64,000 nt of DNA from an uncultured Oribacterium sp. (GTDB lineage: Bacteria; Bacillota; Clostridia; Lachnospirales; Lachnospiraceae): contig CAKQPT010000010.1 of the NCBI GenBank assembly GCA_934270345.1, positions 1 to 64,000 of the forward strand, written 5' to 3'. Every line of letters begins with the position of its first letter. Position 1 is the first letter of the stretch. The notes under the pieces are model-generated. The model made no database searches, was not told the origin of the DNA, and worked only from the letters and a program-made list of their open reading frames with translations. Made by a program: the position numbers and the translations under genes. Below are positions 1 to 64,000 of this stretch, one piece after another.

Positions 1-1
1 C

Positions 2-976
2 GGCCTCGACGACAGCTGGAAGGGCTACTTCGAGGGCAACAACAAGGAAGTTTCGAATGTATTTGTCAAGTCCGGTGCGGACGCGGATTCGAACGACGGC
101 CTCGTCACCTACAGCGTGACGGTTCCGGACGACGCGCAGAAGGGCAGCTACAACGTGCTGCTGCATGCGGCGAGCGCGGGCGAGGCCAGCAGTGATCTCC
201 AGCTGACGATCAATGTCTCCGACGAGACCACGGGCACCAACCAGCTCACGACCACCTACCCGGAGCAGCAGGGCGCGAGTGGCACGACCTTCACTTTTAA
301 CTCCACTGTACAGAATAATTCCTCGGGTGCCCAGACCTACAGCCTCGCTGCCGACGCACCGACCGGGTGGACCGTCAGCTTCAAGCCGAACGGCGCGAGC
401 AATGCCGCGTCCAGCGTCGATGTCGATGCCCACGGCTCCCAGAGCGTGACCGTCACCGTGACGCCGCCGGATAAGGTCGCTGCCGGCGACTACGAGATCC
501 CGATCACCGCGACGAGCTCCGCACAGAGCCTGAGCCAGACCCTGAAGGTCACCATCACCGGTACCTATAAGATCGACCTCACGACCACGGACGGCACCCT
601 CAGCTTCGACGCAAACGTCAACAAGAAGCAGTCGGTTCCGCTCACCATCACCAACAGCGGTAACATCGACCTCAACAACGTGAACCTCACGACCACCGCA
701 CCGTCTGGCTGGACCGTCGAGTTCTCCGAAAGCACGATCGACAGCCTCGCCGCCGGCGAGAAGAAGGACGTCGTCATGTACGTCACCCCGTCGAAGGACG
801 CCATGTCCGGTGACTACGCGATGACCGTCAGCGCGCAGAATGAGGACACCTCGCTCGACCAGTCCTTCCGTGTCACCGTCAAGACCTCGACCCTCTGGGG
901 CGTCGTCGGCATCCTCATCATCGCAGCCGTCATCTGCGGCCTCGGCGAGGTATTCCATAAGTACGGGAGGCACTGA
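2..976 (+). CDS. NEW3-domain membrane-anchored protein (5' end outside window)
   Basis: The reading frame is open from the first bases of the window, so the start lies upstream; 324 residues are visible. They show at least two repeated beta-sandwich modules of the NPCBM-associated NEW3 type (repeated G-W-T-V and A-G-x-Y-x-I/M patterns) followed by one C-terminal membrane helix (LWGVVGILIIAAVICGL) and a short basic tail. The bulk is therefore probably extracytoplasmic. The stop is followed 2 bases later by the ATG of an ABC ATPase and then an ABC-2 permease. Such NEW3/ATPase/permease trios are known in Firmicutes, and the substrate is unknown. The role as an exporter accessory protein is inferred from context. 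Confidence 0.8.
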   Translation, partial: GLDDSWKGYFEGNNKEVSNVFVKSGADADSNDGLVTYSVTVPDDAQKGSYNVLLHAASAGEASSDLQLTINVSDETTGTNQLTTTYPEQQGASGTTFTFNSTVQNNSSGAQTYSLAADAPTGWTVSFKPNGASNAASSVDVDAHGSQSVTVTVTPPDKVAAGDYEIPITATSSAQSLSQTLKVTITGTYKIDLTTTDGTLSFDANVNKKQSVPLTITNSGNIDLNNVNLTTTAPSGWTVEFSESTIDSLAAGEKKDVVMYVTPSKDAMSGDYAMTVSAQNEDTSLDQSFRVTVKTSTLWGVVGILIIAAVICGLGEVFHKYGRH

Positions 977-978
977 TC

Positions 979-2289
979 ATGACCGAGCTTCAGAATAAAA
1001 CAGCCGCCACGCTGGCTGAGGCCAATGCAGGCGACCACTACGCCGGGCACGCTGCGGAAGCCAGTGGCGGCGAGAGGAGTACAGACCAGACATCCGCCGG
1101 CAGCACGCAGTCGGTCGGGGACCCGACCGACTGGCGCTCCGAGCGGAATGAAGGCCTGCACGAAATCATCATCCGGACGAGCGAGCTGGTGAAGCAGTAC
1201 GGCGACGTGACCGCGGTCGATCACCTGAACCTCGAGATTCATAAAGGCGAGGTTTTCGGTCTGCTCGGTCCGAACGGCGCCGGCAAGACCACCACGACCC
1301 TGATGCTGCTTGGCCTCACGGATCCGACCTCCGGTACAGCTGAAATCAATGGCCTCGACTGCACGCGGGATGCGCTGGCGGTCAAGAAAATCGTCGGCTA
1401 CCTGCCGGATAATGTCGGCTTCTATCCGGACATGAGCGGCCGGGAGAACCTGATTTTCTCCGGCATGATGAACGGCCTCACACGAAAAGAAGCGGAAGAG
1501 CGGGCCGTCGGCCTCCTCGAGCGGGTCGGCATGACCTACGCCGCGGACCGGAAGACGGGCACCTACTCGCGAGGCATGCGCCAGCGTCTCGGCATCGCCG
1601 ATGTCCTCATGAAGGATCCGGAAATCATCATCATGGATGAGCCGACGCTCGGCATCGACCCGTCCGGTATGCGAGAGCTCACCGCCCTGATCCGTGAGCT
1701 GAGCGTCAAGGATGGCCGTACCATCCTGATCTCCTCCCACGAGCTCTACCAGATCCAGGAAATCTCAGACCGCGTCGGCATCTTCGTAAAAGGAAGGATG
1801 ATCGCCTGCGGACGCATCGACGAGCTCGGACAGCAGCTCCAGAACGAAGGCCTCTACATGGTCGACTTCCGCGCAGAGAAGACGACGGATGGACCGATGG
1901 CTATAGAGCACAGAGCAGCGGTGAAGACGGGCACAGAGCATGGCGCGATGAACGCCACGGCAGAGACATTGGCCTCCGATCATGGGACATCGACCATAGA
2001 TGAACTGAAGTCTCTGGTGCGCGGCATCGAGGGCGTGCGCCTCGTCGGCGTGAAGGAGGATGGAACGCTCCACGTCGAGTCGGGCCGCGACATCCGCGCG
2101 GAGCTCTTCCGGAAGCTGACGGACGCCGGCTATCTTCTGAGCGAGCTCCACGAGCGTGGCGGTGACCTCGATGAAATCTACCGCAAATATTTCGAAAAAG
2201 CAGGAGGTGACGAGAACTATGACAATCGCACGGAACACAAGTCGGAAAAGCGATCACTCAGAGAAAAGCTTCTCAGGCACAGCCGCTGA
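979..2289 (+). CDS. ABC transporter ATP-binding protein with extra low-complexity segments
   Basis: This is a 436-residue ATPase that would power the permease encoded next. It has Walker A (GPNGAGKTTT), the signature YSRGMRQRLG and Walker B (IIIMDEPTLG). It is longer than the usual ~310 residues of this ABC-2 ATPase class for two reasons. There is a ~60-residue Ala/Ser/Thr/Gly-rich N-terminal extension before the first conserved strand, and a Ala/Thr/His-rich insertion around residues 305-345. The extension carries the GCCAATGC word that recurs elsewhere in the window. A GGGAGG site lies 8 bases before the ATG. The 3' end overlaps the permease start by about 70 bases, which suggests translational coupling. 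Confidence 0.9.
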   Translation: MTELQNKTAATLAEANAGDHYAGHAAEASGGERSTDQTSAGSTQSVGDPTDWRSERNEGLHEIIIRTSELVKQYGDVTAVDHLNLEIHKGEVFGLLGPNGAGKTTTTLMLLGLTDPTSGTAEINGLDCTRDALAVKKIVGYLPDNVGFYPDMSGRENLIFSGMMNGLTRKEAEERAVGLLERVGMTYAADRKTGTYSRGMRQRLGIADVLMKDPEIIIMDEPTLGIDPSGMRELTALIRELSVKDGRTILISSHELYQIQEISDRVGIFVKGRMIACGRIDELGQQLQNEGLYMVDFRAEKTTDGPMAIEHRAAVKTGTEHGAMNATAETLASDHGTSTIDELKSLVRGIEGVRLVGVKEDGTLHVESGRDIRAELFRKLTDAGYLLSELHERGGDLDEIYRKYFEKAGGDENYDNRTEHKSEKRSLREKLLRHSR

Positions 2290-3547
2290 TTTCTTACAGC
2301 ACAGCAGAGTCGCTGCTGCACCGATACATGGCAGTGCTTCAATCGCTACGACTGCGATTGGTATGAACATGAGGACAGAATCTGTATCAGAAGCCTCTGT
2401 GACGCCTGCGGAATCAGCTTCATTCGATTTACGAAATAACGAGGTGGAGGCTTCAAAGGCGGCAACGCCCGACGCAGGTAAGAAATCGGCTGGAAATCTG
2501 TTGAAGAAAATCGTCGACTGGTTCATGGAGGATGACGACCTCCTGCCGGGGGAGACACCGGAAAGTCATGCGGCCAACGTGCGGACCAACCGCCGCGGCA
2601 TGGCGGTGCTCTACCGGAAGGAGCTCGCGGATCATCTCTGCAGCCGTCGCTTCTGGGCGCTCTTTGCGCTCCTCATGATCGTTTCGGTGGCGAGCCTGTA
2701 CGGCGCCATCGGATCGCTCCGGCAGACAGCATTGGCCGCACAGTCCCAGGGACAGGCCGTCAGTGAATTCCAGTTCCTGAAACTGTTTACGACCGCCGGC
2801 AGCTCGATCTACAGCTTCCAGAGCTTCATCGGCTTCCTCGGTCCGATTTTCGGCATCATGCTCGGCTTCGACGCCATCAACAACGAGCAGGCGCAGGGTA
2901 CGCTGAATCGCCTCGCTGCACAGCCGATCTACCGCGATACCATCATCAACGCGAAGTTCCTCGCAGGGGCCACGGTCGTCTTCCTGACCGTTTTCTCCCT
3001 CGGAGGCGTCCTGTCCGGGCTCGGTCTTCTGTTGAGCGGCACGAAACCGATGGCCGAAGAGTGGGCGCGCCTCGTGATCTTCCTGATCCTCAGCGGCGTG
3101 TACATTTCGGTATGGCTCGCGATTTCCGTCCTCTTTTCGACGCTTTCGCGCCACGCGGCGACCTCGGCACTTTCCTCCATCGCGCTCTGGCTCTTCCTCA
3201 CCATGTTCCTTTCGCTCGTGGCGAGCGGCCTCGCAAACGCGATGTTCGCCGGAACCCATGCCTCCGCGCAGGACGTGATCAGTGCGTACCGTCTGCAGAC
3301 CGGCATCAACCGCATCTCGCCGTACTACCTCTTCAGTGAAGCCGCCTCCGTCCTCATGAACCCGAACGTCCGCTCCCTTGACATCATGTCCCTCGTCGAG
3401 TACCAGAACGGCGCCCTCGCCTCCTACCTGAGCCTCGGACAGTCCCTTCTCCAGATCTGGCCGCACCTCGTCGCCATGATCATGGAAGTCGTCATCGGCT
3501 TCGCCCTCGCTTATATCAGCTTCATGCGGAAGGAAATCCGCGCGTAA
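2219..3547 (+). CDS. ABC-2 type permease
   Basis: The membrane partner of the preceding ATPase. I chose the ATG at 2219 because AGGAGGTGA lies just upstream; a longer frame from GTG 2156 has no such site. The 442-residue product begins with about 120 variable residues and then has six hydrophobic helices. Between helices 2 and 3 sits the stretch NNEQAQGTLNRLAAQP, typical of NatB/ABC-2 permeases. The gene ends the operon and is followed by a strong terminator about 175 bases downstream. The cargo cannot be told from sequence. Confidence 0.87.
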   Translation: MTIARNTSRKSDHSEKSFSGTAADFLQHSRVAAAPIHGSASIATTAIGMNMRTESVSEASVTPAESASFDLRNNEVEASKAATPDAGKKSAGNLLKKIVDWFMEDDDLLPGETPESHAANVRTNRRGMAVLYRKELADHLCSRRFWALFALLMIVSVASLYGAIGSLRQTALAAQSQGQAVSEFQFLKLFTTAGSSIYSFQSFIGFLGPIFGIMLGFDAINNEQAQGTLNRLAAQPIYRDTIINAKFLAGATVVFLTVFSLGGVLSGLGLLLSGTKPMAEEWARLVIFLILSGVYISVWLAISVLFSTLSRHAATSALSSIALWLFLTMFLSLVASGLANAMFAGTHASAQDVISAYRLQTGINRISPYYLFSEAASVLMNPNVRSLDIMSLVEYQNGALASYLSLGQSLLQIWPHLVAMIMEVVIGFALAYISFMRKEIRA

Positions 3548-3720
3548 GGAAGGCCAGCGGAAATCGAGCTCTGCTTCAAAGAGTATAAGCTGGGAAATCT
3601 GCGCGTGAAGATTATGGAGGCGGATGCTTCTGTGGATGTTGAGCGACTGCATCATGACGCATGCAGAGGACTACATCCTGACGTGTGTTGAACGAATCCA
3701 TCTGCATATGAACGACAAAA

Positions 3721-3766
3721 CCGCGGCGCAGGACCTCGAAATCTGGTCCCGCGCCGCGGCTTTTTA
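3721..3766 (+). terminator. Rho-independent terminator of the ABC exporter operon
   Basis: A very GC-rich stem (CCGCGGCGC against GCGCCGCGG, extended inward by GGACC/GGTCC) is followed by TTTTT. It ends the operon that stops at 3547. Confidence 0.85.
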
Positions 3767-3836
3767 AAATAATTAGCAAGATTAATTCAGGCGCCGGGTT
3801 TAATAAATACGATTGAACGCTCTGAAAATATGAAAG

Positions 3837-4088
3837 TGTATTATTTGAGCCGAATTTTAAATAATAATATGTTTAAAGTCGCTATCGGAAGGGAATCTGG
3901 CGATAAAATATATTAATCAGGCGTGTTTTGAAAAAATAATATAAATAAATGACTTCGCTGAACAGCAAACATGGGTATAACTATATTATTTTTCTGAAAC
4001 AGGCCATAATAATATACATATGCTATCTAAGAAGCAGTTTAACGAAAATAATATATATTATATTTCGTTAAATAGGAGAAATCATATA
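3837..4088. repeat. Array A: four 35-bp inverted-arm elements, 72-73 bp pitch
   Basis: The gap 3767-4403 holds no credible gene. Within it are four 35-bp units at 3837-3871, 3909-3943, 3982-4016 and 4054-4088. Each has a left arm close to TATATTATT and a right arm close to AATAATATA (its inverse) around a 17-base core. Starts are 72, 73 and 72 bases apart and the spacers (37-38 bases) look unrelated. The cores are asymmetric (GCG..TTTT..AAAA) and read forward, forward, reverse, reverse. The same element forms array C at 8789-9042, on the other side of the two-gene island. Confidence 0.75.
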
Positions 4089-4283
4089 TCATTATCATTC
4101 CAAACATAGCGATATGACCTATGCGAATACAAATCATCATTCGTTAAAACCAAATATAGTCCGTTTGTAGACATTGTCAAAAGCAAAAACTTATATTACG
4201 ATATAGATATGCAAAACGACGAAGTTTTTTAATGACGCATGCAGATATTCTATAGGAACTATAGTTGCAGTGTATACTCGGCT

Positions 4284-4318
4284 CTGATTTCTGATTTCTG
4301 ATTTCTGATTTCTGATTT
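4284..4318 (+). repeat. Five perfect tandem copies of CTGATTT upstream of the RecQ-like gene
   Basis: A 7-base simple repeat occurs five times without interruption, followed by degenerate copies up to about 4355. It lies about 85 bases before the ATG at 4404, in the expected promoter/leader zone. Such tracts can change length by slippage, so copy number could tune expression (inference). Confidence 0.8.
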
Positions 4319-4403
4319 CTGTTTTCCTAATTCTGAAATCGGGCTTCTGATTTCGTCGTTGCGATTATGATTATTACACTCCGAGCGAAAGGAACTACTC
4401 GAG

Positions 4404-7400
4404 ATGTCCGATGTTCATCGATCTGAAATGTCTCTGGCCTCCGCCTATGCGCGTATCTTTTCTGCACTGGAAAGCGGCAGGGATGTGCTGGCGATGCCGC
4501 CGGTCGGTCAGCTTCGTCTGGACTGCTATCGACAGCTTGTGAAGCAGCTTCCGGGTATCATACTGATCATTTCTTCATTTAAAGAGCGCATGGAAAAAGA
4601 AATCGATATGCTCGAGCAGGATGGTATCCCTGCGGCGATGCTGCATTCCGGCACGACGGATTATGTCATGGCAGCGCAACGGGAGCGTGTCCGACGACAT
4701 CATTTCCGAATACTCTTTGTCTCACCAGGTCTTCTGGAGAAGTCTGAACTCCGCTCCTTCCTCGTCTCTCAGGCATCGATTTCTCTGATCGTCATCGATG
4801 AAGCCCAGATCTGTTCGATCCACGCTCCACATTTTCAACCGCTATACCACGCGATTCCACTTCTGCTGAAGGATCTCGAACGACAGGCAGCGCCCTCCCG
4901 TCCACCGGTCCTTGCACTGACACTGCCGACAACGCGGCAGGTGGAGCAGGACATCGGGCACTTTTTCTCACTTCAGCATCCCCTTCTCGTCCGGCATCAG
5001 TTTGAACGCCTGAATCTCTTTCTGTCGGTGCATCGTCCACAGCGCAAGGCACCGTTTCTCCTCGATTTTCTACGCCGCCATGAAAACGAAGCAGGCATTA
5101 TCTACTGCACAGAGCATCGTCTGACGGAGCACATCGCACAGCTGCTCAATCGCAGCGGTTTCCCAGCGCTCTCCTACCACGCAGGTCTGACCCGCGAGGA
5201 ACGCATGGCGAATGCCCGGGCTTTCTGCACCGGCGCACCGTCGTCAGACCATCCGAACGCAGCCGCGTACATCGCAGGCAGCCGGCGTTCAGACGCCCGG
5301 AACACGGGTCGACGGTTGCAGGGGCTGGCGACGCCCGATGCGGAGGCCAATGCAGGCGCCCGGATCCTCGTCGTGACGCCGGATCCCTTTCTCGAGCTCG
5401 ACCGGTCGGATGTGCGCTTCGTGCTGCACTACACGATGCCGGAAAGTCTCGACCACTACTATCAGGAGGTCGTCCACGCGGGATGTGACGGTCTCCCGGC
5501 CGAGTGCATTCTCCTTGCGAACGAGCGTGACTTCGAGCTCCAGCGTACGAAGCTCGGGAAGGTGACGCTCGGCTACCAGTCGTATCCGGAAGTCGTCGAG
5601 CAGGTGAAGCGACAGTTTGAAGCGATGCGCCGCTACGCGATGACGCATCAGTGCCTGCGCGCATTTATGAAAAATTATGTTGAGCAGGCAGATGGGACGT
5701 CGATCAGCTCTGCGCCTGGTAATGTCTTCATCGCGACTCACTCGGATTCCTCGGCGCAGACAGCAGAACATCACCGCAACCGCACATCGATGAACGGAAA
5801 AATGCAAACGTCCGCTGGCTATGAGGTCCTCACGCTGCCGTCACGGAATCGTGTGCTGACGAGCGCAGAGCTGCCGGTCGACGAAAGTCTGCGGACGATT
5901 CGGCAGTCCGGGCGCTACCCGGAAAACCGCGTTCAGAAGGTGTCGATGCAGCTGAAACGCGCGGAGAAGCAGCATATCTTCATACGCTATGCCGATCGGG
6001 AGCATATGCGAAACCAGGCCTATAAATATGATCATCTCCGCACGGATCCCTGGGAGCTGTGCGAGCCGGGAATTCGCGTGCAGAATTTCCGCGCATTTTC
6101 CATCCCGCGTGACAGCTGCTGCGTGAACTGCAATCCGGAGCACTTCCTCGAGGAGGACCGCTATGGCATCAGCGATACCATGGGCCTTCAGGAACGGATG
6201 CGCGAACATCTACACCAGCTCGAGACGGACATGGATGCCGGGCGGAAGATCCGACTGTGGAAGGCCGGCGAAAAACAGTACCACTTCGATTATGATGCGC
6301 ACGCGAAGTGCGCAGGAAGGATCATGGCGATGCGAAAAGTCGAATATCAGAAAAATGAAACCGGGTGTGCCACACAGATCAGAACCAGCGCATACCAGCC
6401 CGACGCGCAGCAGCTCCGGCTGCTTGAAAGTGCCCGTCTCGAGATTTCGCCTGAGATGCGGACGCAGCTGCTCGGAAATCTGAAGGCACTTCGGAAGCGG
6501 CTCGCGATGGAACGGAGTGTGCAGGCGTACCAGATTTTCACCGATAAGTCACTGGTGGAGATGTGCCGTATGCTCCCGCTTACCCGTGAGGAATTTGCAC
6601 GCATCCATGGCGTCGGTCAGCGGAAGCTGGAACTCCACTACGATGACTTCACCGATGAGATCCGGAAAGCCCTCGACCCTGCACGTGTCGCAGACTTCTA
6701 CGAAAACGTGTCGGAGGAGATACAGGAAGACCTGCAGTATGGTAGCGGCGCCTGTGCAGCCGTGGGCTTCGCGGCTGACCCGGGGCACGTTGCAGGTTTC
6801 TGTGAAATTGAGTTGGGAAAGAGACAGGATAGTACTGAAGCATGTGCAGCCATGGGCTTCGCGGCTGGCCCGGGGCATCAGGAAAACAGCACGCGTGCAG
6901 GCCTGACGGATGCCGCTGTGCCAGCAACTGTTATAAAGTCTGCGCCGAAAGCAAGGTCAGAATCGCAGCAGAAACCGAAATACCGTTTCATCCCGGATGA
7001 TGTCCTGCTGGCCTTTCTCGAGGAGAAGTACCTGCAGCAGCGGACGCGGAAACAGGTAAAGAAAAAGCAGGACTTCTTCCTGACTGTGGCAGAAGCCGCC
7101 TCCTTTCACTGCTCGGATGGCCTGCGCTCGCCGGAAATCGCCGTGCTTCTGAACGCGCTCGTCGCAGAAACGGATGACCCTACCGCGTTCATCGATGCTG
7201 GAACTTCAAACAGTGAACAGACATCAGATGCAGTGACGATGGAGAACCCGGTCGAAACACAGATATCAGAAGCAGTGGCGGCGGAGAAGCCAGTCGAAAC
7301 ACAGATGTCAGATGCAGTGGCAGTGGAGAAGCCAGTCAAAACACAGATATCAGAAGCAGTGGCGGTGGAGAAGCCAGTCGAATCAAAAAATCAGCAGAAG

Positions 7401-7661
7401 CTGCGTGTCCGGGAGCGAAAGAAGCTGTCTGGTGCGACCATCGACCGGAAGCTGGCGGAGCTTGGCTACCTCGAATTAAGCGAATACAGCATCAATGGCC
7501 GGCCTCGTCAGGCCTACCTCCCAACCACCAAAGGAGAGACCGCCGGCATTGTCCTCGGCACCCGGAAGAGCCAGGGTGGCGTGGATTACCCGACCGCTTA
7601 CTTCAGCGCAGCCGCCGCAGGATGGGTCGCGACTCTGTTCGTTCGTGCCGAGCAGACATGA
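4404..7661 (+). CDS. RecQ-shaped protein with lost ATPase motifs, HRDC domain and repeat-rich C-terminus
   Basis: The 1085-residue product aligns by eye with RecQ helicases over its first ~400 residues, but the key residues are gone. The Walker A region (31-40, MPPVGQLRLD) lacks the GKS/T lysine, DEAH is DEAQ (132-135), and motif VI (YYQEVVHAGCDG, 352-363) lacks the arginines of the usual QETGRAGRDG. A ~45-residue low-complexity insertion (about 275-320) splits motifs IV and V. A Cys cluster (CCVNCNP) resembles a partial RecQ zinc site, and an HRDC domain lies near 690-757. After it come two 35-bp repeats 90 bases apart, three 42-bp repeats (VETQISEAVAAEKP type) and a C-terminal winged-helix-like domain. 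It is probably a DNA-binding or structural protein rather than an active helicase (inference). Confidence 0.82.
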   Translation: MSDVHRSEMSLASAYARIFSALESGRDVLAMPPVGQLRLDCYRQLVKQLPGIILIISSFKERMEKEIDMLEQDGIPAAMLHSGTTDYVMAAQRERVRRHHFRILFVSPGLLEKSELRSFLVSQASISLIVIDEAQICSIHAPHFQPLYHAIPLLLKDLERQAAPSRPPVLALTLPTTRQVEQDIGHFFSLQHPLLVRHQFERLNLFLSVHRPQRKAPFLLDFLRRHENEAGIIYCTEHRLTEHIAQLLNRSGFPALSYHAGLTREERMANARAFCTGAPSSDHPNAAAYIAGSRRSDARNTGRRLQGLATPDAEANAGARILVVTPDPFLELDRSDVRFVLHYTMPESLDHYYQEVVHAGCDGLPAECILLANERDFELQRTKLGKVTLGYQSYPEVVEQVKRQFEAMRRYAMTHQCLRAFMKNYVEQADGTSISSAPGNVFIATHSDSSAQTAEHHRNRTSMNGKMQTSAGYEVLTLPSRNRVLTSAELPVDESLRTIRQSGRYPENRVQKVSMQLKRAEKQHIFIRYADREHMRNQAYKYDHLRTDPWELCEPGIRVQNFRAFSIPRDSCCVNCNPEHFLEEDRYGISDTMGLQERMREHLHQLETDMDAGRKIRLWKAGEKQYHFDYDAHAKCAGRIMAMRKVEYQKNETGCATQIRTSAYQPDAQQLRLLESARLEISPEMRTQLLGNLKALRKRLAMERSVQAYQIFTDKSLVEMCRMLPLTREEFARIHGVGQRKLELHYDDFTDEIRKALDPARVADFYENVSEEIQEDLQYGSGACAAVGFAADPGHVAGFCEIELGKRQDSTEACAAMGFAAGPGHQENSTRAGLTDAAVPATVIKSAPKARSESQQKPKYRFIPDDVLLAFLEEKYLQQRTRKQVKKKQDFFLTVAEAASFHCSDGLRSPEIAVLLNALVAETDDPTAFIDAGTSNSEQTSDAVTMENPVETQISEAVAAEKPVETQMSDAVAVEKPVKTQISEAVAVEKPVESKNQQKLRVRERKKLSGATIDRKLAELGYLELSEYSINGRPRQAYLPTTKGETAGIVLGTRKSQGGVDYPTAYFSAAAAGWVATLFVRAEQT
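6753..6877 (+). repeat. Two 35-bp direct repeats inside the RecQ-like gene
   Basis: Near-identical 35-base copies at 6753-6787 and 6843-6877 are exactly 90 bases apart and in frame. They encode CAAVGFAADPGH and CAAMGFAAGPGH in the linker after the HRDC domain. Confidence 0.85.
7251..7376 (+). repeat. Three tandem 42-bp in-frame repeats
   Basis: Units at 7251, 7293 and 7335 each encode 14 residues of the form V-E/K-T-Q-I/M-S-E/D-A-V-A-A/V-E-K-P, with a partial unit before the first. They form an acidic linker between the HRDC part and the C-terminal winged-helix-like domain, and copy number could vary between strains. Confidence 0.9.
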
Positions 7662-7917
7662 GTCGAATCCCCACCTCTTCGAAGGAAAAGAAGATAAGGT
7701 TCGCTCGCTTCGTGCAGATTTCCCAATAGTCTTGCGAAGTGACGGAGTGAAGCCGGAAACATTGGCAGAGGATGGCTGCTGCCAGATCGAGAATCTGGCA
7801 AGGAGCATCGAGCCGGATGGCTCAAGAAAATGCTGGCTACTGTCAAAAGAGGAGAGCAGAAATGAACCCTGAAAGCTTTGGCTTTTCAAGGAAAATCACT
7901 TGACTATAAGGAGGAAT

Positions 7918-8730
7918 ATGGATTTATCTGAAAAAATGAAATATGAAATCGAGCGGCTGCAGAGTGCCCGTGCGCAGTATGAGCGCTGGCTGGAAACCGC
8001 GCCGGAGGGTTCTATTCATTTTCTGAGCGCCGGGCAGAGAACATCGTGGATGCTTTATCAGCCGCAGGAAGAACAAAAAATTCGGTATTTGTCGAAGCAC
8101 GAAACGGAGAAGGCAGAGAATATGGCACTGAAGCGGCTTTATACGGCACGGCTCAGAGATATTGATCAGCAGATCAGTGCGTATACAAACTGCCTGAAGA
8201 TGCTGGAAAAGGCCCATCGTGCAGAGAAACTTCTTGAACGCTCCGATTCACTGCGCGTATTAACCGGACACCGACTTTATTATCTGCCACAGGACCTTGC
8301 CGAGTGGGTCGATGCCGACTATGAGAAGAACCCGTCGAATCCAGAACATCTGAAAGTGCCTACTATGAGTGGCGAGTTCGTGCGTTCGAAATCGGAACGA
8401 TCGATTTACAATCTGCTTCGAAATGCGAATCTGCCATTTCGATATGAATGTAAGCTGGAGCTGGAACATGCCAGAAGGCCGAACTATCCAGACTTCACGA
8501 TTCTGAATCCCAATAATGGAAAGACCTATTATTATGAGCATTTCGGCATGATGGATGATCCGGATTATCAGAGAGATTTTTTAAACAAGATGCGTATATA
8601 CCTGAATAATGGTATATATCCTGGAGTGAACCTGATTATGTCATTTGAGACGCAGGAGATGCCACTCGATGAAGTCTACGTGCACCATTTACTGGAATAT
8701 TATTTCGGAGATGCGATACAGAAGATGTAA
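7918..8730 (+). CDS. Uncharacterised protein with possible PD-(D/E)xK-like nuclease core
   Basis: The start at ATG 7918 is fixed by AAGGAGG just upstream; the frame could be read from TTG 7900 but that codon precedes the ribosome site. The 270-residue product has a helical, probably coiled-coil N-terminal half (1-110), then RSKSE (156-160), FRYE, YPDFTI (190-195) and YYYEHFGMMD. A conserved D followed by E-x-x in strand-like surroundings recalls the restriction-endonuclease-like fold, but the usual E-x-K lysine is replaced by E-H. Nuclease activity is a guess. It follows the RecQ-like gene at a 256-base gap on the same strand and is followed by array C, so the pair forms an isolated island. 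Confidence 0.7.
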   Translation: MDLSEKMKYEIERLQSARAQYERWLETAPEGSIHFLSAGQRTSWMLYQPQEEQKIRYLSKHETEKAENMALKRLYTARLRDIDQQISAYTNCLKMLEKAHRAEKLLERSDSLRVLTGHRLYYLPQDLAEWVDADYEKNPSNPEHLKVPTMSGEFVRSKSERSIYNLLRNANLPFRYECKLELEHARRPNYPDFTILNPNNGKTYYYEHFGMMDDPDYQRDFLNKMRIYLNNGIYPGVNLIMSFETQEMPLDEVYVHHLLEYYFGDAIQKM

Positions 8731-8788
8731 ACACTATTTTGGAATGGCATGGCGCTCGCGTCATATCGTGCTGAGATTTTGATGAAAA

Positions 8789-9042
8789 TATATTAAATTA
8801 GCGATCTTCAGAAAAATAATATACCTCTTTGCAGAGCAGAAGTCGACTTAACCACGAATGAGTATATTATTGTCGCCGTTTCAATAAAAATGATATATAA
8901 ACAGCGTCGGGTTTGGATGGTTTAAGTGCAATTTATATATCATTTTTTGAAATGCGCATATAATAATATATTTTACTGATTCAAATCCGAATAATGATGA
9001 AAATATGTATATTAAAAATTAAAATAGCTCAAAAATGATATA
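8789..9042. repeat. Array C: four 35-bp inverted-arm elements, 72-74 bp pitch
   Basis: The gap after the nuclease-like gene holds four units of exactly 35 bases: 8789-8823, 8863-8897, 8936-8970 and 9008-9042. Starts are 74, 73 and 72 bases apart. Left arms (TATATTATT, TATATCATT, TATATTAAA) mirror right arms (AATAATATA or AATGATATA). Arms and spacing match array A, and the core orientation again reads forward, forward, reverse, reverse. The 37-39-base spacers look unrelated to each other. Confidence 0.78.
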
Positions 9043-9045
9043 TTT

Positions 9046-9362
9046 CGGGAGGTTCGCACAACCCCCGGCTATAGAAATCATATCCATTTCAGGGCTTGCG
9101 CTTGCGAAGAGAAAAGTATAACATGAACATCATTGTTCGGGGCTGTTCAGCTGGGCCAATGCAGACGACCAGAACCTGGATGGCTCCGCGTCCCGCACCC
9201 GCGGGCACGGTCCGGCGCTGGTCCGCCACAGGCTTATGCTGCCCGCGCGGCTTCAGCGCGCGCCGGTTTTGCTTGATTGTCCGCACCGCTGCCGCGCCTG
9301 CCGCCCGCCGCGTGGAAGCATCCGCGTCCCGCCACCCCACCACACATCGAGGTACCACCACT
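9046..9362 (+). other. Leader of the TauE-like gene with GC-rich inverted words
   Basis: No separate gene is evident. The stretch switches abruptly from AT-rich array to GC-rich DNA. It contains the dispersed GCCAATGC-core word (9153-9180) and GC-rich self-complementary words near 9239-9270. The frame upstream of the exporter stays open back to 9096, so a low-complexity N-terminal extension cannot be fully excluded, but its composition looks like non-coding element sequence. Confidence 0.5.
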
Positions 9363-10130
9363 ATGCACATCACATTTCTGACCTATCTTATCTGTTGTCC
9401 ACTTGTATTTCTCGCCGGTCTCGTCGACGCCATCGGCGGAGGTGGCGGTCTGATTTCCCTTCCGGCCTATCTGCTCGCCGGCCTCCCGGCGCATTACGCC
9501 ATCGGCACCAACAAGCTTTCCAGCTGCTGTGGAACCACCGTCGCGACCGCTCGTTTCATCCGCGAAGGCCTCGTCAACTGGAAGCTTGCCATTCCGTCCA
9601 TCGTCGCCGCCGTCATCGGATCCTCGATCGGTGCCCGGATCAGCCTCCTCATCCCGGAGCAGGTCCTCGTCACGATCCTCCTCGTCGTCCTGCCCGTGAC
9701 CGCCTTCATCGTCCTGAACCGCCACATCTTCCACGACAATGTCGAAGAAGCGCAGACGGACACCCCGAAAGTGTACGTGACTGCCATCCTCGCCGCGCTC
9801 ATTATCGGCTTCTATGATGGCTTCTACGGCCCAGGCACCGGCACCTTCCTCATCATCGCCTTCACCGTCTTCGCGAAGCTCGGCATCAAAACCGCCAACG
9901 GCCAGACGAAGGTCATCAACCTGACGACGAACATCACCTCCCTCGTGATCTTCATCCTGCACGGCCAGACCGTCTTCCTGCTCGGCATCCCATGCGCCAT
10001 CTGCAACATGATCGGAAACTACATCGGCGCCGGCCTCATGATGAAAAACGGCATGAAAATCGTCCGCCCGTCGATCCTCGTCGTACTCGTCCTCCTCGCC
10101 ATCAAGGTCGTCACCGAGTACATCCTGTGA
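9363..10130 (+). CDS. TauE/SafE (TSUP) family membrane exporter
   Basis: The ATG at 9363 begins a 255-residue, very hydrophobic protein with about eight membrane helices. It shows the two related family signatures: GGGGGLISLPAYLLAGLP with the following GTNKLSS near the N-terminus, and GFYDGFYGPGTGTFL with NGQTKVINLTTN in the second half. TSUP proteins move small organic or sulfur-containing anions across the membrane; the substrate here is unknown. A GAGG lies 10-14 bases before the ATG. The open frame further upstream is GC-rich low-complexity sequence without family similarity, so I did not include it. Confidence 0.88.
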   Translation: MHITFLTYLICCPLVFLAGLVDAIGGGGGLISLPAYLLAGLPAHYAIGTNKLSSCCGTTVATARFIREGLVNWKLAIPSIVAAVIGSSIGARISLLIPEQVLVTILLVVLPVTAFIVLNRHIFHDNVEEAQTDTPKVYVTAILAALIIGFYDGFYGPGTGTFLIIAFTVFAKLGIKTANGQTKVINLTTNITSLVIFILHGQTVFLLGIPCAICNMIGNYIGAGLMMKNGMKIVRPSILVVLVLLAIKVVTEYIL

Positions 10131-10197
10131 GGCAGGCCAATGCAGGTGCCCTCGACGCAGGCACCCGTCCGCATAAATGTGGAAAGGAGGCAGGCAC

Positions 10198-11334
10198 ATG
10201 CAGGATCCCGTTGTCATCATGAACTTCACCCACATCTACGAAGACGAAACGTTCTATATTTCAGAGCAGAAGAGCAGCGGCGAAGCATCGCCCGCGCCGT
10301 CCATCGCATCCGGCAGCCCGGCACCCGCGGTCGTCACTGCCGAGCCCGCGCCGCCCATCGCATCTGGCAGCCTGGCACCCGTGCACGCCGAATCGCCTGC
10401 GCAGTCTATCGTTTCCGGCATCCCCGCGCCTGCGCGGGCTGCTTCGCTAAAGCCTTACATCCTCGATTTCACTACGCTGTCCGGCACCAACGGCTTCTGC
10501 GACGATGCCGCCGCGGATGAGATCCGTCGTCGCATCGCCAACTTCCCGGCGCGCGGCCTCCACTTTCTCGACAACGGCAACTACCACTACGTCACGCGCT
10601 TCTGGTGCGAAAAAATCACGGAAGACTTCGCCCTCGTCGTCTATGACCACCACGTCGACCTCCGAAAGCCCGTCTTCCTCGGCCTTATGAGCTGCGGCTC
10701 CTGGATCTGCGACGTTCTCCTCCGAAACCGTCACTGCCGCGCCGTCCTTATCATTGGCCCGGAACGCGCCCAGGCCGACATCATCGAACGCGAGCTGCAG
10801 AGTCTCGCTGACGAAGACAACTTCAGCGATGAAAGCGTGTCTGGAACAGCAGCTGGCCCTCGGATGATTGCAGATTCCGCTGTGCACGACAGGACACCCA
10901 GCGCTTCGGACGTGAATCTCCCGGCCCACACCTGGACGTTCGTGCGCCCGAAAGCTGACAATCAGAGCTCGCCCTTATCCGCGCGCGTCTCCTGCTTTAC
11001 GGAGGACGACATCCTGGACGGCCGTGCAGCGCGCGAACTGCCACACATCCTCGACGAGCTCAGACTCCCGGTCTACATCTCCATCGATAAGGACGTCCTC
11101 TCCCGAAAAGTGCTGCGCACCAACTGGGACCAGGGCATCATGACCGAAGCCGAATTCCGGCACGAACTCGACCGCTTCACCATGGACCCCGACATCCATA
11201 TCCTCGGCGCCGACATCTGCGGCGAACCCGCCTACAACGCCTGCCGCCGCATCCTTGACGACACCCGCGACCTCCGCCGAAGCGACGGCGTAAACCGCCG
11301 TCTCCTGGAGCACTATCTGGCACGCATGCAGTAG
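10198..11334 (+). CDS. Ureohydrolase (arginase/agmatinase)-like protein with repeat insertions
   Basis: AAAGGAGG upstream fixes the ATG at 10198 (378 residues). Metal-binding patterns of the arginase fold are visible: YDHHVDL (the D-x-H-x-D class), SIDKDVL (S-x-D-x-D) and an upstream GNYHY that may replace the GGDH motif. Family members hydrolyse guanidino compounds with a di-manganese centre, but some relatives are formimino hydrolases or inactive, so the substrate is open. Residues ~21-83 form three degenerate ~16-20-residue repeats of the type PAPSIASGSPAP, and a second variable stretch lies at ~209-262. Both interrupt an otherwise compact fold. A strong terminator follows. Confidence 0.75.
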   Translation: MQDPVVIMNFTHIYEDETFYISEQKSSGEASPAPSIASGSPAPAVVTAEPAPPIASGSLAPVHAESPAQSIVSGIPAPARAASLKPYILDFTTLSGTNGFCDDAAADEIRRRIANFPARGLHFLDNGNYHYVTRFWCEKITEDFALVVYDHHVDLRKPVFLGLMSCGSWICDVLLRNRHCRAVLIIGPERAQADIIERELQSLADEDNFSDESVSGTAAGPRMIADSAVHDRTPSASDVNLPAHTWTFVRPKADNQSSPLSARVSCFTEDDILDGRAARELPHILDELRLPVYISIDKDVLSRKVLRTNWDQGIMTEAEFRHELDRFTMDPDIHILGADICGEPAYNACRRILDDTRDLRRSDGVNRRLLEHYLARMQ

Positions 11335-11400
11335 CGGCGCACCTGGGAGCTTTTCGTCGGGCATCCATATTGCAAGGCTCGCATTCACTGAACCAAACGA

Positions 11401-11440
11401 AAACCGCCACACAGCCAAAACCTGGCATGTGGCGGTTTTT
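11401..11440 (+). terminator. Rho-independent terminator after the ureohydrolase-like gene
   Basis: AAACCGCCACA pairs with TGTGGCGGTTT across a 16-base loop and is followed by a T run. Confidence 0.88.
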
Positions 11441-11495
11441 GTGCAGTCTGGATAGATGAGGCTGGCGCGTGACGCGTGTCTTCCACCTCGTCCCC

Positions 11496-11524
11496 TTGCG
11501 CCTCTTCCCGTGAACTAGTACAAT
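11496..11524 (+). promoter_or_regulatory. Sigma-A type promoter of the TPP-enzyme operon
   Basis: TTGCGC (11496-11501) and TACAAT (11519-11524) are separated by 17 bases. They lie downstream of the terminator at 11401 and about 178 bases before the ATG at 11702. The leader includes the dispersed GCCAATGC word at 11551-11590. Confidence 0.65.
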
Positions 11525-11701
11525 AGAAGGTCTAGAAAGACCACTTTTCCGAGGCCAATGCAGTCGTCCGGAACGCGGGCACCCGGCCTCGATCTTTCAT
11601 CGAATATCATGGTTATGCGAGAGGCCGCACGGCCGGCGCATGACCTCGAAATAAACTACATCACGAGGAGCCGCGCTCCTCACGAAAAGCAGGAGTAAGT
11701 A

Positions 11702-14089
11702 ATGAAAATCAAGCTTGCGAACTACATTTCCGAAACCCTCGTCGCCAACGGCATCACCCAGAACTTCAGTGTCACGGGTGGCGGTGCCATGCACCTGAAC
11801 GACGCTTTCGGCCACCAGAAGGGCATGCACACGCTCTACCAGCATCACGAGCAGGCCTGCGCGATGGCCGCGGAGAGCTACGCCCGCATCTATAACCGGC
11901 CGGCGCTTCTCTGCGTGACCTCCGGCCCGGGCGGCACTAATGCCATCACCGGCGTGCTCGGTGCCTGGCTCGACTCCATCCCGATGCTGATCATCTCCGG
12001 TCAGGTCCGCTATGACAACACCGCGCGCTGGGCAGAAGAGCAGAACGGCACCCGCCTCCGTGCGATGGGCGACCAGGAGTTTGATATCACGAAGTCCATC
12101 GACTGCATGACGAAGTATTCGGAGATGCTGACGGACCCGTACCGCGTCCGCTACGCGCTCGAAAAGTGCATCTATCTCAGTCAGACCGGCCGCCCGGGCC
12201 CTTGCTGGCTCGACATCCCGGTCGACATCCAGGGAAAGTTCATCGAGACCGATGAGCTGATCGGCTTCGACCCGGCAGATTACGCGGCCGGCGGCGACGG
12301 CTGGGAAAAAGAAAATGCGCACCGGATCCCGGCGGATGCCGACACATCGAAGCGCGAGGCTGCCGTGCCACCGGTGGATCCGCAGCAGGTGCAGCTCATC
12401 CTCGAGAAGATCCGCGCGAGCCGTCGCCCGATTTTCTATACGGGCAATGGCATCCGCATCGCGGGCGCCGAGTCGCTCTTCCTGGAGGTCGCGCATCTCC
12501 TTAACATTCCGGTCGTGGTCGGCTGGAACGGACCGGACATCATCCCGAGCGACGACCCGCTTTACGTCGGTCGTCCGGGTGGCCGCGGTGATCGTCCGGG
12601 CAACCTCGCCGTACAGAATGCAGACCTGATTCTCAGCATTGGCTCCCGCCTCAACATCCGGCAGGTTGGTTATGATTTCAAGAGCTGGGCCCGCGACGCC
12701 TACGTGATCGTGAACGACATCGATGCGGATGAGCTTCGCAAGCCGTCCGTGCACTGTGACCTTGCCGTGCACGCCGACGCCCGTCAGCTCCTCAAGTGCC
12801 TGCTCCGTGAGCTTCACGTCCTCGGTCACACCCCGGCGCACCCGCTCTTCCAGGGCGGCGAAGGCCTCCTCCGTGACGACACCCTCCGCGTCTGCCACAC
12901 AGAGCTCGCCCGCCAGGATGTACTGGCTGAAAATGCAGTGGCACAGCCGTCGACCGGCAGCCCGGCTTCAGCGGACGCTCCATCTGCAGCCCTGACAAGC
13001 GCCACCCCGGCCGAGACTTCGTCTTCCGACGCAGCCACTAGAAATAAAGAAACCACCTTGGCAGGCACCCGCCTCAGCTGGCTCGCGACCTGCGCGTTCT
13101 ACCGCGACAACTACCCGACGATCCTGCCGGAGTACCTCGCGCCGAGCGACCCGACGCTGTCCCCGGAGGACCCGGCGTCCTTCGCCAACGTCTACGCGCT
13201 CATCAAGGAGCTTTCCGACCAGGCGGCCCCGGGCCAGGTGACCGTCGTCGGCAACGGCTCCCCGTGCGTGGCGGGCGGACAGGCCTACCGCATCAAGCCG
13301 GGCACCCGCTTCATCTCGCAGGACGGCGTGGCCTCGATGGGCTACGGACTCCCGGCGGCGATTGGTGCCGCGGTGGCCGTGCACGCCTCCGTCGACGCGA
13401 CCCCTTGCGGCGGTGCGGACGCCTCGCTTCCACGGGAAACCTCCGACGCCAATGCTGGCGACGCGCAGCAGGACCACGATTATTCTGCACTGGCTGCGGA
13501 TCCATCCTTCCACGAATCCGCCGATGACCGGCTCGCCGCTGAGCTCCGTGACCCATACTGGACCGGACGCGACGAACATTACCCGGCGTACGAGAAGCAT
13601 GACATCCTCGTCCTCACCGGCGACGGCTCCATCCAGATGAACCTGCAGGAGCTCCAGACGATCATCAGCCACCAGCTGCCGATCAAGATCTTCGTCATCA
13701 ACAACGGCGGCTACCACAGCATCCGCCAGACGCAGACCAACCTCTTCCGCGGAGAGCCGCTTGTAGGCATTGGCGTCGACTCGGGTATGGGCGGCGTCCA
13801 GGACCTGAGCTTCCCGGACATGGAGAAGATCGCGCACGCGTACGGCTTCCCGTTCATCCGCGCGCACCACAACGAAGAGCTGCACGACGCGGTTGCAGAA
13901 ACCCTCGCGACCGACGGCCCGGCCATCTGTGAGATCATGGTGACCCTGACCCAGCAGTTCCTTCCGAAGTCCGCCGCGAAGCGCCTCCCGGACGGCAGCA
14001 TCATCAGCCCGCCACTCGAGGACCTCGCGCCATACCTTCCGGACGAGGAGATGGACCGGATCATGATTGTTCCGCGGGTTGGCAAATGA
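11702..14089 (+). CDS. Thiamine pyrophosphate-dependent acetolactate synthase-like enzyme
   Basis: This 795-residue protein is built like the ~560-residue acetolactate synthase family. It has a PYR domain with the catalytic glutamate in YQHHEQACAMAAE (Glu50), a central domain, and a PP domain with GDGSIQMN (from ~640) followed by INNGGY. Two low-complexity insertions account for the extra length: ~407-455 (Ala/Ser/Thr/Pro) and ~561-632, the latter with the GCCAATGC word. AGGAG precedes the ATG. It is followed by SDR, C-methyltransferase and dehydrogenase genes rather than ilv genes. A role in making a branched or acyl-modified sugar, as for YerE-like enzymes, is more likely than valine synthesis (inference). 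Confidence 0.85.
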   Translation: MKIKLANYISETLVANGITQNFSVTGGGAMHLNDAFGHQKGMHTLYQHHEQACAMAAESYARIYNRPALLCVTSGPGGTNAITGVLGAWLDSIPMLIISGQVRYDNTARWAEEQNGTRLRAMGDQEFDITKSIDCMTKYSEMLTDPYRVRYALEKCIYLSQTGRPGPCWLDIPVDIQGKFIETDELIGFDPADYAAGGDGWEKENAHRIPADADTSKREAAVPPVDPQQVQLILEKIRASRRPIFYTGNGIRIAGAESLFLEVAHLLNIPVVVGWNGPDIIPSDDPLYVGRPGGRGDRPGNLAVQNADLILSIGSRLNIRQVGYDFKSWARDAYVIVNDIDADELRKPSVHCDLAVHADARQLLKCLLRELHVLGHTPAHPLFQGGEGLLRDDTLRVCHTELARQDVLAENAVAQPSTGSPASADAPSAALTSATPAETSSSDAATRNKETTLAGTRLSWLATCAFYRDNYPTILPEYLAPSDPTLSPEDPASFANVYALIKELSDQAAPGQVTVVGNGSPCVAGGQAYRIKPGTRFISQDGVASMGYGLPAAIGAAVAVHASVDATPCGGADASLPRETSDANAGDAQQDHDYSALAADPSFHESADDRLAAELRDPYWTGRDEHYPAYEKHDILVLTGDGSIQMNLQELQTIISHQLPIKIFVINNGGYHSIRQTQTNLFRGEPLVGIGVDSGMGGVQDLSFPDMEKIAHAYGFPFIRAHHNEELHDAVAETLATDGPAICEIMVTLTQQFLPKSAAKRLPDGSIISPPLEDLAPYLPDEEMDRIMIVPRVGK

Positions 14090-14102
14090 GTGCTTTCGAC
14101 GG

Positions 14103-14395
14103 AATGAACATTAGATTTTGGCGAAAAACGGCCCTCGGTTGACAAACGCAGGGTTTTGCGAGAATCAGCATTGTCAGTTTGTAATGCTGTTTTCTGGAGC
14201 AAGGCCCTTTTGTGATATTTTGTAATGCTGGTTTTATTCAAAACGCAATATTGCGAAAAAACCAGCAATGTAAGATTTCAGAAAAACCTGATTTTGTCAA
14301 AAATCGGCAATGCTGAATTCTAAAGATTAATGGTTTTGTGAAACACAGTAATGCTGAAAGATCAGAAATTGACTGTTTTTTGAAACCAGGAGAGC
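14103..14395. repeat. Array D: degenerate tandem repeat of 41-43 bp
   Basis: The 326-base gap between the TPP enzyme and the SDR gene is filled by about seven degenerate units. AATG(CTG) words start at 14183, 14224, 14267, 14309 and 14350, spaced 41, 43, 42 and 41 bases. AATG also occurs at 14103, about two periods earlier. Most units also carry a TTTTGYGAAA-like block. One unit pair (14224-14270) forms an inverted repeat. No gene is credible here. Confidence 0.68.
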
Positions 14396-14415
14396 AGTTA
14401 GAAGGAGAAATCATC

Positions 14416-15546
14416 GTGCGAGTGCTGATCACTGGGATTACCAGTTTTTTGGGCTTATATACTGCGAAGCTTCTGCTTCAGGAGGGCCATGAGGTCATCG
14501 GCGCGGTGCGCCCGGGCAGTCGGCGTGCGCAGGAGCTCGATGCGCATGGCATCAGCGCGTACCCGACCTACCGAACCGTCCACCTCGACCTGAGTGAGCT
14601 TCCGGAAGCCGAGCTCGGCGAAGCGCACTACGCGGAGGTGCTGGGCCTCGATGGCGCGGCGGCCTCTGCCCGCAGCGCCGAGCCTGCCGGTCATTCCGGC
14701 ACGGCAGCAGCCATGCAGGTCGCGGCGGACTCTGCGCACAGTGCAGCGCCTGTCGTTGCAGTGCAGCAGACGGCCACCCGCCTGCCGGCGCCTGCATTGG
14801 CCGACGACACCGCGGCTCTCATCGATGCGTGGATTCACTTCGCGTGGGACGGCGTCGGCTCCGCGGGCCGCAGCGACACGAATATCCAGATCGAGAACAT
14901 CCAGAACGCGAAGAAGGCCTACCTCTACGCGAAGCTGCTCGGTGCGCGGAAGTTCCTCTTCGCCGGCTCCCAGGCCGAGTACGGCATCGGCAATCATCGC
15001 GTGCCTATGCCGGTGAGCCCGTACGGAAAGGCGAAGCTCGCCTTCGGCCGCTGGGCGACCGAGCAGAGCCTCCTCTCGGAAATCTACGACGACGCGCCGA
15101 TGCAGTTCATCCACATGCGCATCTACAGCGTGTACGGCAGCGGCGACCATGAAACGAGCCTCGTGAACACCGTGCTTCGCGCCGCCCTTCGCCACGAAGC
15201 CATCACCCTCGGCCCGTGCGAGCAGCGCTGGAACTACCTCGAGGTCCACGACCTCGCCCGCGCGATCCGCATCCTGCTCCGCTCTGAGGACACCCGCACC
15301 GGCATCTACGACATCGCCGGCTCCGACTCCCGCATGCTGAAAAAGTACGTCATCGCCATGAACGCCATTGCGGGGGATGGCGCGGAGCTTCGTTTCGGCA
15401 CCCGCGCAAACAACGCTGAGGGCGCCGCGAACATGTCGCCGGAGATCCTCAAGCTCCAGCGCCTCGGCTTTCACCAGGAAATCTCCTTTGAAGCCGGCAT
15501 CGGCATGCTCCTGAAGGCGATGCGGGAAAAAAGCGCAGAATCCTGA
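14416..15546 (+). CDS. Extended SDR: NAD-dependent epimerase/dehydratase-like protein
   Basis: GAAGGAGAAA upstream fixes a GTG start at 14416 (376 residues). The Rossmann start MRVLITGITSFLG has a relaxed glycine motif. The catalytic pattern AGSQAEYG ... SPYGKAK gives Ser and Tyr-x-x-x-Lys (Tyr near residue 203), and HMRIYSVYGSGD is typical of nucleotide-sugar epimerases and reductases. A low-complexity insertion occupies about residues 77-132 and contains the dispersed word in inverse orientation. It sits in a run with the TPP enzyme and C-methyltransferase, so it probably acts on a nucleotide-linked sugar. The exact reaction is unknown. Confidence 0.83.
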   Translation: MRVLITGITSFLGLYTAKLLLQEGHEVIGAVRPGSRRAQELDAHGISAYPTYRTVHLDLSELPEAELGEAHYAEVLGLDGAAASARSAEPAGHSGTAAAMQVAADSAHSAAPVVAVQQTATRLPAPALADDTAALIDAWIHFAWDGVGSAGRSDTNIQIENIQNAKKAYLYAKLLGARKFLFAGSQAEYGIGNHRVPMPVSPYGKAKLAFGRWATEQSLLSEIYDDAPMQFIHMRIYSVYGSGDHETSLVNTVLRAALRHEAITLGPCEQRWNYLEVHDLARAIRILLRSEDTRTGIYDIAGSDSRMLKKYVIAMNAIAGDGAELRFGTRANNAEGAANMSPEILKLQRLGFHQEISFEAGIGMLLKAMREKSAES

Positions 15547-15643
15547 GCCACGGATGCTGCATCAGCTCTTACTATTTATTTGATGTTGGAAATTTAAGAC
15601 GGCAAAGAAGTATCAGCTTCATAGCTGTCGAAAGGACTTATAT

Positions 15644-17047
15644 ATGAAGATGACCTGTATCGCCTGCGGCCACGCGCTGTCGCCGCTGATGACCCTCGAT
15701 GACATGCCGGCGAGTGCGCAGAACATCCCGGCGGCGTCGGAGCTCGCGGAGGACCATCCGCTGAGCCTCACGCTCTGCCAGTGCCCGTCCTGCGGCCTCG
15801 TCCAGTTCGACACCGAGCCGGTCGATTACTACCGTGACGTCATCCGCGCCGGCGGTGGCACCCGCACCATGACGCGCCTCCGCCACGAGGAGTACGCGCG
15901 CCTTCTCACCGCCATGCAGGAGCAGCACATCCGCGGTCGCCGTATCGTGGAGGTCGGCTGTGGCCGCGGTGAGTTCCTTCGCATGTGGCAGAATCTCGCC
16001 GAGGACCCGGAAGGTGCCGCTGCGCTCGCCCGCGATCAGGAGTGTGATTCCCTGTCCGGTCAGCCGAACGCCGCCCCACTCCACCTCGTCGGCATCGAGC
16101 ATAAGCCGTCCCTCGTCGAGGAGGCCAATGCCGCTGCCGCCACATCATCACCGTCGCCGGACGCTTCCGTGCATACTACATCCGCGCCTGTTGCTCGGGA
16201 CGCATCGACCGCCCGGGCCGATGTCGCGACCCTGGCGACCGGAACGGCATCGGCAGCGCAGGCAGCATCCGGCACACCGGCACCGGCGTATCGCGTCTAC
16301 GAGGGCTTCGCGACCGGCGACGTGCGCTACCCGGAGGGCCCGTTTGACGCCTTCGTGCAGTTCAACTTCCTCGAGCATCAGCCGGATCCGTGCGACATGC
16401 TCCGGAACATATGGCACAACCTGAAGCCGCAGGCCCTCGGCCTCATCACTGTCCCGAGCTTCGAGTACATCCTCCGCTACAACGGCTACTACGAGCTGCT
16501 CCGGGACCACATCGCGAACTACACCGAGTTCACGCTTCAGAAGCTCCTGCAGGACTGCGGCTTTGAACTCCTCAGCATGGACCTCGTGAACCGTGACACG
16601 ATCGAGGCCATCGTGCGGAAGGCCGACCCGGACGAGCTCAGCGAGCTCCATTACAGCGGCCGCCTCATCGACGTGTCCGCCCTGCGCGACAGCTACGACC
16701 GTCTTTCCGCTTCGGTCAATGCACACATCGACCACCTCTCGGAGAGTCATCGGACCATGGCCATCTGGGGTGCGAGCCACCAGGGCTTCACCCTCGCCGC
16801 CACCACGAAGCTCGGCGGAAGAGTAGAGTACATCATCGACTCCGCCCCGTTCAAGCAGGGCCGCTTCTCGCCGGCCTCCCACATCCCGATCGTGGCCCCG
16901 GACTACGCCGTCGCCCATCCGGTCGATGAGATCCTCATCGTTGCCCCGGGCTACACTGACGAAATCGCCGGCATCATCCGCGAACGCTTCGACGAAAACG
17001 TCCGCATCCTCGTGCTACGCACAGACCGGATCGAGGAATATCGGTAA
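15644..17047 (+). CDS. C-methyltransferase (zinc-binding N-domain, SAM domain, C-terminal Rossmann-like domain)
   Basis: The 467-residue product has the three-part layout of TylCIII/NovU-like sugar C-methyltransferases. The N-terminal Cys pairs CIACGH and CQCPSCG bind zinc, the SAM motif is VEVGCGRGEF (about 102-111), and the C-terminal domain runs from AIWGASHQGF to the end. A low-complexity insertion at ~159-214 splits the SAM domain between IEHKPSLVEEAN and YRVYEGFATGDV, and carries the GCCAATGC word. AAAGGA precedes the ATG. The next gene starts 13 bases after the stop. The family methylates a carbon of keto-deoxy sugars; the sugar here is unknown. Confidence 0.87.
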   Translation: MKMTCIACGHALSPLMTLDDMPASAQNIPAASELAEDHPLSLTLCQCPSCGLVQFDTEPVDYYRDVIRAGGGTRTMTRLRHEEYARLLTAMQEQHIRGRRIVEVGCGRGEFLRMWQNLAEDPEGAAALARDQECDSLSGQPNAAPLHLVGIEHKPSLVEEANAAAATSSPSPDASVHTTSAPVARDASTARADVATLATGTASAAQAASGTPAPAYRVYEGFATGDVRYPEGPFDAFVQFNFLEHQPDPCDMLRNIWHNLKPQALGLITVPSFEYILRYNGYYELLRDHIANYTEFTLQKLLQDCGFELLSMDLVNRDTIEAIVRKADPDELSELHYSGRLIDVSALRDSYDRLSASVNAHIDHLSESHRTMAIWGASHQGFTLAATTKLGGRVEYIIDSAPFKQGRFSPASHIPIVAPDYAVAHPVDEILIVAPGYTDEIAGIIRERFDENVRILVLRTDRIEEYR

Positions 17048-17060
17048 AAGGAACTGTATT

Positions 17061-18461
17061 ATGAAAGCTCTTGTGTTAAAGGGAAAAGGAAATATTGCCT
17101 ATATTGAAAAGAAACGTCCGACGCTGGCAGCCGCGCATGGCGCGCTGCTGAAGCCGCTGCTCGTCTCGCCATGCACCTCGGATGTTCATACGATCTGGCA
17201 GGGCAGCCCGAAGCGCCCGGACCTGACGCTCGGCCATGAGGTCATCGCCCGCGTCGAGGAAGTCGGCAGAGAGGTGACGGATTTTCGTGTCGGCGATGTT
17301 GTGGCCGTATCGGCGATCACCCCGGACTGGAGTCAGCCGGACGTCGAGGAAAACTATGCACATGCGGGCCATAATTTCAGCGCCCACATGCTCGGAAACA
17401 CCATCGACGGTGCCTTCCAGGAGCTGTTCTATCTTCCGTACGCGGACCGCAACCTCGCACATATCCCGGACGGCCTCACGCTCGAGGATGCGCTCATGTG
17501 CGTCGACGTCCTCCAGACCGGCTTCACAGCGGTCGAAGAGGCCGGCGTCAAGCCGGGCGATACCGTCGTCGTGATGGGCATCGGGGCCATCGGCCTCGCC
17601 GCCATCCTCGGCGCGAAGCTCGCCGGTGCCCGCACGATCTACGCCGTCGGCTCACGCCCGGAGAATACCCGCATCGCGGAATCCATGAGCGATATAAACT
17701 GTCACGTCGAAGTGCTGAACTACCGCCACCTGCATTGTCCGCTCCCGCAGGGCATGCATCCGCTCGCGAACTCCACCGGCTCGCCCGTCGTGAACTACGT
17801 CCTCACGAAGACACAGACGAAGGGCGCGGATAAGGTGCTCATCTGCGGCGGTGATGACCTCGCCTTCCCGCAGGCCATCGACATGGTGAAGTACGGCACC
17901 GGTGTCGTCTCGAACGTCATGTACTACGGCGCCGACCTCGACACCCAGGGCGGCGAGCTGAAAACCCTCGAAGCCATGAACAGCGCCGAAACCTACCTCA
18001 CCAGCACCGCCGCAGCTGTCGAAGCAGAAGCCCAGGCCGCAGGTGCACCGCCGCAGGCAGCAGACGACATAAACGTCGACCGCACGACCATCGCTGCATC
18101 AGCAGCAGGCGCGCAGCCGACCAGCACGCTCAGCACGACCGGCAGCGCATCATCGAAGCCGACGTTCGCTGTGCCGGGCGACGTGCTCAGGAAAGCACAC
18201 ACCGTGAAGCTGAACGACAACATCGACTGCATCCAGATCCCGAAGTTTTCCATCGGTCGTGGCATGGCCGGGAAAACCCTGAAGTTCTCCCTGAGCAGGG
18301 GCGGACGCCAGAACCTCGAACACGTGATGCGGATTGTGCAGGAGAGCGGCGTGCACCCGTCGATCTTCATCACGGAGCATTACGACGGCCTTGACCAGAT
18401 CGCTCAGGCCATCGACGACATGAAAGAACGAAAAGCCATCAAAATCGCTGTGAAAATGTAA
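17061..18461 (+). CDS. Zinc-dependent medium-chain dehydrogenase
   Basis: The ATG at 17061 starts a 466-residue MDR protein. The catalytic zinc ligands match the clostridial secondary alcohol dehydrogenase pattern: Cys38 (SPCTSDVH), His59-Glu60 (GHE) and Asp149 (CVDVLQTGF). The cofactor motif is GIGAIGL (about 173-179). A ~57-residue Ala/Thr/Ser-rich insertion (about 314-371) explains the length over the usual ~350-360. It is the fourth gene of the operon, 13 bases after the methyltransferase, and is followed by a terminator. It probably reduces or oxidises a carbonyl on the pathway intermediate, with unknown substrate. Confidence 0.86.
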   Translation: MKALVLKGKGNIAYIEKKRPTLAAAHGALLKPLLVSPCTSDVHTIWQGSPKRPDLTLGHEVIARVEEVGREVTDFRVGDVVAVSAITPDWSQPDVEENYAHAGHNFSAHMLGNTIDGAFQELFYLPYADRNLAHIPDGLTLEDALMCVDVLQTGFTAVEEAGVKPGDTVVVMGIGAIGLAAILGAKLAGARTIYAVGSRPENTRIAESMSDINCHVEVLNYRHLHCPLPQGMHPLANSTGSPVVNYVLTKTQTKGADKVLICGGDDLAFPQAIDMVKYGTGVVSNVMYYGADLDTQGGELKTLEAMNSAETYLTSTAAAVEAEAQAAGAPPQAADDINVDRTTIAASAAGAQPTSTLSTTGSASSKPTFAVPGDVLRKAHTVKLNDNIDCIQIPKFSIGRGMAGKTLKFSLSRGGRQNLEHVMRIVQESGVHPSIFITEHYDGLDQIAQAIDDMKERKAIKIAVKM

Positions 18462-18483
18462 GTGTTGTAGATGAACTGTTACC

Positions 18484-18522
18484 AAAAACAACCAGGGTGG
18501 AGAAATCGCCCTGGTTGTTTTT
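18484..18522 (+). terminator. Rho-independent terminator after the dehydrogenase
   Basis: AAAAACAACCAGGG pairs with CCCTGGTTGTTTTT across an 11-base loop. The symmetric A and T tails make it potentially bidirectional. The following ~240 bases up to 18769 contain GC-rich inverted words but no gene. Confidence 0.9.
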
Positions 18523-18769
18523 AAGTAATCCCCAAAACATAAATCCCCTCCCAAATCTTGCCACCTTCACCCATAGAGTGTAATATAGATAAGATTCGGG
18601 CTCGCGGGCCCGCGGTTTACCGCCTCGGGCAAGGTATAGTGCCTCGCGCCCTGCGCCCCGGCCCTTGCGTGCCCACCCGCCGCCATGCATCCGTCATGGT
18701 CGTGTTGCATGTCGCGACAGCGGCGGCCCGCGCCCCACACAAATCACCTTCACGTTAGGAGATAAGATT

Positions 18770-19744
18770 TTGAAAACCATCAGCATCGTCATTCCATGCT
18801 ATAACGAGCAGGAGAACGTCGTTCCGCTCTACGAGGCCCTTCGGAGTATGTTCGCTTCCGACCTCCCTCAGTACCGCTACGAGCTCCTCTACATCGACAA
18901 CGATTCCCACGACGAGACGCGCGCGCTGATCCGCGGCCTCTGTGCACAGGATCCACAGGTGAAGGCCATCTTCAATGCGAAGAACTTCGGCCAGTTCAAC
19001 AGCCCGTACTACGCGATGCTGCAGTCCACCGGCGACGCCACGATCCTCATGGCCGCCGACTTCCAGGACCCGATCGAGATGATCCCGCAGTTCGTCGCAG
19101 CCTGGGAGGAGGGCTATAAGATCGCCATCGGCGTGAAGACCCACTCGAAGGAAAACCCGCTCATGTACGCCCTTCGCGGCCTCTACTACAAGCTCATAAA
19201 GAAGATGTCCTCCGTCGACCAGATCGCGCAGTTCACCGGCTTCGGTCTCTACGACCACGCCTTCATCGACGTCATGCGGCAGCTGAACGACCCGACCCCG
19301 TTCCTGCGTGGCATCGTCGCCGAGCTCGGCTTCCACCGGAAGGAAATTCCGTATACCCAGCCGAAGCGCCGCGCCGGCATCACGCACAACAACCTCTACA
19401 CCCTGTACGACGCCGCGATGCTCGGCTTCACGAGCTACACGAAGGTCGGCCTCCGTATGGCGGTGTTCTTCGGTGCCGTCTGCAGCGCCATCAGCATGCT
19501 GATCGCCATCATTTACCTCGTCATGAAGCTCATCTGGTGGGATCGCTTCCCGGCCGGCATGGCCCCGATGCTCATCGGCATGCTCTTCCTCGGCTCCGTG
19601 CAGATCTTCTTCATCGGTCTGCTCGGCGAGTACATCCTGAGCATCAACCAGCGCGTCATGCGCCGCCCGCTCGTCGTCGAGGAGGAGCGCCTGAACTTCC
19701 CGGAGGACGCGATGATCGGCGGCATGGCCGACGCCTCAAAATAA
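18770..19744 (+). CDS. GtrB/DPM1-like polyprenyl-phosphate glycosyltransferase
   Basis: TTAGGAGAT precedes a TTG start at 18770; the frame continues upstream only through GC-rich leader sequence. The 324-residue product is a GT2 enzyme: SIVIPCYNEQENV, an acidic DFQDP motif and KRRAGITHNN. Two C-terminal membrane helices around 230-255 and 265-295 end in GEYILSINQRV, as in GtrB. Such enzymes load a sugar from a nucleotide donor onto undecaprenyl phosphate at the inner face of the membrane. The gene stands just before a large wall-polysaccharide glycosyltransferase, so it may supply lipid-linked sugar for decoration. Confidence 0.88.
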   Translation: MKTISIVIPCYNEQENVVPLYEALRSMFASDLPQYRYELLYIDNDSHDETRALIRGLCAQDPQVKAIFNAKNFGQFNSPYYAMLQSTGDATILMAADFQDPIEMIPQFVAAWEEGYKIAIGVKTHSKENPLMYALRGLYYKLIKKMSSVDQIAQFTGFGLYDHAFIDVMRQLNDPTPFLRGIVAELGFHRKEIPYTQPKRRAGITHNNLYTLYDAAMLGFTSYTKVGLRMAVFFGAVCSAISMLIAIIYLVMKLIWWDRFPAGMAPMLIGMLFLGSVQIFFIGLLGEYILSINQRVMRRPLVVEEERLNFPEDAMIGGMADASK

Positions 19745-19759
19745 TATAAAGGAAATATC

Positions 19760-22279
19760 ATGTTACGATTTAAAGTAGATATCGCGCTGGCGCGTGAGGG
19801 CGAACTCATGCTCCAGGGCTGGGCCTTCGGCTCAAATCCAGAAGAAGAAGTGAAGCTCACGGTCGTGGATCAGGCAGGCAACCCTGTCCCGGGCACGACC
19901 GTGTCCTCTGTACGTCGTGATGAGGTGGTCAATGCCTTTTTCGGCGATGTCGTGAAGGCCCACGGAGCGCTCCGACGCGACCTCGGCTTCGACGTCCACA
20001 CCCCGTACGCGCAGGGCGAGACCCGCATCCTCGTGCTGCAGGCCGACGGCCAGACGAAGCGCGTGAAGTTCACCGACCATATCCTCGAGGAGTTCAACTC
20101 CGTCGCCCACCGGAAACGCGAGAAGCTCCTCGCCCTGTTCCATTGGGAGACCGTCGAGGTGGCCTGGGAGTACTTCCAGAAGCACGGCCTCCGCGCCCTC
20201 TTTAAGAAATCTGTCCACAAGATCCAGAACATCCAGGACGACTACGACTATAACGAGTGGTATAAGAAGGTCCGCATCACAGACGAGGAGCTCGCGAAGC
20301 AGCGGGAGAGCGCCGGTGATTTCGCGCAGCAGCCGACCTTCTCCATCGTGATCCCGGTTTACGCGACCCCGGAGAAGTTCCTCCGCCGCATGCTCGACTC
20401 GATCCGGGAGCAGACCTACCCGAAGTTCGAGGTCTGCCTCGTAGACGCAACCCCGTACGCGAAGATCCAGCACGACCCGGCGCAGGGCCGTACACCACAG
20501 GAGGTCCTCGCAGAGTACGCCGCCGCAGACAGCCGTTTCCGCTATGAAACCCTCGCGGAGAACCTCGGCATCGCGGAGAATACCAACGCCGCGATCCGCA
20601 TGGCGACCGGTGACTTCATCGTCCTCGCCGACCATGACGACGAGCTCGAGCCGCAGGCCCTCTATGAGTGCGTCCGTGCGATCAACGCCCATCCGGACGT
20701 CCAGGTCCTCTATTCCGACGAGGATAAGGTCGACTTCGAGGACATCTACTACTTCGAGCCGCACTTCAAGACTGATTTCAACCCGGACCTGCTCCGCTCC
20801 GTGAATTACATCTGCCACCTCTTCGTCGCCCGCCGAAGCCTCCTCGACGCCATCGCTGAGACCGCTGTCGACGGCCAGAAAATCTACGAGCGCAGCGCCT
20901 ACGACGGTGCCCAGGACTACGACCTCATCCTCCGCGCCACCGAAAAAGCCCAGGCGATGGAGCAGGCCCGTCTCGTTTCCTGCGCCAATGCTTCCGACGC
21001 GAACGCAGTCACGAGTGCACAGCAGAGCGACACCGTTGCTTCGACTACGGCTGGCGTCGATGGCCAGACTTCGGCTGCAGAGATGAGTGCGCAGCCGGCC
21101 ATCGCCGCGGCACTGAACCCGCTTGATCAGGAGCTCCTCCGCCAGGGCCGCTTCACCAGCAGCAACATCATCCACATCCCGATGGTGCTGTATCACTGGC
21201 GCGCACACCAGGCGTCCACCGCGCAGCACCCGGAAGCGAAGCTCTACGCCTTCGAGGCCGGCACCCGCGCCGTATATGACCACTGCAAGCGCGTCGGCCT
21301 CCCAATTCAGAAGGTCGAGCAGGGTATCACCTACGGCTTCTACCATCCGATCTACGAAAATCAGCAGCCGCTGATCTCCGTCGTGATCCCGAATAAGGAC
21401 CACACTGCCGACCTCGATAAGGCCATCACTTCCCTCGCCGCCGGCAACTATAAAAACCTTGAGTTCATCATCGTCGAAAACAACTCGGATCAGGAAGAAA
21501 CCTGGAAGTATTACGAAGCACTGCCGAAGCGCTTCTCAAATGTGAAGGTCGTGAAGTGGGACGGCCCGTTCAACTATTCGGCGATCAACAACTACGGCGT
21601 TCAGTTCACGCACGGCCAGTACCTGCTCTTCCTGAACAACGACATCGAGGAGATCGACCCGGATTCCATCGATGAGATGATCGGCTACGTACAGCGCGAA
21701 GACGTCGGCATCTGCGGCGCACGCCTCCTGTACCCGGACGAAGACATCCAGCACGCCGGCGTGATCATGGGCATGGGTGGTATCGCCGGTGCCGCCTTCG
21801 TACGCACCCACGACTCGGATCTCAGCTACATGCACCGTGCGAAGTGCATCCAGGACTACTCCTGCGTCACCGCCGCCTGCCTCCTCACGAAGCGCAGCCT
21901 CTTCGACCAGGTCGGTGGCTTCACCGAGAAGCTCGCCGTCGCCTTCAACGACGTCGACTACTGCATGAAGGTCCGGGCCCTCGGAAAGCTCGTCGTGTAT
22001 AACCCATACGCGAAGTTCTACCACTACGAATCAAAGTCCCGCGGCATGGAAGACACCCCGGAGAAGCTCGCCCGCTTCCACTCCGAAATCCTCACCTTCG
22101 GCACCACCTGGAAGGACATCCTCCGCGACGGCGACCCGTACTACAGCCCGGCCCTCACCTTCCGCAAGGCCAACTTCGCCCTGAAGGACCTCACCCAGGA
22201 ACAGGTCGGCGAACCCATGCACTACGCCCTCCTGAAAGGCATCGTTTGGGACGGCCCCGACGCCGGCACCCAGTCGTAA
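19760..22279 (+). CDS. Two-domain GT2 glycosyltransferase (rhamnan synthesis-like)
   Basis: An 839-residue cytoplasmic protein. After a ~190-residue variable N-terminal region comes a first GT-A domain (FSIVIPVYATPEKFLRRML, then ADHDDELEP and YSDEDKVD). A second follows from about residue 538 (ISVVIPNKDHTADLD, IVENNSDQ, FLNNDIEEI). Paired GT2 domains are typical of enzymes that extend rhamnose- or galactose-rich wall polymers. A low-complexity insertion (about 403-455) with the GCCAATGC word breaks the first domain's C-terminal part. The gene follows the GtrB-like gene by 15 bases and ends the operon before a terminator. Confidence 0.87.
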   Translation: MLRFKVDIALAREGELMLQGWAFGSNPEEEVKLTVVDQAGNPVPGTTVSSVRRDEVVNAFFGDVVKAHGALRRDLGFDVHTPYAQGETRILVLQADGQTKRVKFTDHILEEFNSVAHRKREKLLALFHWETVEVAWEYFQKHGLRALFKKSVHKIQNIQDDYDYNEWYKKVRITDEELAKQRESAGDFAQQPTFSIVIPVYATPEKFLRRMLDSIREQTYPKFEVCLVDATPYAKIQHDPAQGRTPQEVLAEYAAADSRFRYETLAENLGIAENTNAAIRMATGDFIVLADHDDELEPQALYECVRAINAHPDVQVLYSDEDKVDFEDIYYFEPHFKTDFNPDLLRSVNYICHLFVARRSLLDAIAETAVDGQKIYERSAYDGAQDYDLILRATEKAQAMEQARLVSCANASDANAVTSAQQSDTVASTTAGVDGQTSAAEMSAQPAIAAALNPLDQELLRQGRFTSSNIIHIPMVLYHWRAHQASTAQHPEAKLYAFEAGTRAVYDHCKRVGLPIQKVEQGITYGFYHPIYENQQPLISVVIPNKDHTADLDKAITSLAAGNYKNLEFIIVENNSDQEETWKYYEALPKRFSNVKVVKWDGPFNYSAINNYGVQFTHGQYLLFLNNDIEEIDPDSIDEMIGYVQREDVGICGARLLYPDEDIQHAGVIMGMGGIAGAAFVRTHDSDLSYMHRAKCIQDYSCVTAACLLTKRSLFDQVGGFTEKLAVAFNDVDYCMKVRALGKLVVYNPYAKFYHYESKSRGMEDTPEKLARFHSEILTFGTTWKDILRDGDPYYSPALTFRKANFALKDLTQEQVGEPMHYALLKGIVWDGPDAGTQS

Positions 22280-22306
22280 AACCAGATAATTGAAGACAAA
22301 TGACCC

Positions 22307-22334
22307 CCCCGGCTTGCCTTGCATGCCGGGGTTT
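22307..22334 (+). terminator. Terminator after the two-domain glycosyltransferase
   Basis: CCCCGGC pairs with GCCGGGG around a 10-base loop, followed by TTTCT. The T run is short. Confidence 0.6.
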
Positions 22335-22399
22335 CTATATGGAAGCATCTACCACAAAGAGCTCTGAAGCCCATCCAGATGATAGCGAGGCCGAACATT

Positions 22400-22560
22400 C
22401 AGTACCGGGCGCTGCCCGGACCCGCCCCTCGTCGGGGAGGCAGGAAAGGATCTCGTGGATCCTTTCTCGGCAGCAGGGTGATCCGTGTCACTCCGTCAAG
22501 GACTGCCCGGACGCATAAATGCGTCCAGCGTACTGTTCCTTGACTCCGTTCCCGCTCCAG
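22400..22560. other. Structured GC-rich intergenic stretch with several hairpins
   Basis: No gene is evident between 22335 and 22612. Consecutive inverted words are visible: CCGGGCGCTGCCCGG, CCCCTCGTCGGGG, AAAGGATC/GATCCTTT, and a nested pair in which GTCAAGGA and TCCTTGAC enclose GGACGCATAAATGCGTCC. This could be a small structured RNA, a REP-like element or processed 3' sequence. Confidence 0.45.
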
Positions 22561-22611
22561 GCAACGGCTACAGGTCATCAAATATTCGATTCGGGAAATG
22601 GCTGCGTAGCA

Positions 22612-22674
22612 TTTAGTTGAGAATATGTACGAAATTAGTACAAAAGCACTGAAAATATGACATATTCTTAACTA
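22612..22674. repeat. Long interrupted inverted repeat
   Basis: TTAGTTGAGAATATGTAC and its imperfect complement ending CATATTCTTAACTA enclose about 28 bases. The element lies directly before the 33-bp tandem array and the toxin-antitoxin promoter. Confidence 0.6.
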
Positions 22675-22675
22675 C

Positions 22676-22807
22676 ACGTGATTTTTGCATGTTTGCACGT
22701 GCAATGACACGCATAAATTGCGTGTCATCAGAAAACATAATACGCAATAATCGCATATTTGCATGAGTATAAGAACGCAATAATTGCGTATTTTTGCTGC
22801 GTATTTC
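22676..22807. repeat. Array E: four tandem 33-bp repeats before the toxin-antitoxin genes
   Basis: Units start at 22676, 22709, 22742 and 22775, exactly 33 bases apart, and begin ACGTG/ACGCA. Three contain palindromic words such as ACGCAATAATTGCGT. They end about 10 bases before the extended -10 at 22817. This is where an autoregulating antitoxin with a DNA-binding domain would bind. Confidence 0.75.
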
Positions 22808-22816
22808 TTTGCTTGA

Positions 22817-22825
22817 TGATATAAT
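22817..22825 (+). promoter_or_regulatory. Extended -10 promoter of the MNT/HEPN operon
   Basis: TGATATAAT forms an extended -10 (TGnTATAAT) about 75 bases before the ATG. A TTGCTG 20 bases upstream is a poor -35, as expected when an extended -10 is used or an activator helps. Confidence 0.55.
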
Positions 22826-22899
22826 GAACGAAACAGCAGTATATTCGATGAAAATTATGGTAGCAAGAACAGCTAACTTTTTTCTGAAAAGTGAAATTT

Positions 22900-23382
22900 A
22901 TGAGCAGTGAAATGAAATTAAGAACATTAAGGAAGCAAAAGAAACTGACCCAGGTCGAGTGTGCGAAGTACCTGGGCATCCCGGTTCGTACATACCAGAA
23001 CTATGAAACGGATGAAAAAAAGCAGGATACGCCGAAATATGTCTATATGATACAGAAGCTGGACCAGTATGGATTCATCGATGAAAGCCATGGCATCTTA
23101 AGTATCCAGAAAATAAAAGATGTATGCCGCGACATTTTCGCAGCCTATGATGTAGACTATTGCTATCTGTTCGGCTCTTACGCAAAGGGAAAAGCGACGG
23201 AAACAAGCGATGTAGATCTGCTGATTTCGACCACGGTTTCCGGCATGAAGTTCTATGAACTGGTCGAAGAGCTCCGGGAAGCTTTAAAAAAAGAAGTGGA
23301 CCTGCTGAATCTGGAGCAGTTGAAAGATAATCTTGAACTCGTAAACGAAATCCTGAAGGACGGTATAAAAGTGTATGGATAA
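22900..23382 (+). CDS. mntA: HTH-MNT fusion antitoxin (minimal nucleotidyltransferase)
   Basis: The 160-residue product joins an XRE-type helix-turn-helix (about 5-38, LRKQKKLTQVECAKYLGIPV) to a minimal nucleotidyltransferase domain with GSYAKGKATETSDVDLL (Gly92-Ser93, Asp104 and Asp106). In known HEPN/MNT (type VII) systems the MNT protein AMPylates the HEPN toxin on a tyrosine and so silences it. The fused HTH is less common and suggests that this antitoxin also represses its own promoter through the 33-bp repeats. I took ATG 22900; GTG 22891 and ATG 22912 are possible, and no ribosome site is strong. It overlaps hepT by 8 bases. Confidence 0.88.
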   Translation: MSSEMKLRTLRKQKKLTQVECAKYLGIPVRTYQNYETDEKKQDTPKYVYMIQKLDQYGFIDESHGILSIQKIKDVCRDIFAAYDVDYCYLFGSYAKGKATETSDVDLLISTTVSGMKFYELVEELREALKKEVDLLNLEQLKDNLELVNEILKDGIKVYG

Positions 23383-23710
23383 CAAGAAAACAAACCAATA
23401 TTACCTACAGAAGATTATTACGGATCTTCGCTTTATCATCGCACATACGAAAGATATCTCTCAGGGAGAGCTGGAGGAAAACGAACTTCTGATTGATTCC
23501 GTGATGTTTCGTCTGATACAGATTTCGGAGAATTCGGATCGCTTAAGCGAAGAATTTAAGCAACAGCATGCATCGATTCCCTGGCGGGCGATGAAAGGCC
23601 TTCGTAACCGAATCGTCCATGAATACGGCAATGTCGTATTATCAATCGTATATGATACCGTGAAAAAAGATATTCCGGAGCTCCTGGAGGATTTGGAGGA
23701 TATCGAATAA
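23375..23710 (+). CDS. hepT: HEPN-domain toxin
   Basis: A 111-residue all-helical HEPN protein of the DUF86/HepT family. The catalytic RX4HXY motif is intact: Arg77, His82 and Tyr84 in GLRNRIVHEYGN. HepT proteins are RNases, and the tyrosine is the known AMPylation site of the paired MNT enzyme. The ATG lies inside the last codons of mntA (8-base overlap), so the two are translated together. All expected residues are present, so the toxin should be active. The mRNA runs out into array F. Confidence 0.92.
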   Translation: MDNKKTNQYYLQKIITDLRFIIAHTKDISQGELEENELLIDSVMFRLIQISENSDRLSEEFKQQHASIPWRAMKGLRNRIVHEYGNVVLSIVYDTVKKDIPELLEDLEDIE

Positions 23711-23755
23711 ATCGTCAAACTTATCCTGTAAGGAATATTATCTAAATCGGATGGC

Positions 23756-24158
23756 GCTATCTAATATTGAACGATTTCAAAAATAGTGGATATGATTTTC
23801 CTCTTGAAAAGCGTCAGCCAGCTGAAAACTATCCAACCATAGGCGATTTTAAAAATATTGGATATTGAAAGGCTTGTTTCGTAAGAGTGCGCCACTCTCA
23901 AGTATCCAGCTTTTAAGAAAAGAAGGATTATTGGATATGCGCGCAAAAGAATTCTTCGCTAGAGCCCAAAATCCATATCCACTATTTTAGAAAGCGAGGA
24001 CGATTGGATAGTACGCATATAAGCGTATGCCTGAATTCGCGTAAAACTATCCAATAAGTGCCGTTTTATGAAATCATAGATAGTTTTGCTCCCGGAGGAA
24101 AATGATAAAAACTATTGAAAATATCCACTATTAGAAAAATCGCTCACTATTGGATAGT
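23756..24158. repeat. Array F: six ~38-bp inverted-arm elements, 71-75 bp pitch
   Basis: The ~690-base gap 23711-24398 has no credible gene. Units lie at 23756-23793, 23828-23865, 23901-23938, 23975-24012, 24046-24084 and 24121-24158. Arms are close to ACTATCCAA and TTGGATAGT/TTGGATAT. The asymmetric core GCGATTTTAAAAA reads forward in units 1, 2 and 5 and reverse in 3, 4 and 6. Spacers of 33-37 bases look unrelated. The architecture and core resemble arrays A and C, but the arms differ. The remaining 24159-24398 shows nothing except the promoter of the next gene. Confidence 0.75.
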
Positions 24159-24363
24159 GGCGCGGATTTTCACTTATTTCGCCCGTTACACTACTGAAAA
24201 TTTCCGGGCCGCGCGCGGCAGTTCGCCGGAAATCGCGACCCATTCTCGCGCGGCAGCGCCAGCCACAAGAAAAATCGCAAAAGCAGATCTATCACGAGGG
24301 CTTCGTCTTAGCGAAAATGTTACGATCATCCCGAAATCCTAAGAAATTTCTAACATCCTTGCT

Positions 24364-24392
24364 CTAGGTTTTTCAGAAAAATAGAGTATACT
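24364..24392 (+). promoter_or_regulatory. Promoter placing transcription start at or near the ATG (possible leaderless mRNA)
   Basis: TATACT at 24387-24392 ends 6 bases before the ATG at 24399, with a weak CTAGGT box 17 bases upstream. No ribosome-binding site precedes the ATG. If this -10 is used, the message would begin at or next to the start codon. Confidence 0.45.
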
Positions 24393-24398
24393 CCCAGT

Positions 24399-25814
24399 AT
24401 GATTAAAGATAACCAGCGTTTTTTAAATAATCTTCACGTCCTTCTGGACGTCCTCATCATCTGCGCGTCCTACGCCCTTGCGTGGCTCCTGACGATCGTT
24501 GCACCGATCTTCCCGGCGGGCCACGGCGTACTCCCGCCGCAGGTCTATTTTGCTGCGCTCATTCCGATCGTACCGGCGTACCTCCTTCTCTACTGGGCGT
24601 TCCACCTGTACGAGCCGAAGCGCACCCACTCGAAGCGCGCCGAGCTCTGGCACATCTGCCAGGCCTGCGCCGTCGGCCTCATGCTGCTGACCTCGATCCT
24701 CTTCGCGTTCCGACGCTCCGGATACTTCGGCAACTTCTCGACCCGAATGCTCGTCGCGTTCTCCATCATCGACATCACCCTGACGACGGTCGAACGCTTC
24801 GGCATCCGCTATATCCTGTCGCGCCTCCGCCGGAAAGGCTTCAACCAGAAGCACGTCATGCTCGTCGGCTTCTCGGACGCCTCCGACCAGTTCATCGACG
24901 CCTGCCGCCGCAACCCGGACTGGGGCTACCACATCTACGGCATCGTCGACGACATCGCTGAAGTCGGCGAAGGCTACAAGGGCGTTCGCGTCGTCGGTCG
25001 CATCTCCGAGCTCGAGCACATCCTCGCGCAGAACACCATCGACGAAATCGCGATCACCCTGCCGCTCGCAGCCTATGCGAAGCTCGACGGCATCGTGCAC
25101 GTCTGCGAGAAGTCCGGCGTCCACACGAAGTTCATCCCGGACTATAACAACATCATCCACTCGAAGCCGGTCACCGAAGACATGGACGGCCTCCCGGTCA
25201 TCAACATCCGGAACGTCCCGCTCACCGACCCGGTCAAGGCCACCGCGAAGCGCGCCGTCGACATCTTCGGCGCACTCGTCGGCATCACCCTCTTCAGCCC
25301 GATTATGCTCGCCGTCGCGATTCTCATCAAGTTCACCTCGCCGGGCCCGATCATCTTCAAGCAGGAGCGCGTCGGCCTTCACAACAAACCGTTCATGATG
25401 TACAAGTTCCGCTCCATGGTGCAGCAGACCGAAGCCGACGAAAAGAAGGGCTGGACCGTCCCGGGTGACCCGCGCGTCACCCGCGTCGGCCGCTTCATAC
25501 GGAAAACCTCCATCGACGAGTTCCCGCAGTTCTTCAACGTCCTCGCCGGCCAGATGTCCCTCATCGGCCCGCGACCGGAGCGCACCCAGTTCGTCGAGAT
25601 GTTTAAGGAAGAAATCCCGCGCTACATGATCAAGCATCAGGTCCGCCCGGGCATGACCGGCTGGGCCCAGGTCAACGGCCTCCGCGGCGACACCTCGATC
25701 TACGAGCGTGTGAAGTACGACATCTGGTACATCGAGAACTGGACCATGTCCCTCGACGTAAAAATCCTTTTCCTCACGATTTTTAAAGGATTCGTAAACA
25801 AAAATGCATATTAA
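24399..25814 (+). CDS. Polyprenyl-phosphate sugar-1-phosphate transferase (WbaP/WcaJ-like)
   Basis: A 471-residue initiating phosphoglycosyl transferase. Four N-terminal membrane helices (about 13-125) are followed by a nucleotide-binding-like middle domain and the conserved catalytic region after a membrane hairpin (AVDIFGALVGITLFSPIML). The latter has FKQERVGLHNKPF, YKFRSM, DEFPQFFNVLAGQMSLIGPRPE and GMTGWAQVNG. It transfers a hexose-1-phosphate from UDP-sugar to undecaprenyl phosphate, the first step of polymer assembly. It is one of two such enzymes here (see 34640). The N-terminus matches the family from MIKDNQ onward, supporting this ATG despite the missing ribosome site. Confidence 0.92.
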   Translation: MIKDNQRFLNNLHVLLDVLIICASYALAWLLTIVAPIFPAGHGVLPPQVYFAALIPIVPAYLLLYWAFHLYEPKRTHSKRAELWHICQACAVGLMLLTSILFAFRRSGYFGNFSTRMLVAFSIIDITLTTVERFGIRYILSRLRRKGFNQKHVMLVGFSDASDQFIDACRRNPDWGYHIYGIVDDIAEVGEGYKGVRVVGRISELEHILAQNTIDEIAITLPLAAYAKLDGIVHVCEKSGVHTKFIPDYNNIIHSKPVTEDMDGLPVINIRNVPLTDPVKATAKRAVDIFGALVGITLFSPIMLAVAILIKFTSPGPIIFKQERVGLHNKPFMMYKFRSMVQQTEADEKKGWTVPGDPRVTRVGRFIRKTSIDEFPQFFNVLAGQMSLIGPRPERTQFVEMFKEEIPRYMIKHQVRPGMTGWAQVNGLRGDTSIYERVKYDIWYIENWTMSLDVKILFLTIFKGFVNKNAY

Positions 25815-25902
25815 GTAAAAATTGCTGAAGCGGGGCAAGTATGGTAAAATCGTCTAAGTTTTTTTGAAAAGTAGCTGCAACCCGCAGTATGAGGATAAAC
25901 GA

Positions 25903-28098
25903 ATGGCACTTGACAGTGGCAAGGAAACGCGCCGCCCGCACACGCAGGCAGAGGCAGAAGCCGAACAGCGCGCGCTCGAAGATCGAATCGTAAATGATAA
26001 GCAGATGGCCGGTCGGCTCATGGATAAGGCCATGAACCCGCAGAGCGGTGACGCGGCGACAGCTCGTCGCAGCAACCCATATCTTTCAGAGATGGAAGCG
26101 GAGCGAAGAGCAGCCAGAGCTGCAGACGGTACAGCCCGCACCCCGCACTCGGCAGGCACCACGTCGGACGCGTACTCGACGACCGGATACACCGGCACCC
26201 GCCCGTCCGACACCCCGGGCACTCGCCCGACGACCGGCACCACCGGTGCACGACCGGCATCCAGATCTGACGCCCGTCCGCGTCGCACGACGCCAGTGAA
26301 GCCGCAGGAGGCCCAGCCGGGCGTCCGCCAGCTGAACAGCATCGGCGAGGGACAGTTCGACGCCGACTACGAGCGCCGCATGCGCGACAAAAAGAAGAAG
26401 GCCCGCCGCACCCGCATCATCACCATGGTGATCGTCGAGCTCCTGACCCTCGTCTGCATCTTCGGCTTCGGCTTCGTCTACCGCTACATGCACATGACCG
26501 CCGACGTCGCCTTCGACGTTAGCAAGGTACGAAACGACAACATCGACATCTCCCAGAAGCAGAAGATGTCCGGCTACTGGACCGTCGCCGTCTTCGGCGT
26601 CGACTCCCGTAACGGCGACGTCGGCAAGGGCGCGAACGCCGACGTACAGATCATCGCAAACGTCAACATGGGCACCGGCGATATCACCCTGACCTCCGTC
26701 TACCGCGACACCTACCTGAACCTCGGAAAGGGTGACCGCTACTCGAAGAGCAACGCCGCCTACGCCGAGGGCGGACCGGAGCAGGCCGTCGCGATGCTGA
26801 ATAAAAACCTCGACCTCGACATCGAGAATTACGTCACCTTCAACTGGAAGGCCGTGGCGGACGTCATCGACCTCCTCGGCGGCGTGGAGATCGACGTCTC
26901 GAAGGCGGCTTTCTACTATATGAATGCCTACATTCACGAAACCTGCCTGAAGTCCGGCATCAGCGCACAGAACCCGGCCGCCATGTACATAAAGAAGGCC
27001 GGCCCGCAGCACCTGAACGGCGTCCAGGCCGTGGCCTACGCCCGCCTCCGCTACATGGACAGCGATTTCGAGCGTACGAAGCGCCAGCGCGAAGTGATCT
27101 CGCAGTGCCTCGACCTCGCGAAGAAGACCGACCTCGCGACCCTCACGAAGATCATCGACACCGTGCTCCCGCAGGTGGCCTTCAACATCGACACTGCAGA
27201 CATCATCGAGCTCGCAAAGGGCATCTCACGCTACAATATCCGCGAGTCCGTCGGCTTCCCGAAGGACCTGAAGGATCAGATGATGGGCAAGAAGGGCGCA
27301 TGCGTCATCCCGGCGACACTGGAGTCCAATGTCGTCTGGCTCCACCGCATCCTCTTCGCGGATGAGAACTACACCGTATCGGATGCGGTGAAGCGCTACT
27401 CCCAGAAGATCTCGGACGACTCCGGCTACTATGCGAGCCATAAGGAGACGGAGGAGTCGGATAAGAAGTTCACGAAGTCCGACGAGGACGAAATCGAGAA
27501 GACGAAGGCCGAGACCGACGAGAACGGTGAGACCATCAAGAAGCCGAAGACCGACGAAACGAAGGAATCCGAAACCGACGCCGACGGCAATGTCATCAAG
27601 GTCCCGAAGACCGACAAGAACGGCTACCTCATAAAGGGCGTCGACAAGAACGGCAAGTACATCTACGAGACGGATGCCGACGGCAATAAGATCAAGGCCG
27701 ACACGGAAACGACGAAGTCCGACGAGACGAAGGAAACGAAGGAAGGCGAAACCGAAGAATCCGAGACCGACGAGGGCGAGATCATCGAAGGCCCGACGAA
27801 GGAAACCAAGGAAAACCAGAAGGAAACAAAGGAAAACTCGAAGGACGAGACGAAGGAGTCGAAGAAGGACAACAGCTCGGAGACCAAGGAAAGCCAGAAG
27901 GAAACCATCGAAGAACCGGGCAAGACCCCGGAGAACAGCTACGACGGCCCGGGCGGCTCCAGCTCGAATCATAACAGCAGCACCGCCGGCCCAGGCTCCA
28001 GCTCAAACAACAGCAGCGAAGGACCAGGCAGCAGCCACACCAGCGAAGTCATCCCTGGCGGTCCAGGCGGTGACCTACTCGAAGGCCCTGGCGCATAA
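25903..28098 (+). CDS. LytR-CpsA-Psr (LCP) family wall-polymer ligase with very long charged tail
   Basis: GAGG 8 bases before ATG 25903 supports this start (731 residues). A disordered cytoplasmic region (1-168) is followed by one membrane helix (about 170-195) and an LCP domain (about 225-455). The domain has VFGVDSR, TSVYRDTY, the NAAYAEGGPEQAV stretch and LNGVQAVAYARLRY...DFERTKRQREVI. LCP proteins move lipid-linked glycopolymers onto peptidoglycan. The C-terminal ~235 residues are Lys/Glu/Thr/Asp-rich with short repeats (DETKE, TDADGN, DKNGY) and end in a Gly/Ser/Pro stretch. The tail may span or cling to the wall. It lies directly between an initiating transferase and the ligase-like gene. 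Confidence 0.92.
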   Translation: MALDSGKETRRPHTQAEAEAEQRALEDRIVNDKQMAGRLMDKAMNPQSGDAATARRSNPYLSEMEAERRAARAADGTARTPHSAGTTSDAYSTTGYTGTRPSDTPGTRPTTGTTGARPASRSDARPRRTTPVKPQEAQPGVRQLNSIGEGQFDADYERRMRDKKKKARRTRIITMVIVELLTLVCIFGFGFVYRYMHMTADVAFDVSKVRNDNIDISQKQKMSGYWTVAVFGVDSRNGDVGKGANADVQIIANVNMGTGDITLTSVYRDTYLNLGKGDRYSKSNAAYAEGGPEQAVAMLNKNLDLDIENYVTFNWKAVADVIDLLGGVEIDVSKAAFYYMNAYIHETCLKSGISAQNPAAMYIKKAGPQHLNGVQAVAYARLRYMDSDFERTKRQREVISQCLDLAKKTDLATLTKIIDTVLPQVAFNIDTADIIELAKGISRYNIRESVGFPKDLKDQMMGKKGACVIPATLESNVVWLHRILFADENYTVSDAVKRYSQKISDDSGYYASHKETEESDKKFTKSDEDEIEKTKAETDENGETIKKPKTDETKESETDADGNVIKVPKTDKNGYLIKGVDKNGKYIYETDADGNKIKADTETTKSDETKETKEGETEESETDEGEIIEGPTKETKENQKETKENSKDETKESKKDNSSETKESQKETIEEPGKTPENSYDGPGGSSSNHNSSTAGPGSSSNNSSEGPGSSHTSEVIPGGPGGDLLEGPGA

Positions 28099-28103
28099 TC
28101 TGA

Positions 28104-28137
28104 AATCCGGCTGTACGCAGAAGCGAACAGCCGGATT
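28104..28137 (+). terminator. Inverted repeat between LCP and ligase genes
   Basis: AATCCGGCTGT pairs perfectly with ACAGCCGGATT around a 12-base loop. No T run follows, so it may be an mRNA-stability hairpin or weak terminator rather than a full stop. Confidence 0.5.
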
Positions 28138-28168
28138 ATGTCATATTAAGAAATAAAGGAGCTTCTCC

Positions 28169-29890
28169 ATGAGTAAGCAAAAGAAAACCGGAAACACAGC
28201 AAAAGCCGTACAGGAAGTAAAGACGGCAGCAGGAGAAAAGAGCTCAATCGGACTGCAGAATGCAGTCGGCCCAGAAAGCGACCGTATTAATCAACGCTTT
28301 GGTCGCATCGCCAGCACCCTGATGACGATCTACGTGCTTTTCTATCTTTGCATCTTCCCACTCGCGACCCACGACAAGTACTTCGATATCTTACAGTTCC
28401 GCTTCCAGCTCTACTGGATTCCGACCCTCATCTACGGCATCCTCTTCCTCGTACTGGGTATCCTCTATCTGATTGCAGATAAACGAGAGAACGGTGGAGC
28501 TCTCACAGCGAAGCTGAGAGAAAATCTGAAGTGGAACATCCTGAAGACGAAGCTCACGAAGACCGACATCTGCTTCATCGCACTGATCTTCATCATGGCC
28601 CTGTCCGTGCTCTTCGCGGACTACCAGTACGAAGCCCTCTGGGGCAGCCGCGGCCGCTTCAACGGCCTCGTCCTCTGGCTCATGTTTTTCATCGCGTATT
28701 GGTTCGTCACCCGTTTCTATCACTTCCGAAAGTGGCACCTATATGCCTATCTCATCGCCGCGTGTCTCCCGGAAATCTGGGGAATGACGGACTTCTTCCT
28801 TTTAGATTTATTTGGATTTCACAAGAACACCAGTCCGGAGTATATTTATACCTTCGTTTCCAGCGTGGGCAATATTAATACCTATACAAATATGGTGGCG
28901 CTGCACTTGGGTGCATCTGTGGTACTCTTTGTACTTTCGGACACGAAACATGAGCTGCTATTGACGTGTACTACACTGGTGATTTCCTCACTCGCCATCG
29001 TGATGGGCATCAGTGATAACGGGCTTCTTGCGGCAGCTGCGGTTTTTGCATTCCTTCCTTTTGTGGGGTGGAATGCACGGAAGAACATAGCTCGATTCTT
29101 TATTGCGCTGAGTATCTTTATGACAAGTGTGATCATTACAGCACAGCTGACCATTGGACGGGAAACGATGGCCGATTGTGATGGAGGCAGTGTTTTTGTG
29201 ACACTTGGCAAAACAAACGCCTTCCTTTTTCTTACGATCGTACTTTGGATGTTTGCAATTGTTTTGTCGCTTCGTTTTCGTAAGGAAGTCATGCAGGCAG
29301 TGGAGGAAAAGACTACTCGAATTGCGCGCCGCATCTGGCTGGGGCTTTTCCTTGCGGGTAGTTTGACAGTAGTGGCAGTTTTTGTAGACGCCAATACAGG
29401 GAAGCATCCGGAAATCTGGAATGCGTATCGTAATGTGCTGATCTTTGGCGATGGCTGGGGAACCGGTCGTGGCTTCAACTGGCGCCTGGCCTGGGAATTC
29501 TTTACAAAGGATGCCAGTCTCTTACAGAAAATCATCGGCTATGGACCGGATACCTACTACATTATTACCATGGATCGCTATAAACATGCGATGAGAGACG
29601 CAGGCTATGGCATATTTGATTCGGCACATAACGAATATATAGAGTATCTGACCACCATCGGAATACTGGGTACGCTTGCATACCTTGGGGTGCTGGCGAC
29701 GAGTCTTCGGCAGATGCTGAAAAAGTCAGACAATGCCTGTGCCATTGCCTGCGGCTTCGCAGTGCTTGCTTATGCGGTGCAGTCGGTGGTCAATATCGCG
29801 ATTCCGCTCACGACACCGATTTTTATGCTCCTTCTTTATGTGGGAATCAATAGCACCCAATCATCGAACTGTGAGAAAGGAACGTTATGA
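28169..29890 (+). CDS. O-antigen ligase/polymerase-like membrane protein (mosaic composition)
   Basis: AAAGGAGC precedes the ATG. The 573-residue protein has about eleven membrane helices and a large extracytoplasmic loop. FVSSVGNINTYTNMVA and, near the C-terminus, the GYGPDTYY...SAHNEYIEYLTTIG region are typical of Wzy/WaaL-type O-antigen ligase family proteins, which polymerise or transfer lipid-linked glycans outside the membrane. Codon use changes within the gene: GC-rich up to about 28740, AT-richer after about 28790. This suggests that the gene is a recombinant between resident and incoming DNA. It overlaps the next gene by 4 bases (ATGA). Confidence 0.87.
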   Translation: MSKQKKTGNTAKAVQEVKTAAGEKSSIGLQNAVGPESDRINQRFGRIASTLMTIYVLFYLCIFPLATHDKYFDILQFRFQLYWIPTLIYGILFLVLGILYLIADKRENGGALTAKLRENLKWNILKTKLTKTDICFIALIFIMALSVLFADYQYEALWGSRGRFNGLVLWLMFFIAYWFVTRFYHFRKWHLYAYLIAACLPEIWGMTDFFLLDLFGFHKNTSPEYIYTFVSSVGNINTYTNMVALHLGASVVLFVLSDTKHELLLTCTTLVISSLAIVMGISDNGLLAAAAVFAFLPFVGWNARKNIARFFIALSIFMTSVIITAQLTIGRETMADCDGGSVFVTLGKTNAFLFLTIVLWMFAIVLSLRFRKEVMQAVEEKTTRIARRIWLGLFLAGSLTVVAVFVDANTGKHPEIWNAYRNVLIFGDGWGTGRGFNWRLAWEFFTKDASLLQKIIGYGPDTYYIITMDRYKHAMRDAGYGIFDSAHNEYIEYLTTIGILGTLAYLGVLATSLRQMLKKSDNACAIACGFAVLAYAVQSVVNIAIPLTTPIFMLLLYVGINSTQSSNCEKGTL

Positions 29891-30993
29891 GATTTGAGTG
29901 GAATTTGATGAAAGGCTTGAAAAAGAAAATAGATAGCATTGCGCATGCATGGATGCTTGGCCTCCTGATGACACTGTCTATCTTCGATAGGATGCCTGCG
30001 CAGGCAGCGCCGATCATCGATACGACCATTGCACAGACGACCTCGATGCCAGGTGCACCGACCGTGCCGTCAACATCGTCACAGAATGTGACGAATGCAC
30101 AGATAGTACAGACACCAGGAATGTCGAGTGCGTACACATCGATTTCAACTGGAGCAAGTGGTGTCGGCGAGTTATGGATGCTGGGAAGTGCAACGGGCGC
30201 GCAGAACCTGAGCATCGTGATAAAGAGTCCGAATGGAAAGCTCATCGTCGTCGATGGTGGTTGGGAAGCAGACGCAGAAAAACTATCATCACTCATTCTG
30301 CAGCAGGGCGGAAGGGTAGATGCATGGCTCATCACGCATCCACACGAGGATCATGTCGGCGCACTCTGCGCGATTCTGAATGATACCGTCAGGAAAATCA
30401 AAATCGATAAGATCTACTGCTCACTGGCGACGTCGGACTGGTATCGCCAGGTTTCCCCGACGGGAGCTGGCATCGCAGACCAGCTGTTGAATGCATTTAC
30501 GAAGCTACCGGTCGGCACGGTGACAAATAATATCGGACGTGGAACAGAGATCAACATCGATGATGTCAACATCCGCGTGCTGAATAACCGTGGCGTGTAT
30601 ACCTATAACGGTGTCAACAACAGCAGTCTGGTCTATAAGATCCGTGTAAGCGGACAGTCCATCCTGATTCTTGGAGACCTCGCGTATGATGGCGGAAAAG
30701 ACCTGATCAAGACCTGCTCTGCGGCAGAACTGAAATCAGATATCGTACAGATGGCCCACCACGGTCAGCAGGGCGTAGACCAGGATGCCTATGCACTGAT
30801 TGCACCGACCACCTGCCTCTGGCCATCACCCGCCTGGCTCTGGGATAACGATAACGGTGGTGGGGTCGGCAGCGGCCCGTGGGGTACCCTGAAGACCAGG
30901 GCTTGGATGAACGCCCTCGGCGTAAAGGATAACCGTTCCCTGAAGGATGGCGATGTCCATATGTACCTCGGCATGCCATCACCGAATATGTAA
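29887..30993 (+). CDS. Secreted metallo-beta-lactamase-fold hydrolase (ComEC C-domain-like)
   Basis: A 368-residue protein with an N-terminal hydrophobic signal (about 15-40, ending ...RMPAQAA), a Ser/Thr/Pro-rich linker, and an MBL-fold domain. The metal-binding motif THPHEDHVG (H-x-H-x-D-H) is intact, with later ILGDLA and MAHHGQQG supplying further ligands. The domain resembles the beta-lactamase-like part of ComEC and stand-alone secreted relatives, some of which are nucleases or phosphodiesterases. The substrate here is unknown. The gene overlaps the ligase-like gene by 4 bases, so the two are co-translated. Its 3' part is more GC-rich than its start. Confidence 0.85.
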   Translation: MRFEWNLMKGLKKKIDSIAHAWMLGLLMTLSIFDRMPAQAAPIIDTTIAQTTSMPGAPTVPSTSSQNVTNAQIVQTPGMSSAYTSISTGASGVGELWMLGSATGAQNLSIVIKSPNGKLIVVDGGWEADAEKLSSLILQQGGRVDAWLITHPHEDHVGALCAILNDTVRKIKIDKIYCSLATSDWYRQVSPTGAGIADQLLNAFTKLPVGTVTNNIGRGTEINIDDVNIRVLNNRGVYTYNGVNNSSLVYKIRVSGQSILILGDLAYDGGKDLIKTCSAAELKSDIVQMAHHGQQGVDQDAYALIAPTTCLWPSPAWLWDNDNGGGVGSGPWGTLKTRAWMNALGVKDNRSLKDGDVHMYLGMPSPNM

Positions 30994-31000
30994 AAAGTGC

Positions 31001-31028
31001 TTGCATTCTTGTGAAAAGCATGTATAAT
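31001..31028 (+). promoter_or_regulatory. Upstream promoter P1 of the wall-binding repeat gene
   Basis: TTGCAT (31001-31006) and TATAAT (31023-31028) are spaced 16 bases. Transcripts from here would have a ~260-base leader. Confidence 0.7.
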
Positions 31029-31212
31029 CGCAGACATAGGTTAATTATTAAGATTTGATTAAGAAGTACGAAAGATAGTCTTTAAGAAATTCGTAAGAAT
31101 TAGTAATGACTCTGTTATATACTTTCTGGTTGAATCGCAGTAAGATAACCTCGTACATGATGAGAGAGTACGAAGCAAGTACTTCCTCCGCGGAACCAAG
31201 TAAGAAAAGGAC

Positions 31213-31241
31213 TTGCAAGGTCACACGCTTAGAGGTATAAT
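31213..31241 (+). promoter_or_regulatory. Downstream promoter P2 of the wall-binding repeat gene
   Basis: TTGCAA (31213-31218) and TATAAT (31236-31241) have an ideal 17-base spacer, 55 bases before the ATG. A strong AAAAAAGGAGAG ribosome site follows. The stretch 31029-31212 shows no gene and only weak pairing words. Confidence 0.75.
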
Positions 31242-31296
31242 CTCACCGTAACTGAGCCTAGAGGCTCGAAAAGAAAAAAAGGAGAGTGCATTTATT

Positions 31297-32823
31297 ATGA
31301 AGAAGCAGACAAAGGTAATGGCAACACTTTCTACTGCAGCACTTCTTGCTCTTGGTTTTTCAGCCGTTTCCATGGCAGCTGGTTGGGATAACTCAACAGG
31401 CGCTTGGAGATATCTGAACAACGATGGCACAGAGGTTGTTGACGAGTGGAAGTCCGCAAACGGAAATTGGTTCTATCTTGACAGCGACGGAGTTATGGCT
31501 ACCGATAAGCTGATCGAGGATGAGTCTGGTTCCAAGACGAAGTACTATTATGTTGACCAGTACGGCGCTATGGTAAAGAATACCTGGAAGGCTGTAGCTA
31601 TGGACGACGATGATAATACTGATCTCGACGCTGAGTACTGGTGGTACTACTTCGGTAACGATGGTAAGGCTTATACCACTGAGTCCGACAAGAAGCTTAC
31701 AAAGAATAAGGTTAAGACCATCAACGGCCTTAAGTATGCCTTCGATTCTGAGGGCCACATGCTTTATGGCTGGGTTAATACTGATTCCCACACTCAGGAT
31801 GACGACGATGCGCAGGCTTGGATGCACGCTGATTACTATTTCAACGGCTGGAACGATGGCCATGCTCAGACTGGTTGGGCTCAGCTTAACGTAGAGAAGG
31901 AAGATGGCGATACCGAGAATTACTGGTTCTACTTTGATGGTAACGGTATCAAGCAGTCCAGCAAGCGTAAGAAGATCAACGGCGTTTACTATGTATTCGA
32001 TGAGTACGGCCGCATGGTTGATGAGTGGGCTATTCAGCATGGTGATACATGGTCCGCACTTGATGAGATTGCTACTGGTACTACAGCCACAAATATCGCA
32101 TATCTCAATGGCGATGGTTCTCAGAGAAAGAACACTTGGGTTTGGGCTATTCCGGGTGAGAACTGGATCAACAAGGATTACGAGGACGATAGCTACAGAT
32201 GGTTCTACTTCGGTAAGAATGGCAAGCTGACTGTTGATCAGAAGAAGAAGATCAATGGTAAGTACTATGCATTCGATGAGTACGGCCGTATGCAGACGGG
32301 CTTCGTAGCTGTTGGCGATGATAACAAGGGCGTAACCAAGATTGGTAGTGCAGATGACTTCACTGCTAAGGAGTGGATCGCTGCTAACAACGATGGCGCA
32401 TTCTTCTTCTCATCTAATGAAGAGAAGGATGGCTCCATGAAGACTGGATATCAGAACATCGAGATGGATGATGATACCTATCAGTTCTATTTCCAGAAGA
32501 ATGGTGAGGCTAAGACTCAGTACGATAGCAAGATTAAGAAGTTCACTGTTGCTGGTCTTGTTCTGAAGCCAGCAACTGATGATGACAACAACTACGGTGC
32601 AGTAGCTGCTGATGGCCTGAGCATCACAACCACTTATAAGGATATGACAGTAGGCATGTATCTTGTTAATAAGCAGGGTACTCTTGTAAAGAACAAGACT
32701 GTCAAGGATGAGAACGACCAGTACTGGCTGACTGATGAGGATGGTAAGATCCTTAACAAGGCAGCAAGCAAGGATGCTTATGATGATATGAAGGATGATA
32801 AGACTTGGTACATTGCTGACTAA
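31297..32823 (+). CDS. Secreted cell-wall/glucan-binding repeat protein
   Basis: A 508-residue exported protein with signal peptide MKKQTKVMATLSTAALLALG...AVSMAA. The rest is built of imperfect aromatic/Gly repeats of the choline- or glucan-binding type: W.Y.N.DG, G.WFYLD.DG, KKING..YAFDEYGRM and variants with WYYFG.DGK. No catalytic domain is visible, so it is likely a surface-binding or structural protein. Codon use (GCT, GAT, AAG, CTT) is strongly biased and differs from both neighbours, and there are two promoters, an ideal ribosome site and a strong terminator. All of this suggests very high expression. Confidence 0.9.
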   Translation: MKKQTKVMATLSTAALLALGFSAVSMAAGWDNSTGAWRYLNNDGTEVVDEWKSANGNWFYLDSDGVMATDKLIEDESGSKTKYYYVDQYGAMVKNTWKAVAMDDDDNTDLDAEYWWYYFGNDGKAYTTESDKKLTKNKVKTINGLKYAFDSEGHMLYGWVNTDSHTQDDDDAQAWMHADYYFNGWNDGHAQTGWAQLNVEKEDGDTENYWFYFDGNGIKQSSKRKKINGVYYVFDEYGRMVDEWAIQHGDTWSALDEIATGTTATNIAYLNGDGSQRKNTWVWAIPGENWINKDYEDDSYRWFYFGKNGKLTVDQKKKINGKYYAFDEYGRMQTGFVAVGDDNKGVTKIGSADDFTAKEWIAANNDGAFFFSSNEEKDGSMKTGYQNIEMDDDTYQFYFQKNGEAKTQYDSKIKKFTVAGLVLKPATDDDNNYGAVAADGLSITTTYKDMTVGMYLVNKQGTLVKNKTVKDENDQYWLTDEDGKILNKAASKDAYDDMKDDKTWYIAD

Positions 32824-32850
32824 TTTCTGAACATCATTCATTGAGAAAAT

Positions 32851-32887
32851 AAAAAGGTTCCGGGGAGAAGTCCCCGGGGCCTTTTTT
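32851..32887 (+). terminator. Strong terminator of the wall-binding repeat gene
   Basis: CCGGGG pairs with CCCCGG around AGAAGT, extended by AAAAGG/CCTTTT, ending in six T residues. Confidence 0.9.
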
Positions 32888-32958
32888 AAAACAGGCTTTT
32901 ATATGATGAGGATCATCAAACTGCCCATCAAACTTGTTGGGGGGTGTCGATCTTTTTG

Positions 32959-32989
32959 TGGGGCGGACTTGAGGGTCGGCCCTTTTTTT
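32959..32989 (+). terminator. Second, weaker terminator-like hairpin
   Basis: GGGGCGGAC pairs imperfectly with GGTCGGCCC and is followed by seven T residues. It may act as a backup terminator behind the highly expressed gene. Confidence 0.55.
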
Positions 32990-33157
32990 AGAACTCTCTG
33001 AACTTTTCATGAACATATCGTGAACCTGCTAGGATTTTTCCTGAAAGAATGGTATGATAGGCGACGTTGTATTTAACTAAGAACCTAAACAGTGACGCAA
33101 GCGCATCGAAAGCATGCGAATGACCGCTGATTTCAGAAGACCATAGGAGAATGTGAT

Positions 33158-33739
33158 ATGAAATCGATGAAGAATTTGATGATCTTTGGTGTGACAGCAC
33201 TTGCTGCGCTTTCTGTAAGCGCATGCAAGCCGACGTATGAAGTGCCGGTGGATGATCCGATTATGACGACGGCCCCTGCAGATGCCCCTTATGAGATGGA
33301 CTTTGATCAGCTGAATGATGATGTGATCGACGGCTTCTCGAAGACCCATGTGGTCTTCCCGTTCGTGAAGTCTATGGAGATCGACGGCGATAATGATACT
33401 AAAACTATTACGGCGACCATCGACATCCAGCCAAATGTTGACGATTACGCCGTGCAGGTTCTGCTTTCCGATGTGACGAAGAAAATTGATAATAATGCCT
33501 ATATTCAGGATTTTCGTATCAAGCAGGCAGATGATACGCAGTTTGGCTCTGTTTATGATATCTATAGTTACACCTATAAGGTGACTTGTGATGGAGAAAC
33601 ATTATACGACGAAACTATTCAGCAGGGATCGGAGATTCCGCTGGATCCGAGCGTGGATGGAAACAAAATTATGGAATCTATAGCTGAAGTTCAGGATTCG
33701 GATGATTCTTTGGATACGAGTGAAACGTCATCGAACTAA
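33158..33739 (+). CDS. Putative lipoprotein of unknown function
   Basis: A 193-residue product with a lipoprotein signal: a basic start, hydrophobic run and the lipobox LSVSAC, giving Cys24 as the modified residue. The mature part is acidic, with predicted beta strands (TKTITATIDIQPNVDDYAVQ region) and a Ser/Asp-rich C-terminus, and resembles no family I recognise. It stands alone between the terminators of the wall-binding gene and a hairpin before the next glycosyltransferase. A surface role in the polysaccharide locus is only suggested by position. Confidence 0.75.
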   Translation: MKSMKNLMIFGVTALAALSVSACKPTYEVPVDDPIMTTAPADAPYEMDFDQLNDDVIDGFSKTHVVFPFVKSMEIDGDNDTKTITATIDIQPNVDDYAVQVLLSDVTKKIDNNAYIQDFRIKQADDTQFGSVYDIYSYTYKVTCDGETLYDETIQQGSEIPLDPSVDGNKIMESIAEVQDSDDSLDTSETSSN

Positions 33740-33772
33740 CTGGAAGGCTATTCATAAAACAAGTCTTGTGGT

Positions 33773-33806
33773 AAAATCTCTCTTAGTATTTACTAAGAGG
33801 GATTTT
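33773..33806 (+). promoter_or_regulatory. Hairpin holding the ribosome-binding site of the next gene
   Basis: AAAATCTCTCTTAGTA pairs almost perfectly (16 bp, one G-T) with TACTAAGAGGGATTTT and ends one base before the ATG at 33808. The only plausible ribosome site (AGAGGG) is inside the stem. It may double as the terminator of the lipoprotein gene, since TTTTT follows the stem core. Confidence 0.65.
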
Positions 33807-33807
33807 T

Positions 33808-34653
33808 ATGAATTTAGAAGTATTGATTTCCTGTATGAATCAGCAGGATATGAAAATTGCTGAACAGACAGGAATTCAGACGGACGCGCTGATTGTAAAT
33901 CAGTGCCCGCAGGCCGAGTGTTCGGATGATGCTTCGTTAGACCGCAACGCGATTGAAGTGCAAAACGGTTCGCGTGGTACAATCCGTATGATAAGAACAA
34001 ACACGCGAGGACTGTCAAAAAGTCGTAATTTGGCTATCCAGCATACTGTCGGAGATGTATGTCTTCTCTGCGATGATGATGAACAGCTGGATTCATCCTA
34101 TGAGGATACCATCTTGAATGCATATGCTGAACTTCCGGATGCGGACATCATCTGTTTTCGAATCTCGAATCAGACTAGTCGCTTAACGCAGAAAACGCAG
34201 CGATTAACCAAATGGACGGCGATGCGCATCGCGTCCTGGCAGATTACATTTCGTAGAGAGTCCATTTTGAAGAGGGGGATTCAATTCGATGAAAATATGG
34301 GCGCTGGAACCGGAAATGGTGGTGGCGAAGAAGTCAAGTTCCTGAGAGACTGTATAAAAGCAGGACTGAAAGCCTATTATGTTCCGAAAAGTATAGGTAC
34401 AGTAGCGCAGACAGACTCTACCTGGTTTAGGGGATTCGATCGAGACTTCTTCTATAAGCGTGGGATTACGAACCGATATATGCTGGGACTTCCAGTATCC
34501 ATTTTGTATGCGGCGTACTATACCATGGTGAAAAGAGATTTATATAAAGAGTATGTGACACCCTGGCAGTCGTTTAAGTATACCCTGGATGGAATTATCT
34601 CGAATGACATAGCAAAGCAGAAAAAACGGAGAAATAGTTTTGGAAAATCGTAG
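33808..34653 (+). CDS. GT2-like glycosyltransferase
   Basis: A 281-residue GT-A protein. NTRGLSKSRNLAIQH and LLCDDDEQLDSSYE form the nucleotide-sugar site with an acidic DDDE motif, and a GAGTGNGGGEEVKFLRDC stretch follows, as in small capsule glycosyltransferases. The N-terminus (MNLEVLISCMNQQD) is the family start. There is no clear membrane anchor apart from a hydrophobic stretch near 230-245. It overlaps the downstream phosphoglycosyl transferase by 14 bases. Its translation start is probably controlled by the hairpin described at 33773. Confidence 0.85.
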   Translation: MNLEVLISCMNQQDMKIAEQTGIQTDALIVNQCPQAECSDDASLDRNAIEVQNGSRGTIRMIRTNTRGLSKSRNLAIQHTVGDVCLLCDDDEQLDSSYEDTILNAYAELPDADIICFRISNQTSRLTQKTQRLTKWTAMRIASWQITFRRESILKRGIQFDENMGAGTGNGGGEEVKFLRDCIKAGLKAYYVPKSIGTVAQTDSTWFRGFDRDFFYKRGITNRYMLGLPVSILYAAYYTMVKRDLYKEYVTPWQSFKYTLDGIISNDIAKQKKRRNSFGKS

Positions 34654-36004
34654 TCAGTACAGAAGACTGCTGAGAGCAGTGTTCACCCTGGTGCTGTTAG
34701 TTGTCTATGGGCTCATTTTTTGGGTTACTTGGCATAAGTATTATAGTCCGCGTATGGAGCGTATGTTCTGGCGAAAGGGACATCTTCTGATTGTCGGAAT
34801 ATACCTTTTCGCAATCTATCTGGTCGCGCGTATCTATAATGGCTGGAAGACAGGATATATACGTGTATTTAATATTATATTTGCGCAGACGGTAGGGGCG
34901 ATTATTACGAACATCGGTGCGTATGTCGCCATCATTCTTCTGACGAAGCATTTGGAAAATGCAGTGCCCCTCATGGCGATGACCCTCATCCAGGCATTGG
35001 TGTCCATTCCGTGGGCATGGGCCTGCAACAAACTGTATTTAACAGCATATCCGCCCCGTAAAGTGCTGATGGTATATGGAGATCGACCGGCCTCCAGTAT
35101 GATTCATAAAATCGCGAATCGTACGGATCGATTTACGGTAAGCGGAATGGCATCCATTAATGATGGCATCGACAGAGTGTTTGAGATGATACCGCAGTAC
35201 GAAGGCGTTGTCATTTGTGATATCTGTGCGAAAAGTCGAAATGATATCCTGAAATACTGTTACGCTAGAAATATCCGAACCTATATTTCTCCGAAAATCT
35301 CGGACATCATTATCCGCTCGTGTGAAAGTCAGCATATGTTTGATACACCGATGCTGATGGCTCGAAACGAAGGAATCACCATCGAGAATAAACTTGTCAA
35401 GCGTCTGATGGATATCGTGATTTCGGGCATCCTTCTGATCATTACATCGCCGGTTATGCTGCTGGTGGCGATTGCCATTAAACTCGAAGACCATGGCAGC
35501 GTCTTCTATAAGCAGGAACGACTGACGATCAATAGAAAACACTTCTATATCTATAAGTTCCGCAGTATGAAGGAAGATGCGGAGCAGGATGGGAAGGAAC
35601 GTCTGTCTCAGAAGGATGATGATCGCATCACGAAAGTCGGACATTTTATTCGTGCGACACGTTTAGATGAGCTGCCACAGTTCATCAATATCCTGATCGG
35701 GGATATGTCACTGGTTGGGCCACGCCCAGAGCGGCCTACGATTGCAGCGAAGTATGAAGAAGTGATTCCGGAATTTGCATACCGGCTGAAGGTGAAGGCT
35801 GGTCTTACAGGGTATGCGCAGGTGTATGGTAAATATAATACGACTGCGTATGATAAGCTGAAGCTGGATCTTATGTATATTCAGAATTACCGCATTTCTC
35901 TGGATATTGAAATTCTGATGAAAACCATCCAGGTGATTTTCACATCGGACGCAGCGGAAGGTGTCGAAGATGGATTTGAAGATGCACTCAAAGCAAGCGA
36001 CTGA
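34640..36004 (+). CDS. Second polyprenyl-phosphate sugar-1-phosphate transferase
   Basis: The TTG start at 34640 follows GGAG by 8 bases and lies inside the preceding gene. The 454-residue product has N-terminal membrane helices, a middle domain, and the catalytic region KRLMDIVISG...FYKQERLTINRKHFYIYKFRSMKE. It also has LDELPQFINILIGDMSLVGPRPE and AGLTGYAQVYGKYNT. It belongs to the same superfamily as the protein at 24399 but is clearly divergent, closer to EpsE/ExoY-like members. Two initiating enzymes in one locus imply two polymers or two repeat-unit starts, or that one came with an imported cassette. Confidence 0.91.
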   Translation: MENRSQYRRLLRAVFTLVLLVVYGLIFWVTWHKYYSPRMERMFWRKGHLLIVGIYLFAIYLVARIYNGWKTGYIRVFNIIFAQTVGAIITNIGAYVAIILLTKHLENAVPLMAMTLIQALVSIPWAWACNKLYLTAYPPRKVLMVYGDRPASSMIHKIANRTDRFTVSGMASINDGIDRVFEMIPQYEGVVICDICAKSRNDILKYCYARNIRTYISPKISDIIIRSCESQHMFDTPMLMARNEGITIENKLVKRLMDIVISGILLIITSPVMLLVAIAIKLEDHGSVFYKQERLTINRKHFYIYKFRSMKEDAEQDGKERLSQKDDDRITKVGHFIRATRLDELPQFINILIGDMSLVGPRPERPTIAAKYEEVIPEFAYRLKVKAGLTGYAQVYGKYNTTAYDKLKLDLMYIQNYRISLDIEILMKTIQVIFTSDAAEGVEDGFEDALKASD

Positions 36005-36097
36005 GCATGGATTCTGCTCACTTATGTATGATAAGAGTGAAAACGAGAAGATGACACGCTGCCTGCAAACGATCAGGACTATTTTATGTGAGGAGAC

Positions 36098-36874
36098 ATG
36101 GTTTCTGTAATTATTCCAAGCTACAATTCTGAAAAATATATCGGAGAGACGCTGGAGTCGGTCTGTGCACAGACATATTCGGATTTTGAAGTACTGGTGA
36201 TGAATGACTGCAGTCAGGACCGAACTGCAGAAATCGTGGACATGTATGCAGAAAAAGATCCACGCATCCACCTGATCAACCTTCCGGGGAATAAAGGCGT
36301 ATCACATGCACGGAATCAGGGAGTGGAGAAGGCGTCTGGAGAGTGGATCGCATTTCTGGACAGTGATGACATGTGGACGAAGGATAAGCTTGAAAAACAG
36401 CTTGAACTGCAGGAAAGCTTGAACCCTAAGAATAAAGGAACGGCAGATCCGGATTTCTTGTTTACTGGCTCCTCGTTTATTGATGAGAATGGGAAACCGC
36501 TGGCGTCGGTACTGCATGTACCGGAGCATGTGGATTTTTCGGAGCTCTTGAAGCAGAATGTCATCTCCTGTTCTTCCGTATTGATCAGACGATCGCTGAT
36601 GCTGAAATATCCGATGCCGTGTTCGAATCAGTTCCATGAAGATTTTGCAACATGGCTTACGATTCTGAAAAATGAAAAAATCGAAGCCTATGGACTGGAT
36701 GAGCCTTTACTTGTCTACCGAGTGACCAGAAGCTCTCGGTCAGGCAATAAATGTAAGGCTTCCTGCATGACATTTCGAGCCTATCGATATATCGGATTAA
36801 GTCTGATAAAATCGATACAGAGCTGGCTCGTGTATTCGTTCCGAAGCATCAGGAAATATGCGAAGATACGATGA
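36098..36874 (+). CDS. GT2 glycosyltransferase
   Basis: GTGAGGAG precedes the ATG. The 258-residue enzyme has the family start MVSVIIPSYNSEKYIGETLESV, the donor site NDCSQDRT and FLDSDDMW, and GNKGVSHARNQG. A FHEDFATWLTIL motif supplies the catalytic ED. It is cytoplasmic, with a weakly hydrophobic C-terminus. Sugar specificity cannot be predicted. The next glycosyltransferase begins 28 bases after the stop. Confidence 0.9.
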   Translation: MVSVIIPSYNSEKYIGETLESVCAQTYSDFEVLVMNDCSQDRTAEIVDMYAEKDPRIHLINLPGNKGVSHARNQGVEKASGEWIAFLDSDDMWTKDKLEKQLELQESLNPKNKGTADPDFLFTGSSFIDENGKPLASVLHVPEHVDFSELLKQNVISCSSVLIRRSLMLKYPMPCSNQFHEDFATWLTILKNEKIEAYGLDEPLLVYRVTRSSRSGNKCKASCMTFRAYRYIGLSLIKSIQSWLVYSFRSIRKYAKIR

Positions 36875-36902
36875 ACGAAGAATTTGAAGATATGGTAAGT
36901 GT

Positions 36903-37928
36903 ATGAAGATTTTGTCATTGGTTATTCCGGCATACAACAGCGAAAAGTTTCTGGATAAGTGTATTCAGAGTATGCTTCATCCAGATGTGCTGCAGGATAT
37001 CGAAATTATCGTAGTAAATGATGGCTCTACGGATCGGACGCCGGAAATTACGGTATCCTATTGCGAACAGTATCCGGATACCGTTCGCCTCATCAATCAG
37101 GAAAATAAAGGACATGGCGGGGCGCTGAACACGGGCTGTGCAGCGGCATCTGGGAAATACCTGAAGGTGATCGATGCGGATGACTGGGTAGTGACGGAGC
37201 ATCTTCCTTTATTTATACAGAAGCTGTCGGAATGTGAGAGTGATGTCGTGCTTACACCGCATCATACCATCGATATTTCGAACGGCGAAGTATGCGGCTG
37301 GAAATGCTATCCACCAGCATATGAAAAGGAGTATACATTTTCTGGAATCATGCAGGACTGGGATGCTTACGAACGCAGTCTAACCTTCCATGGTATCACG
37401 TATCGTACGGATTTCTACCGCGAAAAAGCAGAGCCACTTCCGGAACATGTTTTCTATGAAGACCACGTGTATGCGACATTTCCGTGCTGCTATGCGGAAA
37501 GCATCACACCGATGGATTTATTTATCTATGAATACCGTATCGGTGACTGCAGCCAGAGTGTATCAAGACAGAATCAGCTGAAGCGGCATGCACATATGGA
37601 AACCGTACTGAGAGTGATGGAACAGAGATATGCAGAGATGTCGGATTCGCCGAATCGGATGTATGTCGGAAAGAAGCTCGAATGTGTCCTGCTCAGCTAT
37701 TTTGTGACGACACTGCTGGCGGATCCGGATCGGAAAGAAGGTAGAGTACTTGCCAGAAGAGAATTGGAACGATGCAAGGCTTCTGCACCACGGGTAGCTT
37801 CTGCACTGGCGAAGAAGTATATGATTTTTCTATTTATGAATCGACTTCATATGACCGACGCTACTTGGGGAAGAATTCTGGAATCCTCTCTGTATAAACA
37901 TGCCATGAGAAAGAGGTCATTCTCATAG
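36903..37928 (+). CDS. GT2 glycosyltransferase
   Basis: A 341-residue GT2 enzyme: LSLVIPAYNSEKFLDKCIQS, VVNDGSTDRT, NKGHGGALNTGCAAASGKYL and VIDADDWV (D-x-D-D). A family-typical FYEDHVYATFP motif is in the middle. This GT2 subgroup (KGHGGALNTG) is common in Firmicute capsule loci. It is the last gene before a strong bidirectional terminator, so it closes the transcription unit starting near 33808. Confidence 0.9.
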   Translation: MKILSLVIPAYNSEKFLDKCIQSMLHPDVLQDIEIIVVNDGSTDRTPEITVSYCEQYPDTVRLINQENKGHGGALNTGCAAASGKYLKVIDADDWVVTEHLPLFIQKLSECESDVVLTPHHTIDISNGEVCGWKCYPPAYEKEYTFSGIMQDWDAYERSLTFHGITYRTDFYREKAEPLPEHVFYEDHVYATFPCCYAESITPMDLFIYEYRIGDCSQSVSRQNQLKRHAHMETVLRVMEQRYAEMSDSPNRMYVGKKLECVLLSYFVTTLLADPDRKEGRVLARRELERCKASAPRVASALAKKYMIFLFMNRLHMTDATWGRILESSLYKHAMRKRSFS

Positions 37929-37979
37929 AAACACAAAAAAGTCCAATGCCAACACTACGCATTGGACTTTTTTGTGTTT
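37929..37979. terminator. Perfect 21-bp bidirectional terminator
   Basis: A 21-base arm (AAACACAAAAAAGTCC... side) pairs perfectly with its mirror across a 9-base loop, with A-rich and T-rich flanks. It separates the glycosyltransferase unit from the ABC exporter unit. Confidence 0.93.
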
Positions 37980-38100
37980 CTGATGAAGGATATCGAACCG
38001 TAGCGTGAACATCGAGAGACGGGGAAGATGTTTTACAAGATAATTAATATGGATTAAGCGGAATACAATGCGTGTAGATTCTCGAAAATAGAGATATATG

Positions 38101-38109
38101 TGGTATAAT
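38101..38109 (+). promoter_or_regulatory. Extended -10 promoter of the exporter unit
   Basis: TGGTATAAT gives an extended -10 about 35 bases before the ATG at 38144. No good -35 is seen. It lies just after the bidirectional terminator. Confidence 0.6.
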
Positions 38110-38143
38110 ATTACAATCTATGTACTTACTGGAGAGGAGATTT

Positions 38144-38932
38144 ATGGAGAAATTTAAAGCAAGATTACATACCTTTTACGGCTATCGTGACTTGTTTCAT
38201 GAGCTGGTTTCGAAGGATATAAAATTAAAATACAGACGATCGTTTCTGGGATATCTCTGGAGCATATTGAATCCACTTTTAATCATGTGCATCATGGTGC
38301 TGGTGTTTTCACATATGTTCCGTTTTGATATTGAAAACTATCCGGTCTATCTGATCATCGGTCAGACGATGTTTAATTTCTTTTCGGAGGCTACGAATCG
38401 TTCGATGTGGGCGATTCTCGGAAATGCACCATTACTTAAAAAGGTGTATGTACCGAAGTATATTTTTACATTATCTACGGTGACAAGTGCCTGCGTGAAT
38501 ATGATTTTCTCGCTGGGCGCGATGGTGATTGTATTTATCATATGTCACGTAAAACCGTCCGCATGGATGCTGATGATTCCGATTATATTGATTCAGGTAT
38601 ATATCTTCAGCCTGGGAATGGGAATGTTTCTGTCGGCAGCTGCCGTTTTCTTCCGGGATATACAGTATATCTGGACGGCTGTTATGACCGCGTGGATGTA
38701 TGTCACCCCGATCTTTTACCCGATTCAGCAGCTGCCGGTAGAACTTCAAATATGCATTAAGCACCTGAATCCGATGTACAGTTATATTCAGCAGTTCAGA
38801 ATGATCATTCTGGAGTGTACCTATCCGGATCCGAGACTCGTGCTGTATGGATTTGTGGTAGCCTTTGCTATGGTCGGATTGGGCACATGGTTTTTCTTTA
38901 AATCACAGGACAAATTTATTCTGTATATCTGA
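38144..38932 (+). CDS. Polysaccharide ABC exporter permease (Wzm/TagG-like)
   Basis: AGAGGAG precedes ATG 38144; the upstream in-frame ATG at 38120 lacks a site. The 262-residue membrane protein has the ABC-2 polysaccharide-export signature ELVSKDIKLKYRRSFLGYLWSILNPLL, six helices, and YVTPIFYPIQQLP before LNPMYSYIQQFR. With the following ATPase it exports a completed lipid-linked glycan across the membrane. The stop is 15 bases before the ATPase start. Confidence 0.93.
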   Translation: MEKFKARLHTFYGYRDLFHELVSKDIKLKYRRSFLGYLWSILNPLLIMCIMVLVFSHMFRFDIENYPVYLIIGQTMFNFFSEATNRSMWAILGNAPLLKKVYVPKYIFTLSTVTSACVNMIFSLGAMVIVFIICHVKPSAWMLMIPIILIQVYIFSLGMGMFLSAAAVFFRDIQYIWTAVMTAWMYVTPIFYPIQQLPVELQICIKHLNPMYSYIQQFRMIILECTYPDPRLVLYGFVVAFAMVGLGTWFFFKSQDKFILYI

Positions 38933-38947
38933 TGAAGGAGAGTGTTC

Positions 38948-39691
38948 GTGGATACAAATATTGCAGTAAAGGTGGATCATGCGACAGTCCGCTTTAATAT
39001 GGCCTCAGAGCGGATCGATAATCTGAAAGAGTACTTCGTGAAGCTGGTACAGGGGAAACTGATGTTTCAGGAGTTTCTTGCGCTGAAGGATGTGAGCTTC
39101 GAAGTAAAAAAAGGAGAATCATGGGGGCTGATCGGCACCAATGGTTCAGGAAAGTCGACGATGTTGAAGCTGATTTCCGGTATTCTGAAGCCCTATAAGG
39201 GAACGGTGACTGTGAACGGATCGATTGCACCGTTAATCGAGCTGGGTGCCGGCTTCGATGGCGAACTCACGGCACGAGAGAATATCTTTTTAAATGGTGC
39301 GGTTCTCGGATACAGCCATAAATTTATGGAAGAACATTTCGATGAAATCGTCGATTTCGCAGAGCTCCGAGACTTCCTGGACATGCCGATCAAGAATTAT
39401 TCTTCCGGTATGTCGGCACGCCTGGGCTTTGCTGTTGCTACAGTGGTTCGACCGGATATCCTGATCTGCGATGAGGTGCTTGCGGTAGGTGACTATGCCT
39501 TTCAGCAGAAGTGTGAAAAACGCATGACGGATATGCGGGAAGCTGGAACGACACTTCTGTATGTATCACATAATATGGCATCTGTAAAAAATGTATGTGA
39601 TAAAGCCTTATGGCTTAACAAGGGTGTTGTAAAGGATATAGGGCCGGTAGATGAAATAGCCGAAAAATATATGAAGTTTGAGAAAGAGTAA
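38948..39691 (+). CDS. Polysaccharide ABC exporter ATPase (Wzt/TagH-like)
   Basis: GAAGGAG 7 bases upstream favours the GTG at 38948. The 247-residue ATPase has Walker A GTNGSGKST, the Wzt-type loop ELGAGFDGELTARENI, signature YSSGMSARLGFA and Walker B DILICDEVLAVGD, then SHNM. It lacks the C-terminal carbohydrate-binding domain of some Wzt proteins, so export should not depend on a chain-terminator cap. The end overlaps the ribosome region of the next glycosyltransferase. Confidence 0.94.
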   Translation: MDTNIAVKVDHATVRFNMASERIDNLKEYFVKLVQGKLMFQEFLALKDVSFEVKKGESWGLIGTNGSGKSTMLKLISGILKPYKGTVTVNGSIAPLIELGAGFDGELTARENIFLNGAVLGYSHKFMEEHFDEIVDFAELRDFLDMPIKNYSSGMSARLGFAVATVVRPDILICDEVLAVGDYAFQQKCEKRMTDMREAGTTLLYVSHNMASVKNVCDKALWLNKGVVKDIGPVDEIAEKYMKFEKE

Positions 39692-39698
39692 AGGTACG

Positions 39699-41582
39699 AT
39701 GGAGATGGAATCCAAGACAAAAGTGAATGTCTATGTTGCGTGTCATAAAGATGCATATGTTCCTGAGATTGAATGCTTTAAAGCTATACAGGTTGGGTGT
39801 GCAAATGCACCTGCAAAATTGAACGGGATGCTTTCGGATAATGTTGGAGATAACATTTCGGAAAAGAATAGAAGCTATTGTGAACTTACAGCACAATATT
39901 GGGCATGGAAAAATGAAGATGCTGATTATTATGGATTTTTTCATTACAGAAGGTATTTTTCTTTTGATTTAGATCGGGATTATGCAGAGGATGGCTATGG
40001 AAACGTGGTCATCGATAGAATGACGAGAGAAGAGCGGGAGCGCTTTCGATTGGACAACCAGCATATTCAGGAGCTTGTCGCTGGTTATGATATCATTACC
40101 GTGCGTGCCAGAGATATTAATGAACAGCGGAAGCACACAAGACGTAAAGAATGCTTGGATAACTATGAAGAGTATGGTGAGAGTGATGCGCAGCATAGAT
40201 CGGATCTAGATAAGGCATTAGAGATTCTTTATGAAAAATATCCGGAGATGAGGGAAGCTGCCGATCGATATATGCATTCAGATAAAGCGTACGAGTGTAA
40301 TATGTTTATCATGCGAAAGGAACTCTATGAACAGTACTCTACATGGATTTTCGATATTTTGTTTGAACTTGAGAAGAAGATTGATACGACCTGCTACAAC
40401 CAGGAAGAACTCCGTGTATATGGCTTTATCGCAGAGCGACTTTTCGGAATATACTATACTTGGTTAAAAGAGGATGCATCGATTAAGCGTCTGGAACTTC
40501 AGAAGATACTGATCAAGAATACAGAACCATTGGTTCGAATTGATCCGATTGATAAAAAATATGTTCCAGTAGTATTGGCCGCAAATGATGGATTTGTTCC
40601 ATACCTTTCTACGATGATTGAGTCTATTCTGGAACATGCAAATCCTGGCAGAGGCTATGATATTATCGTTCTTCATCGGGATATATCAGCAGAGAATCAG
40701 CAGAGGATACAGCTGCAGGCTGCAGGCTATCCACACTGCAGTATTCGCTTTGCAAATGTACAAGTATACTTTGACTCATTGAAGCTGTTTGTAAACCAGC
40801 ATTTGTCCATAGAAACCTATTATCGTCTGGTTGTACAGGATTTAATGCCAGACTATGATAAGGTACTTTATCTTGATTCGGATATGGTGACAGAAAGTGA
40901 TGCTGCGGAACTTTATGACATCAATATCGGAGAATGCATGATTGGTGCAGCAAAGGATATTGATATTGCCGGTCAGGTGAAGGCAAATCCAAAAATGAGG
41001 GAGTATGTGGAAAACCAGATTGGATTGAAAAATCCATTTGATTACTTCCAGGCTGGTGTGCTGATTCTGAACTTAAAAGCATTTCGTGCTGCTATTACGG
41101 CAGATGAATTATTGAAAATTGCATCTGAAAAGGAGTGGAAGTGCCATGATCAGGATGTTTTGAATCATGTATGCCGGGGAAGGGTTTATTATATTCCACA
41201 GATATGGAATGTAGTGATGAACTGGCAGGAACAGGATCGCAGTCGAGAAAAGATTTTAAAGAAGGCACCTGCTGATTTATATTTTGAATGGTTAGAGGCT
41301 AGAAAACGACCGTTAGTGGTTCATTTTGCAGGATATCAGAAACCATGGAATGTGCCATCTTGTGACATGGCTCCGTACTTTTGGAAGTACTCAAGAAATA
41401 CGCCGTATTATGAAATGGTAATTTTGAAAAATAACAACGCCAATGAACAGAATCAAGAAATGTCTGAGAAAACAGCTGGGCATAAAAAATTGCTCAAAGG
41501 TGGAATCCAATGTATCAAAGATCACGGAGTTTTGTATACATGTAAATTGACGTTGTGGAAAATCTGTAATAAGTCGTTATAG
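39699..41582 (+). CDS. DUF4422/GT8 bifunctional glycosyltransferase
   Basis: ATG 39699 (627 residues) is preferred over the TTG at 39678. The first half is a DUF4422-type domain (VYVACHKDAYVP, YCELTAQYWAWKN, YYGFFHYRRYF), found in capsular glycosyltransferases. The second half is a GT8 domain with the DxD motif VLYLDSDMV and YFQAGVLILNL, followed by HFAGYQKPW. GT8 enzymes retain the anomeric configuration and often use UDP-Glc or UDP-Gal. The last ~25 residues (LKGGIQCIKDHGVLYT) closely resemble the tail of the next protein. Confidence 0.9.
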   Translation: MEMESKTKVNVYVACHKDAYVPEIECFKAIQVGCANAPAKLNGMLSDNVGDNISEKNRSYCELTAQYWAWKNEDADYYGFFHYRRYFSFDLDRDYAEDGYGNVVIDRMTREERERFRLDNQHIQELVAGYDIITVRARDINEQRKHTRRKECLDNYEEYGESDAQHRSDLDKALEILYEKYPEMREAADRYMHSDKAYECNMFIMRKELYEQYSTWIFDILFELEKKIDTTCYNQEELRVYGFIAERLFGIYYTWLKEDASIKRLELQKILIKNTEPLVRIDPIDKKYVPVVLAANDGFVPYLSTMIESILEHANPGRGYDIIVLHRDISAENQQRIQLQAAGYPHCSIRFANVQVYFDSLKLFVNQHLSIETYYRLVVQDLMPDYDKVLYLDSDMVTESDAAELYDINIGECMIGAAKDIDIAGQVKANPKMREYVENQIGLKNPFDYFQAGVLILNLKAFRAAITADELLKIASEKEWKCHDQDVLNHVCRGRVYYIPQIWNVVMNWQEQDRSREKILKKAPADLYFEWLEARKRPLVVHFAGYQKPWNVPSCDMAPYFWKYSRNTPYYEMVILKNNNANEQNQEMSEKTAGHKKLLKGGIQCIKDHGVLYTCKLTLWKICNKSL

Positions 41583-41723
41583 TGATTGAATAGAAATTAT
41601 TTGTTTGGCATTTCGATAACAATGAGCATTTAGGTGTTTTGAGCTGAAATATAAGTTTTGTATAGTGAAATACAATAATCATTGCTGTTTATGTGATTTG
41701 GCGAAAGTTGGGAGGAATGAATA

Positions 41724-44084
41724 GTGTTTGATTTTTCAAAAGAGCCAGGAAGAACTAAATATAATCGTGACTTAGTCACAACTGAAAAACCATTAGTTTC
41801 AGTTATTACGCCATACTATAATGCCCAAAAGTATTTTGCTAAATTATATCCGTGTGTTTTAAACCAGACTTTCCCTTGGTTTGAATGGATTATTGTTGAT
41901 GATGGAAGTAATGCAACTGGTGAAGATGTTTTCCTGAAAAAAATAGAGGAGAGTGATCCGCGAATAAAAGTGGTTCATAAAACGAATGGCGGAATTTCTT
42001 CGGCTCGGAATAGAGGAATCAGAGAGAGCGACACAGATATAGTTATTACACTGGATGCAGATGAACTTATCGAGCCGACTTATTTTGAGCTGTTATATTG
42101 GACACTTTATTATAATCCTGAAGCAAGTTGGGCATATACAGATAGTGTTGGCTTCCAGAATCAGGAATATGTCTGGCAGTTTCCGTTCAATGCTGAGAAA
42201 TTGAAAACATATAATTTTTTAGTAGAAAGTGCAGCTATACGGAAAAAAGACTTGATTGAAGTGGGTGGATACGATGAGGTAGAAAAACATTACTTTGAGG
42301 ACTGGCGCCTTTGGCTAAAAATGTTGTCGAAAGGTAAAATGCCAGTGCATGTCAGTAGCCTGGAATTCTGGTATAGAAGAACTGATACGGGAGTCCTTAA
42401 TAAAGTAACTGCAGATGATAAAACCAGAAAAAGGGCCGATGAATTAATCAGTGAAGTTGCGGCTACAGCCGATGATAGTGTAACGGCTAAAGTATTTAAT
42501 GGATTAATTAAGAGGGATGAATGGTCTATTCCTAATAGATCGGATTTTAATAAACGATATCGAGATAAGAATGATAAAATTGAAGTATTATTTATTATTC
42601 CATGGATGGTTACTGGCGGAGCGGACCAATTCAATCTGGATTTTGTAAGGCTTTTAAATAAAGAAAAATATAATATCACTATTATCACGACTGAGAAGTC
42701 AGAAAATCCATGGAAACAGCGCTTTAGAGAATATACACCATCGATATATTCACTTCCGGATTTTTTGGATGTTAATGATTATGCGGAATTTATTTCATAT
42801 ATTATCCAGACGCGACAGATAGATGTGTGTCTTGTTTCGAATTCTTATTATGGATATTATATTTTGCCATGGCTCAAATTGCAGTATCCGAAACTGGCGA
42901 TTATTGATTATGTCCATATGGAAGAGATGTATTGGCGCAATGGCGGATATGCTCGTACATCTATGGCAATGTCTGATATTATTGAGAAGACGTATGTTTG
43001 CAATAACTCTACGCAAAGAGCGTTTGTGACTCATTTTAAAAGACGAGAAAAAGACGTAGAGACGCTTTATATTGGAGTTGATCAGCAAAAATATGATCCA
43101 GATCGGGTGTTGCGTGGAACGATTCGAGCAAAATATAATATACCTGATAATGGAAAAATAGTCCTTTTTCCATGTCGTTTGCATCAGCAAAAAAGGCCTT
43201 ACTTAATGTTGGAAATAGCAAAAAAAGTTGCCTCCAGTTATAAAAATTTCTATTTTCTCGTTGTTGGAGATGGAGATGAACTGGATGGAATGAAAAAACG
43301 CGTTTCCGAATATAAGATTGAAGATCGAGTCATTTTTGCTGGTATGCAGGAAGATGTTCGCCCATATTATAAGGATGCAGATGTTACATTGATTTGTTCG
43401 TTGCGTGAAGGGTTATCGCTTACGGCATATGAATCTTGCGCAATGATGACACCTGTGATTACTGCAGATGTTGGAGGTCAGCGAGAATTAATCGATGATA
43501 GCGTTGGAATGCTGCTTCCATTTCTTTCTGAAGAAAAAGAAATTACACAAAAAAACTATTCAGAGACGGAAATTATGCAGTATGTGAAGGCAATACTGGA
43601 TCTTTTGGATAATGATAATCAAGATGTATATCGGCAAAAGTGTATTAATTGCAGGAAAAAAATCGAGGATAATTTCGGGCTGGATACGATGATTAAACAT
43701 ATGGAAGAAGCGCTAGATTCTTGCCTTAGATCAGATAGAATTCTCCAGCGCGAATCGGTGGCAAAAGCGTTGGCTATGTTCCCAACCATGACGGAAGATA
43801 TACTCAGCATTTATCTTGAATATGAGGGAATGATGCAGGAGAATGGCCGAATCTGGAATGAACGATGTCATTTTCAGAACGAATTAAATGCTCGGCAGTA
43901 TGAATTAAATCTCCAAAAAGCTCAATATGATGAGATTTGTGGATCGACATCTTTGCGCGTAGGTAGGTGGGTTACGTTTATTCCTAGAAAGCTCAAGGGA
44001 GGAATACGTTGCATTTATGATCATGGGCTGCTGTATACAGTAAGATATGCTTTTTTAAAAATAATGCATAGACAAGTGCAATGA
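41724..44084 (+). CDS. GT2-GT4 fusion glycosyltransferase
   Basis: A GTG start (786 residues) with GGGAGGAA upstream. Residues ~25-270 are a GT2 domain (VSVITPYYNAQKYF, VDDGSN, GGISSARNRG, TLDADELIEP). Residues ~290-650 are a GT4/GT-B domain (FIIPWMVTGGADQFN, GVDQQKYDP, FPCRLHQQKRP, VGDGDELDGMKK, EGLSLTAYESCAM). One polypeptide can therefore add two sugars. A C-terminal ~130-residue helical part ends in LKGGIRCIYDHGLLYTVRY, the tail shared with the previous protein. Base composition is clearly AT-rich compared with 1-28 kb. Confidence 0.92.
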   Translation: MFDFSKEPGRTKYNRDLVTTEKPLVSVITPYYNAQKYFAKLYPCVLNQTFPWFEWIIVDDGSNATGEDVFLKKIEESDPRIKVVHKTNGGISSARNRGIRESDTDIVITLDADELIEPTYFELLYWTLYYNPEASWAYTDSVGFQNQEYVWQFPFNAEKLKTYNFLVESAAIRKKDLIEVGGYDEVEKHYFEDWRLWLKMLSKGKMPVHVSSLEFWYRRTDTGVLNKVTADDKTRKRADELISEVAATADDSVTAKVFNGLIKRDEWSIPNRSDFNKRYRDKNDKIEVLFIIPWMVTGGADQFNLDFVRLLNKEKYNITIITTEKSENPWKQRFREYTPSIYSLPDFLDVNDYAEFISYIIQTRQIDVCLVSNSYYGYYILPWLKLQYPKLAIIDYVHMEEMYWRNGGYARTSMAMSDIIEKTYVCNNSTQRAFVTHFKRREKDVETLYIGVDQQKYDPDRVLRGTIRAKYNIPDNGKIVLFPCRLHQQKRPYLMLEIAKKVASSYKNFYFLVVGDGDELDGMKKRVSEYKIEDRVIFAGMQEDVRPYYKDADVTLICSLREGLSLTAYESCAMMTPVITADVGGQRELIDDSVGMLLPFLSEEKEITQKNYSETEIMQYVKAILDLLDNDNQDVYRQKCINCRKKIEDNFGLDTMIKHMEEALDSCLRSDRILQRESVAKALAMFPTMTEDILSIYLEYEGMMQENGRIWNERCHFQNELNARQYELNLQKAQYDEICGSTSLRVGRWVTFIPRKLKGGIRCIYDHGLLYTVRYAFLKIMHRQVQ

Positions 44085-44111
44085 TTATGGTTAAGGAGTA
44101 TACACAATATT

Positions 44112-45281
44112 ATGAAATATGGATTAGTTGTATATAAGGATACAGATAATATAGGAGATGATATTCTATCATATGCAGCTATGCGGTTTCTGCCACGAAT
44201 TGATTATATCATTGATCGTGAGCAATTAGATGTTTTTTCTCCAGAAAAAAAAGAGATGGTATCTGTTATTATGAATGGCTGGTTTTTATATCATAAATCC
44301 CATTGGCCGCCATCTCCATATATTAATCCTTTGTTTATTGGAATCCACTTTAGCGGAAAAAAATTATTCGGAATCGAAGATGAATATCTTGATGGATATG
44401 GGAAAAAGTATTTTAAGGATCACGAACCTATTGGGTGCAGAGATAATTATACTTTAAAAAAAATGGAAGCGAGAAATATAAAATCTTACTTTTCAGGATG
44501 CTTGACGTTGACATTGAATCCTTTTCCTGAGGTAGAAAAGAAAAACAAAGACAAGTATATACTGGTAGATGTTTCCGAAGATGTCTTTCGAAAAGCTACA
44601 GATATTGTGGGGAGAGAACGAATAGATTGTATTACACATAATGTTGATGATACATATAGTCGCATGAGCTGGGGAGAACGTAGCACTGTTGTAGAATCAT
44701 ATCTAAAAAAATACCAGAGTGCAAAACTTGTTATAACAACACGATTGCATTGTGCACTTCCTTGTCTCGCACTGGGCACGCCGGTGCTTCTATTGATGGA
44801 TGACAACCCAGATGCCAGGGAACGAATGGGAAGCTTTGCTGATTATGTACGCCACTGTTCTTCTCATGAATTTGTGGATAATGCATTATATTGGATGGAA
44901 GACTTTTCAAACTCTACAAAGTATTTGGAACTTCGAGAGCGTATTGAGGAGGACTGTAAGAGCTTTATCAATCAGTCACAAGCAATTAATGAAGCTGATA
45001 TGCTTAGGCGAGTTCCTGAACTGAATAATTATAATCACCTATGGAAAGAACCAACATTGTGGAAGCGAAGTCTTATTCCTGAGGATATGATCATAATTAA
45101 GAGAACAGAGTGGGATGATCTTTATTGCGAGAAAGAGTGGCTAAATCAGCAACGAAAATATAAAGATCATCGTATAAAAGAACTGGAAGCAAGAATAGAG
45201 GAACTTGAAAAAGGAAAAGAGTGGCTTGAAGAACATGCGGCAGAACAAGAACGATATATTCACGAGTTGCAAAACAGATAA
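44112..45281 (+). CDS. Polysaccharide pyruvyltransferase family protein with coiled-coil tail
   Basis: The 389-residue product starts MKYGLVVYKDTDNIGDDILSYAA, the pyruvyltransferase (WcaK/CsaB-like) N-terminal signature. It later shows VITTRLHCALPCLALGTPVLLL, the other hallmark. Family members add a ketal-linked pyruvate from phosphoenolpyruvate to a sugar, giving the polymer negative charge. The last ~60 residues are Glu/Lys/Arg-rich heptads (about 330-389), a likely coiled coil not required in the family. It may tether the enzyme to another assembly protein. Confidence 0.86.
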   Translation: MKYGLVVYKDTDNIGDDILSYAAMRFLPRIDYIIDREQLDVFSPEKKEMVSVIMNGWFLYHKSHWPPSPYINPLFIGIHFSGKKLFGIEDEYLDGYGKKYFKDHEPIGCRDNYTLKKMEARNIKSYFSGCLTLTLNPFPEVEKKNKDKYILVDVSEDVFRKATDIVGRERIDCITHNVDDTYSRMSWGERSTVVESYLKKYQSAKLVITTRLHCALPCLALGTPVLLLMDDNPDARERMGSFADYVRHCSSHEFVDNALYWMEDFSNSTKYLELRERIEEDCKSFINQSQAINEADMLRRVPELNNYNHLWKEPTLWKRSLIPEDMIIIKRTEWDDLYCEKEWLNQQRKYKDHRIKELEARIEELEKGKEWLEEHAAEQERYIHELQNR

Positions 45282-45434
45282 TTTCGAGGTGGATAAATCC
45301 CGTTTGCGTTTACTTTGTACTGGCATAGTATTATCCAAAAATGACTGCTATCGATGCAGTACCGGATGAAGAGTGAAATTCAGAATTTAACATTGCCTGA
45401 TAGATGAATTAATTATGAGGATGGAGCCGTTACT

Positions 45435-46592
45435 GTGGGAAGCACTAAAACAAGGAGTTCAAATATTGAATTATTAAGAATTATGGGTATGGCAATGATC
45501 ATCATGTACCATATAGGGTGTCATTGCATAATTAATCAACTCACAGACAGAGGCTCAATGGAGAGAATGGGTAATGCGCTGTTTATTTCTCCGGGGTTTT
45601 CAAAGAAACTGCTGCTACTAGATGGTATAAATACGTTAGGAATTATTGGAAATGTGGTGTTCATTCTCATATCTGGCTACTTTATGGCAGGGAAGGGAAA
45701 GAATATAAATTTATTAGATATCGCTGTAAAACTGCTTACGCAACAGGGATTTGCAGCGATAATGCTGGTTGTAGGGTCTACGCTTGTGTACCACCTTGCA
45801 GGGGGAATATTCATACAGATGATGAGTATTACCACCTTTAATAGTATGTCGTGGTATGTTGGATATTACTTTATAATTATCCTTCTTGCGTATTGTTGTT
45901 TGAATGATTATCTCAGCAGACTTAACCAGAAGCGGTATTTGAGCTTTGTTGTTACATTATTTGCAATCACTCAATTGAGCTTTTCAATAGGAATCCTGGA
46001 GGGGTTAGCAGGTGGATTAAGTACGTTGTGCACAGGAATCTTTTTATATTCGCTTGGTGGATATATTAGGAAATTTAATCCACTTCAAAACATAAAAAGC
46101 ATTGTGTTTATTTGTGTGATTGCTGTAGTTTTCGGACTTGTATTCTGGTCTAATTACAATGCAACTATGAATAACGTAGAAATGTTTCATCTTAACAACT
46201 CAACAGATATATTTATACAGAGCATAATTGGATATGGAAACAATAGCATCGTGGTCATTCTGATTGGGTTGAGTTTATTTGAGCTTTTCAGGAGGCTTAA
46301 TATTCCAAATAGTAGAGTAATTAACTATATTGGGGCATCTACGCTGATGACGTATTTGATTCATGATAACGATTTTTTCTATAGCATTTGGAATACAAAG
46401 GATTGGATTACGCTTCTATATAACAATCCAATTGAGTTTATGTTGATTATAACTAAATGGACGATTGCAACATTTGTTGTTGGCGTAATGAGTTATACGG
46501 CATATGTAATTATTGCAACTCTGTGTTGTAAACATAGAAGCGTATTTTTTAAAAGAAATCTTTCCAGTGAGCATATAAATTGCGCCGAATAA
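45435..46592 (+). CDS. Acyltransferase 3 family membrane protein
   Basis: A GTG start with GGATGGAG upstream. The 385-residue, ten-helix protein begins SSNIELLRIMGMAMIIMYHIG, the acyltransferase-3 signature with its catalytic-site His, followed by GNVVFILISGYFM. Such enzymes O-acetylate or otherwise acylate surface glycans on the outer side of the membrane. A second member of the family follows, so two positions or two sugars may be modified. The leader 45282-45434 shows no clear regulatory element. Confidence 0.88.
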   Translation: MGSTKTRSSNIELLRIMGMAMIIMYHIGCHCIINQLTDRGSMERMGNALFISPGFSKKLLLLDGINTLGIIGNVVFILISGYFMAGKGKNINLLDIAVKLLTQQGFAAIMLVVGSTLVYHLAGGIFIQMMSITTFNSMSWYVGYYFIIILLAYCCLNDYLSRLNQKRYLSFVVTLFAITQLSFSIGILEGLAGGLSTLCTGIFLYSLGGYIRKFNPLQNIKSIVFICVIAVVFGLVFWSNYNATMNNVEMFHLNNSTDIFIQSIIGYGNNSIVVILIGLSLFELFRRLNIPNSRVINYIGASTLMTYLIHDNDFFYSIWNTKDWITLLYNNPIEFMLIITKWTIATFVVGVMSYTAYVIIATLCCKHRSVFFKRNLSSEHINCAE

Positions 46593-46680
46593 GAAAATTG
46601 CATCTTCTTGTGAGATGACAGAGGTTTCTTTGGTATATAGAGCGAGGTGATTAAGAAAGCGAACAGAGGGATGGTGATAT

Positions 46681-47739
46681 ATGAGTGTGAAAAAGAAAGA
46701 AAGACTCGCATGGATTGATTATGCAAGAACTTTTGCGATTTTATGTGTTATTATCGTGCATTCTACAGAGGCTGTTTATCCTATAAATGTAGAGACATTG
46801 ACCATGCTGGTGAACCACTCAAGCTGGATTGTAATATCTCTATTTACTTTGGGCAGGTTAGGAGTGCCGATTTTTCTTTTTATTTCAGGCTACTTACTTT
46901 TGGATAAAGAATATGATGATAAAGGTATCAGAAATTTCTATCGGCATAATTTTTGTCCACTGCTCATTACAACAGAACTTTGGATATTAATATATGGTTT
47001 GTTTACCATGTGGTACACATCATCGCCATTTAACTTTAAAGATGTGGTGAAGGATGTTCTCTTTTTTCGATTATGCGATATGTCTCATATGTGGTATATG
47101 CCGATGATTTTAGGAATCTATTTATGGCTTCCATTAATGGCGAAGGTAGTGCGAACGAGCAATATACGATATGTGGAAGTACTAAGTGGATTTGCTTTTA
47201 TTATTCTGTTTTGCCTTCCGGTAATAAATGTATTCCGAGATGTTGCAGGAAAAAGTCTGTTAAATTCATATATAGACATGGGTTGTTCAGGTGGAATATA
47301 CGGAATGATGTTACTGTTTGGGTACTACGTAAAAAAAGGAGAGTTTGATTCTGTTCCAACTCCTCTTATTTCAGTTACCGGAATCGCTTCTTTTGGGCTG
47401 ACGGTGTATACACAGTATTATTCAAATGCGCATGGTGTAAATTATGCAGTATGGTATAATTCGGCCAGCTTGGTGATCTGCTCGCTTGCTGTCTTTATAT
47501 TGCTTGCAAGGTTGAGCCTAAAACGAAATAGGCTGATTGAGCAGATTTCGATATTGAGCTTTGGTATTTATCTGATTCATAATATGGTATTGAAGGTGTT
47601 GCTTCATTATCTTTCTTATAATGTAACGATGCTGAAAATAGGTATCATTATGGTTCTGACATTTCTTATAACATATGGTATCGTGTATATTATAAGTTGT
47701 TTTAAAATATCAAAGCATCTCTTATTGATTAAAAAGTAA
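46681..47739 (+). CDS. Acyltransferase 3 family membrane protein
   Basis: A 352-residue protein with the family start RLAWIDYARTFAILCVIIVHS, then GVPIFLFISGYLLL and about ten membrane helices, ending in a basic tail. The MSHMWYMPMILGIYLWLP stretch is typical of the O-acetyltransferase subgroup. It lies 88 bases after the first acyltransferase and is the last intact gene before a region of gene debris (47740-48229), so it probably closes the unit. Confidence 0.89.
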   Translation: MSVKKKERLAWIDYARTFAILCVIIVHSTEAVYPINVETLTMLVNHSSWIVISLFTLGRLGVPIFLFISGYLLLDKEYDDKGIRNFYRHNFCPLLITTELWILIYGLFTMWYTSSPFNFKDVVKDVLFFRLCDMSHMWYMPMILGIYLWLPLMAKVVRTSNIRYVEVLSGFAFIILFCLPVINVFRDVAGKSLLNSYIDMGCSGGIYGMMLLFGYYVKKGEFDSVPTPLISVTGIASFGLTVYTQYYSNAHGVNYAVWYNSASLVICSLAVFILLARLSLKRNRLIEQISILSFGIYLIHNMVLKVLLHYLSYNVTMLKIGIIMVLTFLITYGIVYIISCFKISKHLLLIKK

Positions 47740-47772
47740 TGACTAGATGGGAAGACTGGTGGGGCCACGACA

Positions 47773-47985
47773 TTGGGGCCAGGCCCCGGGAAGAAATATG
47801 TTTTTTCCTTTTCGACTTCATGGCTTTATTCCTATTATTTCGGAGGGGATCCTGCGCAGCTTCTGACGATGGGGAAGGCATGGTATCTGGGGAAGCTTCC
47901 GTATGTTGACATGTTTGATCATAAGGGTCCGTTTATTTTTATAGTTGTTTTGGATGCATTGAAGCTAAGGAGGATGTTGATTTGA
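47773..47985 (+). pseudogene. Remnant of a GT39/PMT-like membrane glycosyltransferase
   Basis: The ~65 readable residues include GGDPAQLLTMGKAWYLGKLPYVDMFDHKGP with its last few residues, the conserved first-loop region of bacterial GT-C mannosyltransferase-like proteins. The rest of the gene (normally 450+ residues) is absent. It begins inside a GC-rich repeat word (GGGGCCAGGCCCC) and ends at a stop 15 residues after DHKGP. It is a leftover from an earlier gene replacement. Confidence 0.72.
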
Positions 47986-48095
47986 CTGAGCTTCAATCCG
48001 GCAAGCCGGATGAGCTCACGATACTTGGTTATAAATGATGACCTCCTTCGTAATGAATTTACGTTGCAAAGCGTATGAATTCATTATAAAGAGAA

Positions 48096-48205
48096 TCGGT
48101 ATCATCTGTCCGTAATCGCGGTATCCGAATCCCAGAACCGCGGTATCGCCGAAAACGGAACAGCGGTACTGCGTCACCAGAATGGCGGTTCAGAATCGTC
48201 AGGAA
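48096..48205. repeat. Five degenerate 22-bp tandem repeats
   Basis: GCGGTATC-like words start at 48096, 48118, 48140, 48163 and 48185, spaced 22, 22, 23 and 22 bases. They lie in the non-coding gap 47986-48229, just before the GtrB-like gene. Confidence 0.68.
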
Positions 48206-48229
48206 TACTCATACTGATAATTTAGCGAA

Positions 48230-49210
48230 ATGAATATACCTACATTATACATAGTTATCCCTTGCTATAATGAAGAGACTGTACTTCCGATTTCGTCAGA
48301 GCTTTTTTTATCGGAAATACAGTTACTGGTTAAAGAGGGAAAAATAAATAACAGCAGTAGAATTGTATTTGTAAATGATGGCAGCAGGGATTCCACCTGG
48401 GATATCATTAAGGATTTAGCCCAGAAAGATGAACATTTTTCTGGGCTTTGTCTGAGTAGAAATCGCGGGCATCAGAATGCGGTTTTGGCAGGACTGATGG
48501 ACTCGAAGGATAAGTGCGACATTACCATTTCAATCGATTGCGATGGTCAGGATGATATTAGGGCGATGGAAGAAATGGTAGATCGGTATCGTGAGGGCTT
48601 TGATGTTGTTTATGGCGTGCGGAGTAAGCGTGATACAGATACATTCTTTAAGCGCTTTACTGCGGAGAACTTCTATAAGCTGATGAATGCTATGGGAGCA
48701 GAGGTCGTCTATAACCATGCGGATTATCGTTTGATGTCCTCTCGCGTGTTGAATGAATTTGCGAAATTTGAAGAGGTGAATTTGTTTCTCAGAGGTATGG
48801 TTCCGCTGGTGGGATTCAAGAGCACGACCGTATATTACGAACGACATGAGAGACTGGCTGGTGAAAGCCACTATCCACTGAGGAAGATGTTGGCGCTGGC
48901 TTTTGATGGTATTACTAGTCTTAGTACGAAACCACTCAGCTTGATTACGGATTTTGGCTTTTTAGTTGCTGGTATTAGTTTTATCGGCATTCTGTATGCG
49001 ATCGTTTCGTTTTTTCAAGGGGCTACGGTATCTGGCTGGGCCAGCATGATATGTATTATATGTTTACTGGGTGGAATTCAGCTGATTTGCCTCGGCGTCA
49101 TCGGCCAGTACATCGGTAAGATTTATATGGAAGTGAAGCATAGACCGAGGTATATCATAAGCGAGCGAACGGAAGCATCTACATATTCAAGGGGACAAGA
49201 AAATGGTTAA
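48230..49210 (+). CDS. GtrB-like polyprenyl-phosphate glycosyltransferase
   Basis: A 326-residue GT2 enzyme: LYIVIPCYNEETVLP, FVNDGSRDST, NRGHQNAVLAG, SIDCDGQDD, and KMLALAFDGITSLSTKPL before two C-terminal membrane helices. It would make an undecaprenyl-phosphate-linked sugar. Its last 8 bases overlap the next gene, which encodes a GT-C type membrane transferase. This is the usual pairing for side-chain glycosylation of a surface polymer. No GtrA-like flippase is present in the window. Confidence 0.91.
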   Translation: MNIPTLYIVIPCYNEETVLPISSELFLSEIQLLVKEGKINNSSRIVFVNDGSRDSTWDIIKDLAQKDEHFSGLCLSRNRGHQNAVLAGLMDSKDKCDITISIDCDGQDDIRAMEEMVDRYREGFDVVYGVRSKRDTDTFFKRFTAENFYKLMNAMGAEVVYNHADYRLMSSRVLNEFAKFEEVNLFLRGMVPLVGFKSTTVYYERHERLAGESHYPLRKMLALAFDGITSLSTKPLSLITDFGFLVAGISFIGILYAIVSFFQGATVSGWASMICIICLLGGIQLICLGVIGQYIGKIYMEVKHRPRYIISERTEASTYSRGQENG

Positions 49211-50690
49211 ATACTTACAGAAAAACATACAGAAACTACTTCTGATCTTATTATTTATCAGCTTGTTTATCTTTTATAGCAGGATTGTGCCGATCGTTCC
49301 ATTTGATACAGATGACTGGTGCTATATGGGATATTATAGACTTCCTTTTCCGATATGGGGGGATTGGAATCCGTCAAGAATACTTCCGGAAGTATTGATG
49401 CCGTATGTGTCGATTTTTGCGGCTCGTGTTATTTATCCTGTGATGGGTGATTATTTTGGCTCGATCACATTGATGTATGCCTTCGTGGTTACTGCTTTTA
49501 TATCCATCTTATGCGTTCAACTTTACCATCTCGCAGAGTCTTTAGGAACATCGAAGACTGCAGCGGTTTTACTAACGGTTTTATGGGGGATTTTGCATTT
49601 TGCACTGCTGGCAGGAAATGAATCGGGGAATACCTGGTTATGGGGCAGTATATCCGCTACGAACTATTTCTATTATGCTATTCCGGCTTTACTAAACGAA
49701 GCAATTGTAATCTATCTAATTAGGAAAAAGGGAACAGCACTTTCGTTGCCTGTTAAAATACTTCTGTGTATTCTTTGCTACTTCGGTGTTTTTTCAAATC
49801 TCTTTCCGGCGGTAGTTCTGCCTGCGTATGCTGGTATGGAGATATTATTTTCTTTTGGAAAGTGGCTAGTGGCACCAAAAGACAAGAAAAACAGTTTCTT
49901 CAAATTGATTAAAAACGAATGGTTGAATTTGTATATTTGCATTCTGTTTCTAATCAGTGCGGTTTTTGAAATGTCTGGTGGCAGAGCGGAAGACTTTTCT
50001 GGATATAAGTTTAAGGAAGTTGCAGATTCTTTACAGTTGGTTTTTAAAAATGCAAATAAGTGGTCTGTGGTATCACTGCTAATACTTGCCGCATATTCAC
50101 TGATTAATGTTTTTAAAAAAGGAAATTCTAAATCTGTAAATAGAGAAAGAATATATACCGTTGTGGCGTATGTAGGAGCTTTCCTGATCGTATTGATTTT
50201 TAATATTCTGTTATGCGCGAGAACCTCGGCATGGTATATCAAAAGACAGGATGTTTTAATCGGCATCGTTTTTTATTTGCTGTTGGCGCTATTTTCGCTG
50301 ACTGGCTGGATGTTTACAGTATCTTCGAGAAAGAAACTGAACTATATAGTTCTGATTATATGCATTTTACTAAATGTTCTGGTATTCGGAAAATATAACC
50401 GTAACTTCTATCAGCCAACGAATACACTTGGAATTTCGCCTGATATTTGTCGACAGATTGATGAAGATATTTTGTGTCAGATTACGGATGAAGTATCAGC
50501 TAAAAAGAACCAAATGGATTTGCATGTGCCTCAATTCACTAATGCGGATAATTGGCCTATTGCTACATATGCGGGAGGTCCATATGGCCGTTTTTCATAT
50601 ACATTATGGCGACATGGTATTATCAAAAAGTCCATCAATATTACTGTGGTACCAGATCAGGCGAAAAACGCTGAGTATGGTGTATGGTGA
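49203..50690 (+). CDS. GT-C type membrane glycosyltransferase (Gtr-like)
   Basis: A 495-residue protein with about eleven membrane helices. The first extracytoplasmic loop has PFDTDDWCYMGYYRLP, the acidic site expected in GT-C enzymes that use lipid-phosphate sugars. A larger C-terminal soluble part starts near residue 400. The 8-base overlap with the GtrB-like gene shows coupled translation, so the pair probably glycosylates the polymer outside the membrane. A GAAGCCCC/GGGGCTTC hairpin follows the stop. The family within GT-C is uncertain. Confidence 0.82.
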   Translation: MVKYLQKNIQKLLLILLFISLFIFYSRIVPIVPFDTDDWCYMGYYRLPFPIWGDWNPSRILPEVLMPYVSIFAARVIYPVMGDYFGSITLMYAFVVTAFISILCVQLYHLAESLGTSKTAAVLLTVLWGILHFALLAGNESGNTWLWGSISATNYFYYAIPALLNEAIVIYLIRKKGTALSLPVKILLCILCYFGVFSNLFPAVVLPAYAGMEILFSFGKWLVAPKDKKNSFFKLIKNEWLNLYICILFLISAVFEMSGGRAEDFSGYKFKEVADSLQLVFKNANKWSVVSLLILAAYSLINVFKKGNSKSVNRERIYTVVAYVGAFLIVLIFNILLCARTSAWYIKRQDVLIGIVFYLLLALFSLTGWMFTVSSRKKLNYIVLIICILLNVLVFGKYNRNFYQPTNTLGISPDICRQIDEDILCQITDEVSAKKNQMDLHVPQFTNADNWPIATYAGGPYGRFSYTLWRHGIIKKSINITVVPDQAKNAEYGVW

Positions 50691-50692
50691 AT

Positions 50693-50714
50693 AGAAGCCC
50701 CTTACGGGGCTTCA
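50693..50714 (+). terminator. Hairpin after the GT-C gene
   Basis: GAAGCCCC pairs with GGGGCTTC around TTAC immediately after the stop. No T run follows, so termination may be weak. Confidence 0.5.
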
Positions 50715-50917
50715 TATGAAGGCTGGCGGGGCCAGGCCCCTGGAAGAAAGAATAAACAAATCCTAAAATATTTATAAAACGCGTAATGAGACTTCGGTGT
50801 GATGATTGGCGGGATTCGAAAGATAGCGCGATGCGACTACATTGGTGCCAGGCAAGAGAATTTCATTAACATTAAAAATAGATTTAAAATTGTTTTTTAT
50901 TTAAGAGGATATAATCA

Positions 50918-52075
50918 ATGGCAAAATATGATTATCTGGTAGTGGGTGCCGGCCTGTACGGCGCGGTGTTTGCGCATGAGGCGCGGAAGGCGGGGAAGTC
51001 GGTGCTGGTGATCGATCGGCGTCCGAACATCGCCGGTAATGTCTATACGGAGGATGTGGAGGGCATCCATGTGCATAAGTATGGCGCGCACATCTTCCAC
51101 ACGAACGACACGGAGGTCTGGAACTACGTGCAGCAGTTCGCGACCTTCAACCGCTTCACGAATTCGCCGGTAGCGAACTACCACGGCGAGCTGTATTCGC
51201 TGCCGTTCAATATGTACACCTTCAACCGCATGTGGGGCGTGGTGACGCCGGAGGAAGCGGCGGCGAAGATCGACGAGCAGAAGCGGGATTACATCGCGCG
51301 GAAGCAGGCGGAGCGCGGGCTTGCGGCGGACGCGCCGTTTGAGCCGCAGAACCTCGAGGAGCAGGCGATTTCGCTGATCGGTGTGGATATTTACGAGAAG
51401 CTCATCAAGGGCTACACCGAGAAGCAGTGGGGCCGTCCGTGCACGGAACTCCCGTCCTTCATCATCAAGCGCCTGCCAGTGCGCCTCACCTTCGACAACA
51501 ATTATTTTAACGCACTCTACCAGGGCATTCCGGTCGGGGGCTATACGCAGATGGTGGCGAACATGCTGGACGGCATCGAGGTGGAGCTCGGTGTGGATTA
51601 CCTCGCGGAGAAGGCGAAGTATGATGCGCTCGCGGAGAAGGTGGTGTACACCGGTGCGATCGACGCGTACTTCGGCTACCAGCTCGGCACGCTCGAGTAC
51701 CGTTCGGTGCGCTTCGAGACGGAGCTGCTCGATCAGCCGAATTTCCAGGGCAATGCGGCTGTCAACTACACCGATCGCGAGACGCCATGGACCCGGATCA
51801 TCGAGCACAAGTGGTTCGAGTTCGGCAAGGACGCGGAGGGTCGGGACCTTCCGAAGACCGTGATCTCCCGCGAGTTTTCGAGCGAGTGGAAGCCGGGCGA
51901 TGAGCCGTACTATCCGGTCAATGATGAGAAAAACGGCGCGCTCTATCAGGCGTATAAGAAGCTGGCAGACAGCGAGACGCGCGTGATCTTCGGTGGCCGT
52001 CTCGGCGAGTACAAGTACTATGACATGGATAAGGTGATCGCATCGGCACTTGAGATGAGCCGGCGGGAATTGTAA
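50918..52075 (+). CDS. glf: UDP-galactopyranose mutase, copy 1
   Basis: A 385-residue flavoenzyme that interconverts UDP-galactopyranose and UDP-galactofuranose. It has the FAD-binding start YDYLVVGAGLYGAVFAHEA, IDRRPNIAGNVYTE, HKYGAHIFHTND and PVANYHGELYSLPFNMYTF, all highly conserved in Glf. The protein is identical to copy 2 at 58576. The DNA differs only by synonymous changes near both ends. Composition is GC-rich, unlike the AT-rich cassette on its left. It is followed at once by a broken gene (52082), so this copy probably marks a recombination end point. Confidence 0.97.
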   Translation: MAKYDYLVVGAGLYGAVFAHEARKAGKSVLVIDRRPNIAGNVYTEDVEGIHVHKYGAHIFHTNDTEVWNYVQQFATFNRFTNSPVANYHGELYSLPFNMYTFNRMWGVVTPEEAAAKIDEQKRDYIARKQAERGLAADAPFEPQNLEEQAISLIGVDIYEKLIKGYTEKQWGRPCTELPSFIIKRLPVRLTFDNNYFNALYQGIPVGGYTQMVANMLDGIEVELGVDYLAEKAKYDALAEKVVYTGAIDAYFGYQLGTLEYRSVRFETELLDQPNFQGNAAVNYTDRETPWTRIIEHKWFEFGKDAEGRDLPKTVISREFSSEWKPGDEPYYPVNDEKNGALYQAYKKLADSETRVIFGGRLGEYKYYDMDKVIASALEMSRREL

Positions 52076-52081
52076 AGGATA

Positions 52082-52419
52082 ATGGCAGACGGCGTAGCTG
52101 TGGATGTCGATTCTCTGGTTTCAATGAATATGTGGGGATTGACGCCGGGACGCCGGACTTCCTCACGACACTGGAGGGTGGCTTCAGAGAATTCTTCGAA
52201 AAGGAAGTGTCGGGTAATCCGCTGAAGGCGGAGTATCTGATTCCGATTTTTATCGGAGAACTGCTGAAGCAGGGAAAGATGTCCGTGAAGGTCCTGAAAA
52301 CCGATGATACATGGTATGGAATGACCTATCACGAGGATGTTGCAGCGGTGAAGGACAGCTTTAAGAAGATGCTGGAGAAAGGCGTGTATAAGACAGATCT
52401 GTTCAGTGATTTGGTATAG
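52082..52419 (+). pseudogene. 3' fragment of a sugar-phosphate nucleotidyltransferase with 8-bp frameshift duplication
   Basis: The fragment reads DVDSLVSMNMWGLTP and, in another frame, DFLTTLEGGFREFFEKEV...GELLKQGKMSVKVLKTDDTWYGMTYHED. These match the C-terminus of NDP-sugar pyrophosphorylase-like nucleotidyltransferases. The frame break is an exact duplication of GACGCCGG (52141-52148 and 52149-52156); removing one copy restores WGLTPDFLTT. The catalytic N-terminal two thirds are missing, replaced by glf copy 1. The gene is dead. Confidence 0.8.
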
Positions 52420-52426
52420 ACCGGTA

Positions 52427-52498
52427 GCGAAGCCCTGAAGTGGGCGGGGCATTAAACTTCTGGTGAGCTGAGCCCCTGGCGAGGGCTTCGCCTGTTTT
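52427..52498 (+). other. Branched hairpin region after the nucleotidyltransferase remnant
   Basis: GCGAAGCCCT pairs with AGGGCTTCGC and encloses further GGGGC/GCCCC pairing; CTGTTTTG follows. It is a probable terminator or REP-like structure. Confidence 0.5.
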
Positions 52499-52663
52499 GA
52501 AACGACATATAGATAAAGATGGAAATAGTCGACAGGCGAAAATTGAAATTGAAAGTATAGAGTGGTGGTCGCCTGCATTGCCCGAAGGGCAGGGAGCGAG
52601 AACGACTGGGAGTGAGTCTGATGGATTTGATTTTTCAAGCATTAATGATGGCGAACTTTGATT

Positions 52664-53062
52664 ATGAATGAAAGCCTGTGGATTACACAGAAGGCGATGG
52701 CTGAATTGTTTGGAGTGCAGGTTCCGGCTATCAGCAAACACCTGAAAAAAATATTTGAGGAGGGTGAATTAGACGAGAAAGTGGTTGTTTCCAAAATGGA
52801 AATAACCAGCCCACATGGAGCCATACCTGGAAAAACGCAGTCCGGAGAGGCTATGTTTTATAATCTTGATGCTATTATTTCTGTCGGATACAGAGTGAAT
52901 TCAAAAAAGGCTACGAGATTCAGAACGATCAGCCGGCCGACGGCTTATGGAGAGTATGCACCATATCACTTTGTGGATACGGGTTATGGAAGAGATGAGG
53001 GATGGAAAGGTGCTGAAGCTGCACCTGGAGCTGATGTACGAGCTGGAGGAAGCGCAGCGTGA
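52664..53062 (+). pseudogene. Internal fragment of a RhuM-family protein
   Basis: ESLWITQKAMAELFGVQVPAISKHLKKIFEEGELDE and MFYNLDAIISVGYRVNSKKATRFR (about residues 3-90) match the middle of RhuM/virulence-RhuM proteins, including its wHTH-like part. The usual start and the ~200-residue C-terminal half are missing. After ATRFR (near 52922) the frame runs on through unrelated sequence to 53062 and overlaps the next gene. It is likely a deletion remnant. If expressed it could still bind DNA. Confidence 0.72.
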
Positions 53063-53717
53063 GGTGTTGAGAAAATACGGGAAGGTTCGCGAGAGGATCA
53101 GCCGGGATATTCTGGTGCCGGCAGAGATGCCGCTTCATAATCTGCATTATGCGATACAGAAGGCGTTCGGCTGGCAGAACAGCCATTTGCATCATTTTAC
53201 ATATGAAGATGAGCTTCTCGAGAACTTGTTTGGAGGGAAGTTTATATCCTGGGTTCCATTCTGTGGGCTGTATTTTCGCTTTCCGAGTGAGGACTTCGAC
53301 GATCTTTACTGGGACGATGATTATGAAGAGGGCTATAGCGTGAAGTCGTGGCTAAGGTCGAAATATACCGGACCGTACTACTATGGTGGAAACAGCGAGC
53401 ACTATCTGGCAGCACAGCTGGCGGCGAGATTCTTTCTGCAGGAGAACAGGACGGTGAAGATCACCGTGGTCGAGGAAGTGGAAGGAGAGCTGAAAGACCA
53501 GGTGCTGGAGACGGAGCGGCCGATCTGTGTGGCAGCGGATGGACTGCCGGTGATGGATGACGTAGGGGGGATACGCGGGTACTGTGAGCTGCTGAAGGTA
53601 GTGAAGGGAAAAGAAGAGAGCAGCGTGAGTGCGTTTGAAAGTAAGGAAGATGCGAAGGATTGGGCACGCATGATGGGATGGACAGGAAGGATGAGCAAGG
53701 CGGAGAATATACTGTGA
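52947..53717 (+). CDS. pRiA4b ORF3-like domain protein
   Basis: The 256-residue frame contains RDILVPAEMPLHNLHYAIQKAFGWQNSHLHHFTYED, cut here into its motifs: an R-x-I/L-x-VPA start, the LHxLHxxIQxAFGW core and SHLHxF. This is the plasmid pRiA4b ORF3 fold, often carried by mobile elements. Acidic and aromatic stretches (DLYWDDDYEEGY) follow. The true start is uncertain: ATG 52947, 52986 or 52995. Upstream sequence is RhuM debris, so the N-terminus may be a junction product. Molecular function is unknown. Confidence 0.7.
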   Translation: MESMHHITLWIRVMEEMRDGKVLKLHLELMYELEEAQREVLRKYGKVRERISRDILVPAEMPLHNLHYAIQKAFGWQNSHLHHFTYEDELLENLFGGKFISWVPFCGLYFRFPSEDFDDLYWDDDYEEGYSVKSWLRSKYTGPYYYGGNSEHYLAAQLAARFFLQENRTVKITVVEEVEGELKDQVLETERPICVAADGLPVMDDVGGIRGYCELLKVVKGKEESSVSAFESKEDAKDWARMMGWTGRMSKAENIL

Positions 53718-53774
53718 TTCAGGTTCTGAAATGCTCTGAAATTTTGCAACATACATTGATTTGCAATCAAATAA

Positions 53775-54227
53775 ATGGTAAACTATCAATTGATAGTGAA
53801 TGCGTTTGGAGGTGATGACATTTTTCTAAGTATGATATCTAAGGAATCTGAGGTTGCAGATTTCCTTGAGCGTTTAAAAGGGATTTTGGAAAAAGACGAT
53901 TTTAATGTGGATCAAAATCTGATTTTAATTCAGAAGAAGAAACCGCATGATGAGGAACACTCAACACCATATACGCTTGTGGATTTGGAGTATGATTTAG
54001 AGGATGTTATTGCACGACTAAAAGAGTTGACTATATCGGAATATTCAGAAACAAAAATTGATAAGGATAATTTAGATCCTCCGTTGCTATTCGTTTTTGG
54101 AAAGGATATTAACAGAAAGCTTGTATATGTGAAGTTGAAGATTAAGGAAAGCGATAATCAAGGGCGATGCATTCTATGCGTGTCATTCCATTATGCTAAA
54201 GATAAGATGAATTTCCCTTATGCATAG
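53775..54227 (+). CDS. Putative toxin of a toxin-antitoxin pair (MqsR-like)
   Basis: A 150-residue protein with a C-terminal half reading LKELTISEYSET...LLFVFGKDINRKLVYVKLKIKES...RCILCVSFHYAKDKMNFPYA. That pattern, strand-rich and ending in SFHxA...PY, is typical of MqsR-like or related RNase toxins encoded next to MqsA- or Panacea-type antitoxins. It lies 25 bases before the antitoxin-like gene on the same strand. The toxin class is inferred mainly from its partner. AT-rich composition suggests transfer. Confidence 0.65.
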   Translation: MVNYQLIVNAFGGDDIFLSMISKESEVADFLERLKGILEKDDFNVDQNLILIQKKKPHDEEHSTPYTLVDLEYDLEDVIARLKELTISEYSETKIDKDNLDPPLLFVFGKDINRKLVYVKLKIKESDNQGRCILCVSFHYAKDKMNFPYA

Positions 54228-54252
54228 ATGGAAATGAAAAGGAGGAGGAACG

Positions 54253-55299
54253 ATGGAGGGCAGCACACTTATTAGGAAGATTCATATGGTATGTCCGCTA
54301 TGCGATAAAACGCACGAAGTTGAAGAAAGAAGAAGGTTAGCGGCGATCACCATCAAGGGCGATAAAGTGTCATATGAAGAAAGATTTTTATACTGCGTAA
54401 ATGTAGATGAAGCTGAAAATGAATTTGAGACTGGTTCTATGGCAAATGAAAATTTGCTAAATGCCAGAAATGCCTACAGAGTTAAACATGGTTTACTTAC
54501 TTCTGAGGAAATTGTGGCAATACGAGAAAACTATGGCCTCTCACAAGTGGACCTGGCGCGATTGCTTGGATGGGGGGAGGCAACCATTTCCCGATACGAA
54601 AGCAAAGCTATACAGGATGAAGCTTATGACACGATGCTTCGGTTGATAAAAGATAATCCACTTGCTGCATTAGAGTTCTTAAAGAAAAATGCAGATAAGT
54701 TTTCTGCTATAAAAAGATTAGAAATTCGAAGCAAAATAGTTGAAAAGTTAGATACCTATGGAAAGGAATTTCTGGCTAGACAAGCCTTCGAAGCAGAATA
54801 TGCTTCGTTTGACACCAAATGCGATTCGAATGGATTTGTATTACTTAATATAGATAAACTTGAAGCAATGATATCTTATATTGCTGAAAGAGTATCTCAT
54901 CTATATAAAGTAAAACTCATGAAAATGCTGTGGTATGCGGATTCGTTGTCCTTTAAATCAAGCGGTTTGGCAATGTCAGGAATGGTATATCGGCATGAAA
55001 CGATGGGGGCATTGCCTATAGGACACTATGCTTTGATGAACCTGGAACGCTTAAATGTTCGAGAAGAAGCTTGCGGTGATTATGACTATATGCTTCATAT
55101 TTATCCGACTTTAGATATGGATTACTCGATTCTCACGAAGGAGGATAAAAAAATTCTGGATGCAGTGGTTGATAAATTTAAGGATTATAAGTCAAAGGCC
55201 ATCATTGATTATATGCATGAAGAAATAGCTTATACACAAACCGGACAGGGAGATATTATCCCATTTAGTCTTGCGAAAGAGATAAGGGATTTTCTTTGA
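54253..55299 (+). CDS. MqsA-like/XRE/Panacea (SocA, DUF4065) antitoxin
   Basis: A 348-residue, three-part antitoxin. An N-terminal zinc-finger-like region (CPLCDKTHEVEERRR...FLYC) is followed by an XRE helix-turn-helix at about 95-135 (RENYGLSQVDLARLLGWGEA). The C-terminal ~170 residues are a SocA/Panacea domain (KLMKMLWYADSLSFKSSG, GMVYRHETMGALPIGHY). Panacea domains are known to neutralise many unrelated toxins. GGAGGAGG precedes the ATG. The HTH should repress the pair's own promoter. The neighbour at 53775 is the expected toxin. Confidence 0.87.
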   Translation: MEGSTLIRKIHMVCPLCDKTHEVEERRRLAAITIKGDKVSYEERFLYCVNVDEAENEFETGSMANENLLNARNAYRVKHGLLTSEEIVAIRENYGLSQVDLARLLGWGEATISRYESKAIQDEAYDTMLRLIKDNPLAALEFLKKNADKFSAIKRLEIRSKIVEKLDTYGKEFLARQAFEAEYASFDTKCDSNGFVLLNIDKLEAMISYIAERVSHLYKVKLMKMLWYADSLSFKSSGLAMSGMVYRHETMGALPIGHYALMNLERLNVREEACGDYDYMLHIYPTLDMDYSILTKEDKKILDAVVDKFKDYKSKAIIDYMHEEIAYTQTGQGDIIPFSLAKEIRDFL

Positions 55300-55456
55300 G
55301 CGTTAGTAAGAGTTTACGGTGACAACACAGTGAATCAATTGTGCGAAGTAATCATAAGGGCTTTTGATTTTGATAGTGAGCATCTCTATGAATTCTGTAT
55401 GCGGATGGAATGGAGACGGATACCCAGTGCATGGCTACGTGAAAGGAGCGACAGCG

Positions 55457-57124
55457 ATGAGGACACTGAATATTCCTGTTGGCGTTTCGGATTTTGAGAA
55501 AATTCGTAACGGTGATTTTTATTATATAGACAAATCTGGTTTGATTAAGAATGTTTTGAAAGAACAGGCGGAAGTGACGCTGATCACGCGTCCTCGGCGC
55601 TTCGGTAAGACGCTGGGCATGAGTATGCTGGAAAACTTTTTCGACATCCGGAAGGACAGTAGAGCGCTGTTTGAGGGGCTGGAGATTGCGAGGGATCAGG
55701 CGCTGTGCGATGCGTGGATGAATCAGTATCCGACGATTTTTGTTTCGTTTCGGCAGGTGGATGGTCTTGATTTCACCGGGGCATACGATATGCTCACCTG
55801 GGTCATCTCGGAACTGTATAAAAAGCATCGCTATCTGCTGGACAGCGACAGAATCGGTACCAGTGATAAGGAGATCGCGAAGCAGCTGGAATGGGGACAG
55901 GCTTCCTTGAAAGACACGAAAGGAAGTCTGCTGCTACTTACCAGGATGATGCAGCAGCACTATGGCAAACCGGTGATTCTCCTGATCGATGAGTATGATG
56001 TTCCGGTGGCCAAGGCAAACAGTAACGGATACTATGCGGAAATGCTGGATGTCATGAAGGGCTTACTGCAGGCTCTGAAGGACAATCAGGCGCTTCAATT
56101 TGCAGTGGTGACAGGCTGCCTGAAGATTGCGAAAGAAAGCATCTTTACGGGCACCAATAATTTTGTGTCCGATACGATTACGAACTCTCGTCTGAATGAG
56201 TATTTCGGCTTCGTGCAGAGTGAAGTGGACCAGTTGCTGAAGGATGCGGGTGTGACGGAACAGGCGGACAGCATTCGGAGATGGTATGATGGCTATCATT
56301 TCGGAGACTTCGATGTCTACTGTCCGTGGGATGTGATGAATTATATGCTGGAGCTGCAGCGCGATCCGAAGGCGAAGCCGATCAGCTACTGGAAGAACAC
56401 CAGTGACAATGCGATCATCCGTTCCTTTATCGACTATGCAGGCAGTACGATCACAAACAAACTTGAAATCTTAATGGCTGGTGGCTGCATCGTTCAGCGA
56501 GTGGATGAAAACCTGACGTACGACTACCTGCACGCTTCAGAAGATAACCTCTGGAGCACACTCTACCTGACAGGATATCTGACGCGGGCACGTGAAGCGG
56601 ATTATAAGGGTGAAGTTCCAGATGGCATGGTTGCGCTGATGATTCCGAATGCAGAGATCCGGGAGATCTTCGAGACGACCGTCATCCGCTGGTTTGATGA
56701 CAGCACGAAGAAGTGGAATCGAAGTGCGCTGTTTGATGCCGTCTGGAGTGGTGACAGTGGAAGCATAACGAAAGAGATGAATGCCCTGCTACGGCGTACC
56801 ATCAGCTACCATGACTATCGCGAGGACTTCTACCACGCGTTCCTGGCGGGTATCTTCACAGGGGCTGGATACATGGTGGATTCGAACAAAGAGCATGGAG
56901 AAGGCCGCAGCGATGTGGTCGTCTATGATCCGGTGAATGCACGCGTCGCTATCTTTGAAGCGAAGTACACGAAGACCATGGAAAATCTGGAAAGAGAGTG
57001 CGATATGGCATTACAGCAGATCGATGATCGGATGTATGCTGCGGAATACGAGGACGACTACGACCAGATTCTCTGCTATGGGATTTCGTTCTTCCGGAAA
57101 CGTTGCATGGTGAAGAAAAAATGA
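55457..57124 (+). CDS. AAA-ATPase/PD-(D/E)xK nuclease-fold protein (DUF1703-type)
   Basis: AAAGGAG fixes ATG 55457 (555 residues). The N-terminal AAA-ATPase-like domain begins LNIPVGVSDFEKIRNGDFYYIDKS, cut at its end, with Walker A RPRRFGKT (45-52) and Walker B ILLIDEYD (about 176-183). The C-terminal domain has GRSDVVVYDP and AIFEAKYTK, the D...E-x-K of the PD-(D/E)xK nuclease superfamily. Such proteins are abundant, often multi-copy, in anaerobic Firmicutes and Bacteroidetes, with unknown function; a mobile or defence role has been suggested. All motifs are intact. It follows the toxin-antitoxin pair in an accessory patch between the two glf copies. Confidence 0.9.
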   Translation: MRTLNIPVGVSDFEKIRNGDFYYIDKSGLIKNVLKEQAEVTLITRPRRFGKTLGMSMLENFFDIRKDSRALFEGLEIARDQALCDAWMNQYPTIFVSFRQVDGLDFTGAYDMLTWVISELYKKHRYLLDSDRIGTSDKEIAKQLEWGQASLKDTKGSLLLLTRMMQQHYGKPVILLIDEYDVPVAKANSNGYYAEMLDVMKGLLQALKDNQALQFAVVTGCLKIAKESIFTGTNNFVSDTITNSRLNEYFGFVQSEVDQLLKDAGVTEQADSIRRWYDGYHFGDFDVYCPWDVMNYMLELQRDPKAKPISYWKNTSDNAIIRSFIDYAGSTITNKLEILMAGGCIVQRVDENLTYDYLHASEDNLWSTLYLTGYLTRAREADYKGEVPDGMVALMIPNAEIREIFETTVIRWFDDSTKKWNRSALFDAVWSGDSGSITKEMNALLRRTISYHDYREDFYHAFLAGIFTGAGYMVDSNKEHGEGRSDVVVYDPVNARVAIFEAKYTKTMENLERECDMALQQIDDRMYAAEYEDDYDQILCYGISFFRKRCMVKKK

Positions 57125-57200
57125 TGATCGGGGAGTCGGATGATCTTGTGAGCTGCCGGTGTATCGCTGATTTTACAAGCAACATCACCTCACCCGAAGA

Positions 57201-57231
57201 TTGACAATTATCCGAGATGTGTTACTATAAT
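57201..57231 (+). promoter_or_regulatory. Promoter of manA
   Basis: A consensus TTGACA (57201-57206) and TATAAT (57226-57231) are separated by 19 bases, two more than ideal. Transcription would start near 57240 and run into the hairpin at 57260. Confidence 0.7.
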
Positions 57232-57259
57232 CCCACACGTGAAATTGATAACTGTTTAT

Positions 57260-57296
57260 TAGAGCCGTGCGTACAGCATGGCTCTCATTTTTTGTA
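57260..57296 (+). terminator. Terminator-like hairpin in the manA leader
   Basis: AGAGCCGTGC pairs with GCATGGCTCT and is followed by CATTTTTT, ending 2-3 bases before the ATG at 57299. It may attenuate manA. No ribosome-binding site is visible between the hairpin and the ATG. Confidence 0.65.
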
Positions 57297-57298
57297 GT

Positions 57299-58432
57299 AT
57301 GCAAGTGAAAAACAGACCTTTCCTCCTGTCGCCGGCGGCCAAGGATTATATCTGGGGCGGTACGCGGCTGCGCGAGGAGTATAATAAACATATTGATGTG
57401 ACGCCGCTGGCGGAGACCTGGGAGTGCTCGACGCATCCGGACGGGCCATCGCGGGTGGCGAGTGGTGTATTTTCGGGCGAGAAGCTCGTGGATGTGCTTC
57501 GTGCGCATCCGGAGCTCATCGGGACGCATCCGAAGACGGACGGCGAGGGCGGCCTGCCGGTGCTGATCAAGTTTATCGATGCGGCGCGGGATCTGTCGGT
57601 GCAGGTGCATCCGAGTGACGAGTACGCGCGGACGCATGAGCACGGGCAGCTCGGGAAAACCGAGATGTGGTATGTGCTCGAAGCGGCGCCGGGGGCGAGT
57701 CTCGTCTATGGCTTCCGCCAGGACCTTACAAGGGCAATGCTGGCGGCTTCACTCGAGGACGACACGGTGGAGCAGTATCTCCAGAAGGTGGAAATCCATC
57801 GCGGTGATGTCTTCCTGATCGAGTCCGGCACGGTGCATGCCATCGGCGCGGGTGCGATGATCGTGGAGATTCAGGAGAGCTCGAACCTTACCTACCGTAT
57901 GTATGACTATCATCGGCTCGGGAAGGACGGAAAACCACGTGAGCTGCACATCGCGAAGGCGCTGGACGTCGTGGATCTCCGGCAGAAGCCGTTGCCGGAG
58001 CAGCTGCAGCGTGAGCGTGAGGAACACGACGGCTACAGCGTGGAGCTCCTCGAGCAGTGCAAGTACTTCCGGACGGAGCGACTTCGCCTTGAGACGATGC
58101 AGTCTGGAGGTCAGCCGGGGCAGGTTGGATCAGTGACAGCGGCACAGGAAATGTCGGTGGATGCACATGAAATAAATGTGGATAACACTTCTGCAGACAT
58201 GGCGCAGGATGCATCATCACGGGGGACGACGGGCGAAAAAGCGGTGGAAGCCGTTCGCTTCTCGACGGGCCCGGCGTCCTTCGAGGTGCTGCTCTGTGTG
58301 GATGGCAGCGGAACGCTCAGCGGCGAGGATGTGGAGCTTTCGTTCCGGAAAGGCGACTGCATCTTCGTGCCGGCTGACAGCATTGGCCTCGAGATCCGTG
58401 GACAGAGCGAGCTGCTGAAGGTGACGTGCTGA
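57299..58432 (+). CDS. manA: Mannose-6-phosphate isomerase, class I
   Basis: The 377-residue enzyme interconverts fructose-6-P and mannose-6-P, feeding GDP-mannose-type precursors. Zinc ligands are visible: VQVHPSDEYA (Gln, His), KTEMWYVL (Glu) and SGTVHAIG (His). Family landmarks are YIWGGTRL, ETWECSTHPDGPS and IQESSNLTYRMYDYHR. A low-complexity insertion lies at about residues 266-319, in the C-terminal cupin region. The start ATG 57299 fits the family N-terminus (VKNRPFLLSPA) but has no ribosome site. A frame open from TTG/ATG at 57278 runs through the leader hairpin. Confidence 0.92.
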   Translation: MQVKNRPFLLSPAAKDYIWGGTRLREEYNKHIDVTPLAETWECSTHPDGPSRVASGVFSGEKLVDVLRAHPELIGTHPKTDGEGGLPVLIKFIDAARDLSVQVHPSDEYARTHEHGQLGKTEMWYVLEAAPGASLVYGFRQDLTRAMLAASLEDDTVEQYLQKVEIHRGDVFLIESGTVHAIGAGAMIVEIQESSNLTYRMYDYHRLGKDGKPRELHIAKALDVVDLRQKPLPEQLQREREEHDGYSVELLEQCKYFRTERLRLETMQSGGQPGQVGSVTAAQEMSVDAHEINVDNTSADMAQDASSRGTTGEKAVEAVRFSTGPASFEVLLCVDGSGTLSGEDVELSFRKGDCIFVPADSIGLEIRGQSELLKVTC

Positions 58433-58575
58433 GACCTGGCCGGCAGCAGCTTCTGTGAAAACGCTAGACGGATGCCGGAGCGGGCGGACCGCGTGAAGGG
58501 ATGCTTTCTGGCGTGTCATCCGAGCGGGATGTTATAGATAAAAAGTGAATGAAAGCGGCGGAAGGAGAGCGTGAT

Positions 58576-59733
58576 ATGGCGAAATATGATTATCTGGTAG
58601 TGGGTGCCGGCCTGTACGGCGCGGTGTTTGCGCATGAGGCGCGGAAGGCGGGAAAGTCGGTGCTGGTGATCGATCGGCGGCCGAACATCGCCGGCAATGT
58701 CTATACGGAGGACGTGGAGGGCATCCATGTGCACAAGTATGGCGCGCACATCTTCCACACGAACGACACGGAGGTCTGGAACTACGTGCAGCAGTTCGCG
58801 ACCTTCAACCGCTTCACGAATTCGCCGGTAGCGAACTACCACGGCGAGCTGTATTCGCTGCCGTTCAATATGTACACCTTCAACCGCATGTGGGGCGTGG
58901 TGACGCCGGAGGAAGCGGCGGCGAAGATCGACGAGCAGAAGCGGGATTACATCGCGCGGAAGCAGGCGGAGCGCGGGCTTGCGGCGGACGCGCCGTTTGA
59001 GCCGCAGAACCTCGAGGAGCAGGCGATTTCGCTGATCGGTGTGGATATTTACGAGAAGCTCATCAAGGGCTACACCGAGAAGCAGTGGGGCCGTCCGTGC
59101 ACGGAACTCCCGTCCTTCATCATCAAGCGCCTGCCAGTGCGCCTCACCTTCGACAACAATTATTTTAACGCACTCTACCAGGGCATTCCGGTCGGGGGCT
59201 ATACGCAGATGGTGGCGAACATGCTGGACGGCATCGAGGTGGAGCTCGGTGTGGATTACCTCGCGGAGAAGGCGAAGTATGATGCGCTCGCGGAGAAGGT
59301 GGTGTACACCGGTGCGATCGACGCGTACTTCGGCTACCAGCTCGGCACGCTCGAGTACCGTTCGGTGCGCTTCGAGACGGAGCTGCTCGATCAGCCGAAT
59401 TTCCAGGGCAATGCGGCTGTCAACTACACCGATCGCGAGACGCCATGGACCCGGATCATCGAGCACAAGTGGTTCGAGTTCGGCAAGGACGCGGAGGGTC
59501 GGGACCTTCCGAAGACCGTGATCTCCCGCGAGTTTTCGAGCGAGTGGAAGCCGGGCGATGAGCCGTACTATCCGGTCAATGATGAGAAAAACGGCGCGCT
59601 CTATCAGGCGTATAAGAAGCTGGCAGACAGCGAGACGCGCGTGATTTTCGGCGGTCGCCTCGGCGAGTATAAGTACTATGACATGGATAAGGTGATCGCA
59701 TCGGCACTTGAGATGAGCCGTCGCGAGCTGTAA
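58576..59733 (+). CDS. glf: UDP-galactopyranose mutase, copy 2
   Basis: GGAAGGAGAG precedes ATG 58576; the in-frame ATG at 58549 lacks a site. The product is identical over 385 residues to copy 1 at 50918, with the same FAD-binding motifs. Between about 51090 and 51980 (copy 1) the two DNA sequences look identical, while the first ~160 and last ~90 bases carry scattered synonymous differences. This copy is in GC-matched surroundings between manA and an aldo-keto reductase, so I take it as the resident one (inference). Confidence 0.97.
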   Translation: MAKYDYLVVGAGLYGAVFAHEARKAGKSVLVIDRRPNIAGNVYTEDVEGIHVHKYGAHIFHTNDTEVWNYVQQFATFNRFTNSPVANYHGELYSLPFNMYTFNRMWGVVTPEEAAAKIDEQKRDYIARKQAERGLAADAPFEPQNLEEQAISLIGVDIYEKLIKGYTEKQWGRPCTELPSFIIKRLPVRLTFDNNYFNALYQGIPVGGYTQMVANMLDGIEVELGVDYLAEKAKYDALAEKVVYTGAIDAYFGYQLGTLEYRSVRFETELLDQPNFQGNAAVNYTDRETPWTRIIEHKWFEFGKDAEGRDLPKTVISREFSSEWKPGDEPYYPVNDEKNGALYQAYKKLADSETRVIFGGRLGEYKYYDMDKVIASALEMSRREL

Positions 59734-59765
59734 AGGTTCTTGGTTTCTAAGAGGAGGAAGAAGAT

Positions 59766-60806
59766 ATGAGCGAGAAATACGTGGCCGCAGCAGGCCGTTA
59801 CAGCGAGGAGGAGAAGCTCTACCGGCGTTGTGGAAAGTCGGGACTGAAGCTTCCGAAGGTTTCCCTGGGTCTCTGGCACAACTTCGGTACGGAGGCCGAC
59901 ATGGACGTGATGAAGTCGATGCTGTTTACGGCATTTGATCACGGCATCACCCACTTCGATCTGGCGAACAACTACGGCCCGGAGCCGGGTGCGGCAGAGG
60001 AGAACTTCGGAAAGATCCTGAGCTCGGATCTTCGTCCGTACCGTGATGAGATGATCATCTCTTCGAAGGCAGGTTTTACCATGTGGGACGGCCCTTACGG
60101 TGACTGGGGCTCCCGCAAGTATCTGATGGCATCACTCGATCAGTCGTTGAAGCGCATGCAGCTCGATTATGTGGATATCTTCTATCATCATCGGATGGAC
60201 CCGGAGACCCCGCTCGAGGAGACCATCATGGCGCTCGACCAGATCGTACGCTCCGGGAAGGCACTGTATGTCGGCATCTCAAATTACGACGGCCCGCACG
60301 CAGCTGAGGCGCGGAAGCTGGCCCGGGAGATCCACCTGCCGCTCATCATCAACCAGAACCGCTACTCGATTCTGGACCGCACCATCGAGAAGAACGGACT
60401 CAAGGACTTTGCCCGCGAGGATGATATGGGCGTCATCTGCTTCTCGCCGCTCGCCCAGGGCATGCTGTCCGAGAAGTATCTGAAGGGCATCCCTTCCGAT
60501 TCCCGTATCGCGAAGGACGGCCGCTTCCTCCATGCAGACGACCTCAAGCCAGAGAAGATGGAGGGCATCCGTCGCCTCGACGAGATCGCGAAGCGCCGCG
60601 GTCAGACGCTCCCGCAGATGGCTCTCGCCTGGGACCTCCGCGATCCAGAGATCACCTCGGTGCTGATCGGCGCATCGAAGCCGCAGCAGATCCTCGAGAA
60701 CCTCGGTGCCATCGAGAACACCAGCTTCTCCGCAGAAGAGCTGCGTGAGATCGACGAGATCCAGGCATCCATCGCCGGCGAACTCGACGCGAGAAGACAT
60801 GTGTGA
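59766..60806 (+). CDS. Aldo-keto reductase (YghZ/Gpr-like)
   Basis: A 346-residue NADPH-dependent reductase of the AKR14/YghZ group, which reduces L-glyceraldehyde-3-phosphate, methylglyoxal and similar aldehydes. The catalytic tetrad is visible: Asp in FDLANNYGP, Tyr in the same motif, Lys in ISSKAGF and His in FYHHRMD. Further landmarks are NQNRYSILDR, CFSPLAQGMLS and SVLIGASKP. GAGGAGGAAG precedes the ATG, 32 bases after glf. A convergent terminator ends the gene. Confidence 0.92.
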   Translation: MSEKYVAAAGRYSEEEKLYRRCGKSGLKLPKVSLGLWHNFGTEADMDVMKSMLFTAFDHGITHFDLANNYGPEPGAAEENFGKILSSDLRPYRDEMIISSKAGFTMWDGPYGDWGSRKYLMASLDQSLKRMQLDYVDIFYHHRMDPETPLEETIMALDQIVRSGKALYVGISNYDGPHAAEARKLAREIHLPLIINQNRYSILDRTIEKNGLKDFAREDDMGVICFSPLAQGMLSEKYLKGIPSDSRIAKDGRFLHADDLKPEKMEGIRRLDEIAKRRGQTLPQMALAWDLRDPEITSVLIGASKPQQILENLGAIENTSFSAEELREIDEIQASIAGELDARRHV

Positions 60807-60884
60807 GCTGTCCTTGAAACGGAAGGCGGATGGTGCAGAAGGCTCGGAATGAGCGACGGGCATCATGGATAGAAAAAAACAAAC

Positions 60885-60914
60885 GGCAGAGGGATTTCCC
60901 TCTGCCGTTTCTAG
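60885..60914. terminator. Bidirectional terminator between convergent genes
   Basis: AAACGGCAGAGGGA pairs perfectly with CCTCTGCCGTTT around TTTC, flanked by A and T runs. It serves the reductase on the plus strand and the URO-D-like gene on the minus strand. Confidence 0.9.
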
Positions 60915-60946
60915 TTGAATTACCTGTTGCGTCAGCCTTACATGCA

Positions 60947-61912
60947 TCAGGCGCGTGCCTCTTCTGCGGCAGCACGTACCAGTGAAAGATCCTGCTCGGT
61001 TGCGAGCGTGCAGTCTGCGCCCAGGATGAAGCCCTTCTTTCCGAAGCCATCGATGATCTTTCTCGTCTCTGCCCGAACTTCATCCGCGTTTCCATCGGTA
61101 AATACGCCATGACGATTTGGAAGACCGCCCATGATGGTTTTTCCGCCAAACAGCGCCCGACCTTCTTCGAGTGAGTACGGTGCTTCATAGATACCCCAGT
61201 TCACGACATCCGCGAAATCAGGATAGCCATCACGATATCGCTCCATGTTCAGCCCATTCTTACAGATGTGCAGGAAGCAGTAGCCACCGGTATCCTTGAT
61301 GGCCTTCATGACCTGCAGGTCGAACGGCTTGATCCACTTCTCAAATTCTTCATCCGTGAAGAAGCAGTGCTCGCCACCCAGTGCTGCGTAGTACACCGCA
61401 TCGGTGCCGGCTTCGATGTAGGCTCTGGCCAGATCACAGAGAACATCGGTGATGCGCTGCATCGCAGACAGCATTTTCTCTTCATCCCAGCGCAGGAAGT
61501 CGACCTGCATCTGTCTCGCTGCGAAGTAATTGACACCGGCCTGTTCGATCGGATGGATGCCGGACGCACAGATACCATGCAGTGTGCCCATGGTGAACAC
61601 ATCCTTATCGCAGCCGGCCAGAATCTTCTTTGTGAGCGCCATCTGATCACGCATGAAATCATCCTCCATCGAGAGCGTCGGGATCAAACGATCATAATCC
61701 GATGGACTGTGGATCTCACCGAATACAGGAATCAGATTCTCGTTCATGATTTTACAGATATCGGTATCCGTCTCCTGGAAAAAATCAAGATGAGCCTTCA
61801 CGCAGGCGTCGCCCCTTTTTGCTTCTTCCGGAAAATGGATGGAGAAGCTGGAAGGAATACCATCCAGCGCCTGCTGCCGGATCGCTGCGATTACACGTTC
61901 TTTTTTTGTCAT
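60947..61912 (-). CDS. Uroporphyrinogen decarboxylase family protein
   Basis: Read on the minus strand from ATG 61912 (AGAGG upstream); 321 residues. It is a TIM-barrel URO-D family protein: MTKKERVIAAIRQQALDGIP start, GTLHGICASGIHP, YIEAGTDAVYYAALGG, CFLHICKNG and TIMGGLPNRHG. In anaerobes, most relatives are corrinoid-linked methyltransferases (MtaA/MtbA-like) or other demethylases rather than haem enzymes. No hem genes or corrinoid protein are nearby, so its substrate is unknown. It follows pepT in the same direction, 68 bases after that gene's stop. Confidence 0.85.
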   Translation of the reverse strand: MTKKERVIAAIRQQALDGIPSSFSIHFPEEAKRGDACVKAHLDFFQETDTDICKIMNENLIPVFGEIHSPSDYDRLIPTLSMEDDFMRDQMALTKKILAGCDKDVFTMGTLHGICASGIHPIEQAGVNYFAARQMQVDFLRWDEEKMLSAMQRITDVLCDLARAYIEAGTDAVYYAALGGEHCFFTDEEFEKWIKPFDLQVMKAIKDTGGYCFLHICKNGLNMERYRDGYPDFADVVNWGIYEAPYSLEEGRALFGGKTIMGGLPNRHGVFTDGNADEVRAETRKIIDGFGKKGFILGADCTLATEQDLSLVRAAAEEARA

Positions 61913-61980
61913 ATCTTTACCTCTTTCGTACATTCGTTTTCAGTAAAACGGTTATCAGTAAATTTGCTATCAGAATAAGC

Positions 61981-63207
61981 TCAGGCAAAGCGCCGGACCA
62001 GCGCTTTCAGCAGTTCCACGATGGCCTCCATGCCCTGACAGGAGACGAATTCGTGCCGCCCATGTCCGTTGTGACCGCCGGTACAGAGATTTGGGCATGG
62101 AAGTCCCATATAGGAAAGTCTGGACCCGTCGGTACCACCACGGATCGGGTCCACGATAGTATCCATGCCGATGTCCGACATCGCGTCCATAACATGAGAA
62201 ATCAGTTCTTTATGGTCCTTCACTTTTTCGTACATATTGAGATACGACTCCTCGATACGGACGTCACAGGTTCCCTGACCATACTTCCGATTGATAAAAG
62301 TGACTGCGTCCTGCATGAACGCCTTTCGTTCCTCGTATTTCGTGAGATCGTGATCACGGATCAGATACTGGAGGACAGCGGTTTCTGTGCATCCCTCCAT
62401 ATGATCGAGATGATAGAAGCCTTCCCTTCCTTCGGTACATGCAGGGTTCTCGAATGCTGGTAGCAGAGCATGGTACTCCATAGCGACGAGCATGGCAGAA
62501 CGCATGACACCCTTTGCGTATCCGGTGTGGGCGGTGATGCCGTGGAAGGTGAGCGTAGCAGAAGCTGCGTTGAAATTCTCATAGGAAAACTCACCCGGAC
62601 GTCCGCCATCGACCGTATAAGCGTATGCAGCACCGAGCTTTTCCAGATCCGTGTGGTCTGCGCCACGACCGATTTCCTCATCGCAGGTAAAATGAATACA
62701 GATGCGTGGATGCGGGTAATCTGGATGAGCGATGAGAAATGAAGCGAGCTGCATGATCTCCGCGACGCCGGCCTTATCATCGGCACCGAGCAGGGTAGTT
62801 CCGTCGGTCACGATCAGATCCTGTCCGAGATAGTCCAGGAGCTCCGGATGCTCGGCGACGCGGGTGACGATATTTTTTTCGGCGTTCAGGACGATATCGC
62901 CGCCATCATACTTCTTTATGATTCTTGGTTTGACATCTTTTCCGGACATATCCATCGCCGTATCCAGGTGGGCGATCAGGGCTAGTCCCGGCGTCGAAAC
63001 ACCCTGTGATGCAGGGATATGCGCATATACACGTCCGGTTTCATCGCAGCAGGCATCTGAGATGCCGAGCGCCAGCAGTTCTTTTACCAGTTCGTTTGCA
63101 AGTGTAAGCTGTCCTGCAGTAGAAGGGATAGCCGAAGACCTGCTGTCGGACTGTGTATCGAAGCTTACATACCGCAGAAAGCGGTCAACGACAGTTTTAT
63201 CTGACAT
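61981..63207 (-). CDS. pepT: Peptidase T (tripeptide aminopeptidase)
   Basis: A 408-residue M20-family dizinc peptidase on the minus strand. Metal and catalytic residues are in place: LIAHLDTAMD (His, Asp), TTLLGADDKAGVAE (Asp), CDEEIGRGAD (Glu-Glu), YTVDGGRPGE (Asp) and GGHNGHGRHEF (His). It removes the N-terminal residue of tripeptides in the cytoplasm. Its promoter is at 63297-63325. It is divergent from a peptide ABC permease, which fits joint peptide uptake and breakdown. Confidence 0.96.
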   Translation of the reverse strand: MSDKTVVDRFLRYVSFDTQSDSRSSAIPSTAGQLTLANELVKELLALGISDACCDETGRVYAHIPASQGVSTPGLALIAHLDTAMDMSGKDVKPRIIKKYDGGDIVLNAEKNIVTRVAEHPELLDYLGQDLIVTDGTTLLGADDKAGVAEIMQLASFLIAHPDYPHPRICIHFTCDEEIGRGADHTDLEKLGAAYAYTVDGGRPGEFSYENFNAASATLTFHGITAHTGYAKGVMRSAMLVAMEYHALLPAFENPACTEGREGFYHLDHMEGCTETAVLQYLIRDHDLTKYEERKAFMQDAVTFINRKYGQGTCDVRIEESYLNMYEKVKDHKELISHVMDAMSDIGMDTIVDPIRGGTDGSRLSYMGLPCPNLCTGGHNGHGRHEFVSCQGMEAIVELLKALVRRFA

Positions 63208-63296
63208 AGAATCCTCTTTAAATAAAAAAACGGATAGTTTTATAACTACCAGTTCACATGAGTTCTCTATTCAGGATACGCAATCTGACACTAAGT

Positions 63297-63325
63297 ACTT
63301 TATATGCATACTTGGTAAAAGTCAA
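63297..63325 (-). promoter_or_regulatory. Promoter of pepT
   Basis: On the minus strand, TTGACT (63325-63320) and TAAAGT (63302-63297) are spaced 17 bases. A word also found in the divergent leader lies just downstream at 63260-63285. Confidence 0.65.
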
Positions 63326-63437
63326 TAAGTGAAAAACGAAACATGAATGAGAATTTGATGCTTTTTTTGCATTCTTACCTTATATTAAGAAAAAACGCAC
63401 AAACAAAACAAAAAATTATTCAAAAACATAGAAAATA

Positions 63438-63465
63438 TTGACATTTGAGCTATTAGTGATAATAT
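63438..63465 (+). promoter_or_regulatory. Promoter of the peptide ABC permease gene
   Basis: TTGACA (63438-63443) and TAATAT (63460-63465) are spaced 16 bases, about 95 bases before the ATG at 63560. Confidence 0.65.
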
Positions 63466-63559
63466 CAGTAATGTAACTATTGTCATACTTGAGTTCTCGG
63501 ATACGCAATCATGATAGCTCGAAGGATATCGAATCGAAACATGGAGGTCGATAAAAAAT

Positions 63560-64000
63560 ATGCTGAAATACACGTTGAAGCGGCTGTTGATAGCCATCCC
63601 GACATTCCTGGGCATTACCGTTCTGGTTTATCTGATCTCTGAGCTGGCACCGGGCGGCCCTCTGGAGATGATGGTGAACGATCCTATGGCGACGAAGGAA
63701 ACCATAGAAGTTCTGAAAGAACAGATGGGACTGAATGATCCGGCAATCGTACAGTATTTTCGATGGCTTGTGAACTTATTACATGGAAATCTCGGTACTT
63801 CGTATCGTAATGGTTTACCGGTGATGGGACAGGTGCTGGAGAAGCTGGGACCGACATTGATCCTGACGCTGTCCTCGACACTCTTTTCTGTACTGATTGC
63901 AGTTCCGCTTGGCGTGATGTCTGCGTATAAGCCATACTCTGCATGGGATTATATTTCCTCGGGGCTTGCATTCGTGGGCGCTTCCACACCGACGTTCTTC
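63560..64000 (+). CDS. Dipeptide/oligopeptide ABC transporter permease (DppB/OppB-like, 3' end outside window)
   Basis: GGAGG precedes ATG 63560. The visible 147 residues match the N-terminus of DppB/OppB permeases: MLKYTLKRLLIAIPTFLGIT, YLISELAPGGP, MGLNDPAIVQYFRWL, HGNLGTSYRNGLPV and the second helix SSTLFSVLIAVPLGVMSAY. It imports peptides with partners expected beyond the window. The frame is open to the last base. Confidence 0.93.
   Translation, partial: MLKYTLKRLLIAIPTFLGITVLVYLISELAPGGPLEMMVNDPMATKETIEVLKEQMGLNDPAIVQYFRWLVNLLHGNLGTSYRNGLPVMGQVLEKLGPTLILTLSSTLFSVLIAVPLGVMSAYKPYSAWDYISSGLAFVGASTPTFF

Follow-up and report, generated by a model that had tools for sequence, protein, structure and literature searches.

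In gut-type bacteria, an uncharacterised gene for a PD-(D/E)XK nuclease-like protein often stands beside phased, mirror-image repeats that also have copies across the genome, a pattern suggestive of a partnership of protein and repeat that has not been described before. The link between this nuclease family and inverted-arm arrays is, in our judgement, as good as certain, and the arrays go with the nuclease-like gene rather than with the RecQ-like gene that shares its interval. We lean slightly towards reading protein and arrays as a cognate protein-and-site pair, the protein being putatively sequence-specific and the arrays its helically phased, dispersed candidate binding sites.

The window, a 64,000-nucleotide stretch of DNA from an uncultured Oribacterium sp., holds two arrays of closely matching layout (Table 1). 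The pattern TATATTATT-N17-AATAATATA, with at most 3 mismatches allowed, gave exactly 8 matches in the 64 kb, the four units of array A and the four of array C, against a chance mean of 0.02; 8 were matched in 0 of 100 dinucleotide shuffles. The sequence-only reading had described two four-unit arrays with unit starts 72–74 bp apart, spacers of 37–39 bp, cores running forward-forward-reverse-reverse in both, and two genes only between them. All of this is borne out by the pattern count, the measured pitches and the mapped ORFs, and core orientations learned jointly over 11 elements returned the same order, the call for the fourth unit of array A being the least certain. Because the arms alternate A, A', A, A', unit and spacer are not distinguishable with certainty. 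The consensus arms of A and C consist of A/T only, and repeat identity falls as low as 60%.

Table 1. Positions of the arrays and genes in the window (F, forward; R, reverse).
Feature	Position	Strand	Description
Array A	3837..4088	.	four 35-bp inverted-arm units, pitch 72/73/72: F at 3837 and 3909, R at 3982 and 4054
RecQ-like gene	4404..7661	+	1085 aa; between A and C; degenerate ATPase motifs; HRDC domain
PD-(D/E)XK-like gene	7918..8730	+	ATG 7918, stop at 8730; 270 aa; array-linked gene
Array C	8789..9042	.	four 35-bp units, pitch 74/73/72: F at 8789 and 8863, R at 8936 and 9008; arms as in array A
Array B	23758..24156	.	six units: 23758, 23830, 23903, 23976, 24048, 24122; order FFRRFR; arms TATCCA...TGGATA

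Of the 116 loci of the nuclease family, 79 have an array of three or more inverted-arm units no further than 1.5 kb from the nuclease gene; for distant segments the count was 7 of 282, and for shuffles 0 of 228. Arrays near other ORFs are likewise far rarer. These loci all fall within the family of one Lachnospiraceae genome, with paralogous loci within one genome retained; 113 of 114 retrieved loci were taken from among the matches listed, contig-end places being mostly left out, and stretches of more than 15 kb supplied all far-segment and ORF controls. A test in 24 further genomes is cleaner, because the scan settings had been tuned on loci overlapping the 116-locus set. It placed an array beside the nuclease in 11 of 24, and in 10 of 16 when full-length nuclease matches only were counted. 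Among nine distant nuclease loci from a viral scan, none had an array. The detected arrays hold 3–15 units, and their arm sequences vary from locus to locus. In REP/RAYT systems the replicative unit is an inverted doublet; here, forward-forward-reverse-reverse elements occur in the window and in a sister genome (G001), but longer direct arrays are found elsewhere. Ordinary tandem repeats that happen to gather in the same intergenic places, with no functional tie, would fit the near-uniformity of many arrays within a single locus, but we consider this highly improbable given how few arrays occur in far segments, beside other ORFs and in shuffles, a pitch quantised to helical turns, and arms shared between separate places.

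Array pitch, which spans 46–110 bp and mostly 51–95, falls into whole-helical-turn classes with modes at 53.0, 62.9, 73.2, 82.7 and 94.0 bp. A pitch that follows the DNA helical repeat argues against arrays that act as RNA, transcribed beside the gene as guides or hairpins, as do the A/T-only arms of A and C, from which weak stems are expected, and the lack of Rfam matches that reach the gathering score within positions 1–30000 of the window. Palindromic arms could nevertheless form hairpins, and a nuclease-like gene adjoins the arrays; we give this RNA-level account very little credence. The protein probably binds the arrays at the DNA level.

A RecQ relative lies within 4 kb of the nuclease at only 2 of 115 loci (all of the 116 except L121), the window and locus L001 of the sister genome, and no neighbour family of the nuclease reaches more than 9 of the 115; we therefore regard the RecQ-like gene as a local neighbour, and dropped it as a candidate array partner on this count. 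A contig scan with the RecQ-like protein found one locus only, again L001, and among 17 genomes of the genus G001 alone carries it at E 1e-60 or better; the majority of nuclease loci have arrays and no RecQ. The sequence-only reading had taken repeats and both genes for one unit, a supposed mobile or defence island, expected to recur with homologues of both proteins. Its tie to the nuclease-like gene held, and the shared geometry is meaningful, with binding sites as its best reading, but the RecQ-like gene fell away as a recurrent partner, and with it an island with boundaries. Such a two-gene island now seems most unlikely: gene order at L001 is identical to the window's, with arrays of matching geometry on either side, whereas RecQ relatives are rare beside the nuclease and arrays occur beyond the island's ends. 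Arrays at sites unlinked to the genes, which the same reading would have counted against itself, were found in part, as same-arm arrays at a distance from the gene within one genome.

Nuclease-adjacent arms recur at other places of their own genome in 5 of 5 genomes chosen from the 99 carriers for a clear nuclease array (weakly in G066), and these same-arm units are mostly in arrays. One genome, G298, has at least 14 multi-unit arm clusters among the matches listed, three of them around the nuclease. Its clear dispersed arrays, 11 once two rows that are not arrays (L179 and L184; pitch 167 and 1) are left out, are intergenic, and 7 of the 11 lie between convergent genes as judged from mechanical ORFs. 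The window itself bears a third array that had gone unnoticed, array B, with the geometry of A and C but different arms; it is homologous to elements dispersed in G001. A transposon or MITE would be marked by terminal repeats, a target-site duplication and empty sites; in G001 the place of array B is occupied by another array, and no clean empty site was seen. Across the dispersed copies in G001 and the window, arms are better conserved than cores and spacers, and cores may vary between places while arms are kept.

This distribution bears on whether the arrays serve as operator and sink, the protein repressing its own gene cooperatively while dispersed arrays hold or titrate it as a nuclease leash or a regulon. 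Arrays lie upstream of the nuclease in 67 of 87 cases and downstream in 20 of 87, and helical phasing suits cooperative binding. The downstream arrays (array C, for example) and those between convergent genes, away from promoters, speak against such a role, which we judge unlikely.

The nuclease-like gene is preceded by AGGAGG at 7909–7914. VIA-align fold matches to the C-terminal half of its product are PD-(D/E)XK enzymes, and E159, D191 and E206 are invariant among 35 sequences of the family, with EHFG standing where ExK is expected. Pfam assigned no family to the window protein and returned two weak, unrelated matches for 35 relatives; the PDB yielded no sequence relative at E < 0.1. For the N-terminal part, an integrase-like arm-binding fold, suggested by the strand pattern, gained no support from Foldseek, whose best rows were prefoldin-like at E >= 0.03. 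MatP bridges dispersed matS sites, and a catalytically idle protein might bridge phased arrays in the same manner; sites that are dispersed, intergenic and phased, with arms conserved above core and spacer, would suit a part in chromosome architecture. Invariant acidic nuclease residues, a family confined to 99 of 299 genomes sampled of one Lachnospiraceae-type family and fast turnover of arm sequences make this quite unlikely.

Comparison with the sister genome suggests where recognition may reside. Both flanking arrays in G001 bear arms unlike the window's (TATACACG at L001 vs TATATTATT in the window). The two nucleases share 97% identity over residues 1–29 and 79% over the nuclease domain, and 41% or 48%, depending on the alignment, over residues 30–57 (initiator Met not counted), a segment that is hypervariable in close relatives. 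We put at about even the chance that residues 30–57 read the arms.

If protein and arrays are indeed a cognate pair, each unit would be read by the protein, probably as a dimer, through beta strands at about residues 31–56 of its N-terminal part, and the protein could assemble cooperatively along one helix face. The nuclease domain would then work at or near the arrays, where breaks and repair might lengthen them in place and also seed arrays at new, mostly intergenic sites, by analogy with RAYT transposases, the proposed agents of REPIN spread. On this view, arrays A and C would be copies on either side of the master gene. Cleavage by the protein at or near the arrays, and array spreading driven by it, are tentative proposals, weaker than that of arm reading. 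Equally tentatively, these loci may belong to a large undescribed class, present in about one third of the sampled genomes of one Lachnospiraceae-type family, in which each protein has a private recognition sequence laid out as phased arrays by its gene and dispersed elsewhere, reads and propagates those arrays, and shifts the recognised sequence by exchange of a short beta-sheet segment.

Excerpts of published accounts describe REP/REPIN sequences and their RAYTs as short palindromes dispersed intergenically and beside a cognate gene, with a protein-specific sequence and co-change of protein and repeat (PMC8266576; PMC3116915). The palindromes here are likewise dispersed (the 5 chosen genomes, G066 weakly) and gene-adjacent (79/116 loci), but RAYT (TnpAREP) is an HUH/Y1 tyrosine transposase whereas the fold of the window protein is probably PD-(D/E)XK-like, and the units here form helically phased arrays whose cores vary between places while arms stay. 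One such excerpt gives the REP repeat end a GTAG or CGTC tag (PMC3733652); by eye, arrays A, B and C lack it, their units starting TATA, TGTA or TATC. We read the nuclease-array pair as working, by analogy, like REP/RAYT pairs without being one. TIGR-Tas arrays, as excerpted, also lie up- or downstream of their gene, with a repeat fixed per locus and varied between loci (PMC12045711), and arrays here share that placement and locus-specific arms. They differ in scale (8–12-nt dual repeats and 9-nt spacers there, the far longer pitch given above here) and in that one arm sequence recurs at separate sites within a genome; no Pfam match to the Nop domain of Tas was found in the window protein or 35 relatives. 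The CRISPR size range covers 35-bp repeats and 37–39-bp spacers, and thus the units and gaps of A and C, but where CRISPR arrays have near-identical repeats of a single orientation with unrelated spacers, these units are degenerate and switch orientation within the array; no cas gene was found among six proteins scanned from 979 to 11334, and neither the RecQ-like nor the nuclease-like gene is one. From TnsA-like PD-(D/E)XK endonucleases the window protein differs by its own N-terminal part and by having no recurrent partner genes. Its C-terminal nuclease stretch is shared with the PADLOC models PDC-S68 (E 4e-25) and PDC-S69 (E 7e-4), but the PDC-S68 models span 1202–1273 positions and match by their ends alone, whereas the window protein has 270 aa and is array-adjacent.

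Excerpts of the open-access literature yielded no description of this intergenic repeat class in gut-type bacteria. If our reading is right, the family would represent a second, unrelated solution to the task of REP and RAYT, in which a protein of bacteria is coupled to a dispersed repeat sequence of its own. Private arms with matching proteins would form a natural protein-and-site collection for studying how recognition evolves, and gut-type bacteria would have a testable account of one class of their intergenic repeats.

The sequence-only reading had proposed that arrays A and C, together with the RecQ-like and nuclease-like genes between them, form one mobile or defence island with its own boundary, binding or regulatory sites. 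The arrays themselves were confirmed. The pattern TATATTATT-N17-AATAATATA, allowing up to three mismatches, matched eight times in the 64-kb window, four times in each array, compared to 0.02 matches expected. A scan given no arm sequence, which sought the inverted arms of 35-bp units (a length ambiguous by construction) at a pitch, or distance between unit starts, of 60-90 bp, recovered A, C and four units of array B, and found nothing in 20 block-shuffled windows. Using a core consensus learned jointly over 11 elements (nnnnnGnCnnTTTTnAAAATn) to orient units as forward (F) or reverse (R), we found that A and C both read FFRR, as had been claimed, and that B reads FFRRFR; by the same model, four of five dispersed TATACACG elements in the sister genome (G001) read FFRR and one FFRF. 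Array B aligns over its length with three elements of G001 (mean column identity 71%). A nucleotidyltransferase/HepT-type gene pair adjoins array B; at that place in G001 the HepT-like gene is shortened and, judged by eye, a different repeat array (TAATGGCA...) apparently occupies the site.

Coordinates of arrays, genes and associated features in the window and in stretches of the sister genome G001
Feature	Sequence	Position	Strand	Description
Array A	window	3837-4088		four 35-bp units
RecQ-like gene	window	4404-7661	+	
Tandem repeat	window	7217-7384		42-bp repeat within the RecQ-like gene
Nuclease-like gene	window	7918-8730	+	PD-(D/E)XK-like
Array C	window	8789-9042		four 35-bp units
Nucleotidyltransferase/HepT-type gene pair	window	22891-23710		adjoins array B
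Array B	window	23758-24156		six units, arms TATCCA...TGGATA
Lower-GC region	window	31000-51000		GC about 0.32-0.49, compared with roughly 0.6 over most of the first 22 kb
HepT place	G001, L098	4950-6300		
Adjacent elements	G001 contig C49, L099	9750-10512		TATACACG and TATCCA side by side
Adjacent elements	G001 contig C56, L102	9440-10107		TATACACG and TATCCA side by side

The proposed two-gene unit was not borne out: arrays co-occur with homologs of the nuclease, whereas relatives of the RecQ-like protein lie near the nuclease at only two of 115 loci, the window and the nuclease locus of G001 (L001). No neighboring gene family was present at more than nine of these 115. The RecQ-like protein has 921 homologs (66-99% identity among 120 listed), and its degenerate Walker A and motif VI make it a candidate pseudo-helicase.

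Searched with a profile built from 35 nuclease relatives, 99 of 299 genomes in G001's family and 30 of 391 in its class carried the nuclease. We surveyed 116 loci, comprising the window, L001 and 114 others (flanks reach at most about 10 kb for 54 of them and about 3 kb for the other 60), and found an array of at least three units within 1.5 kb of the nuclease at 79. Arrays occurred in 87 of 228 near segments, 7 of 282 far segments and none of 228 shuffled segments; control ORFs of 200-340 aa from the same stretches had an array in 8 of 116 cases, versus 31 of 48 for nuclease genes. In 24 previously unused genomes, the best locus carried an array in 11 (10 of 16 full-length matches, one of eight weak or partial ones). 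Among the 37 loci without inverted-arm arrays, four have chains of at least four direct repeats, with pitches of 56, 52-53, 63-65 and 73-81 bp, versus one of 68 far segments. In several cases (among them G026, G038, G059 and G103) the contig stops no more than a few hundred bases from the nuclease gene, the outcome that assembly breaks at the repeats would produce.

In a scan open to all pitches between 45 and 110 bp, the 87 arrays (67 upstream of the nuclease gene, 20 downstream) fell into classes with mean modal pitches of 53.0, 62.9, 73.2, 82.7 and 94.0 bp (28, 22, 26, 6 and 3 arrays), which at 10.5 bp per turn correspond to 5.04, 5.99, 6.97, 7.87 and 8.95 turns; two further arrays had a pitch of 109. 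For 78 of the 87, the pitch deviates from a whole number of helical turns by no more than 2 bp. With the period left free, the best fit was 10.35 bp when array medians were used and 10.60 bp with distinct pitches, and the 21 differences inside arrays with more than one pitch also cluster around multiples of 10.5 (R 0.68). Because the loci are related to one another, the nominal p-values are underestimates; nevertheless, without phasing it is difficult to account for five distinct classes spaced by single turns. Pitches in whole turns put the units on the same side of the double helix, an arrangement that favors a protein acting on duplex DNA and counts against an RNA-level reading. Separately, partial nuclease-domain matches at two loci (L006 and L010) adjoin repeats with arms TTGGGTCAT and a 54-bp pitch, again about five turns.

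In five genomes, chosen because their nuclease has a clear array, the arms beside the nuclease also occur elsewhere, which speaks in part against a self-contained island. Compared with reversed-pattern controls, G001 had 23 matches to TATACACG (1 in the control) and 39 to TATCCA (0), G298 had 67 to TACCCC (2), G237 36 to CCGACT (3), G313 94 to CTACGTAC (10) and G066 42 to TAGTGAAG (17). The majority of listed matches cluster at the respective family's pitch in the first four genomes, with at least 14 multi-unit clusters in G298, 5 in G237 and at least 7 in G313 among the matches listed; G066 has such clusters, yet many of its listed matches are single and weak. Clear arrays stood at 11 of 14 places inspected in G298. 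By mechanical ORF calls, five of these overlap small ORFs (81-118 aa) and all are otherwise intergenic; convergent genes flank seven. Arms are better conserved than cores and spacers among the G001 and window copies, and arrays at separate places in G237 share arms and differ in cores, as if a single protein read the arms everywhere and each array grew in place. Beyond the window, the A/C arms (TATATTAT) recur in one worn element on G001 contig C18, where no nuclease homolog was found. Elements of the TATACACG and TATCCA arm families adjoin one another on contigs C49 and C56 of G001, as though arrays collected at common locations.

Gene order in L001 (G001 is Lachnospiraceae MAG S9M_St_59) is as in the window, and the DNA bordering the arrays shares about 90-97% identity, but the arrays on either side have different arms (TATACACG...CGTGTATA; 35-bp units, pitch mostly 72, 73 and 83 bp). 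The two nucleases match at 28 of 29 positions over residues 1-29, at 11 of 27 over residues 30-57, and at 60%, 57% and 79% over residues 58-97, 98-150 and 151-269. Thus, the arrays and one nuclease segment changed together while their neighbors did not. A similar dip is seen in P0002-P0008 and L001, eight relatives whose identity to the window protein is 33-48% at residues 30-57 and 79-87% in the nuclease domain. When the 79 loci are compared in pairs, the more alike the proteins, the more alike the half-sites: half-site similarity exceeds 0.55 in 55% of the 20 pairs more than 60% identical, versus 0.7-2.0% of pairs below 35%. Mantel tests gave r 0.23 with the whole protein, 0.22 with its nuclease domain and 0.15 with residues 30-57 (p 0.0005 each), a correlation that descent alone would partly yield. 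With nuclease-domain identity held (387 pairs), the largest partial correlation was that of residues 30-57, at only 0.15. The family-wide comparison thus weakly supports a recognition role for this segment, of which the dip among close relatives is a stronger hint.

We infer that a dimer of the nuclease-like protein would bind the inverted arms of each unit, and that in-phase units would let dimers stack or bridge. Cleavage near an array could then drive its repair-based growth and its spread to new places, with the nuclease gene itself kept at a single location, flanked by arrays or adjoining them. REP/RAYT pairs (PMC8266576, PMC3116915) are closest in mode of working, but the nuclease-array pair lacks their defining enzyme class. 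It differs in both protein and array structure from TIGR-Tas (PMC12045711) and from CRISPR. The open-access literature searched yielded no account of phased palindromic arrays tied to a nuclease. The nuclease-array pair fits none of the known kinds whose defining features were tested; judged by analogy only, it would count as a REP/RAYT variant.
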